This document shows, piece by piece, positions 1 through 64,000 of a DNA stretch of 64,000 bases. The notes under the pieces are model-generated. The model was given only the letters and a program-made list of their open reading frames with translations. It ran no database searches and was not told the origin of the DNA. Location: positions 1 through 64,000 of the forward strand of contig JAICQO010000002.1 in the NCBI GenBank assembly GCA_025937835.1. The letters run 5' to 3'. The DNA is from Polyangiaceae bacterium (GTDB taxonomy: Bacteria; Myxococcota_A; Polyangia; Polyangiales; Polyangiaceae). The position numbers were made by a program, and so were the translations under genes. How positions within the stretch are numbered: the first letter of the stretch is position 1; each line of letters begins with the position of its first letter.

Positions 1-914
1 ACCTGGATTCGCCGATCACCGGCCAGCCCGTGGCGTTCCCGGCCGGTGCGGGCGCGATTGCGGACCGGGTGTTCGTCGGCGACCAGGACGGGCGGCTGTG
101 GAAGGTGAACCTCGCCTCCACGAACCCCGCCAACTGGACGATGAACCTGTTCTTCGACACCTACCCGGCGAGCTACGGCAGCGATCCGGCCTTCCCGAAT
201 GGCTACGACGCCGGCCAGCCCATCCAGCTCGCGCCCGTCCTGTCCGTGGACCACGCGGGCGACGTGACCGTCAACGTGGCGACCGGCGATCAGGACACGA
301 TCGGCGCGTCCACCACGATGAAGAACTTCATCTGGTCGCTCACGGAAAAGACCGGCTCCGACCGCACCACCGTGAGCAGCCAGGTCAACTGGTTCAAGGC
401 GCTCACCGGCGGCGAGCGCGTGGTGGGGCCGATGGCGCTCTTCAACAGCGCGCTCTACTTCGCGAGCTACGCGCCGCCCGGCGCCTCGGACTCGGTGTGC
501 AGCAACGGTTCGAGCAAGGTCTGGGGCATGCACTACATCGCGCCGACGACCGGCATCGGCGGCTCGCCCGTGCTCAACAACGGCGGCCTCGCTCAGCTGC
601 CGAGCCTGTCCGGCAAGGTCCAATCGCAGACGGCGGCCGTCGCAACCGGAGACGCTGGCGCGACCATCTACGGCGTCACGATCGCGCAAGAACCGACCTG
701 CATCGGCACGGCCAACACCAGCGGCGGCGACTACATGGGCTACGGCAGCCACACCAACATCACCGACATGGAACCCGGCAAATTCCAGCTCGTGATGCAC
801 ACCGGCAGCGGCGGCACGCAGATCCCGGGCGGCACGGCGCGCGTGACGGCGCTCGATCTCGACGCGCCCGTCAACGCCACGCGCATCGAGTCCTGGGCCG
901 CGCTCGTCGAGTGA
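1..914 (+). CDS. PilY1-like beta-propeller protein, C-terminal part (5' end outside window)
   Basis: The frame is open from the first bases of the window, so this is the last ~304 residues of a longer protein. The segment VFVGDQDGRLWKVNL resembles propeller blades of the PilY1/PilC type IV pilus tip-adhesin family, in which a GD.DG.LWK blade motif repeats; a PQQ-like propeller is the alternative. No membrane segment is visible in the visible part. In the PilY1 family the protein is exported and acts at the pilus tip or in pilus biogenesis. The next gene begins 3 bases after the stop, so the two are probably co-transcribed. The family assignment rests on one clear blade and is moderate. Confidence 0.55.
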   Translation, partial: LDSPITGQPVAFPAGAGAIADRVFVGDQDGRLWKVNLASTNPANWTMNLFFDTYPASYGSDPAFPNGYDAGQPIQLAPVLSVDHAGDVTVNVATGDQDTIGASTTMKNFIWSLTEKTGSDRTTVSSQVNWFKALTGGERVVGPMALFNSALYFASYAPPGASDSVCSNGSSKVWGMHYIAPTTGIGGSPVLNNGGLAQLPSLSGKVQSQTAAVATGDAGATIYGVTIAQEPTCIGTANTSGGDYMGYGSHTNITDMEPGKFQLVMHTGSGGTQIPGGTARVTALDLDAPVNATRIESWAALVE

Positions 915-917
915 GCC

Positions 918-1460
918 ATGACCGCGCTGCTCGCTTCGCTCGGCGTCCGCGCTCGCTCCTGGTCGTGGCTCGTGCTCGCGTGCTCGGCAGCCGCGTGCAA
1001 GAAGCCGCCGCCCCCGGAGGCCGACGTCGTCCCGAGCGCGAGCGTGGCCCGGCCTCCGAGCGACCGGCTGGCGCCGGGTGAGCTCAGTGCGGGCGACGGC
1101 AACGTGTTCGGCTTGCCCGTGCCGCGGGAAATGCAAGTCGCATTGCGCGCTCCCGACTCGGCGCTCGTGGTCGGCGAGGTGGAGCCCGAGGCCGTACGAA
1201 ACTACGTCAAAGATCGGGTCGTCGTGGGTTTCGTCGAAGTCCGTCCCGAGCGCACCGTGTTTCCGGCCGCGCGCATCAAGGACGGCCCGCCCGATCGCGT
1301 CTTCGACATCGACATCAGCCGCGATCAGAAGCTCACCAAGTTGCACATCCGGGACAGCACGCCCGTGGTCCCGCCCCCCGGCCTGAGCGACGCCGAGCGC
1401 TGGCGCCGGGCCGGCTTCACGCCCGACGGCAAGCCGCTCAACCTGAAGCAGCTCGAGTAG
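918..1460 (+). CDS. Putative lipoprotein of unknown function
   Basis: 180 residues. The N-terminus has basic residues, a short hydrophobic stretch and a lipobox-like LVLAC (Cys22), so I infer a lipidated, periplasm-facing protein. A second Cys follows at 27, then a Lys/Pro-rich linker and a soluble domain of about 110 residues that I do not recognise. The ATG lies 3 bases after the stop of the PilY1-like gene, which suggests the two are coupled and may act together at the envelope. No enzyme motif is visible. Confidence 0.6.
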   Translation: MTALLASLGVRARSWSWLVLACSAAACKKPPPPEADVVPSASVARPPSDRLAPGELSAGDGNVFGLPVPREMQVALRAPDSALVVGEVEPEAVRNYVKDRVVVGFVEVRPERTVFPAARIKDGPPDRVFDIDISRDQKLTKLHIRDSTPVVPPPGLSDAERWRRAGFTPDGKPLNLKQLE

Positions 1461-1514
1461 GGCCGAGCCGGCCGACCTCTTGTCTCAGGGGCGCGCCCGG
1501 GCTACGGGCTCGGC

Positions 1515-2615
1515 GTGGACACGTTGAAGACCCCGCTCCACGCGGACCACCTGCGGCTCGGGGCGAAAATGGTGCCCTTCGCCGGCTACGAGATGCCCAT
1601 CCAGTACTCGGGCATCAGCGCCGAGCACCAGGCGGTGCGCACCGCGGCCGGCTTGTTCGACGTCTCGCACATGGGCGAGCTCGAGGTGAAGGGGCCCGGC
1701 GCCGTGGCCTGGGTCGATCGGCTCATCACCAACGACCTGGGCCGGCTCGCCGACAACAAGGCCCTCTACACCTGCGCCTGCAACGAGCGCGGCACGATCC
1801 TCGACGACCTGATCGTGTACAGGAAGAGCGCGGACGACGTGCTCGTGGTCTGCAACGCCTCGAACCGCGAGAAGATCGCGGCGCACTTTTTGGGCCGGCA
1901 GAAGCCGGGCGTGTCGGTGCGCGACGCGAGCGACGACTATGCCCTGCTCGCGCTGCAGGGGCCGCGCGCCTTCGACGTCTGGGAGGCGGCCGGCGGCGAC
2001 CGCGCGCTTCGCGCCTCGCTGCGCTCCTTCCAGTTCGCCCGCACGAACCTCGCCGGCACGGAGCTCACGATCGCCCGCACCGGCTACACCGGTGAAGACG
2101 GCGTCGAGCTCTTCCTCGCGCCGGACCGCGCCAGCAGCGTGTGGAACCGCTTGCTCGAGGCGGGCAAGGCCCAGGGCCTGTCGCCGATCGGCCTCGGCGC
2201 CCGCGACACGCTCCGCCTCGAAGCCAAGCTCGCGCTTTACGGCAACGACATCGACGAGACGACCAATCCGCTCGAGGCGGGGCTCGCCTGGGTCGTCAAG
2301 TTCGAGAAGCCCGATTTTCTAGGCAAGGCCGCGCTGCACGAGATCCGCGCGAGCGGCCTCACGCGCAAGCTGATCGGCTTCGAGATGACCGGCCGCGGCG
2401 TCGGGCGCCACGGCTATCCGTTGCTCGATTCGAGCGGCGCAGCGGTCGGCGTCTGCACCTCCGGCGGGCCCTCGCCGACGCTCGGCAAGGCGATCGGCCT
2501 CGGCTTCCTCCCCTGTGCGCTCGCCGAGGTCGGCACCCCCATCGACGTCGATTGCCGCGGCAAGGCCGTGCCGGCGCGCGTCGTTCCCACGCCCTTCTAC
2601 CGCCGGCCGCGCTGA
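1515..2615 (+). CDS. gcvT: Aminomethyltransferase, T-protein of the glycine cleavage system
   Basis: 366 residues, the usual length. GcvT takes the aminomethyl group from lipoyl-GcvH and passes the one-carbon unit to tetrahydrofolate, releasing ammonia. Family features are present from the start: LKTPLHADH, VPFAGYEMPIQY, GLFDVSHMGE, the folate-site region NDL..L..NKALYT, and the C-terminal GYPLLDSSG...G..TSGG.SPTLGK..GLGF stretch. The start is GTG at 1515, which gives the family N-terminus directly. gcvH follows after 36 bases and gcvPA overlaps gcvH, forming one operon. Confidence 0.96.
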   Translation: MDTLKTPLHADHLRLGAKMVPFAGYEMPIQYSGISAEHQAVRTAAGLFDVSHMGELEVKGPGAVAWVDRLITNDLGRLADNKALYTCACNERGTILDDLIVYRKSADDVLVVCNASNREKIAAHFLGRQKPGVSVRDASDDYALLALQGPRAFDVWEAAGGDRALRASLRSFQFARTNLAGTELTIARTGYTGEDGVELFLAPDRASSVWNRLLEAGKAQGLSPIGLGARDTLRLEAKLALYGNDIDETTNPLEAGLAWVVKFEKPDFLGKAALHEIRASGLTRKLIGFEMTGRGVGRHGYPLLDSSGAAVGVCTSGGPSPTLGKAIGLGFLPCALAEVGTPIDVDCRGKAVPARVVPTPFYRRPR

Positions 2616-2651
2616 GTCGCCGGCCAAAAGAAAAGCTCTGAAAGGACAGCG

Positions 2652-3059
2652 ATGACCACAGCCAAGGAAGTGAAGACCGATCGCAAGTACACCAAGGAGC
2701 ACGAGTGGGCGCTCGCGCAGGGTGACGAGCTCGTGATCGGCATCAGCGCGTTCGCCGTCGATCAGCTCGGGGACATCACCCTGGTCAACCTGGACGTGAA
2801 GCCGGGAGCCACGATCGAAGCGCACCAGACCTTCGGCACGATCGAGAGCGTGAAGACCCTGAGCGATCTGTTCGCTCCGATCAGCGGCACCGTCACTCGC
2901 ATCAACACGGCGCTCGAGAACACGCCCGAGCTCGTCAACGAAGACTGCTGGGACAAGGGCTGGATGATCGCGATCAAGCCGAGCCGCCTGGGCGAAGAGT
3001 CGGCGGAGCTGCTCGACGCGCCGGCGTACGAGGCCCACGTCCAAGCCTCGAGTCATTGA
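2652..3059 (+). CDS. gcvH: Glycine cleavage H-protein (lipoyl carrier)
   Basis: 135 residues. GcvH carries the aminomethyl intermediate between P- and T-proteins on a lipoyl-lysine arm. The lipoylation site is the ESVK sequence, Lys68, inside the expected TFGTIESVKTLSDLFAPISG context, and the C-terminal WM..I.P element is present. A good ribosome site (AAAGGA) stands just before the ATG. The stop codon overlaps the next start (TGATG), so translation is coupled to gcvPA. Confidence 0.97.
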   Translation: MTTAKEVKTDRKYTKEHEWALAQGDELVIGISAFAVDQLGDITLVNLDVKPGATIEAHQTFGTIESVKTLSDLFAPISGTVTRINTALENTPELVNEDCWDKGWMIAIKPSRLGEESAELLDAPAYEAHVQASSH

Positions 3060-4414
3060 TGCGCTACCTGCCGCACACCGAGGCCGAAATCGGGGAGATG
3101 CTCGAGGTCGTCGGGCTGTCCTCGCTCGACGACCTGTTCCGGACGGTCCCGCCGAGCGCGCGCTTCAGCGGCGCGCTCGCGGTCGAGCCGGCGCTCGACG
3201 AAGCCGAGCTGATGACGCACCTGCGCGAGCTCGCGGACAAGAACCCGGGCGCTCGCTACCTGAGCTTCCTCGGCGCCGGCATGTACGCGCACCACGTGCC
3301 GCCCGCCGTCGATCAGCTGCTGCTCCGGAGCGAATTCTACACGGCCTACACCCCGTATCAGCCCGAGGTGTCGCAGGGCACGTTGCAGGCGATCTGGGAG
3401 TTCCAGACGATCGTGAGCGAGCTTTACGGGCTGCCGCTCGCGAACGCCAGCATCTACGACGGCGCGAGCTCTGCCGCCGAAGGCGCGCTGATGGCCTGCC
3501 GCCTCACCAAGCGCTCGCGCGTGGTGGTGAGCCAGTGCGTGCACCCGGACTATCGCGCTACCGTCCGCACCTATCTGAGCGGCCGCGACGACGCCACCGT
3601 GGTCGAGGTTCCGGTCGGCGCGGACGGCCGCGCGGACGCCGCCGCGCTCGCCGCCGCGCTGGACGCCGAGAGCGCCGCGCTGCTGGTCGGTTACCCGAGC
3701 TTCTTCGGCCCGCTCAACGACCTGCCCGTGCTCGCGGCGCTCGCCCACGAAAAGGGCGCGCTCCTGGTCGCGGCCAACAGCGAGCCCTACGCGCTCGCGC
3801 TCGCGGAGTCCCCGGGCGCGCTGGGCGCCGACATCGCCGTCGGCGAGGGCCAGCCGATCGCCTGCCCGCCGCAGCTCGGCGGCCCGGGCGTGGGCCTGTT
3901 CGCCTGCAAGGGCGATCGCCAGTTCTTGCAGCAGCTGCCGGGGCGCATCTGCGGCGAGACGGTCGACGCCAATGGCCAGCGCGGCTACGTGCTCACGCTC
4001 TCGACTCGCGAGCAACACATCCGCCGCGAGCGCGCCACCAGCAACATCTGCACGAACCAGGGGCTGATCGCGCTCGCGCTCACGATCCGCATGAGCTTGC
4101 TCGGCAAGAGCGGCTTCGTCGCCGTCGCCGAGCGCTGCCTCGCCAAGGCTCGCTACCTCGAGCAAGCCATCCTCGCGCTTCCGGGTTACTCGCGTGGCTT
4201 CTCGGAGGCCCCGTATTTCAATGAATTCGCGGTTCGCGTCCGCGGCGGCAGCGCGGCGCGCGTGGTCGAAGCGCTCGAAGCCCGAGGCATCGTCGCCGGC
4301 TTCGATCTCGGCCGCGTATCTGCCGATTTCGCCGATCGCCTGCTGATCGCCGTCACCGAGAACCACCGCCGTCAGGATCTCGATCGGCTCGTCTCCGCAC
4401 TGGGCGAGCTCTGA
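3059..4414 (+). CDS. gcvPA: Glycine dehydrogenase (decarboxylating) subunit 1
   Basis: 451 residues, the size of the split P-protein alpha subunit. It begins MRYLPHTEAEI.EML as in the family, and shows the central GA.MYAHHVPPAVDQ and YTPYQPEVSQGTLQ motifs. With subunit 2 it decarboxylates glycine and loads the aminomethyl group on GcvH. I chose the ATG at 3059, which overlaps the gcvH stop by one base, over a TTG one codon upstream. The PLP-lysine subunit (GcvPB) is not encoded next to it: the following gene is convergent and unrelated, so gcvPB must lie elsewhere. Confidence 0.95.
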   Translation: MRYLPHTEAEIGEMLEVVGLSSLDDLFRTVPPSARFSGALAVEPALDEAELMTHLRELADKNPGARYLSFLGAGMYAHHVPPAVDQLLLRSEFYTAYTPYQPEVSQGTLQAIWEFQTIVSELYGLPLANASIYDGASSAAEGALMACRLTKRSRVVVSQCVHPDYRATVRTYLSGRDDATVVEVPVGADGRADAAALAAALDAESAALLVGYPSFFGPLNDLPVLAALAHEKGALLVAANSEPYALALAESPGALGADIAVGEGQPIACPPQLGGPGVGLFACKGDRQFLQQLPGRICGETVDANGQRGYVLTLSTREQHIRRERATSNICTNQGLIALALTIRMSLLGKSGFVAVAERCLAKARYLEQAILALPGYSRGFSEAPYFNEFAVRVRGGSAARVVEALEARGIVAGFDLGRVSADFADRLLIAVTENHRRQDLDRLVSALGEL

Positions 4415-4424
4415 GAAGCCGAAG

Positions 4425-4973
4425 CTAGCGCGGGCCGCGCCCCTGCTCGTCGGTTGCGTGGGGGTTCGGGAACCAGTTGGTGCCGTCGGTCCGGTACACA
4501 GTGAGGCGCGCGAAATCGAGCCCTAGGGTCAGCGTCGCGAAGCGGGTGTCGTTCGTGCCCATGCCGGCGCTGGCGCTCAAGGTGATGCCCCAGGGCGCGC
4601 CGAGCACCAGTGAGCCGAGGCCGCCGGCGGATTTCTCACCCCAGAACCGCTCGTAGCCGCCCGCGTCGATGGCGAAGCCGAACCCGCCCTGGACGAAGCC
4701 CCGCGTGGCCCCGCGGAACAGCAGCGCGAGGTCGCTCCCCTCACCGAAGATCGGCTGCACGCGAAGCAGCCCGCCGAAGACCACGCTGCCGGGCGGCGTA
4801 CCGAGGCCAGTCTCGAGCTGCAGCGTGTAACGTTCCCGCCCGCCCTCGTCGAGCCACGCAGGGCCGAAGCCGGCGTAGACCCAGGACGACACGTCGGCCC
4901 GCGCCGACCCGGAAAAACCGAGGCTGGCCGCCACGGCTGCCAGAGCTACCGACCATCGAACGATCCGGTTCAC
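4425..4973 (-). CDS. Secreted hypothetical protein, possible small beta-barrel
   Basis: 182 residues with a typical signal peptide: NRIVR, a hydrophobic core, and a likely cut after SARA (residues 23-26). The mature part is rich in Gly and in alternating hydrophobic strands (GFGFAIDAGGYERFW, GITLSASAGMG), which suggests an outer-membrane or periplasmic beta protein. No catalytic motif is seen. The start is GTG. It converges on gcvPA, with only 10 bases between the stops, and stands alone on its strand. I do not recognise the family. Confidence 0.6.
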   Translation of the reverse strand: MNRIVRWSVALAAVAASLGFSGSARADVSSWVYAGFGPAWLDEGGRERYTLQLETGLGTPPGSVVFGGLLRVQPIFGEGSDLALLFRGATRGFVQGGFGFAIDAGGYERFWGEKSAGGLGSLVLGAPWGITLSASAGMGTNDTRFATLTLGLDFARLTVYRTDGTNWFPNPHATDEQGRGPR

Positions 4974-5062
4974 GGGCGCCCGGGTACCACGGATCAGCCA
5001 GGGGCGGGAGGTCGGGCTCGCGCGAAAGCGACGAGACGCTCGCCGGAGCGCCGCCGACCCGC

Positions 5063-6193
5063 CTACGGCAAGGCCGGAACGGCCTCGGGGACCACTTTGG
5101 AGGCGTTCCGCTGGGCCCGGGAGGCGACCGCGAACGGCACCTTTTCGAGGGCCGCGTCGGCGCGGTTCGAGACCGCGAACAGGTAAGCGTCGAGCACGTA
5201 GTGGATGAGCAGGCAGCTCAAGACGCCCATGTAGTAGTACTGATTGAAGGTGATCCCGAGCGGGTCGGCCTTGGCGATGCCGACCACCACGCCGAACAAG
5301 ACCACGGTCGTCAAGCTCACCGCGCCGTAGAACCGGAACGCCGGGGCGCCCGAGCCGCTCAACGAGCGCACGAAGGGCGAGTCGATGAGCCCCATGTCCT
5401 TGCGCACCTTCTGCACGTACCAGACGATGCCCAGGTACTGGATCGAGTGCCAGGTGTTCACGGCCTGGAACGACAGCTCGAGCCGGGTCCCCGAGGCCGC
5501 GATCGGCGCGCAGAAGCCGACCACGGTCGTGACGCCGATCAGGACCGTCTTCGGCACGTTCAAGATACCCTGACGCTGCTCACGCACGGTCTTCACCAGC
5601 CAGGCGACGAGCAGCACGGAGAAGCTGACCCACACGAGCCAGTAGGTTGCCGGCACCATCAAGAACGGCGGGATCAGGATCTCCACGTCCCCCAACATGA
5701 ACTGGCTATTTACCAGCTTGTAGGAAGCGACCGGGTAAATGCAAATCATCAACAGCCCGTAGTCCACGAGCCGTGACCAGAAGCTCTCGGGCAGCCCCTG
5801 CCGGCGCCGATACACGTCCGCCAGGAACGCGTTCTGCTGCAGCACGTGCAGCGAGGCCGCGAAGATGAACACGCTCAGCAGGATCTGGAAGTTCACGAGC
5901 GTCCAGAACACGACGAACGCCGGCACCAGGATCGTCGCGGCGACCAGCATCCAGCGCCGCTCGCGCCGGAACTTCGGATCGAAGTAGGTAGCCAGATAGG
6001 TGGAGAACAGGTGCGGACCGCCGATCAGCGCCGTGACACCCAGGTTGATGACGTCGGAAGAGACACCCTTCCAGACGAGGAGCAGCACGACCGGAACGAC
6101 CAGCGCGCTCGCGATCAACCAACCCATGTCCCACCCCGGACTCTGTATCCAAACGTCCCGTTCCGATCGAGATCCCGTCAAGGCGATGCTCAT
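5063..6193 (-). CDS. Multi-pass membrane protein with histidine motifs, function unknown
   Basis: 376 residues with about eight hydrophobic helices. Histidines sit at or near helix ends in motif-like settings: GGPHLFSTY, LHVLQQNAF, NTWHSIQYL and HYVLDAYLF. This arrangement recalls integral-membrane metalloenzymes or haem/metal-binding membrane proteins, but I cannot name a family. A strong ribosome site (TAGGAGG, 6 bases before ATG) supports the start at 6193. It is a single-gene unit between the convergent gcv region and the DUF3501 gene, 84 bases downstream of the latter. Confidence 0.65.
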   Translation of the reverse strand: MSIALTGSRSERDVWIQSPGWDMGWLIASALVVPVVLLLVWKGVSSDVINLGVTALIGGPHLFSTYLATYFDPKFRRERRWMLVAATILVPAFVVFWTLVNFQILLSVFIFAASLHVLQQNAFLADVYRRRQGLPESFWSRLVDYGLLMICIYPVASYKLVNSQFMLGDVEILIPPFLMVPATYWLVWVSFSVLLVAWLVKTVREQRQGILNVPKTVLIGVTTVVGFCAPIAASGTRLELSFQAVNTWHSIQYLGIVWYVQKVRKDMGLIDSPFVRSLSGSGAPAFRFYGAVSLTTVVLFGVVVGIAKADPLGITFNQYYYMGVLSCLLIHYVLDAYLFAVSNRADAALEKVPFAVASRAQRNASKVVPEAVPALP

Positions 6194-6277
6194 GCAAGCC
6201 TCCTACAAGAAGTCGTCTCACTCGTGCCACAAACACCGAGAGAATGCGAGAGCTTGCCGCGCTTTCGAACGAGCCGG

Positions 6278-6853
6278 TCAGCCGAGATCGGCGCGCAAGC
6301 TCGCGAGCGTCTGGCTCGGAAGCGCGATTTCTGCGCGGTACTCGGGGTGCTCGACGCCCAGGACCACGCTCGCCCCGGCGCGCGAAAGGGCCCTCTCGCC
6401 CGCCTCGCCGATCACGAATTTCACGTAATGCACCGCCATGGTTCGCGACGGATCGGTGCCACGCGTGTCCGGAAGCAGCCGCGCGCGCACGCCGTCGATG
6501 GCGAGGTAGAACTTGTCCTCGATGCCGACGAGCCGGACCATCATGCGCTCGCGCTCCGCGGCGTCCGGATACTCGATGAACACCGTCGCCGACAGCTCTC
6601 CCGCGCCGGGCACGAGCTCGTTGTAGGTGGCGAGCTCGTGCGCAATAGCACCCTCCTGGGTGATGCGCTCGGTGCGCAGCATCTCCTGCACCTGGAACAG
6701 CACGGTGTCGTGGTTCTCGAAGAGCAGCGTCATGTTGTCGCCGAGCGGCACGTAGCGAGCGCGCTTGTCAGCCAGGATTCTGGCTCGGAATCGCTCCCGC
6801 ACCGCCTCGTACGCACCGAGCTCCAGGAGCTCGTCTCTCGCGACTGGTTTCAT
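6278..6853 (-). CDS. DUF3501 family protein
   Basis: 191 residues starting MKPVARDELLELGAYE. The text matches the DUF3501 family as I know it (DNMTLLFENHDTVLFQVQEMLRTERI, then a HYVKF strand). These proteins are usually encoded next to a heterodisulfide-reductase-like Fe-S protein and a rubrerythrin, exactly as here, but their biochemical role is not established. The frame stays open upstream; the ATG at 6853, 8 bases after the stop of the Fe-S gene and preceded by GAGG, is the supported start. A role in peroxide or redox defence is inferred from context only. Confidence 0.88.
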   Translation of the reverse strand: MKPVARDELLELGAYEAVRERFRARILADKRARYVPLGDNMTLLFENHDTVLFQVQEMLRTERITQEGAIAHELATYNELVPGAGELSATVFIEYPDAAERERMMVRLVGIEDKFYLAIDGVRARLLPDTRGTDPSRTMAVHYVKFVIGEAGERALSRAGASVVLGVEHPEYRAEIALPSQTLASLRADLG

Positions 6854-6861
6854 CGGATGCC

Positions 6862-8196
6862 TCAGCGAAGCTCGATGCCGTAGGCCTCGACCAGGAGCTC
6901 TACCGGGTGACGAGCAGCGCGCCCGGACATCTTCTTCACGCGCAGCGCGGCGAGGCTGCAATCGGTGACGACGCCCACCTCCCCTTCCTCCGACCCTCGC
7001 TCGATCTCCGAGCCGAGCCGCGACGCGTAGCGCTCGCCCTCGGCGTAGAACTCCGCCTTCATGCCCCAGGTGCCGTCGACCGCCGAGCAGCGCTCGATGA
7101 TCCGCACCTCGGTGTCGGGCGCCTGCGACAGCACGCGCGCTCCCGGTATCGCGATCTTCTGCGCGCGCAGGTGACACGCGGCGTGATAGGCGAGCTTGCC
7201 GAGGCCGCTCTGGAAAGCCCGGTTCAGCTCGCCTTTTTGCCGGAGTTTGTCGAAAAATTCCATGAGATCGAGGGCGGCCGCCGCGACCTCCCTCGCCTCG
7301 GGCGTGCCGAGGTAAGCGGGCCATTCTTTCTTGAGCGTGTAGCCGCAGGTCGGACCGGGCACGACGATCCTTCGGCCCTCTCGCACGAACGGCAAGAGCA
7401 GCTCGACATTTTTCTGCATCTTGCGCTTGGCAGCTTCGACGTCGCCGCCGTCGAGGTTCGGCATGCCGCAGCAAACCAGCTCTTCGAGCACCGCCACGGA
7501 GTAGCCGTTCTTCTCGAGCGCCAGCACGGCCGCGCTCGGCACCTCCGGGAAGTGATGCTCGCCGTAGCAAGTGCCGAACAGCACGACCTCGCCCGCGGCG
7601 CCCGCCTCGGCGAGCGGCTCGTGCTGCTCGAACCAGCGCGTGAAGCGCTGCTCCGCGAAGGTCGGCAGCGGGAACTCGGCCGAGATACCGGTGACCTTCT
7701 CGGCGACCTTGCGCGCCAGGCGATTTGCGTTGACCAGGTTGGCTAGCCGAGCCGGCGGCCCGCTCCCGAGCGCGCCCAACGTACCCGGCTCCCCGAGCAG
7801 CCTGTCGACCAGCGGGACCCCTTCACGCCGCGAGCGCACGGCCTTCTCGCGCGCCATCAGTCGGGGAAAGTCGAGCGCTTCGTAGGCCCCCTCGTCGGGC
7901 GTGTACGGGCATTTGATGTAGCAGAGCTTGCACTGCCAGCAGTGGTCGGTGACCGCGCGCACCGTCTTCTCGGTCACGGTCTCGGCGCCGTGCGCGCGCC
8001 CCGCTTCGATCTCGCGGTCGACCGCCTCGAACAGGATCGGGAAGGAGCCGCAGTACGTCACGCACATGCGGCAGTCCTGGCAGATCTGGTACGTGCGGAT
8101 CAGCTCGCCTTCCAGATCCCGTTCGTCCCAGTAACGCGGGTCGTTCGGATCGAAGGCAGGCGGACGCAGTGGTGCTCTGGTCGGCAGGCGGCTCAT
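6862..8196 (-). CDS. Heterodisulfide reductase-related Fe-S oxidoreductase (GlpC/HdrD-like)
   Basis: 444 residues. Two ferredoxin-type CxxCxxCxxxC(P) clusters are clear: Cys39/42/45/49 and Cys86/89/92/96, enough for two 4Fe-4S centres. The C-terminal half carries the CCG-type domain pieces [10 protein letters not shown] and [16 protein letters not shown]. In this family such proteins pass electrons to or from a partner, often membrane quinones or a flavoprotein. It sits between the rubrerythrin and DUF3501 genes, a pairing that suggests electron supply for peroxide reduction. That role is inference; the Fe-S clusters are directly visible. Confidence 0.9.
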
Positions 8197-8272
8197 GGCT
8201 GGCTTTCCGTTGGCCGATCAGCGGGCGGGACAGCCGACGAAGCCCGTGCGGTCCCGCCCCCGATCCGGCGCG

Positions 8273-8692
8273 CTACCCGAGCTCCTTCGCCGCCTTGTCG
8301 AAGCGGCCCGCGTGGCTCTTCTCTGCCTTGGCGAGCGTCTCGAACCACTCGGCGATCTCGCCGAAGCCCTCGTCGCGGGCGGTCTTCGCGAAACCCGGGT
8401 ACATGGTCTGGTACTCGTAGGTCTCGCCGGCCACGGCGCTCTTCAAATTCTTGAGCGTGTCGCCGATCGGTTGACCCGTCGCCGGATCGCCCACCTGCTT
8501 CAAGAAGTCGAGGTGACCGTGCGCGTGCCCGGTCTCACCGTCCGCCGTGTCCTTGAACAGGCCCGCGACCTCCGGGTAGCCCTCGATGTCCGCCACCTTC
8601 GCGAAGTACAGGTAGCGGCGGTTCGCCTGCGACTCGCCAGCGAAGGCTTCTTTCAGGTGTTCGTGGGTTTTGGTTCCTTCGAGCTTGGGCAT
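8273..8692 (-). CDS. Rubrerythrin-family diiron protein without rubredoxin domain
   Basis: 139 residues forming only the four-helix ferritin-like domain. The metal ligands stand out: Glu20 (AGESQAN), Glu53xxHis56 (ETGH), Glu90 and Glu93 (GETYEY), and Glu124xxHis127 (EKSH). Rubrerythrins reduce hydrogen peroxide at a diiron site; this one lacks the C-terminal Cys4 rubredoxin domain and so needs another electron donor. The Fe-S protein encoded 76 bases downstream is a candidate. The start at 8692 is fixed by GGAGG 5 bases before the ATG; an in-frame upstream extension has no such site. Confidence 0.93.
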
Positions 8693-8806
8693 CGTGACCT
8701 CCGTGCGAAACCCGTGCGGGTCGCCACTTGGGCGCACTAGAATTCCGGCGAATTCACCCGCGGTCAAGCTCCCTCGGCCGCGCGCGCCTGCTCGAATCGT
8801 TTCGGT

Positions 8807-9691
8807 TCACTGACCGAAGATCTGACCCCAGTAGCGGCCGTCGGCGACGTAGCCGATACCCACCCGCGTGAAGCGCGGGTTCAGCATGTTCTCGTTGTGC
8901 CCCTGGCTCTCGGTCCAGGCTTCCATCACCGCAGCCGCGCTGCGCTGTCCCTGCGCGATGTTCTCGCCGTTGGCGCTGGTGCCGCACAATTTGGCTCGAT
9001 CCCAGGGCAAGACGACGCCGTCCTCCTCCGCTTCGTGGTCGAAGAAGGTGTGTTGCGACATGTGCAGGCAGTGCCCCTGAATCGCGGCCTCGAGCTCGGT
9101 GTCGTACTCGAGCGGGTCGACGCCGTTGTCCATGCGGTGCGCGTTCAAGAGGTTGAACACCTCTTCGATCACCGTGGACTCGGTCACCGACGGCGCGCAG
9201 CACACCGGTATTTCGCCGTTCGGTTCGTCGCCCGTCGCGCCGTCGCGCATCAGCGAGCACTCCGCGGGTTCCGGAGTGCCACCGCTGCTCGCGTTCCCGG
9301 AACCGCCCGAGCCGCTGCGGCCGCCCCGTCCGCCGAAGCCGCTGCGGCCACCGCGTCCCCCGCTCGCGCCGCCGCTGCTCACTCCGCCGCTGCTCGCGCC
9401 GCTGCTGCTCGTGCCGCCCGTCGGAGCGACACCGCCGCTCGGCCCGCCCGCGCCGCCGCTGCTCTGGCCGGCGCCGTTGCGTCCGCCGCTGGCAGGCGCG
9501 CCTCCCGTTGCGCCGCCCATCGACGGGGCGCCACCGCTTTCGACCTCGCCGCCGGCGCTCGGCGTCCCTCCGGTCGACGTTCCGCCGGTCTCGAGCTCCA
9601 CGGGATCCGCGTCGTCTGCTCCGCTACAACCGTTCGCGATCAGCGCAACCAACGGCGCCAACGCGAGCCAGGCAATTCGCCGCATCTCCAT
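8807..9691 (-). CDS. Lipoprotein with Gly/Ser-rich linker and CAP (SCP/PR1) domain
   Basis: 294 residues. A lipoprotein signal ends in IANGC (Cys22). Residues ~35-145 are low-complexity Gly/Ser/Thr repeats (GGTSTGGTPSAGG, SSGGVSSGGASGG), a linker style common in Polyangiales surface proteins. The C-terminal ~120 residues form a CAP domain: LLNAHRMDNGVDPLEYD, HCLHMSQHTFFDH, ENIAQG, AWTESQGHNENMLNPRFTRVGIGY and YWGQIFG. CAP proteins are secreted or surface-bound; the bacterial role is mostly unknown. It is a single-gene unit. Confidence 0.88.
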   Translation of the reverse strand: MEMRRIAWLALAPLVALIANGCSGADDADPVELETGGTSTGGTPSAGGEVESGGAPSMGGATGGAPASGGRNGAGQSSGGAGGPSGGVAPTGGTSSSGASSGGVSSGGASGGRGGRSGFGGRGGRSGSGGSGNASSGGTPEPAECSLMRDGATGDEPNGEIPVCCAPSVTESTVIEEVFNLLNAHRMDNGVDPLEYDTELEAAIQGHCLHMSQHTFFDHEAEEDGVVLPWDRAKLCGTSANGENIAQGQRSAAAVMEAWTESQGHNENMLNPRFTRVGIGYVADGRYWGQIFGQ

Positions 9692-9739
9692 AGCATACGT
9701 GTCTGAATCCGAGCGAGCAATTCGGGTGTTCGCGGCTCC

Positions 9740-10786
9740 TCACTCGGATCGGTCGCCGTCGGACTTCGATGACTTGGCACGTGGTGCCTGCGGTTCGGAA
9801 GCTTCTGCGCCGACGAGCAGAGCCGCCAGGTCCTTGGCGTTCAACACAGCGTAATTTCGAACGCAATTGTTGAAGACCGCGTGTACCTCTTCCGCGCCGG
9901 ACGCAAGCTTCCGCAGGGGTTCAATCCAGGAGCGCAACTCACCGGGTGCGTAAAGGTAGTTGAAGCGCTCCGCGACGGTTGCGCCCTTCTTGGTGAAGCC
10001 TTCCAGGTTGCGACCGTGAAAGCGCACCACGGCGAGCTTCGGATTGGTGATGGCGATCGTCGCCTCGGCGTTCGGCGCGTCGATGCACACGTAGCTTCCG
10101 TGGATCGCGGTCAACAGATCGAGCACGCGTTGCTGGCGCTCCGCTTCGCGCCAGCTCGCGTGGCGGAACTCGACGGCGAACGGCAGCTCCGGGTAGCGCT
10201 CGCGCAGGGCCTCGATCGCGCGCGCGTTCTTCTTCGTGGCCGTGAACCAGGGCGGAAACTGGAGCAAGATCGCGCCGAGCCGGCCGGCGCTGGCGAGCGG
10301 CTCGACGAAATCGAGGAAGCGCGCGCTGAGCTCTTGCTCGAGCTCGGGCGGCAGCTTGTCCGGATAGACGCGCCGCGCCTCGCCGAGCTCGCCGAAGCGC
10401 GCGCGCAGGTCGGCAGGCAAGCGCGTGACGTCGATCGGGTGTCCCGTGAAGCTCGGGAAGGCCTTGATGTCGAACTTGAAGTGCGGCGGCGTCTCCGAGA
10501 GCCAGCGCTCCGACATCGAGCGCGGGAGCAACGAGTAATAGGTGGCGTCGACCTCGACCAGCGGGAAGTGCGCGCCGTAGAACCGGAGGCGCTCGGAAGC
10601 CGAGGTCGTCCCCGGCGGATAGAAGGTCTTGCTCTTGATCAGGCTCGGGTGAATCCAGCCGGCGGTTCCGAACAGGATCGAGCCCACGCTCGCGGGCTCG
10701 GGGGCACGCTCGGCCAGCGCCTCCGCGGAGGCCAGCGTCTCGGCGTGGGGTTCGCCCACGTCTACCTCTCTGCTTCGCGTAGCCAT
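9740..10786 (-). CDS. DUF72 (YecE-like) family protein
   Basis: 348 residues. After ~35 variable residues the DUF72 TIM-barrel-like fold is recognisable: FGTAGWIHPS, FYP..., LRFYGAHFPLVEVDATYY, FKFDIKAFPSFTGH, LLQFPPWF, PFAVEFRHASW and the late VRFHGRN plus VHAVFNNCVRNYAVLNA. The family has no settled function. The ATG lies 25 bases inside the end of the upstream thioredoxin-like gene, so the two overlap and are probably coupled. Confidence 0.92.
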   Translation of the reverse strand: MATRSREVDVGEPHAETLASAEALAERAPEPASVGSILFGTAGWIHPSLIKSKTFYPPGTTSASERLRFYGAHFPLVEVDATYYSLLPRSMSERWLSETPPHFKFDIKAFPSFTGHPIDVTRLPADLRARFGELGEARRVYPDKLPPELEQELSARFLDFVEPLASAGRLGAILLQFPPWFTATKKNARAIEALRERYPELPFAVEFRHASWREAERQQRVLDLLTAIHGSYVCIDAPNAEATIAITNPKLAVVRFHGRNLEGFTKKGATVAERFNYLYAPGELRSWIEPLRKLASGAEEVHAVFNNCVRNYAVLNAKDLAALLVGAEASEPQAPRAKSSKSDGDRSE

Positions 10787-11304
10787 TCGACGAGCGCTGG
10801 GGTTTCGAAGATACCGACGTGGCTCCGCACGGCGCGCCCTTCCCGATCCAGCACGATCAGCGTCGGGACGCGGTCCACTGCGCCGAACGCGGACGAGCTC
10901 TGGAGCTCGACGCGGTCGGCGAGCGCGACCGGGTAGGGCAGCGCGAGCGTGTCGCGGAACACCCCGACGAGCGTCGCATTCTCGGGCGACTCGAGCGCCA
11001 CGGCTGCGGCGTTGAAGCGAGGCACGTGGCGCGCCTGCACTTCCGCGAGCAGCCGCGCCGACGCCTGGCTCGGCAAGTCGAAGGTCGTGACGAACAGCAG
11101 GGCCGATACGCGCCCGCGCAGAGCTTCGGCGGTGAGGACCGTGCCATCGAGCACTCCGAACGCGAACTCGAGCGGTGGCCCGGAGCGCTGCACGGGCTCG
11201 GCCGCGCGCGGCGCCGCGGGCGAGCAGCTCACGCAGAAGAGCAGCGCGACGACGACGGCCGCTCGCAGTGTTGTCAGAAGTCTCCTAGCGAGACGAACCA
11301 CCAC
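10762..11304 (-). CDS. Thioredoxin-fold (TlpA-like) envelope protein lacking the CXXC motif
   Basis: 180 residues. The N-terminus is basic then hydrophobic and ends CVSC, a weak lipobox (Cys27). The rest follows the AhpC/TSA-TlpA layout: GTVLTAEALRGRVSALLFVTTFDLPS, an alpha/beta core, then VPTLIVLDREGRAVRSHVG with the cis-Pro loop (RVPTL). Where TlpA proteins have WCPPC this one has FDLPSQ, so it cannot be a dithiol oxidoreductase. It may be a chaperone-like or assembly protein; this is inference. It overlaps the DUF72 gene by 25 bases and begins 4 bases after the preceding gene. Confidence 0.75.
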   Translation of the reverse strand: MVVRLARRLLTTLRAAVVVALLFCVSCSPAAPRAAEPVQRSGPPLEFAFGVLDGTVLTAEALRGRVSALLFVTTFDLPSQASARLLAEVQARHVPRFNAAAVALESPENATLVGVFRDTLALPYPVALADRVELQSSSAFGAVDRVPTLIVLDREGRAVRSHVGIFETPALVEWLREAER

Positions 11305-11308
11305 GGAC

Positions 11309-12025
11309 CTAGCTTTCGGAGTCGGGCGGCGGCGGCTGCGAGGGCAGCGTGCTCGGGCCGAACAGATCGGCGAACACCCGGAGCGCTTCCGGCAGCTCGC
11401 GCCCCGACCGGCGGTGGGCGAGCACGACGTAAGCGAGGTCGTCGATCAGCGCCTTGAGCGGCGTACTCTCGAGCGAGCTGCCGTCCAGCACCGCGCCGTG
11501 CTGCGGTGCTCGCTTGCGCTCCACGATCGGATCGTGGCGCACCCACTCGAACCCGACCTCTGGCCGGTACGCGCAGGCCATGACCTGGACGAAGTCGAGG
11601 TATAGCGGCGAAATCAACACGGCAACCCGCGCGCCGTCGCGGCCCTTGCCGACGAGCGCCTCGGCCGGCGCGCGCGGTGACGCGGCCTCCGAAGGGCCGA
11701 TCGCAGCCTGGATCCGCTCGCGCCGATCGGGATCCGACTCCACCGCCAGCAGCGGCGCGTAGACCGCGAACTTGGGGATATCCAGGCCGTCCGTGTCTTG
11801 CTCGACGGCCTTGAGCCAGGCGTCGCGGCCGTCGCCGTCGAGCCCTCGATAGAGCAGCGCCGCCGCCAGCGCGGCCTCGGCGTTGGACGCGAGCGCTCGC
11901 AACCACTCACGCCAGGCCTCCAGATGGCGGACCTCGCCGCTCCGCGTGCGCCCGCCCGCCAACGGGATCGGTGTGCGCTCGACGCTCGCGGGGATTTGAA
12001 TGCGGCGCTCGGAAGGTTCGCTCAT
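11309..12025 (-). CDS. Conserved-looking hypothetical cytoplasmic protein
   Basis: 238 residues, no signal peptide or membrane helix. The middle is helical (AWREWLRALASNAEAALAAALL) and includes a GLDGDGRDAWLKAVEQD stretch; the C-terminus is Pro/Ser-rich. I do not recognise the family. It is the first gene of a tightly spaced set with the thioredoxin-like and DUF72 genes (4-base gap, then overlap), so the three probably share one promoter in the 12026-12203 interval. Confidence 0.6.
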   Translation of the reverse strand: MSEPSERRIQIPASVERTPIPLAGGRTRSGEVRHLEAWREWLRALASNAEAALAAALLYRGLDGDGRDAWLKAVEQDTDGLDIPKFAVYAPLLAVESDPDRRERIQAAIGPSEAASPRAPAEALVGKGRDGARVAVLISPLYLDFVQVMACAYRPEVGFEWVRHDPIVERKRAPQHGAVLDGSSLESTPLKALIDDLAYVVLAHRRSGRELPEALRVFADLFGPSTLPSQPPPPDSES

Positions 12026-12031
12026 TGTCGT

Positions 12032-12052
12032 GCTGCCGGGGCCGTCGGCAGC
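12032..12052. repeat. Small hairpin just upstream of the 12025 start
   Basis: GCTGCCG and CGGCAGC form a perfect 7-base stem with a 7-base loop, six bases before the ATG of the minus-strand gene. On the minus strand it would lie in the 5' leader and could occlude the ribosome site. The surrounding 12026-12203 interval is less GC-rich than its neighbours and must hold the promoter of that gene, but I cannot point to a clear -35/-10 pair. Confidence 0.4.
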
Positions 12053-12178
12053 GTTGAACCTCGCACCTTAGAACAATCGTCCACGCGCTGCCAACGTGCA
12101 CGTCGGCCAAAATGCGTCCGGTTTTTCCACAGCTTCGTAGTCGTGCGGAACAATGGGTGTTTCGGCGCCTCCCTGGAC

Positions 12179-12205
12179 GCAACCGCTTACGCGGTTGCTT
12201 TTCTT
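12179..12205 (+). terminator. Perfect 8-bp hairpin followed by a T-run (plus-strand orientation)
   Basis: GCAACCGC, TTAC loop, GCGGTTGC, then TTTTCTT: a canonical intrinsic terminator shape read on the plus strand. No plus-strand gene lies between 4414 and this point. It also directly follows the stop of the minus-strand gene ending at 12204, where as RNA it gives the same hairpin but without a U-tract. It could stop that transcript weakly, or end an unannotated plus-strand RNA. Confidence 0.55.
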
Positions 12206-12449
12206 AGAGCGCGCTGGCTTTTAGCTCTTGGACGAGGTCGGCTACGAGCTCGTCGAGGGCGGCGGCTTGACAGGTGGGGGCCGCGAGGAACAACTCTCCG
12301 CCGTGCTCGGCGAACAGCGTCGCCAGGCCTTCGCTTGCCTCGAGGATGCCGCGCACCAACACCACCTCCGATGCGCGCACGTTCAGGCGGCGCACGCACA
12401 AGCCAGGACCCAGTAGCGGAGGGACGCTCACGGGCGCGGACTGTGACAC
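12204..12449 (-). CDS. Small protein, DUF4911-like
   Basis: 81 residues. The core RRLNVRASEVVLVRGILEASEGLATLF followed by a short beta strand and helix (LDELVADLVQELK) fits the small DUF4911 family found in deltaproteobacteria-type genomes; no function is known. The start is GTG at 12449 without an obvious ribosome site, so the first ~15 residues are uncertain. The gene is followed at once by the hairpin at 12179-12198. Confidence 0.6.
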   Translation of the reverse strand: MSQSAPVSVPPLLGPGLCVRRLNVRASEVVLVRGILEASEGLATLFAEHGGELFLAAPTCQAAALDELVADLVQELKASAL

Positions 12450-12540
12450 GGATCGCCGGGACCGGCGCGCCGCGGCGCTCCCGCGCCGAATTCCGGCGCA
12501 GATCGAGGGTTTGGAACAGCGGTGCTAGGCTCGGGCCCCG

Positions 12541-13953
12541 ATGGCGCTCAATCCGCCGGTTCCGCGTCCCCCGAAAAGCGACGACGACAGCCTCGACGAT
12601 GCGCTGCTCGGCGATCTGCTCGATCCACTCGAGGACGTCGAGGGCAACGACGACGCCCCCGACGCGGAGCTCGAAGACGAATCCGAGGTCGACGAGCCGC
12701 CGGAGCTCGCGCTCGAAGGCGACGCGGAGCTCGACACGGGCGGAGAGCTCGACGAAATCGAGTTGCCTCCGGAACAGGGTTGGTCCGACGACGGCGCGAC
12801 GCTCGGCCCGACCGACGCCGAGCCGCTCGACGATCTCGAAATGCTCACCCCGCTCGAGCCCGACGATCTGGCGGACGGCCCCGACGAGCCGCTGCCCGAT
12901 CTGGCGCTGCCCGAGCTCGACGCCACGAGCGACGACCAGGACGCGACCGCCGATGCGGGCGCCGAGCTGCCGCCGGACCTCTCGCTCGGCGACGAGCCCT
13001 GGCCGGAACCTGCGGAACGCCTTTGGGAGGAGCTCGAGCCCGGCATCGAGCTCGAGGCCTGCGCGGCGCTCGCGGTCTCGCAGGGCAGCGCGCTGGCCGC
13101 GAGCACCGATCTGTTGTGGTTCGCGCGCGGGGAGCTGTCACCGCTGCGGCTCGAGGCCGGCGCGACGCGCTTGCACTCGGTGGTGCTGACCGGTGCCGGC
13201 GCCGACACGGCCCTCGCGTCCGCGGCGAATGGGCGATTGTACCGGCGCGGTCGTTCGGCCTCCGTGCCCGAAGAGCTGCGGCCGATCCGCGTCGGGTCCG
13301 ACACGGGCGCGCGCGAGCCGCTCGATCTACGCCAGCCCGACGCGGCCTTCGACGGCGCCGTGCTGGCGCGCGGCGCGAGCGGGCGGCTCTATCAGAGCGG
13401 CGACGCCGGCGTCACGTTTCACGCACTCTCGGCGCCGCTGCTGTCTGCGCTCGTCGCCGAGGGCGGCCCCGCGATCGGCATCACGCAAGCGGGCGCCTTG
13501 CTCGTCGCGAGCGGTCGGGAGCTCGTGGAGCAGCCGCTCTCCGGCTTCGCGCGCGAGCTCGCTCGCAGCCAGCGCCCGCTGCTCGCCGCTCGAGGGGAGC
13601 TCGTGGCGCTGGGTTCGGAGAGCAGCGGCGTGGCCCTGTCGACCGACGCGGGGCGAACTTTTCGCCGCGTGCCAGGCACCCGCGGTGTGACGGCCCTGGC
13701 GGTGCTGCGTGGCGCGGGCCCGCCGCGGCTAGTCGCCGCGCTCGAGAGCTCGGCGCTCGACCTGAGCCTGGTCGTCGAAATCGATCCGACCTCCGCTACG
13801 GCGCGCGCCGTCGTGCGCATCACCGGCGACAGCGACGCCGACGCGGGCGATCGCGTGCGGATCCAGCGACTCGCGGAGGACGCCCTCCACGCGCGGCTGT
13901 GGACCGTCGGCGCCTTCGGGCTCAAGGTCTACGTGCCGGCGCGCGAGCCGTGA
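12541..13953 (+). CDS. Acidic N-terminal region plus Asp-box propeller-like protein
   Basis: 470 residues. Residues ~14-160 are strikingly acidic and repetitive (many Asp/Glu-Leu pairs), likely disordered. The C-terminal ~300 residues contain Asp-box turns typical of BNR/sialidase-type propellers: SGDAGVTFHAL and STDAGRTFRRV, plus further SGRLYQ-type strands. No catalytic residues can be assigned. No signal peptide is present, so the protein is probably cytoplasmic. It is a lone plus-strand gene that converges on the acetyltransferase-like gene across the inverted repeat at 13985-14099. Function unknown. Confidence 0.7.
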   Translation: MALNPPVPRPPKSDDDSLDDALLGDLLDPLEDVEGNDDAPDAELEDESEVDEPPELALEGDAELDTGGELDEIELPPEQGWSDDGATLGPTDAEPLDDLEMLTPLEPDDLADGPDEPLPDLALPELDATSDDQDATADAGAELPPDLSLGDEPWPEPAERLWEELEPGIELEACAALAVSQGSALAASTDLLWFARGELSPLRLEAGATRLHSVVLTGAGADTALASAANGRLYRRGRSASVPEELRPIRVGSDTGAREPLDLRQPDAAFDGAVLARGASGRLYQSGDAGVTFHALSAPLLSALVAEGGPAIGITQAGALLVASGRELVEQPLSGFARELARSQRPLLAARGELVALGSESSGVALSTDAGRTFRRVPGTRGVTALAVLRGAGPPRLVAALESSALDLSLVVEIDPTSATARAVVRITGDSDADAGDRVRIQRLAEDALHARLWTVGAFGLKVYVPAREP

Positions 13954-13984
13954 GCCCATCCCCGGCATCTTTAGCTTCCACCAC

Positions 13985-14099
13985 GCCCGGCGATTTTGGG
14001 TTTTGGCTTCGTTTTCGCTGCGCTCCGGTGCTCACGTAGCCACCTACGCTCCGCTCCGGTGCTCGCGAAAGCCTCGCCAAAACCGCAAACTTGCCGGGC
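13985..14099. repeat. Long imperfect inverted repeat between convergent genes
   Basis: Outer arms GCCCGGC/GCCGGGC and inner arms around GGTTTTGGC/GCCAAAACC pair across about 115 bases, with a central CGTAG-CCAC-CTACG hairpin. Inside there is also a direct repeat (GCTCCGGTGCTC twice, at 14022 and 14052). It would fold into one long imperfect stem on either strand. Its place between two stop codons fits a bidirectional terminator or an intergenic REP/MITE-like repeat. I see no second copy in this window. Confidence 0.65.
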
Positions 14100-14127
14100 G
14101 GGTGGTCCTCAAGGTTCTGGGCATGGA

Positions 14128-15285
14128 TCAGCCGCTCGTGCGAAGCAGCGTGCGGCCGAGGCTATAGCGCTTGAGGTGGCCTGCGCCGCGCCGCGCCAGA
14201 TCGTAGGCGTGGTAGCTGAGCTCGGATCGGGTGGATGGCGCCACCACCAGCACGTCGCGGTAGGTCCGCTCCTTGGGGCTCCAGCGCAGCTTGGACACGT
14301 CCTTGCCCGTGGACAGGTTGACGGTCTGGGACCCCTCGCTGATCGCGAGCTGGATGGCCTCAGCCAGCGTGCGGGTCATGACGCTGTATTTGCCGAACTC
14401 GGGCTCGTAGCCCGAGAAGTACAGATAGACCGACTCGCCGCAGACGAAGCCGATCCGGGTCGCGACCACGGAGTTGCGGATTTTTTGCTGGTAGATGCGG
14501 AGCGCGCCACGCGCCGCGAAGCGCCGGCACACGTCGACCAAGAACGCCCGCGACGCGGGGCTCGAGAACACGTTCGGATGCGGAACGGTGTCCTGCACGT
14601 TGGCTCTGAGCTCGTGCAGCTGGAAGAAGCTGTCGAGGGCCCCGACCACGTCGCGCTCTTCCCTGACCACGTCGAAGTCGAAGGCCACGCCGTCCCGCTT
14701 CGGCGCGTTGTAACACTTTCGCAACGACTCCTTGATGTTGCGAGACAGGCCCTTCTTGAACTCGTCCCAGGACGGCGCGAGCGTGAGGTAGTAGTTCGGG
14801 AACTCGCGAACCCCGCGCGGTGAACCGAACTGCTCGGTGACGGCGGCGAGCTGCCGTTCGGACGATACTCCCGGGAGTTGGAACCAGTCCCAGCTCGCTC
14901 GAGCGCCGCGCAGGTGCTCGAACAGCGCGCTCGCGACCTCCGCTGGCTCGTCGTCCGGCACCACCATGCTTCGGATCTCGGTGATGTTGGGGTCGGCCCC
15001 GAAGGTGTGCAGCTGCTGCGAGCGAAACGGACCGACGCCGGGACGCAGCGTGCGCATCATCGGTGCGACCGCCCGTAACGCGCCCTGCTCGTCCCGCACC
15101 GCGTGCAGGAACAGCTCGTCCCGCACGGCCAGGCTGTCGGCGCGCAGGTGCTTCCACCAGGCGTCCGCCCAGTCGAAGGTCACGAACGGGATGCAGGGCA
15201 GCCGGCTCTCCAGCTCCCGCCACTCTGGCTCCAGACGCCGAAAACCGGCCTCCGATTCGATCGCTTCAACCGAGTATCGCTTCAT
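14128..15285 (-). CDS. GNAT-fold acetyltransferase, CelD/BcsL (BioF2-like) family
   Basis: 385 residues from the ATG at 15285 (MKRYSVEAIESEAGF), which matches the family N-terminus; an ATG 30 codons upstream (15375) is possible but adds unrelated sequence. Family signs are the early FRRLEPEWRELESR...PFVTFDWADAWW block, the SRNIKESLRKCYN helix and the late RIYQQKIRN..VATRIGFVCGESVYLYFSGYEPEFGKYS GNAT core. Members acylate sugars, peptides or polymers. It is last on the minus strand after the exporter gene but separated by ~346 bases, so it may be a separate transcript; a role in tailoring the cluster product is possible but unproven. Confidence 0.75.
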   Translation of the reverse strand: MKRYSVEAIESEAGFRRLEPEWRELESRLPCIPFVTFDWADAWWKHLRADSLAVRDELFLHAVRDEQGALRAVAPMMRTLRPGVGPFRSQQLHTFGADPNITEIRSMVVPDDEPAEVASALFEHLRGARASWDWFQLPGVSSERQLAAVTEQFGSPRGVREFPNYYLTLAPSWDEFKKGLSRNIKESLRKCYNAPKRDGVAFDFDVVREERDVVGALDSFFQLHELRANVQDTVPHPNVFSSPASRAFLVDVCRRFAARGALRIYQQKIRNSVVATRIGFVCGESVYLYFSGYEPEFGKYSVMTRTLAEAIQLAISEGSQTVNLSTGKDVSKLRWSPKERTYRDVLVVAPSTRSELSYHAYDLARRGAGHLKRYSLGRTLLRTSG

Positions 15286-15631
15286 GGTCCGTCGAACGGC
15301 GGAGTCGACGGGCCGCACGCTCGTTTGCGTGGAACGCGGGCTGCCGTCGGGCATGGGTCGAGTCGGTGCCCACATTGTCCTTTGCTCGCAATCGTCGAGA
15401 ACCGAACGCAGGCCCTATATGCCGAAACCGTGCCGTATGACGAGCCTGTTTGAATCATTGCGAGACGAGCGTGGGACGAACGAAAAGCGCCAAGCAGAAC
15501 AGAGACACCTAGCATGCTCGGTCTCCAGGAGCTGCCCGTGACAGAAAACTTTTGCAGAGCCCTCGGTGCAACCGGACACGCCGCCCGTGCGCGGCGAGGC
15601 GCGTTGCCTCTCTGGCTCAGGCGTCGCTGGC
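15286..15631. other. Intergenic region between exporter and acetyltransferase genes
   Basis: 346 bases without a convincing gene. It is richer in A+T in its left half (around 15410-15500), where a promoter for the acetyltransferase gene could lie; I could not match a clear -35/-10 pair. Downstream of the exporter stop a short CGCCGC/GCGGCG hairpin is possible near 15580-15600 but has no T-run. The exporter stop itself lies in a short duplication (see 15612-15640). Confidence 0.4.
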
Positions 15632-15640
15632 TCAGGCGTC
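15612..15640 (-). repeat. 15-bp tandem duplication spanning the exporter stop codon
   Basis: CTGGCTCAGGCGTC occurs at 15612-15625 and again at 15627-15640. Read on the minus strand it is the last codons of the exporter gene (Asp-Ala-stop), an extra Ala-Ser, then Asp-Ala-stop again, all in frame. The second copy is therefore a spare stop. It looks like a simple replication-slippage duplication. Confidence 0.7.
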
Positions 15641-16495
15641 TCTGGGCGGGGTGCGCGGCGGCCGCGCGGTCAAGAGCAGCAGCAGGGCGAGGCACAAGGG
15701 AACGCTGACGACGCCCAACAAGGCGCGATGGCTCGGTTGGTAGCGCCCGAGACCCCACTCGAGCAGCACCGCCAGCGGCAGCTCGAGGTAGAGGAAGGGA
15801 GCCGAACGGGACAGCGGAGCCATCGCGGTGGCTCGATCGAGCGCGTAGAGCGCGAACAGGCCGAAGATGCCGATCGACACCATCACCAAGGCGTCGCGCA
15901 GTGTCGGGGTGATCCACAACGCCGGCATGAACGGCAGGAGCGCGAGAAACGGCCCGAGCGCCGTGTAAAACAGGTTCGCGCTCGTGGGCTCGTTGCGGAG
16001 CGACCGCGTCATGACCACATAGGCGCTGAAGGTGAGAGCCATACCGAGCGGGAAGATCGCCACCGAAGCGGGCGTGAGCGGCCCGCGCCCCGTCATGAGC
16101 AGCGTACCGAAGGCGGCGAGCAGCGCGACGCCAGCGTCCGCCGCGCCGGTTGGTTCCCGCAGAAACGCCGTCGCCAGGCCCATCACCAGCAGCGGCGAGA
16201 GCCAAAAAATCATCATCAACGTCGACTGTGGGACGCCGGACTGGACGGAAAAGACGTAACAAGCCGGCATGCCCAGCATGAGCAGTGAGCGCGCGGCTTG
16301 AAACGCCGGGCGCGTGGTCCGCACCAGCACCCGCGGTGTGCGGCGGAACAGGGCCCAGAGGAACAGCAGGTGCACGCCGTAGCGCGTGAACACGACCTGA
16401 AACGGGGAGTAGCGAACCAGCACGCCCGCGGCGACGGCCTCGATCAGCGCCCACACGGCCGCGAACGTGGCCATGAGCAGCAGCGGGCGGCGCAC
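15632..16495 (-). CDS. DMT-superfamily (EamA) transporter, probable product exporter
   Basis: 287 residues with about ten membrane helices in two related halves (e.g. FAAVWALIEAVAAGVLV and the second-half start PLGMALTFSAYVVMTRSL), the EamA layout. Such proteins move small metabolites across the inner membrane. The GTG start lies 2 bases after the stop of the last PKS gene, with GGAAGG about 9 bases upstream inside that gene, so it is translated from the megasynthase mRNA. This context makes export of the polyketide-peptide, or resistance to it, the likeliest role (inference). Confidence 0.82.
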   Translation of the reverse strand: MRRPLLLMATFAAVWALIEAVAAGVLVRYSPFQVVFTRYGVHLLFLWALFRRTPRVLVRTTRPAFQAARSLLMLGMPACYVFSVQSGVPQSTLMMIFWLSPLLVMGLATAFLREPTGAADAGVALLAAFGTLLMTGRGPLTPASVAIFPLGMALTFSAYVVMTRSLRNEPTSANLFYTALGPFLALLPFMPALWITPTLRDALVMVSIGIFGLFALYALDRATAMAPLSRSAPFLYLELPLAVLLEWGLGRYQPSHRALLGVVSVPLCLALLLLLTARPPRTPPRDA

Positions 16496-16497
16496 GT

Positions 16498-23073
<6,576 letters not shown>

Positions 23074-23088
23074 GTTTCCCTGCCGAGC

Positions 23089-30740
<7,652 letters not shown>

Positions 30741-30744
<4 letters not shown>

Positions 30745-33700
30745 GAGCCACCCAGTCGACGCAGCAGCGCGGATTCGACCTCTGCTTCGCTCATGCGGGA
30801 GACGGCGTCGGCGTCCAGCGCGGCCGGCGGGGCCCCGGCTTCGGGAGCCGCGGGCCCGGGCGCGGCCTCGGCCGGGGCGACGAGCTCCAGCAGGCGGCTC
30901 GCCAGAAGATCGATGGTCGGGTAGTCGAACAGCAGCGATACCGGCAGCCGCCGCGTGAGCCCGAGGCCCGTCGTGAGCTGATTTCGAAGCTGCACGGCCA
31001 TCAGCGAGTCGAAGCCGAGATCCATCAGGCGATCGTTGCGACCGGGCGGACGGCTCTCGTCGAGGCGTAACACGGCCATCACCTGCTCGCGGACGTACTC
31101 GCGGACCATGCCCAGGCGCTCCCCGGGCAGCGCGGCCTCGAGCCGCTGCCGGAAGGACTCGCCTCGCTCGAGGACCGCGGCGGCGGCCCGCGCGGGGTCG
31201 CGCTCGGCGGCTGGAGCGTCGGTAGCGGCGTCGCCGAGCGCCTCGCCCGAGACGCGCGCCACGATCACGTGCTGACCGAGCTCGTTCGCGTCGGAGCCGG
31301 GCCGCGGAAACGCTTCGGCTGCCTCGAAGCCCGCCGCGAGCAACGCGTCGACCCAGATCGGCGGCGGCAGGAGCGGGTTGTCGGTGCGCAGATCGTCCGC
31401 GAAATGCTGCCAACCTTCGATCAGCCCGGTGGTGATGTCGAACCAGTCGAGGTGGGTCGTGGACTCGACCAGCACCAGCACGCCGCCCGGCGCGAGCAGC
31501 CCGTGCAAGCGGCGCAGCGCCGCGCGAAGGTCGACGCTGGCGTGGACCGCGTTGGCCGAGACGATGACGTCGAAGCGCTCTCCTCCGTGTCCGACCGGTG
31601 CCTCGTCTTTGTCGAGGTCGAAGCGCGCCGTGGTCAAGAACGGGAAGTCGGCGAAATGCGTGCGCGCCCGATCGAGGAAAATATCGGACACGTCGCTGAA
31701 CAGGTAACGCGTTCGATCCGCGGGCAGCACCGGTAACAGCGAGCTCGTGGTCCCGCCGGTGCCGGCGCCCACCTCGAGCACCCGCAGCGTGCGGCCGTCG
31801 GGCAGCGCCTGCGCGAGCTCTTCGAACGCGGCCGCGGCCAGGCCGTTGACGTAGCGCATCGTCGTCGAACGCTCGTACAGGTCGCGGGCGAGCTCGAACG
31901 AACCGCCGGGGAACAAGGTCTCGAGCGGGCTCTCGCGCCCCGTGAGCACGTCCCCCGCGAGCGAGCAGCAGTGCTTGAAGTAGGCGAAGAGCTGGCGATT
32001 GTCGGCGAACGCGCGCTCGGCCTCCGCCCACAGCGCCTCGAGCCCGGCCGGGGTCAAGCCAGCCGGAGCGCGATAGTGCTCGCCGTCACGTTCGAGCGAG
32101 CCCTGCTCCACGAGGCCGTCGAGCCAGCGCTTGACGAGGTGCCGGTAAGCGCCGCCGATCTTCGCCCGTTCGAGCACGGTTTCGAGCGTGTGCGCCTCGC
32201 CCGCCGCGCCGAACAGGCCCGCGGCGCACAGGATCGCCGCGGCGTTCTCGCGGGTGAGCCGCGCGAGCAGCCGCCATTTCTCGGGATACGAAGCAGCGGC
32301 GAGGTCCAACGGCCCGCGCAAGGATTCGCGCTCGAGCTTGTGCGAAAACCGCAGCCAGCGCTCGCGGACGTTGCTCCGCGGCTGCGATGCTCGGCCGAAA
32401 GTCGGCGACCAGTGCCGATCTTTCCGGAAAGGGTAACCCGGCAACGCGAGCCGGCGCGGCGCGCTGCGTCCGTCGAAGCGCGCCCAGTCGATCTCGGCGC
32501 CGCCGACGAACAGCCGCGACAGGCTCTCGAGCAGGTCCGACCACGCCGGACGATCACGGCGCAACGACGGCAGCCATTCGACGCTGGCAGAGACGCACTC
32601 CGCGCCGAGGCCGAGCAGCACCGGGTGCGGCCCCACCTCGACGAAGTGGGTGATGCCCTGTCGCACAGCCGCCTCGATAGACTGCGCGAAGTGCACGGGT
32701 TGGCGCATGTGCGACAGCCAGTACTCGGTGCGCCCGACCTGGTCCAAGCCCGCGACCCCGCCCGTCAGGTTCGAGATGAACGCGCAGCGCGGCGGCGTCC
32801 ACTTCACGCGCTCGAGCGCCGCGGCAAGCCCCGGGATCAGCGGCTCGACGCGTGGCGAGTGCGACGCGTAGGGCACGCGCAGCAGCTTGGCGCGGATGCC
32901 GCGCGCCTCGAAGCGGGCCAGCAGCGCCTCGACCTGGGAGCGCTGACCGCTCACGACGACGTTCTCCGGCCCGTTGTAGGCGCCGATCGCGATCTCGCCG
33001 CCGAGCGCCGCGATCTCGGCGGACACGGCTTCGGGCGAGGCGAACACGGCTCCCATGCCGCCGCCGGGCTCGAGCTCGTCGGTGAGCCGGCCGCGCTCGG
33101 CCACGAGCGAGAGGCCGTCTTCGAGCGAAAACAATCCGGCGACCTGGGCCGCGGCGTACTCACCGAGGCTGTGGCCGAGCACGGCGTTCGGCTCGATCCC
33201 CCACGATCGCCACAGCTCCGAGAGCGCGTACTCGACGGCGAACGTCGCGGGCTGGGCGTACAGGCTCCGGTCGAGCGGAGAGGCCTCGCCTTCCGAGAAC
33301 ATCGCGTCGAGCAGGCCGCGCGGCAGCTTGCGATCCAGCACCGCGGCGCACGCGTCGATCGCCGAGCGGAACACTTCCGAGGTCTCGTACAGGCCGCGCG
33401 CCATGCCCGGCGATTGCGCGCCGTGACCCGTGAACAGGAAAGCGATGCGCGGTCGGACGGCGCCGTCCACCTGGCCGCTGGCGAGCGCCGGGTTCGGAGT
33501 GCCTTCCCGGTAGGCGGCGAGCCCCTGCGACAGCTCGCGCGCGTCTTTGCCGACGATCGCCAGGCGATGCTCGAGCTGAGCGCGGCCCGCGTTCGCGGTG
33601 AAGCAGAAGTCGGCGAGCGGCTCGCTCGGCTCCTGCTCGAGCCGTTGCTGGTAGCTCTGGGCGAGCTCGCGCAACGAGGCCTCGGAGCGCGCCGAGAGCG

Positions 33701-35121
33701 CGAGCAGCTCCAGCGGTCGGCGCGGCGTCTCTGCGGCTCCCTCCGCGGGAGCACGGGGCGGCGGCGCCTCGATGATCACGTGGGAGTTCGTGCCGCTGAA
33801 GCCAAAGGAGCTCAGACCGGCCAAGCGCCGCCCGCCGATCTCGGGCCACGGCTCGCTCGCCGTCGCGACGCGGATCGGGTGGGTCCAGTCGATGAGCGGA
33901 TTCGGGGTACTGAAATGCAGGCTCGGAGGGATCTCGCGCCGCTGCAGGGCCACGAGCAGCTTCAACAACCCCGCAATGCCTGCGGCCGCTTCCAGGTGGC
34001 CGAAGTTGGTCTTGACCGAGCCAATCACGAGCGGCTGCGACGGATCGCGCTCGCTGCACAGCGCGGCGGACAGCGCCCCGACCTCGATCGGATCGCCGAG
34101 GGACGTGCCCGTGCCGTGCGCCTCGACCACGCCGATTTCGCGACCCGACACGCCGGCCTGGGCGAGCGCCGCGCGGATCACGGCCTCTTGCGCGGGACCG
34201 TTGGGTGCGGTGAGCCCTCCGCTCTTACCGTCCTGGTTGATCGCGGAACCGCGGATCACGCCGAGCACGCGATCCCCGTCGGCGAGCGCGTCCGAGAGCC
34301 GCCGCGCCACGACCACGGCACAGCCCTCGCCGCGCACGTAGCCGTCGGCTGCGGCGTCGAAGGTCTTGCAACGACCGTCGGGCGCCATCATGCGCGCCTT
34401 GGAGAAGTTGATGTTGAGCTCGGGCGTGAGCACCAGGTTCACGCCGCCGATCAAGGCCAGATCGCAGTCGCCGAGCCGCAAGCCCTGACAAGCCAGGTGC
34501 AGCGCCACGAGCGAGGACGAGCAGGCGGTGTCGATCGCCACCGCGGGGCCGAGCAACCCGAGAAAATACGAGATGCGGCCGGCGGCGACGCTGTAAGCGT
34601 TGCCGGTGCTCACGTAGGCGTCGATCGCCTCGGGCTCCGCGAACAACGCGCGGCCGTAGTCGCCGTTGGCGATGCCCAGATAGACGCCGGCGCGCGTGCC
34701 GGCGAGCGACGCGGGCGAATGTCCCGCGTCCTCGAGCGCCTGCCACGCCACCTCGAGCAGCAGCCGTTGCTGCGGATCCATGCTGGCGGCCTCGCGCGGC
34801 GAGATCCCGAAGAACTCGGCGTCGAAGCGATCCACGTCGTCGAGGAAGCCGCCGAAGCGCGTGGTCATCTTGCCGGGCGCGTCGGGATCCTCGTCGTAGA
34901 GCCGGCTCAGGTCCCAGCGGCTCTGCGGGATCGGCGTGATCGCGTCCGTGCCGGAGAACAACAGCCGCTCGAAGCCGGCCAGATCGATGACCCCGCCCGG
35001 TAGGCGTAGGCCGACCCCCACGATCGCGATCGGTTCGCGCGCGCGTTCGAGCTCGCTGCGGAGCCCGCGGATCTCTAGCAGCGCCCGCTTGATCGGCGTG
35101 AGCGTCTTGTCTTCGGGTGCC

Positions 35122-35132
<11 letters not shown>
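30741..35132 (-). CDS. Type I PKS module: KS-AT-cMT-ACP (no ketoreduction)
   Basis: 1463 residues. Docking helix 1-31; KS 33-460 (Cys204, VEAHGTGTS, KTNFGHLE); AT ~560-870 with GHSLGE (Ser655) and YASH at 755-758, the usual methylmalonyl signature; a C-methyltransferase region ~940-1295 with VLEVGAGTGGTTS; ACP with Ser1376 (LGFDSLMAVQLRN); docking tail RMSEAEVESALLRRL. There is no DH, ER or KR, so the beta-keto group should stay. A methylmalonyl AT plus a C-methyltransferase suggests a gem-dimethyl ketone, as in epothilone module 8. The start at 35132 has GGAG 5 bases upstream and overlaps the previous gene by 11 bases; longer in-frame starts give Arg-rich non-PKS sequence. Confidence 0.95.
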
Positions 35133-46073
<10,941 letters not shown>

Positions 46074-46087
46074 GGAAATGCCAGAGG

Positions 46088-49000
46088 TCAGGGCTGGTGC
46101 GGCTGCTTGGAATCGAAGCGCTCCGGCGGCCCTTGCGGAGTGTCGGACGAGTCCGCGGCGCGCACGCAAGCTTCGAGCTGCGCGGCGAGCACGCGCACGT
46201 TCGGTTCGCGGGTCAAGGTGTGGTGATCACCAGGCACCTCGACCGCGACTATGCCCTGCTGGGCGAGGGACAGCCAGCCGAGGTCCGGCGGGACCTCCGA
46301 GAAGATCGGGTGCGTGTCGCGCGCTCGGATCACCGTCAGCTTGCCGCGATAGGGCCGCAGCTTGTAGCGCGCGGCGCATTGCATGAACGTCTCGGTGAGC
46401 CAGAAGTCGCGGAGCTCGTGGGGAATGGCGCGGCTTCGGGCCAGGTGGTAGCGCACGGAGAGCGCGCGATAGACGTGGTAGCTGTCGCGCGCGAGCTTCT
46501 TCACCAGCCGCTCGCTGAGCTGGCGCGGCCCCTCCTCGGCCAGAGCGCGCTTCCAGCCCGCGAAGCGGTCGAACACCACTACGCCCGGACGATAGAAATC
46601 GATCAGCGCGAGCAAGTTGACCTGCTCGCCCGCGGCGCGAAGCTGCTGCGCCATCTCGTAGGCGATCAGCCCGCCGCCGCAGTACCCGCTCAAATAGTAG
46701 GGGCCTCGCGGCTGCACGATCCGGAGCTCGGCCAGGTAATCGCTGGCGATCTCCTCGATCGTCTCCTTCGGCCGGCTCGTTCCGTCGACGCCAGCGGACT
46801 GGATGCCGTAAAACGGACGATCACGCGACAGATAGCGGGCGACGTCGTAGAGGTTCAGCACGTTGCCGCCGGCGCCGTGGATGCAGAACAAGGGGGGTCG
46901 CGAGCCCTCGGAGCGGATCGGCACGAGGTACGAGAACTTGACGGGCGGAGCCGCCGCCTTCGCGGGAGCTTGGTGCTCGCGGAGCTTCTTCGCGAGCTTC
47001 TCGACCGTGGTTGCGTCGAGGATCACCGCGTACGGCAGCGCCACACCGAACGACTTCTCGATGCGCGCCATCAGCCGGGCCACGAGCAGCGAATGACCGC
47101 CGAGATCGAAGAAGCTGTCGAGCACGCTCGGCACCGGCACTCCGAGCACGCCCTCCCAGAGTTTGACCAGCTCTTGCTCGATCGCGTCGCGCGGCGGCAC
47201 CCAGCTCGACTCGTCCACGAGCTCTTCCACGGGCGCAGGCAGCGCCTTGCGATCGGTCTTGCCGCTCGGCGTGAGCGGGACGGCGGCGATTGACATCCAG
47301 GCCGACGGCACCATCTCTTTCGTCAGCTTGGTCTGGCACAGCTCGCGCAGCTCGCGCGTGGAGACCTCGCCGTTGCGCGGCACGTAGTATCCGACCAGCC
47401 GCAGATCGCCCGGGCGCGCCTCGCGCGCAGCGACGACGGCCGCCGCGACGCCCGGGTGCTCGCGGAGCACCGACTCGATCTCGCCGAGCTCGATGCGGTG
47501 GCCGCGGATCTTGACCTGGTCGTCGAGGCGCCCGAGGTAGTCGAGCTCGCCGTCGGGGCGGAAGCGCACGGCATCGCCGGTGCGGTACATCCGCGCGTCG
47601 CCGCCCGCGAACCGATCGGGCAAGAACCGCGCGCCCGTGAGCTCCGGTCGCTTCAGGTATCCCCGCCCCACCCCGACGCCGCCGATGTAGAGCTCGCCGA
47701 CCGCGCCTTCCGGCACGAGCGCGCCTTGCGGGTCGAGCACGTAGAGCGCGGTGTTGGCGAACGCGTGACCGATCGGCACCGGGCCCTCTTCGGCCTTCAC
47801 CTGGTGCTTCGTGGACCAGATCGTGGTCTCGGTCGGTCCGTACTGGTTCCAGACCGAGCCCGCGCGGGTCAGGAGCTGGTTCGCGAGCTCGCGCGTCATG
47901 GCCTCGCCACCGCAGATGATCTTGAGCTTCGGGTTGCCCTTCCAGTCGCTGTCCAGCAAGAGCCGGAACGTAGCCGGCGTTGCCTGGAGCAGCGTCGCGT
48001 CGAAGCGCTCGGCGAGCTCGGCGAGCCGCTTGCCGTCCGTCAACACGTCGCGCGCCACGATGTAGACCCGGGCCCCGGTTACGAGCGGCAAGAACATCTC
48101 GACCACCGAGATGTCGAACGAGATCGTGGTCACCGAGAGCAGGCGATCTTCCGGGCCGAAGCCCGGCGATTGCTGCATGTCGAGCAGCAGGCTGGTAAGC
48201 CCGCGGTTCAGGATCTCGACACCCTTCGGGCGCCCCGTCGAGCCAGAGGTGTACATCACGTAGACGACGTCGTCGGGGCTGTAGCTCCCGACGTCCGGCA
48301 GCGGCGCGGCCTCGGCGGGATCCGGCGCGAGCTCGACGCTCAGGGTCGGCAGGTGCGGCGGCACCGGCAGCCGATCTCGTCCGAAATCGTCCGTGATCAG
48401 CACCGCGGGCTCCGCGTCCTCGAACAGGTACGCGAGCCGATCGGGCGGGTAGCGCGGATCGAGCGGCACGTAGGCGGCGCGCAAGCGCAGCACGGCCAGC
48501 ACGGCCACCAGCACGGCCCTGGACCGCTCGAGCCCGATCGCGACCCGACTTCCGACCACGACGCCGGCCTGGCTCAAGCGGCGCGCCAGCACGCTGGCGG
48601 CGCGGTCCAGCTCCGCGTAGGTCATCGAACCGGCCGCGTCGAACGCAACCCGAGCATCGGGCGTGCGCCGCACCTGTGCGTCGAACAGCTCGATCACCGG
48701 CGTGGTCGGCGTGTTGTCGCGGAAGGTCCGGCGGCTCAAACGGATCAAGCGCTCGCGCTCCTCGGCCGACAGCGCTGCCGCGCTCTCGGGGACGAGCGGC
48801 TCGGCGGGCATCGCCCGCGGTCGGATCGCGGTGATAGCGGTCGGCGTGTCCGGGAACCGCGCGAGCCGAGACAGGGGCGCGCGCCGATCGTCGAGCGCTG
48901 CGCGCAGCAGGTGCTCGAAGCGAGCCTGCACGGCGTCGATCATCTGCGCGTCGTAGGCGTCGCAGCGGTATTCGACGCCGCACACGAGCTCACCGTCGAC

Positions 49001-50320
49001 CTCGCGGAAGAACCAGCTGAGATCGAAGATCGCGCCGCCGCTGTCGATGCGATCGAGCGTCGGTCCGTTCTGGAGCACCACGGCCACCTGGAACAGCGGC
49101 GTCCGATCGAAGGAGCGCTCCGGCTTCAGGTGCTCGACCAGCTTCTCGAACGGCACGTCGCGGTGCGCGTGTCCGTCGAGCACGGCGCTGCGCGCGCGAG
49201 CCAGGAGCTCGGCGAAGGAGGGGTCGCCGGCGAGATCGATGCGCAGCGCCAGCACGCTCACGAATGGGCCCACCAGCTGCTCGAACTCGGGTCGCTCGCG
49301 GGAGCCCATCGGGCTGCCGAGCACGAGGTCGAGCTGCCCGGTGTAAGAGTAGAGGACGCACGCGCAGACGCTGACCAGCCCCATGTACACCGTGGCGCGC
49401 TCCTCGCGCGTCACGGCCCGCAGGCGGTTCGAGAGCTCGAGGCCGACACGGAAGCTGCGGGTCGCCCCGGGTGCGAACGCGCGGCGCGAGCGCGCCGACG
49501 GCAGCGTGGAGGTTGGCGGGGCGCCCTTCAGGTTCCGCTCCCACCACTCGAGCTCGGACTTGAGGCGCGCGGACTCGAGCATGTCTCGCTGCCAGCTCGC
49601 GAAATCGACGTACTGAATCGCCGTCGCCGGCTCCGGCTCGCGCCCGTCGTAGGCGGCCTTCACCTCGCGCCCGATCAGCGCCATCGACCAGGCATCGACC
49701 GCGATGTGATGGGCCACGAACCGCGTCACCAGGCGATCCTCGGGCAGGCGGTAGATCACGAACCGCGCCGGGGGCCGGTGCTTCAGATCGAACGGCGTGT
49801 GGACCTGCTCGTCGCCGTCTTCCTCGATTGCCAGCCGCTGCGCCTCCTCGGTTTCGAGCGCCGTCAGGTCCTTGATCTGGACGGGCTCGCCCTCCGGCAG
49901 GATCAGCAGCTGGGGGAAGCCGTCTTGATCCCGGAACGCGCTGCGCAAGATCTCGTGCCGTTGCAAGACCGCGGACAGCGCCTGTTCGAGGTAGCTGGGG
50001 TTGAGCGGGACGTCGCTGCTCCAGAACGCCGTCATGTTGTAGGCGGTGCTCTGCGGCTGGAACTGGTGCAAGAGCCAGAGCCGCTCCTGGAAGAACGACA
50101 GCGGCAACGTCTCGCTGCGCGAGATCCGCGCGATCGGCTCGAGCTTGCCCGTGTCGGCGCCCCCGACCAGCGCAATCAGCTCGTCGCGATGCGCGGCGAT
50201 GCGCGTCTTGAGCCCGTCGCTGAGCTGCCCCTTCGGCGAATTGACGCGCAGCTTTCCGTCGCTGACGAACACGTCCGCGCCGAGAGCCCGAAGCTCGGAG
50301 AGAAGGCGTGCAGCGCTCAG
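46088..50320 (-). CDS. NRPS: TubC docking-C-A-PCP-thioesterase (chain release)
   Basis: 1410 residues if translated from CTG at 50320. TubC-type docking domain 1-50 (LSAARLLSELRALGADVF...KLRVNSPKGQL); C domain ~70-480 with HHIAVDA (204-210; Gly of HHxxxDG is Ala); A domain ~535-1030 (YTSGSTGRPKG, YGPTETTIWS, RTGD, GKTDRK); PCP Ser1077 (LGGHSLL); thioesterase ~1125-1400. The eight specificity positions I read by eye are D-I-V-Q-I-G-Q-I-W, no confident substrate. The TE nucleophile motif is GYCGGG, with Cys1214 where Ser is usual, and the late GDHHTL supplies the His. As the only TE seen, this protein should release the product. A start at the internal GTG (50272) would cut the docking domain in half. 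Confidence 0.93.
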   Translation of the reverse strand: MSAARLLSELRALGADVFVSDGKLRVNSPKGQLSDGLKTRIAAHRDELIALVGGADTGKLEPIARISRSETLPLSFFQERLWLLHQFQPQSTAYNMTAFWSSDVPLNPSYLEQALSAVLQRHEILRSAFRDQDGFPQLLILPEGEPVQIKDLTALETEEAQRLAIEEDGDEQVHTPFDLKHRPPARFVIYRLPEDRLVTRFVAHHIAVDAWSMALIGREVKAAYDGREPEPATAIQYVDFASWQRDMLESARLKSELEWWERNLKGAPPTSTLPSARSRRAFAPGATRSFRVGLELSNRLRAVTREERATVYMGLVSVCACVLYSYTGQLDLVLGSPMGSRERPEFEQLVGPFVSVLALRIDLAGDPSFAELLARARSAVLDGHAHRDVPFEKLVEHLKPERSFDRTPLFQVAVVLQNGPTLDRIDSGGAIFDLSWFFREVDGELVCGVEYRCDAYDAQMIDAVQARFEHLLRAALDDRRAPLSRLARFPDTPTAITAIRPRAMPAEPLVPESAAALSAEERERLIRLSRRTFRDNTPTTPVIELFDAQVRRTPDARVAFDAAGSMTYAELDRAASVLARRLSQAGVVVGSRVAIGLERSRAVLVAVLAVLRLRAAYVPLDPRYPPDRLAYLFEDAEPAVLITDDFGRDRLPVPPHLPTLSVELAPDPAEAAPLPDVGSYSPDDVVYVMYTSGSTGRPKGVEILNRGLTSLLLDMQQSPGFGPEDRLLSVTTISFDISVVEMFLPLVTGARVYIVARDVLTDGKRLAELAERFDATLLQATPATFRLLLDSDWKGNPKLKIICGGEAMTRELANQLLTRAGSVWNQYGPTETTIWSTKHQVKAEEGPVPIGHAFANTALYVLDPQGALVPEGAVGELYIGGVGVGRGYLKRPELTGARFLPDRFAGGDARMYRTGDAVRFRPDGELDYLGRLDDQVKIRGHRIELGEIESVLREHPGVAAAVVAAREARPGDLRLVGYYVPRNGEVSTRELRELCQTKLTKEMVPSAWMSIAAVPLTPSGKTDRKALPAPVEELVDESSWVPPRDAIEQELVKLWEGVLGVPVPSVLDSFFDLGGHSLLVARLMARIEKSFGVALPYAVILDATTVEKLAKKLREHQAPAKAAAPPVKFSYLVPIRSEGSRPPLFCIHGAGGNVLNLYDVARYLSRDRPFYGIQSAGVDGTSRPKETIEEIASDYLAELRIVQPRGPYYLSGYCGGGLIAYEMAQQLRAAGEQVNLLALIDFYRPGVVVFDRFAGWKRALAEEGPRQLSERLVKKLARDSYHVYRALSVRYHLARSRAIPHELRDFWLTETFMQCAARYKLRPYRGKLTVIRARDTHPIFSEVPPDLGWLSLAQQGIVAVEVPGDHHTLTREPNVRVLAAQLEACVRAADSSDTPQGPPERFDSKQPHQP

Positions 50321-53300
50321 AACTCGAGCTCCTCTCTGTCAGCGTCATCGGCGGCCGGCGCTGCCGCGGACTTCGAGACGGCTGCCTCCACGCGCTCCGA
50401 CAAGCGCTCGAGCGTGGGTGCGTCGAAGACGTCGCGCAGGGACAGCCGCGCGCCGAAGGCCTGATCGACGCGGGCCAGCACGCGCGTCGCGAGCAACGAA
50501 TGCCCGCCGAGCTCGAAGAAGTCGTCACGAGCGTCGACGCGATCGACGCCGAGCAGCTCGCACCAGATCTCTCCGAGCCGGCGCTCGACCTCGGACCCGG
50601 GAGCGCGGGCCTCCGTGGTGGGCTCGGGGCGCTTGCGCACGGCGGCCGCCGCCGCGCCCTGGGTCTTCGAGCTCGAGGTCGCGAGCTCCGCCGCACGCAC
50701 CGGGTCGAAAGACGAGACGACGATCCGGTTGCGGCGTGAGCCGAGCCCGCGCACGAAGGCCTCGACCGCGGCGTCGGACGCGAGCGCGTGGCGCAACGCG
50801 GCCTGACGCTCGCTGCGATTGGCGGCGGCCGCGGCGAGCTTGGCGGCCATGCCGACCTCGCGCCACGGCCCCCAATCGAAAGCCACGACGTGCTGCCAAG
50901 CGCGCGGGCGCGCGTCCGAATCGACGAAGGCATCGAGGTAGGCGTTGGCAGCGGCGTAGTCGGCCGTGCCCGCAGCGCCGGCCACGGCGTTGATCGAGCT
51001 GAACAGGGCCACGAAATCGAGCGACGTGCCGCCGAGTAGCTCGACGAGCACGGACAGCCCGTCCACTTTCGGCGCCAGCACCTCTTCGAGCTCGCCCTCG
51101 GACTTGCGGAGCGCGATCGTGCCGCTACCGGGCACGCCCGCCGCGTGGATCACGCCGTCGATGCCGCCCCAGCGCGCGCGCGCTGCGTCGATCGCCGCCC
51201 GCATCGCCGTCCGATCCTGAGTCGCGGCCGAGGCGACCAGCACCTCCCCGCCCGCCGCCTCGATCTCGGTCAGCGCGCGCGCGACGGCCGCGATCGGATC
51301 GTCCGCTTTCGCGCCCTCGAGCAGTCGCGGCCAGTGCTCGCGCGGAGGCAGCTCCGTGCGCGCGGTGAGCAGCAAACGCGCCGAGCTCCGGCGCGCCAGA
51401 TCCTTGGCCAGACTGAGGCCGATACCACCGAGGCCGCCCGTGATCAGGTACACCCCTCGCGCCTTCAGCGGCAGCGAGGACGCTTCTGTCTCGGAGAGCG
51501 AAATCCGATCGAGGCGGCGAACGAAGCGCCGCCCGCGCCGCCGCGCGATCTGGCGTTCGGTGCCGGGCAGCACGGCTTCTTCGGCCACGGCAGCCGCTGC
51601 CGCTTCGAGCGCCGCATCGACGTCGATCGATGCGAAATCGACACTGCGCACGTCGAGGCCCGGCACCTCCACCGGCAGCACCAGCACCGGACCGGTCGAG
51701 AGCGACGCGCCGAGATCGTGGAGCGGCTCGTCGAGCACCACCGCCGCCCCCGTGGTCACGACCACGAGGCGCAGCGCTCGTCGATGGGTCTCGGGCTCGA
51801 GCGCCGCCGCGAGCCCCACGAGGTTGTAGTAGGCGTCGGCGTTGCGCCGCGCGGCGTCGCCGCTCGACTCGAGCACGTACACGGCGCCGGCGAGCCCCGC
51901 GCTATCCACCTGCTCGCCCGGTACGGCACGCACGACGCTCGCCCCGCCGCTCTCGAAGCGCCGCTGCACGGCGTCCGCCAGCGCGCCGGGGCGCGACATG
52001 ACCAACCAGCGACCAGCGGGCTTTGGCACCTGACCGAGCGCCGATTCGTCGCGGATCCAGCTCGGCGCATAGTAGAGGGTCTCGCCGGTCGGGGCGGCGG
52101 CGGCGCTCGCCACGGGCCTCGCCTTTTCCACCCAGCAGCGCTCGCGTTCGAACGGATAGGTCGGGAGAGGAACGCGGCGCGACGGGCGCCCCGCATGCAG
52201 CGCTTCCCAGTCGAGCTTCGCGCCCGAGAGCCACAACCTGCCCGCCGTCTCGAGCGCCGATTCGAGCGCCGAGCGCGGCTCGCGAGGGTGCGGGAGAGAC
52301 GCGAACACGCGCCGCGATTGCTTGCCGAGCACCTGCCGCGACAGGGACGCGAGCGCATTGCTCGGCCCGACCTCGAGCAGCAGCGCACTCGGATCGTACT
52401 CGGAGAGCAAGCGCACGCCGGCTTCGAACCTCACCGCTTCGCGCAGGTGCCGCGCGTAGTAGGCGGGTGACGTCGCCTGCTCGTCGGTCACGAAGCTGCC
52501 GGTCAGGTTCGAGACGTAGGGGATCTGCGGCGGCGACAGCTCGACGCCGGCCAAAAGCTCGACGAACGGCCCGAGCATCGGCTCCATCATCCGCGAGTGG
52601 AAGGCGTGCGAGGTGTGCAGCAGCCGGGACTCGAAGCCCTCGCGCGACAGCCTCTGCACCAGGCGCTCGACCGCGTCCGAGGGGCCCGACACCGTGCACA
52701 GGCCAGGCGCGTTGACGGCCGCGAGCTCCACGCTCTCGTCCAGGTAGTTTTGCAGCTCCGCGGACGAGAGCTGCACCGCGGCCATGCTGCCCGGAGCCTG
52801 CGCCTGCATCAGCCGACCGCGCGCCGCCACGATCCGCAGCGCCGCCTCGAGCGTCATCACCCCGGCGAGATGCGCGGCCACGTACTCGCCGATGCTGTGT
52901 CCGATCATCGCGAACGGGCGGATCCCGAGCGACATCCAGAAGCGCGCCAGCGCGTATTCAGTCGCGAACAAGGCAGGCTGGGCGAGGCGCGTCTCGTCGA
53001 GGTCCGCCTTTACTTGCTCGCCGAACACGACCTCTCGCAGATCGAGACCGAGCTCCGGCTCCAGCAGTTGCGCGCAGCGATCGAACGCTTCGCGATAAAC
53101 CGGCTCCTCGCGGTACAGATCCTCGCCCATGCCGCGGTGCTGGCTGCCCTGCCCGCTGAACAAGAACGCGATTTGCGGCGTACCCCCGGCGTGCGTCGCC
53201 CCGTATACGGGCGCCCGGTCCGGCGTGGACAGCGCGCGGGCCGCCTCGGCCGAATCGCGCGCGACGACGACGCGCCGCTCCGGGTGCTCTCGCCTCCCGA

Positions 53301-54762
53301 CACCGAGCGTGAAAGCGACGTCACCGAGCGGAAGCTCGGGGTGAGCGAGTAGGTAGCGTTCCAGATCGCGCGTCGCCGTGTCCAGCGCGGTCGCCGTACG
53401 GGCCGACAGCACGAGCAGCTCGCGGCCGCGCGCCGTCCCGCTGCGAACGACCGGCGGTGCCTCCTCCAGCACCACGTGAGCGTTGGTGCCGCCGATGCCC
53501 AGGGAGCTCACGCCAGCGCGGCGCGGAGAGCCCGCAGGCGCGTCCCAGGCTGCACCCTCTGCGCTCGCGAAGAACGGGCTCGCCTCGAGACCGAGCCTCG
53601 GGTTCGGCGCCTCGAAGTTCACGAGCGGCGGCAACTCGTGGTGCTCGAGCGCGAGCGTGGCCTTGATCAGGCTCGCCACGCCGGCTGCGGCGTCGAGGTG
53701 GCCGAGGTTTGCCTTGAGAGAGCCGAGCCGGCAGAACCCCACGTCGGAGCTCGCAGCGCGAAACACCTGCGTCAGCGCCGCGACCTCGATCGGATCTCCG
53801 AGCGCGGTGCCGGTGCCGTGCGCCTCCACGTAGCCGATGCTGCGGGGGTCGACGCCGGCCAGCGCCTGCGCCGCCGCGATCACCTCCACCTGGCCCTCGA
53901 CGCTCGGGGCCGTGTAGCCGGCCTTGGCGGCGCCGTCGTTGTTGATGGCCGCACCCAAGATCACCGAGTGAATCGTGTCGCGATCGCGAACCGCGTCTTT
54001 CAGGCGCTTGAGCACCACCACGCCTGCGCCGCTGCTGCCCCGCGTGCCCGCTGCCGAGCGATCGAAGGGCCGGCAGCGCCCGTCCGGCGAGAAGATCATG
54101 CCTTCTTCGAACAGGTAACCGGCCCGCTGCGGGCAAAGGATCGACACGCCGCCGGCGAGCGCCATGTCGCAGTCGCCGCGCTGCAACGCCTGACACGCCA
54201 ACACCACTGCCACGAGCGAGGTGGAGCACGCGGTCTGAACCGACACGCTCGGTCCACGCAGATCGAGCTTGTAAGAGACGCGCGTGGCCAGGAAGTCCTT
54301 GTCGTTGCCGAGCATCAGCTGGTAGCCACCGACCGACGCCGCAAGCTCGGGATTTCCGAGGATCTGGCTCAAGAGGTAGGTGTTGATCCCGACGCCCGCG
54401 TACACGCCCACGGCCTGGCCCGCGACGCTGCCCGCCCAGCCGGCGTGCTCGAGTGCCTCCCACGAGCATTCGAGGAACACGCGCTGCTGCGGATCGATGA
54501 TCTGCGCCTCTCTCGGCGAAATCCCGAAGAAGGCCGGATCGAACTGGTCCGTTCCGTCGAGGACCGTAGCGCGCCGCACGTAGCGAGGGTCGCTGAAGAG
54601 CGTGGGGTCCACGCCCGACTCGATCATGTCGGCGGGAGTCAGCTCCTCGAGGACCTCGACACCGCCGCGGATCATCGCCCAGAAGCGCTCGAGGTTCGGC
54701 GCGGACGCGAAGCGCCCGCCCATGCCGATGATCGCGATCGGCTGCACGCGCGGCTCAGCCAT
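50317..54762 (-). CDS. Type I PKS module of hybrid type: KS-AT-KR-ACP
   Basis: 1481 residues. KS 7-435 with QTACSTSL (Cys179), His315 and His355; the QTACST form is the one usually seen in ketosynthases that take a chain from an NRPS. AT ~530-850 (Ser623; HAFH at 719-722: malonyl). KR ~1100-1300 with GGLGGIG and DYAAANAYL intact. ACP is PCP-like (LGGHSLL, Ser1422). There is no docking helix at the N-terminus; the C-terminus is acidic (DDADREELEF), suited to a TubC-type partner. Acting after the glycine-type NRPS it would add a malonate and reduce it, giving a 4-amino-3-hydroxy acid. It overlaps the upstream stop by 8 bases, with GAGG 7 bases before the ATG. Confidence 0.95.
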   Translation of the reverse strand: MAEPRVQPIAIIGMGGRFASAPNLERFWAMIRGGVEVLEELTPADMIESGVDPTLFSDPRYVRRATVLDGTDQFDPAFFGISPREAQIIDPQQRVFLECSWEALEHAGWAGSVAGQAVGVYAGVGINTYLLSQILGNPELAASVGGYQLMLGNDKDFLATRVSYKLDLRGPSVSVQTACSTSLVAVVLACQALQRGDCDMALAGGVSILCPQRAGYLFEEGMIFSPDGRCRPFDRSAAGTRGSSGAGVVVLKRLKDAVRDRDTIHSVILGAAINNDGAAKAGYTAPSVEGQVEVIAAAQALAGVDPRSIGYVEAHGTGTALGDPIEVAALTQVFRAASSDVGFCRLGSLKANLGHLDAAAGVASLIKATLALEHHELPPLVNFEAPNPRLGLEASPFFASAEGAAWDAPAGSPRRAGVSSLGIGGTNAHVVLEEAPPVVRSGTARGRELLVLSARTATALDTATRDLERYLLAHPELPLGDVAFTLGVGRREHPERRVVVARDSAEAARALSTPDRAPVYGATHAGGTPQIAFLFSGQGSQHRGMGEDLYREEPVYREAFDRCAQLLEPELGLDLREVVFGEQVKADLDETRLAQPALFATEYALARFWMSLGIRPFAMIGHSIGEYVAAHLAGVMTLEAALRIVAARGRLMQAQAPGSMAAVQLSSAELQNYLDESVELAAVNAPGLCTVSGPSDAVERLVQRLSREGFESRLLHTSHAFHSRMMEPMLGPFVELLAGVELSPPQIPYVSNLTGSFVTDEQATSPAYYARHLREAVRFEAGVRLLSEYDPSALLLEVGPSNALASLSRQVLGKQSRRVFASLPHPREPRSALESALETAGRLWLSGAKLDWEALHAGRPSRRVPLPTYPFERERCWVEKARPVASAAAAPTGETLYYAPSWIRDESALGQVPKPAGRWLVMSRPGALADAVQRRFESGGASVVRAVPGEQVDSAGLAGAVYVLESSGDAARRNADAYYNLVGLAAALEPETHRRALRLVVVTTGAAVVLDEPLHDLGASLSTGPVLVLPVEVPGLDVRSVDFASIDVDAALEAAAAAVAEEAVLPGTERQIARRRGRRFVRRLDRISLSETEASSLPLKARGVYLITGGLGGIGLSLAKDLARRSSARLLLTARTELPPREHWPRLLEGAKADDPIAAVARALTEIEAAGGEVLVASAATQDRTAMRAAIDAARARWGGIDGVIHAAGVPGSGTIALRKSEGELEEVLAPKVDGLSVLVELLGGTSLDFVALFSSINAVAGAAGTADYAAANAYLDAFVDSDARPRAWQHVVAFDWGPWREVGMAAKLAAAAANRSERQAALRHALASDAAVEAFVRGLGSRRNRIVVSSFDPVRAAELATSSSKTQGAAAAAVRKRPEPTTEARAPGSEVERRLGEIWCELLGVDRVDARDDFFELGGHSLLATRVLARVDQAFGARLSLRDVFDAPTLERLSERVEAAVSKSAAAPAADDADREELEF
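50329..50336 (-). promoter_or_regulatory. Ribosome binding site that fixes a CTG start
   Basis: GAGAGGAG lies inside the last codons of the upstream PKS gene, 8 bases before CTG at 50320. That CTG overlaps the PKS stop as CTGA, the same geometry as the ATGA/GTGA junctions elsewhere in the operon. No ATG, GTG or TTG exists in frame between the upstream stop (50339-50341) and this point; the next possible start (GTG 50272) would lose 16 residues of the docking domain. Confidence 0.65.
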
Positions 54763-57700
54763 CGGCTTGCCTCGCCGCTCGCGCCTTGGCGCGGTCGATT
54801 GCGCTGCGGCCCGGGCCCTCGGAAGACAAGCGCTCGGCCTGCGCGGCCACGGTCGTCCACTGGAACAGATCCACCAGCTCGATCTCCGCGGAGAACTCGC
54901 GCTTCAGCGCGGCGTGCAGCTTCACCACCAACAGCGAGTGCCCGCCGATGTCGAAGAAGTTGTCGTAGAGCCCGACCCGCTCGACCCGCAGCACCTCCCG
55001 CCAGGAGGCCAGGACTCGCCGCTGAATCGGCGTCATCGGCACGTCCTCCAGCGCCGCGCTCGCCGGGGTGGGTGCGCCGCCGCTTGCCGGAGCAGGCAAT
55101 GCCTTGCGATCGATCTTGCCGTTGGGGGTCAGCGGTAGCGCTTCGAGCGAAACGAACAAATTCGGCACCATGTACTCCGGGAGCTTGCTCCGCAACGTCG
55201 CACGGGCGACGTCGAGGTCGACCGTCTTACCGCGCTGCGGGACGAAATAGGCCACGAGCCTCACGTCTCCTGGCGTGTCCTCGCGGGCGCTCACCACGCA
55301 CTCTTTGACATCGGGATCAGCCGCCAGCACGGCCTCGATCTCGCCGAGCTCGATCCGGTACCCGCGCACCTTCACCTGGTGATCGCGACGACCCAAGAAG
55401 TCGATGCTGCCGTCGTTGCGCAGCCGCGCTACGTCACCCGTGCGGTAGATCCTCTCATTTTTGCCGTCGGGCAGCGTGATGGTGACGAACTTCTCGGCCG
55501 TGAGCTCGGGGCGGTTCCGGTAACCACGCGCCACGCCCTCGCCCGCGATACACAGCTCCCCGGGCACACCGACGGGCGCGGGCTGACCCGAGGGCTCGAG
55601 CACGTAGATGCGCGTGTTCTGGATCGGATGTCCGACGGTGATTGCCGCGCGCGGATCCTGGATGCGGCAAGTGGTCGACCAGATGGTGGTCTCGGTGGGA
55701 CCGTACACGTTCCACAGCTCCCCCACGCGCTCCCACAGCGCAATAGCAAGATCTCTAGGCAATGCTTCGCCGCCACAAAGCACCTTCAGGTTGCGTTTAC
55801 CGGACCAGCCGGCCTCGAGGAGCAGCCGGAAAGTCGCCGGAGTGGCCTGCAGCACCGTGATGTCGTGTTCGACGAGCAGAGCCATCAGCCGCTCGCCGTC
55901 CAGCACGTCCCCGCGCGAGGCGACCACGATCTTGCCGCCGACCATCAGCGGTAGCCACATCTCGAGGCCGGCGATGTCGAACGACAGCGTCGTCACGGCC
56001 AGCAGCCGGTCACCTTCGACGAAGCCCGGAGCGAGACGCATGGCCTCGAGGAACGCCACCACGTTTCGGTGCTCCACCTCGACCCCCTTGGGCTTACCCG
56101 TCGATCCGGAGGTGTAGATCACGTACGCGAGATCTTCGGGCCGGACATCGAGGCCGAGCGGCTCGGGCGAAACCGCCGCGAGCTCCGCGTCGAGCTCGTC
56201 GAGCGCGATCACCTTCGCCTCCGAACCGAGCAGCGACTTGAAGCGCGACAAAGTGACGGCGCAGGCGACGCCCGCGTCTTCGAGCACGTAGCGAAGCCGA
56301 TCGGAGGGGTGCGCTGGGTCGAGCGGGACGTACGCCGCCCCTGCCTTGTGGACGGCCGCCAGCACCAGCGGCATGTCCACGGTGCGGTCGACGCAGACCG
56401 CTACCAGCGAGCGCTGGGTGACTCCGTGATCGCGCAACACGCGGGCCAGACGGTTGGCGCGCGCTTCGAGCTCCGCGAAGCTGTAGCTCCGGCTACCGTC
56501 CAACACGGCGATCGCCTCGGGCCGCGCCCGCGCGCTCGCCTCGAACAGCTGGTGCACCGCGCGCGAGCGGTCGTGCTCCAACTCGGTGGCGTTCCATTCG
56601 GCGAGCAAGCGCGCGTCCTCGGCGTCGAACAGCGCGAGATCGCGGATCCGGGTAGCAGGGGCCGCCACCGCGGAGCGCAGCAAGGCCTCGAAGTGCGCGT
56701 GGAGCCTGCGGATCGTGCGCTCGTCGAACAGATCCGTCGAGTACTCGTAGAGCGCGCGGAAGCGCCCCTGGTGTTCGACCAGCTCGCTCACCAGGTCGAA
56801 GCGCGACACCCCGATGTCCGCCTCCTGCTCGAACTCGAGCTCGACACCCGGGATCGAGGGCAGGCGCTCGACGTACGACTGCAACGCGAACAACACCTGG
56901 AACACCGGCGCATGGCTGGAGCTACGCTCCGGCTTCAGCCCTTCCACGAGCACGTCGAACGGCAGGTCCCGGTGATCGAGCGCGGACAGCACGCTCGTCT
57001 TCTGGCGCCGCAGATAGTCGAGGAAGCTCTCGTCGTCGCGCGCGCTGCTGCGGAACACGACGTTGTTCACGAAGCAGCCGATGATCGCCTCGAGCTCCGG
57101 ACGATCGCGGTTCGCGACCGGCGAGCCCACGCAGACGTCGTCCTGGCCCGAAACGCGGTGCAAAAGCAGCTGCCAGACGCCGAGCAGCGTCATGAACAGC
57201 GTCGCCTCGTGCTTGCGCGAGAATTGCTTGACGCTCTCGATCAGCTCCGCGTCGAACTCCAGCAACGAGCGGCGGCCCCGGAAGGACTGGGTCGCCGGCC
57301 GCGGGCGATCGGTCGGCAGCTCGAGCAGCGCCGGCGCGCCGGCCAGTCGTTCCTTCCAGTAGCCGAGCATCGGCCGGAGCTGCCCGGAGTGCAGCCGCTG
57401 CCGCTCCCACGCCGCGTAGTCCACGTATTGGATCGAGAGCGGCGCGAGCTCGGGCGCTCTGCCTGCCGCGAACGCCGAGTAGAGCTCGCAAATCTCGCGC
57501 AGCGCGATCAGCATCGACCAGCCGTCGGTGATCGCATGATGCATGCACAAGTCGAAGACGAAGGCATCGGGGCCGAGCCGCAACAGCAGCGTTCGCACGA
57601 GCGATCCGCGCGCGAGCTCGAAGGGTGTCGCCAAATGTTCGCGAACGCGGCGCGCGGCCTCCGCTTCCATTTCTGCACCGAAGCCCGAGAGGTCCGCGTG

Positions 57701-59707
57701 CTCGAGCCGCCACGAGCAGTTCTCGCGGATCACCACGTCCGCCATGCCGTCGCGTTCGCCGATGTTGGTCCGCAGGGACTCGTGCCGTCGCACGACCTCG
57801 GCCACCGCGCGCTCGAGCGCTGCCGCGTCGACGCGCCCGAGCAGGCGCACCGTCAACCCGATATTGTACTGCGGTCCCCCGCCCTGCATCCGATCCAGAA
57901 ACCACAGCCGCTGCTGGGCCGCGGAGATCGGCAGCGGCGGCGTGCGCGGGATCGGCCGAATCGCAGCAGCGACAGCGCCCGAGTCGGCTTCGGTCTGGTT
58001 TTCGAGCAGCGCCAAGAGCTGCTCGCGCTCGTTCGCGATCTGCTCTTGCAGCTCCGGCGTAATCGCTCCCTTCGGCGCGTTCGCGCGCAGCTTTCCACCC
58101 TGGACGAACAGCCGCACATCGCGAGCGCGCAACGCCGCGAGCAGCGCGCGCGCACGAGCCGCGGGCGTGTCCTTGCCGCTCGGCTCGGGCAGCTCTTCCA
58201 GGCGGCTCGCAGGGTTTTCGACCAGCTTCGCCAGCAAGGCCAGGAAGTCTTTCGCGAAGCCCTGCACCGTGCCCCGATCGAAGAGATCGGTGCTGTACTT
58301 GAACACGCCGTGGAGGCTGCCGTCGCGCTCGACCATCTGCAGCGCGAGGTCGAACTGCCCCTCTTGCTGGTCGAGCGGATAACCCGAAATCCTGAGACCG
58401 CCGAGCTCGATGGCCGGCTCGGACTCGTCGCCCGTGAGGAGGCCCTGGAGCTCCTTGAATTGATCGAAGCGCTGCAGCACGAACAGGGTATCGAACAGAG
58501 GCGAGCGGCTCGAATCGCGCTCGGGCTGCAGGCGCTGCACGATCACCGGCAACGGCAAATCCTGGGCCTCCAGGGCGCGCAACACGGTCTCCTTGAGCGT
58601 CCCCAGGAACTCCCGAAATGGCGTGCTCCCGTGCGGCCGCGAGCGCAGCGGCACCGAGTTCACGAAGTCGCCGACGACCCGCATGAACTCGTTCTTGCTC
58701 CGGCCGAAGGTCGGAGAGCCGACGATCACGTCTTCGGCACCGCTCAGCCGGTGCAGCAACACCTGGAACGCGCCGAGCAGCACCACGAACGGCGTGGTGT
58801 TCTCGGCCAGAGCCAGGCGCTTGATCGAGGCCGTGAGCTCGGCGCCCAGCTCGAGCGGCAGCGAAGCACCGCGGAACGTCTGCACGCGCGGCCGGGGCCG
58901 ATCGGCGGGCAGCTCGAGCTGCGGCCGGGGCGCCGCGAGACGATCTCGCCAGGCCTCCCAGAGCCGCTCGCCCTCGGGGCCGGCGAGCGACTCGGCCTGC
59001 CACTTCACGTAGTCGCTGTACTCGAGCGCGGGCCGAGACAGGGACGCGGGCGGGCCGCCAGTGTCCTCGGAGTAGAGCTTGAACAGCTCTTCGAGCACGA
59101 TCATCAGCGACCAGCCGTCGGCCGCGATGTGATGGACGGTGATCAGCAGCACGCTGTCGGTCGGACCGCGCTGGTACAGCGATGCGCGCAGCATCAAATC
59201 CCGCTCCAGATCGAACGGGCGGCGATAGTCCGCCTCCACCCGGCGCTTGAGGTCGGCGTCGTCCACCCCGGGTACCTCGAATAGCTCGAGGCTCGCCCGG
59301 CGCGCGCCGGGGACGTGCTGGGCCGGCACGCCGCTCTCGTCGGTCACGTAGCTCGTGCGCAGGCTCGCATGCCGGTCCACCAGGGCCTGCACGGCGCGCC
59401 CGAGGCCGGCCACGTCGACGGTGCTCTGAAGGCGCATCGACAGAGCCACGTGGTAGGCGGCGCTGTCGGGCGCTTGCTGGTGCAAGAACCACAAGGACTG
59501 CTGACTCGACGACAGCGGAAAGGTCTGAACGCGCTCTTCCGCCGCGCGGCGCAGCGCTTCCACCACCGCCGCACGCTGCTGCGCGAGCTGGCTGCGCTGC
59601 GCCTCTCCGAGCGCGCCCTTCGGGGCCCGGAAACGCAGCCGATCGCCCTCGAACCAGAGCTCGACGCCGCGCCCCGCGAGCTCGCTCACCAACGCTTCTA
59701 CGCTCAC
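54755..59707 (-). CDS. NRPS: TubC-C-TubC-C-A-PCP (tandem C domains)
   Basis: 1650 residues. TubC-type docking domain 1-52; first C domain ~60-500 with HHIAADG (192-198); a second TubC-like domain ~515-570 (ALLAALRARDVRLFVQGGKLRANAPKG is typical, split here by position); second C domain ~590-1020 with HHAITDG (723-729); A domain ~1045-1540 (YTSGSTGKPKG, YGPTETTIW, NGKIDRK Lys1531); PCP Ser1591 (IGGHSLL). Specificity positions read D-I-L-Q-L-G-V-I-W-K, one residue from the known glycine code DILQLGLIWK. Both C domains keep the catalytic His. The GTG start overlaps the previous stop (GTGA). Confidence 0.94.
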   Translation of the reverse strand: MSVEALVSELAGRGVELWFEGDRLRFRAPKGALGEAQRSQLAQQRAAVVEALRRAAEERVQTFPLSSSQQSLWFLHQQAPDSAAYHVALSMRLQSTVDVAGLGRAVQALVDRHASLRTSYVTDESGVPAQHVPGARRASLELFEVPGVDDADLKRRVEADYRRPFDLERDLMLRASLYQRGPTDSVLLITVHHIAADGWSLMIVLEELFKLYSEDTGGPPASLSRPALEYSDYVKWQAESLAGPEGERLWEAWRDRLAAPRPQLELPADRPRPRVQTFRGASLPLELGAELTASIKRLALAENTTPFVVLLGAFQVLLHRLSGAEDVIVGSPTFGRSKNEFMRVVGDFVNSVPLRSRPHGSTPFREFLGTLKETVLRALEAQDLPLPVIVQRLQPERDSSRSPLFDTLFVLQRFDQFKELQGLLTGDESEPAIELGGLRISGYPLDQQEGQFDLALQMVERDGSLHGVFKYSTDLFDRGTVQGFAKDFLALLAKLVENPASRLEELPEPSGKDTPAARARALLAALRARDVRLFVQGGKLRANAPKGAITPELQEQIANEREQLLALLENQTEADSGAVAAAIRPIPRTPPLPISAAQQRLWFLDRMQGGGPQYNIGLTVRLLGRVDAAALERAVAEVVRRHESLRTNIGERDGMADVVIRENCSWRLEHADLSGFGAEMEAEAARRVREHLATPFELARGSLVRTLLLRLGPDAFVFDLCMHHAITDGWSMLIALREICELYSAFAAGRAPELAPLSIQYVDYAAWERQRLHSGQLRPMLGYWKERLAGAPALLELPTDRPRPATQSFRGRRSLLEFDAELIESVKQFSRKHEATLFMTLLGVWQLLLHRVSGQDDVCVGSPVANRDRPELEAIIGCFVNNVVFRSSARDDESFLDYLRRQKTSVLSALDHRDLPFDVLVEGLKPERSSSHAPVFQVLFALQSYVERLPSIPGVELEFEQEADIGVSRFDLVSELVEHQGRFRALYEYSTDLFDERTIRRLHAHFEALLRSAVAAPATRIRDLALFDAEDARLLAEWNATELEHDRSRAVHQLFEASARARPEAIAVLDGSRSYSFAELEARANRLARVLRDHGVTQRSLVAVCVDRTVDMPLVLAAVHKAGAAYVPLDPAHPSDRLRYVLEDAGVACAVTLSRFKSLLGSEAKVIALDELDAELAAVSPEPLGLDVRPEDLAYVIYTSGSTGKPKGVEVEHRNVVAFLEAMRLAPGFVEGDRLLAVTTLSFDIAGLEMWLPLMVGGKIVVASRGDVLDGERLMALLVEHDITVLQATPATFRLLLEAGWSGKRNLKVLCGGEALPRDLAIALWERVGELWNVYGPTETTIWSTTCRIQDPRAAITVGHPIQNTRIYVLEPSGQPAPVGVPGELCIAGEGVARGYRNRPELTAEKFVTITLPDGKNERIYRTGDVARLRNDGSIDFLGRRDHQVKVRGYRIELGEIEAVLAADPDVKECVVSAREDTPGDVRLVAYFVPQRGKTVDLDVARATLRSKLPEYMVPNLFVSLEALPLTPNGKIDRKALPAPASGGAPTPASAALEDVPMTPIQRRVLASWREVLRVERVGLYDNFFDIGGHSLLVVKLHAALKREFSAEIELVDLFQWTTVAAQAERLSSEGPGRSAIDRAKARAARQADG

Positions 59708-62700
59708 AGCGAGCCCTCCTCCCAGGCGTCGCCGCCGCTACTTTCCACGGGTCCACGCGTCGGCGCAGAGCCGGCGACCTTGAGCACCGATTCCACGATC
59801 TGGTTCAGGCTCGGCCCGTCGAGAAATTGAATCACCGGCACGACCACGCCGAGGTCGGCCTCGATCTGGTTTTTGAGTTGTACAGCCATCAACGAATCGA
59901 AGCCCAACGAACTGAGCGGCGCGGCGACGTCGAGCGCGTCGCTCTTCATGCCGAGGGTTCGCGCAGCCTCCCCGCGCAAATACTGCGCGAGCGGCTCGAG
60001 CCGCGCCTCACCCGTCGCGCTGCGAAAGGCCGCGAGTGCGGCGTTCGCGCCGGGCTGCTTCGGCCGCGCGCCTCCGGCACCCGCGATCAAGGACGACAGG
60101 AAGGGATCGCTCGCGAGCCCTGGATAGGCGGCCGCGAGCTCGGCCCAGTCGATCGGCATCACGCCGGCCTGCGCCACGGAGGCCCCGAGCAGCTCCTCGA
60201 GCGCGGCCACTGCGTCGGCCGTGGTCATGGCCTTCATGCCCGTGAGCAGGCTGCCGCCGCGCGCGCGCCCGCCCTCGGTCGCCATCCCGACCTCACCCCA
60301 CGTGCCCCAGTTCACGCTCAGCGCGGGCAGGCCGAGCCCGCGGCGGTAGCGCGCCAGTGCGTCGAGGAAGGCATTCCCTGCGGCGTAGCTGCCGAGTAGC
60401 GGTGAGCGCAGCAACGCCGACGACGACGAGCACAACACGAACCAATCGACGGGCTCCTGCGTCAACGCGCGATGCAAGCCGAACGCGCCGTCGATCTTGG
60501 CGGAGAGCGCCGCCTTGAGGCCCGCGCTCGTCTCCGTGCCGAGCGCCTGGAACTGCAGGACGCCGGCGGCGTGGATCGCGCCGCGAATCGCTGGTTCGCC
60601 GCGCGCGCGGCGCGCAGCGAGGCAAGCAGCGAGCGCGGCGTCGTCGGCGACGTCGATGGCCGAGACCTCGACGCTGGCCCCGGCTGATTCGAGCGCGAGA
60701 ACCGCCGCGACCCGCCGCCCGTTGGCCGTGGCTTGCGCGGCGAGCTCCGCCCAGCTCTCACGCGGAGGCAGGGGCGTGCGCCCGAGGAGCAACAAGTGCC
60801 GCGCGCCCCGCCGGACCAGCCACTCCGCGAGCGCGAGCCCGATACCGCCGAGACCGCCCGTGACCAGATACGTCGCGTCCTCGCGGATCACCAGCGGGCG
60901 CGGCGTCCCGATGCTCTCCAGGCGCCCGAGACGCGCGACGTATCGGCCAGATTTGCGCAGCGCGATTTGATCGTCGGCAGCCCCGGCCTCGACCTCCCGC
61001 CAGATCGCGTCGGCGAGCGCGGCGGGCTCGAGCTCCGTTCCGACATCGATCAGCCCTCCCCAGAGCTCGGCGTTCTCCGCCGACACGGCTCGCCCGAGGC
61101 CCCACAACGCGGCACCGAACGGCGCGCTCGCGCGGTCGTCCCCGGTCACGCTCTGCGAGTCGGCCGTGACGAACCAGAGCCGCGCCCGCGCTGCTGAGCC
61201 CATCAGCTGCTGCAGCACGAGCAGCGCGTTCTCGGGCCCGAGCTGGACAGCCTGTTCGGCGGCGGCGTCGATCGACCACAGGTACAACACCGCGGCAGCG
61301 TCGGGCACGGCCTCGAACAGCGCCCGCAGATCGTCCGCAGACGAGGGTCGCACGCTGATCCGCCGGCCATCGACCGAAAAATGATCGCCGGGCCACACGA
61401 GCCAGACGCGGCGCTCGGTCTTGGCGAGCCGTTCCTGAATCGCAGCTCCGATCCCGCGGGGATCGGCGAAGAGCACGACGTCCCCGGCGCTTGCCGCGCG
61501 CTCACCGCTGCCGCCCAAGTCCGTCTGGATCCAGCGCGGTTCGTAGAACCAGTCGCGCTTGCTCGCTGCGGCGTTTTCCAGGTACCAGAGCCGGGCCCCG
61601 AGCGTCTCGCTGACGAGCCCCTCGCTGTCGTAGGTGCGGACGTCGCCGAGCACCAGGTGCTCCTGGCCCGGCCGCGGGGGACGCACCTCGGCGTGGACCT
61701 CGAGCGTGTCCGACACCGGCGAACGATAAAAGAGGATCTCCTCGACGCCGCCGCCGACGAAGGCGCCAGAAGGCACGCCGCCTTCGCGTCCGAACAGCGC
61801 CGCCGCGACCAGGCAATGCCCGCACGAGTCGGAGACCGCCGGATGGAACTGGTATTCGCCAAACTCGCCGCGGAGAGGGCCCGGGACGCGCACCGTGCTC
61901 ACGGCCTCCCGCTCGCCCGTGCGCACCTCGGCCATTCCTTGAAAGAGCGGGCCCCACTGGTTGCCCCGCTGACTCAAGAGCTCGTAGAAGGTCGCGCCCG
62001 GTGTCGGCTTCAGGCAGCGCGCCCTGGCCGCCTCCAGAGCCTCGCGTCCGGCGCGCGCGGGGTCGGGCGGGTCCACGGAAACCAGCCGAGCGCGCACGTG
62101 CTCGACCGGCGCGGCGAAGGGCACCGAGCTCGTCACGCGGAAGCTCGCGCTGCCGTCGGGCCGAGCCTCGAGCTCGGTCTGCACCGTCCGCTGCTCGCCT
62201 TCTCGCAAGATCAGCGGCTTCAGGTTGTCGATCTGCTCGACGCGCACGGCGCGCACGGTGAGCGCCTCGACCGCCGCCGCGAACGCCATCTCGATATAGG
62301 CCGTGGCCGGCACGATCGCCTCGCCCTGCACGCAGTGGTCGCGCAACCAGGGGTGGCTCGCGAAGCTCAGCGTCGATTGCCAGCCCTGCGCGCCGAGCCT
62401 GCGTGATTTCTTGCGCGGCCCGAGCAGCCCGTGCGCATCGACCGCGGATTGCGCCGGCGGCGCGTCTTCGATCCACACCCGCTCGCGCTGAAACGGATAC
62501 GTGGGCAGCGCGACGCGGCGCCCGCCGCGCTTCTCCAGCACCACGTCCCACGGCGGGTTCACGCCGTGCGTGAACAACGCGCCGAGCGCGGCGAACAGCT
62601 CGTGCCGATCGTCTCGTCCGCGGCGTAGCGAGGCCACGCTCGCCCACTCGGCTTGCGGCAGCGCTCGCCCGGCCAGCCCGAGCAGCGTCGGGTGTGGCCC

Positions 62701-64000
62701 GACCTCGAGCAACAAGGTGGCGCCAGCCGCGCGCAGCGCCTCGATGCCGGCGCGGAAGCGCACGGCTTCGCGCGCATGCCGGCGGAAATAGGCGGCGTCC
62801 GGCTTGGTCCCGGGAGGAAACGCCGCGCCCGTGAGGTTCGAAATCAAGCCGATCCGCGGCGGCGAAAAGCGCACACTCCGCGCGCGCTCCTCGAGCGCGT
62901 CGAGCATCGGATCCAGCCGGTGTGAATGAAACGCGTGGGATACGTCGAGCGCGCGGCTCTTGATTCCGTCCCGCTCTGCCGCCGCCGCAATCTCGGCGAC
63001 GGCCCCGGCGTCTCCCGAGATCACGGTCTCTTCCGGACCGTTCAAGGCGGCGATCGAGACCTTGCCGGCGGAGCCCCGGATCCGCTCGGCGACCCGCTCC
63101 TCGGCCGCGAACAGCGCGCACATCGCGCCGCCTGCGGGCAGCGCCTGCATCAACCGGCCACGCTCGGCGATCAGCTCGAGCCCGTCCTCGAAGCTCATCG
63201 CGCCGGCCACCGCAGCGGCAGCATATTCGCCAACGCTGTGGCCCATCACCAGCGATGGCACGACGCCCCACGAGCGCCACAGCTCGCACAGCGCATACTC
63301 GAGCGCGAACAACGCCGGCTGCGTGTACTGCGTGTTGGACAGCAGGCGCGCGCGCTCGGCGTCTTCGGCGAACATCACCTCGAGCAACGGCAGCGGCAGG
63401 CGACCGGCCAGCACTTGCGCCGCTCGATCCAGCGTGTCGCGAAACACCGGTTCGTTCGCGTACAGCAGCTTGCCCATGCCGGCGTACTGCGCGCCCTGTC
63501 CGGTGAACAGAAAAGCGAGCTTGGTTCGCTCGCCCGTGCGCAGCTTGCCTTGCTGGAGCGAGGCGGACTTTTCGCCCGCGGCGAGCGCCCGCAGCGCCGG
63601 CGCGAGCTCGGCGCGATCGGCGACCACGACGGCCGCGCGTTGAGAAAGCTGGGCGCGCGCGCCCAGGCTGAGGGCCACGTCCGCGAGGGAAAGCTCGGGG
63701 TCGCGCTCGACGCGCTCGGCCACGCGCGCGGCCAGCGCCGAGAGCCCGCGCTCTTCACGCGCCGACAGCGGGACGAGCGTCGGCGCGTCGCCAGCTCGGG
63801 CAGGCGACTTGGGCAGCGGCGCTTGCTCCAGGATCACGTGCGCGTTGGTGCCGCTGAACCCGAACGAGCTAACCCCCGCGCGCCTCGCCCGCTCGCCGCG
63901 AGGCCAGGGCACGAGCGTCGTGGGCACGGAAAGCTGCAGTGAGGCCCAGTCCATCCGCGGGTTCGGCGTCGAGAAATGCAGGTGCGGCGGGATCGCCTCG
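59704..64000 (-). CDS. Type I PKS: KS(partial)-AT-DH-KR-ACP, 5' end outside window
   Basis: The frame is open to the right edge; the visible 1431 residues begin in the C-terminal part of a KS (GVSSFGFSGTNAHVIL). Numbered from the Met at 63954: AT ~145-470 (Ser240 in GHSVGE; HAFH 340-343, malonyl); DH ~505-800 with His540 (HCVQGEAIVP) and Asp709/His713 (DSCGH); KR ~1025-1225 with GGLGGIG, Tyr1190 and Asn1194; ACP Ser near 1363 (LGFDSLMAVQL). Expected output is an alpha,beta-unsaturated unit. The C-terminus (GGDAWEEGSL) is short and acidic rather than the SDEE-type tail of the other PKS proteins, which fits a TubC-type docking partner, the NRPS that follows. Confidence 0.94.
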   Translation of the reverse strand, partial: EAIPPHLHFSTPNPRMDWASLQLSVPTTLVPWPRGERARRAGVSSFGFSGTNAHVILEQAPLPKSPARAGDAPTLVPLSAREERGLSALAARVAERVERDPELSLADVALSLGARAQLSQRAAVVVADRAELAPALRALAAGEKSASLQQGKLRTGERTKLAFLFTGQGAQYAGMGKLLYANEPVFRDTLDRAAQVLAGRLPLPLLEVMFAEDAERARLLSNTQYTQPALFALEYALCELWRSWGVVPSLVMGHSVGEYAAAAVAGAMSFEDGLELIAERGRLMQALPAGGAMCALFAAEERVAERIRGSAGKVSIAALNGPEETVISGDAGAVAEIAAAAERDGIKSRALDVSHAFHSHRLDPMLDALEERARSVRFSPPRIGLISNLTGAAFPPGTKPDAAYFRRHAREAVRFRAGIEALRAAGATLLLEVGPHPTLLGLAGRALPQAEWASVASLRRGRDDRHELFAALGALFTHGVNPPWDVVLEKRGGRRVALPTYPFQRERVWIEDAPPAQSAVDAHGLLGPRKKSRRLGAQGWQSTLSFASHPWLRDHCVQGEAIVPATAYIEMAFAAAVEALTVRAVRVEQIDNLKPLILREGEQRTVQTELEARPDGSASFRVTSSVPFAAPVEHVRARLVSVDPPDPARAGREALEAARARCLKPTPGATFYELLSQRGNQWGPLFQGMAEVRTGEREAVSTVRVPGPLRGEFGEYQFHPAVSDSCGHCLVAAALFGREGGVPSGAFVGGGVEEILFYRSPVSDTLEVHAEVRPPRPGQEHLVLGDVRTYDSEGLVSETLGARLWYLENAAASKRDWFYEPRWIQTDLGGSGERAASAGDVVLFADPRGIGAAIQERLAKTERRVWLVWPGDHFSVDGRRISVRPSSADDLRALFEAVPDAAAVLYLWSIDAAAEQAVQLGPENALLVLQQLMGSAARARLWFVTADSQSVTGDDRASAPFGAALWGLGRAVSAENAELWGGLIDVGTELEPAALADAIWREVEAGAADDQIALRKSGRYVARLGRLESIGTPRPLVIREDATYLVTGGLGGIGLALAEWLVRRGARHLLLLGRTPLPPRESWAELAAQATANGRRVAAVLALESAGASVEVSAIDVADDAALAACLAARRARGEPAIRGAIHAAGVLQFQALGTETSAGLKAALSAKIDGAFGLHRALTQEPVDWFVLCSSSSALLRSPLLGSYAAGNAFLDALARYRRGLGLPALSVNWGTWGEVGMATEGGRARGGSLLTGMKAMTTADAVAALEELLGASVAQAGVMPIDWAELAAAYPGLASDPFLSSLIAGAGGARPKQPGANAALAAFRSATGEARLEPLAQYLRGEAARTLGMKSDALDVAAPLSSLGFDSLMAVQLKNQIEADLGVVVPVIQFLDGPSLNQIVESVLKVAGSAPTRGPVESSGGDAWEEGSL
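59714..59722 (-). promoter_or_regulatory. Strong ribosome binding site for the tandem-C NRPS
   Basis: GGAGGAGGG, 6 bases before the GTG start at 59707, within the last codons of the upstream PKS gene. It supports the GTG start, which overlaps the stop as GTGA, and shows that this junction is translationally coupled. Confidence 0.7.

Follow-up and report, generated by a model that had tools for sequence, protein, structure and literature searches.

The locus studied here raises the question of which unit is built by a polyketide synthase module that combines a YASH-type acyltransferase (AT) with a C-methyltransferase (MT) and has no reductive domain, and of where the methyl groups of that unit come from. 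The window, that is, the whole stretch of 64,000 nucleotides that was analysed, carries this module (module 3) and most of its assembly line on the minus strand, to which all the coordinates below refer.

Organization of the module 3 gene

The module 3 gene (P0001) runs from its start Met at 35132 to the stop at 30741, within a frame open from 35246. A Pfam scan (E threshold of 0.01) of its protein identified ketoacyl-synt (residues 71-320 and 328-445), Acyl_transf_1 (603-918, 212 bits), Methyltransf_12 (1157-1257) and PP-binding (1383-1451), giving a KS-AT-MT-ACP architecture. At the same threshold there were no matches to KR, PS-DH or ADH, and ER and DH were likewise absent, which ruled out a hidden KR within this gene; a KR match was obtained, by contrast, for six other genes of the line (P0002, P0003, P0004, P0005, P0007, and P0009). 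The ketosynthase (33912-35036) has its active-site Cys in DTACSSSL (34509-34532), the AT (32493-33440) keeps its catalytic Ser, Arg and His, and the acyl carrier protein (30894-31100) bears its Ser in GFDSL (31002-31016), so that KS, AT and ACP with their catalytic residues lie on one chain, as in an extension module of a cis-AT modular PKS. The MT, including its N-terminal helical part, spans 31212-32363. Its SAM-binding loop is GAGTGGTT (31746-31769), and the His and Glu of its dyad lie in NAVHA (31539-31553) and LVEST (31458-31472), respectively. Together with YASH at 32859-32870, the intact loop and the missing reductive domains bear out the motif and domain content described in the sequence-only reading. 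The top three matches from other genomes share 60-63% identity with the protein across some 1,490 of its 1,501 residues, which indicates that this gene is more than a chance reading frame; one of the three, in G001, is listed with a single internal TGA.

The assembly line and its distribution

The line is read as a nine-module PKS-NRPS in the order P0005 > P0004 > P0001 > P0003 > P0002 > P0009 > P0008 > P0007 > P0006-TE, which is supported by comparison. As judged from Pfam and motifs, module 1 is KS-AT-KR-ACP (41565-46073; AT DVASH), module 2 KS-AT-DH-ER-KR-ACP (35122-41568; AT NYAFH), module 4 KS-AT-DH-MT-ER-KR-ACP (23089-30744; AT SHAFH) and module 5 KS-AT-DH-MT-KR-ACP (16498-23073; AT SFAAH), followed by module 6, KS-AT-DH-KR-ACP, which starts in the window (59704-64000) and runs on past its end. 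Module 7 is an NRPS module, TubC-C-TubC-C-A-PCP (54755-59707), with the A code DILQVCVIW, which we take to be glycine-like; module 8 is KS-AT-KR-PCP (50317-54762), and module 9 is TubC-C-A-PCP-TE (46088-50272) with the A code DIVQICQIW. An EamA-family transporter, identified by Pfam and comparison, is encoded at 15632-16495 and is akin to EamA-like genes within three other clusters of the family.

The core order was recovered in 28 of the 77 loci, from four named phyla, and in these 28 the KS-AT-MT-ACP module stands between DH-(MT-)ER-KR modules; this count excludes L021, L025, L026, L033, and L062, which are family-like but cut or broken. The same placement was found in 12/12 clusters read at greater length, which is no independent count because they were picked from such loci. 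The KS-AT-MT-ACP module is not the last of its line: further modules follow it in each of these 12 clusters, as they do in the window. The line occurs in scattered genomes of several phyla, with Hydrogenophaga intermedia, Hyphomonas pacifica and Rhizobacter among its cultivated carriers. Three cyanobacterial plasmid records (34-39% identity) were judged not to belong to the family, and no named product for the line was recognised in the literature searched.

Descent and gate of the acyltransferase

The GHSQG or GHSMG motif is a mark of methylmalonyl ATs. The module 3 AT has GHSLG (33162-33176), its nearest solved relative is CurL (309 bits vs. 210 for DEBS 2hg4), and in a tree of 197 AT domains (those of 280-480 residues, from 225 AT-bearing module pieces) it grouped with HAFH ATs in the malonyl clade, unlike the AT of module 1 of the same line, which is DEBS-like and falls in the methylmalonyl clade. 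Thus, of the methylmalonyl-type AT claimed earlier, the YASH motif stands and the descent does not. The gatekeeper position, corresponding to FabD F200, is Ser, and M121 is replaced by Thr; in all, the domain departs from the malonyl consensus at four motif positions (GHGAQ, QPATF, RLT, and YASH). A structure model of this AT had a pLDDT of 91.0. On this sequence evidence, YASH is a local gatekeeper change within a malonyl-type AT and not a sign of methylmalonyl descent.

The change recurs in modules of this type. The AT alignment showed Ala or Ser at the gate in 26/35 KS-AT-MT-ACP modules and Phe in the other nine. Within the malonyl clade, small gate residues were present in these 26/35 and in 11/20 DH-MT-KR modules, vs. 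4/96 other domains with a readable residue, one of the four being L052, a two-ACP module of the DH-MT-KR type. M121 was replaced in 23/35 KS-AT-MT-ACP modules, vs. 5/21 DH-MT-KR, 3/33 DH-MT-ER-KR, 1/41 DH-ER-KR and 0/24 KS-AT-KR modules. The catalytic Ser, Arg and His were kept in 35/35, which disfavours decay of the AT domain. The gate change amounts to eight changes on the AT tree, i.e., few independent origins, and an underpowered independent-pairs test was not significant (median p of 1 for KS-AT-MT-ACP, 0.5 for DH-MT-KR and 0.5 for both together). Strong mutase matches (E of 1e-150 or better) were found in 16/17 small-gate vs. 4/8 F-gate genomes (n = 25, p = 0.023), the cut-off having been picked post hoc and the p value ignoring relatedness. 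These 25 genomes, many of them MAGs, are those left of 27 after removing the genomes of L082 and L077 as non-family, and they cover part of the KS-AT-MT-ACP loci.

PMC8058987 reports that F310S alone turns a malonyl-specific epothilone AT into one accepting both extenders, and on the basis of this mutant a mixed use of malonyl and methylmalonyl may be predicted for an AT of the malonyl clade with an opened gate. The module 5 AT shows the same kind of gate change in a DH-MT-KR module, where a gem-dimethyl group would block dehydration; a small gate residue alone therefore does not count methyls.

The methyltransferase and its substrate pocket

The model of the module 3 MT (pLDDT of 91.6) matched the fold of CurJ (Z of 41.6, 372 residues aligned at 2.8 A), CitS (38.9) and DszA (38.8), and with its SAM loop and His-Glu dyad the domain is a CurJ-type MT. 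Both dyad residues were intact in 36/36 KS-AT-MT-ACP modules. The substrate pocket sets the KR-less MTs apart. At the position of CitS F2105 (mapped by sequence alignment of the MTs), 33/36 of them have Thr, vs. Phe in 53 and Val in 25 of the 78 MTs of DH/KR modules; at that of CitS L2108, Ile is present in 34/36, vs. Thr in 74/78. The corresponding segment is TTGLIEGWQ in module 3 (31407-31433) and mostly (T/I)(F/V)GLTEGWW in DH/KR modules. Of the 120 MTs kept in the alignment this comparison omits six: L037 and L039 (truncated KS-AT-MT, T/I/Q), L065 and L081 (KS-AT-MT, F/T/W), L083 (F/T/W) and L032 (KS-AT-MT-ACP-TE, M/M/Q). The unusual pocket occurs under either gate state, since 8/9 F-gate modules keep it or nearly so (seven T/I/Q, one A/V/Q); the ninth, L053, is non-family and has a differing pocket, F/I/W.

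PMC11579551 lists both CitS positions among the substrate-pocket residues and reports a correlation between residues of this kind and the mode of methylation in fungal NR-PKSs. However, the signature fails outside the family: DszA, the KR-less actinobacterial L167 and the myxobacterial L214 have Ala at 184 and Trp at 191, the KR-less terminal modules with TE of L210-L212 have Trp at 184, and L053 and L032 lack it too. The pocket as a mark of dimethylation is not established.

Proposed chemistry and alternative readings

We consider it reasonably probable that module 3 is a conserved gem-dimethyl ketone unit with an open AT gate, within the nine-module line as ordered. We infer its extender, the number of methyls and the retention of the ketone in the final product. 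The KS would add one unit to the chain, the MT would methylate the alpha-carbon of the beta-ketoacyl-ACP up to the quaternary state, and the ketone would stay for want of a KR, retention being the natural reading of that absence. The expected piece, -CO-C(CH3)2-, would be handed to module 4, whose own beta-carbon is predicted to be fully reduced. With both gate residues changed, the AT probably accepts methylmalonyl-CoA besides, or in preference to, malonyl-CoA, and the MT would contribute one or two methyls with an identical product, the gem-dimethyl group arising from methylmalonyl and one SAM methyl or from malonyl and two. The gem-dimethyl ketone proposed earlier is half supported: the absent KR, the complete MT, with its dyad conserved throughout, and the gate change shared by most modules of this type speak for it, and the methylmalonyl AT on which it was based is not supported as written.

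The same product could arise if the AT loaded malonyl-CoA only, both methyls being SAM-derived and the gate change neutral drift. The AT's nearest relative, clade and GHSLG motif favour this, as does the special pocket retained in nearly all F-gate modules, and PMC5719088 describes an epoxyketone synthase in which a single MT-containing module methylates malonyl twice with SAM to give a dimethyl beta-keto unit, so that methylmalonyl is not required for a gem-dimethyl group. We nevertheless regard this reading as rather unlikely, given the frequency of small gates and of M121 replacement in KS-AT-MT-ACP modules, the latter far rarer in other module types, and the fully conserved catalytic residues, which disfavour decay of the domain. 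Most PKS C-MTs, CurJ included, methylate once, and module 5 pairs a small gate residue with a site fitting just one methyl; an alpha-methyl beta-ketone would then result from malonyl and a single SAM methylation, or from methylmalonyl if the MT were idle on it. This outcome seems unlikely to us, because the KR-less modules and the DH/KR modules of the same lines have different MT pockets, the DH/KR modules being limited to one methyl if their DH works, and an MT whose dyad is intact in every such module would hardly be expected to have been retained idle. Counting against the gem-dimethyl reading, malonyl at C4 of epothilone is reported to yield minor congeners (PMC8058987), suggesting that two rounds of methylation are not obligatory for an MT paired with a methylmalonyl AT. 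A larger extender such as ethylmalonyl, accommodated in an enlarged AT pocket and methylated to a mixed quaternary carbon, would fit the four departures from the malonyl consensus; we hold it to be very improbable, as none of the genes of the window and flanks that were scanned by Pfam resembled a crotonyl-CoA carboxylase, and the variation of the ortholog gate from F to A/S disfavours one fixed large substituent.

Returning to the gem-dimethyl unit with an open gate, we tentatively suggest, with rather low confidence, that an in-line MT removes any consequence of where a methyl comes from, as at the quaternary carbon of module 3 and the trisubstituted alkene of module 5, and releases selection on AT fidelity, so that the Phe gate may drift to Ala or Ser and either extender gives the same outcome. 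If true, one product would be kept while its methyls stem from differing metabolic pools across phyla. AT motifs are widely used for extender prediction; here the motif points to methylmalonyl and the descent to malonyl. Modules in the equivalent position occur with either gate state, next to a little-changed MT. The family therefore offers a natural experiment on the evolution of AT specificity with a downstream MT, and calls for caution in motif-based product prediction for MT modules. The chemistry is of a known kind, but the station recurs in distant phyla with a seemingly loosened building-block selector.

Comparison with known systems

Yersiniabactin synthetase is a dimethylator, and the PKS module for epoxyketones (eponemycin/epoxomicin) is a KS-AT-MT-ACP without KR. 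Module 3 resembles the latter in make-up, a likeness at the level of domain architecture. However, the epoxyketone module ends its chain and feeds an acyl-CoA dehydrogenase, whereas module 3 is internal and no such (EpnF-like) gene was found by Pfam among the nine PKS/NRPS genes, TE, EamA, GNAT and 20 flank ORFs; an epoxyketone warhead was consequently rejected. In a search for proven dimethylating modules, no epoxyketone clusters were recognised in 12 and 16 stretches around matches from 394 and 147 genomes of the classes to which the genomes of L082 and L077, respectively, belong. The ORF lists of the L210 and L212 clusters, which have a KS-AT-MT-ACP-TE module with a different pocket segment, held no obvious dehydrogenase gene as judged without Pfam. 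The predicted Gly-hydroxybutyrate-Gly end after an unsaturated polyketide resembles a crocacin-type tail in its predicted make-up, with no link claimed.

The module 3 MT is like those of CurJ, CitS and DszA in fold, SAM loop and dyad. It differs at the CitS Phe2105 position (Thr, vs. Phe in CurJ and CitS and Ala in DszA) and at that of Leu2108 (Ile, vs. Leu in all three). Epothilone module 8 also combines an AT and an MT to give a gem-dimethyl group beside a ketone, as predicted here, and its KR is present but inactive. In module 3 the KR is wholly absent, a difference correctly noted in the sequence-only reading, and the AT belongs to the malonyl clade, whereas epothilone AT8 is methylmalonyl-specific according to PMC8058987. 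The same paper describes epothilone AT4 (HASH) as having a Ser gate and accepting both extenders. The module 3 AT shares this Ser; the promiscuity of AT4 is visible in its products, epothilones C and D, whereas in module 3 the MT could mask it.

Organization of the assembly line and of module 3

The window carries nine minus-strand PKS/NRPS genes, each encoding one module. An order of P0005, P0004, P0001, P0003, P0002, P0009, P0008, P0007 and P0006-TE (modules 1 to 9) was suggested by head and tail sequences that looked, on inspection by eye, like docking parts. Hydrogenophaga (G001) and Rhodopila (G003) each have a cluster in which the corresponding modules follow exactly this order in a single run; in others the NRPS end is separate, or one module is extra or missing. 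A thioesterase gene was located just upstream of the PKS/NRPS genes, past the window end (1193-2038 of L005, the flank of the same genome). Downstream come genes for an EamA transporter and for a GNAT protein and, past these, others that include the glycine cleavage proteins T and P and rubrerythrin. Polysaccharide-flippase-like (L005:9955-11565), glycosyltransferase (L005:16242-17273) and asparagine-synthase-like (L005:17088-19307) genes lie upstream of the line, and it looks as though a polysaccharide locus adjoins it. The NRPS module P0008 (54755-59707) is TubC-C-TubC-C-A-PCP, with two TubC docking and two condensation domains for a single A-PCP; the C-C-A arrangement was also observed in the clusters of Rhodopila, Hyphomonas and the alphaproteobacterium G005.

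The gene of module 3 (P0001) occupies 35132 to 30741 of the minus strand, and Pfam matches to KS, AT, methyltransferase (MT) and carrier domains agreed with its description in the sequence-only reading. The claim that it has no reductive domain also held, as KR, dehydratase and enoylreductase gave no Pfam match in this gene; the absence of KR is real because Pfam picks up KR in six adjoining genes. The motifs YASH, GHSLG and GAGTGGTT were found in it, as were the cysteine of the KS, the serine of the carrier domain and the His and Glu of the MT. If the line is collinear, the module 1 hydroxyl is delta to the ketone, and a six-membered hemiketal is therefore possible. The A-domain codes of the line resemble glycine codes. 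No named product for the line was found in the literature searched.

Relatives of the line in other genomes

The genome collection was scanned with an alignment of the window's three MT domains. The best 80 of 245 places gave 77 distinct loci, which were annotated with profiles made from the window's own domains. The order [DH-(MT-)ER-KR], [MT only], [DH-(MT-)ER-KR] was present in 28 of these 77 loci, with one neighbour cut by an end in L028, L031, L034 and L068, module 4 lacking an MT in L015 and L034, and module 2 having one in L030 and L036. The 28 loci belong to Pseudomonadota (including Hydrogenophaga, Rhizobacter, Rubrivivax, Rhodopila, Hyphomonas, Oceaniovalibus and Methylonatrum), Chloroflexi, Acidobacteria and Verrucomicrobiota, and the best matches to the full module 3 in other genomes were 60–63% identical. 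Among 19 relatives of the window's genome there was no MT match stronger than E 7e-40 (32%, about 350 residues), the second best being E 1e-9 over 128 residues. Of 299 genomes sampled within G001's family, three gave a match at E 1e-80, and two of these were carriers already found. This patchy distribution suggests that the line has spread horizontally.

EamA-like proteins 36–38% identical to that of the window were found within three of 12 clusters read further, only one of them passing the Pfam EamA model. The G005 cluster has polysaccharide-flippase-like (L104:3692-5167), phosphopantetheinyl transferase (L104:5265-6146) and alpha/beta hydrolase (L104:19122-19928) genes, and by eye G010 and G004 have genes resembling this set. 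The Piscinibacter copy (L062) shows many broken frames, probably sequencing errors.

Descent of the AT domain and its gatekeeper residue

The sequence-only reading had called the module 3 AT methylmalonyl-type, which its descent did not support. Its closest solved structure by sequence is CurL (309 bits, against 210 bits for the DEBS structure 2hg4), whereas the module 1 AT (DVASH) is closest to DEBS, with mycocerosic acid synthase also close. In a tree of 197 ATs built with the motif columns taken out, module 3 fell with HAFH domains in a large clade of 153, the other clade of 44 including the S/A-gate module 1 domains and most module 2 domains. Identity of the module 3 AT to others in the window is 44% for module 5, 43% for module 6, 41% for module 4, 35% for module 2 and for module 8, and 31% for module 1. 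From this grouping it follows that YASH is a local change.

A small gatekeeper residue (A or S) was found, within the malonyl clade, in 26 of 35 KS-AT-MT-ACP and 11 of 20 DH-MT-KR modules versus 4 of 96 other domains with a readable residue. A plain Fisher test of gate against module type gave 3e-17 on related rows, in a pattern explained by eight changes; an independent-pairs test of gate change was not significant. M121 (FabD numbering, as for the gate position) was replaced in 23/35 KS-AT-MT-ACP modules versus 5/21 DH-MT-KR, 3/33 DH-MT-ER-KR, 1/41 DH-ER-KR and 0/24 KS-AT-KR, and none of the 35 KS-AT-MT-ACP modules has lost the catalytic Ser, Arg or His.

The AT motif of module 5 (16498-23073) is SFAAH. 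LAAH or FAAH occurs in seven other DH-MT-KR modules (G001, G005, G007, G010, G011, L047 and L079) and ASH or AAH in three further ones (G006, L043 and L075), of 21; L209, a myxobacterial line, has another small gate (SFASH) in a KS-AT-DH-MT-KR module. Methylonatrum (G008; L113-L115) has the F gate in all six ATs read, module 1 included.

Methyltransferase pocket

The predicted fold of the module 3 MT (pLDDT 91.6) matched the CurJ C-MT best (Z 41.6), followed by CitS and DszA. We set 78 MTs from modules with KR or DH against 36 from KS-AT-MT-ACP modules. The first pocket position is Thr in 33/36 versus Phe (53) or Val (25) in the 78, and the second Ile in 34/36 versus Thr in 74/78; a position beside the pocket, Trp in 78/78, is replaced in 35/36. 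By alignment, the two pocket positions are CitS Phe2105 and Leu2108, which one study lists among substrate-pocket residues; for fungal synthases it reports a correlation between pocket residues and the methylation programme (PMC11579551). The triplet T/I/Q is present in 7/9 F-gate and 18/26 small-gate modules, and six more small-gate modules have T/I/R, T/I/E or T/I/G. A wider pocket taking an alpha-methyl substrate would explain these differences; against it, the signature is not common to all KR-less modules outside the family.

Proposed product unit and extender use

We think that module 3 makes a gem-dimethyl beta-ketone. This could arise by loading methylmalonyl followed by one SAM methylation, or by loading malonyl followed by two, and two within one module have a precedent (PMC5719088). 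Module 5 calls for caution: its gate is of the same kind, yet it has a dehydratase and so, if this works, there is room for one methyl at most. The alpha-carbons of modules 3 and 5 alike would finish without a stereocentre, which suggests, more speculatively, that AT fidelity may be released wherever the origin of the methyl makes no difference. L205, a myxobacterial ACP-KS-AT-MT-ACP at the start of an NRPS, has a methylmalonyl-type AT (GHSMG, DVASH) and no KR, and is a cleaner candidate for methylmalonyl plus one SAM methyl.

A methylmalonyl-CoA mutase match of E 1e-150 or better was found in 16/17 small-gate versus 4/8 F-gate genomes (p 0.023, post hoc and uncorrected, several of the 25 genomes being MAGs). 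Hydrogenophaga intermedia is the exception, with a small gate and without a strong match; Methylonatrum gave no mutase match at E 1e-20.

As described in a study on epothilone synthase, F310S by itself makes a malonyl-specific AT (AT3 put into module 4) accept both extenders, with 36% epothilone D, rising to 43% with H308V and falling to 25% with H308Y, and HAFH to YASH or VASH alone gives, according to its authors, an incomplete reversal of specificity (PMC8058987). DEBS ATs changed from YASH to HAFH use both extenders (PMC6164871). As these motif swaps give mixed ATs, it is a fair prediction that the module 3 AT would use both malonyl and methylmalonyl, rather than being specific for methylmalonyl.
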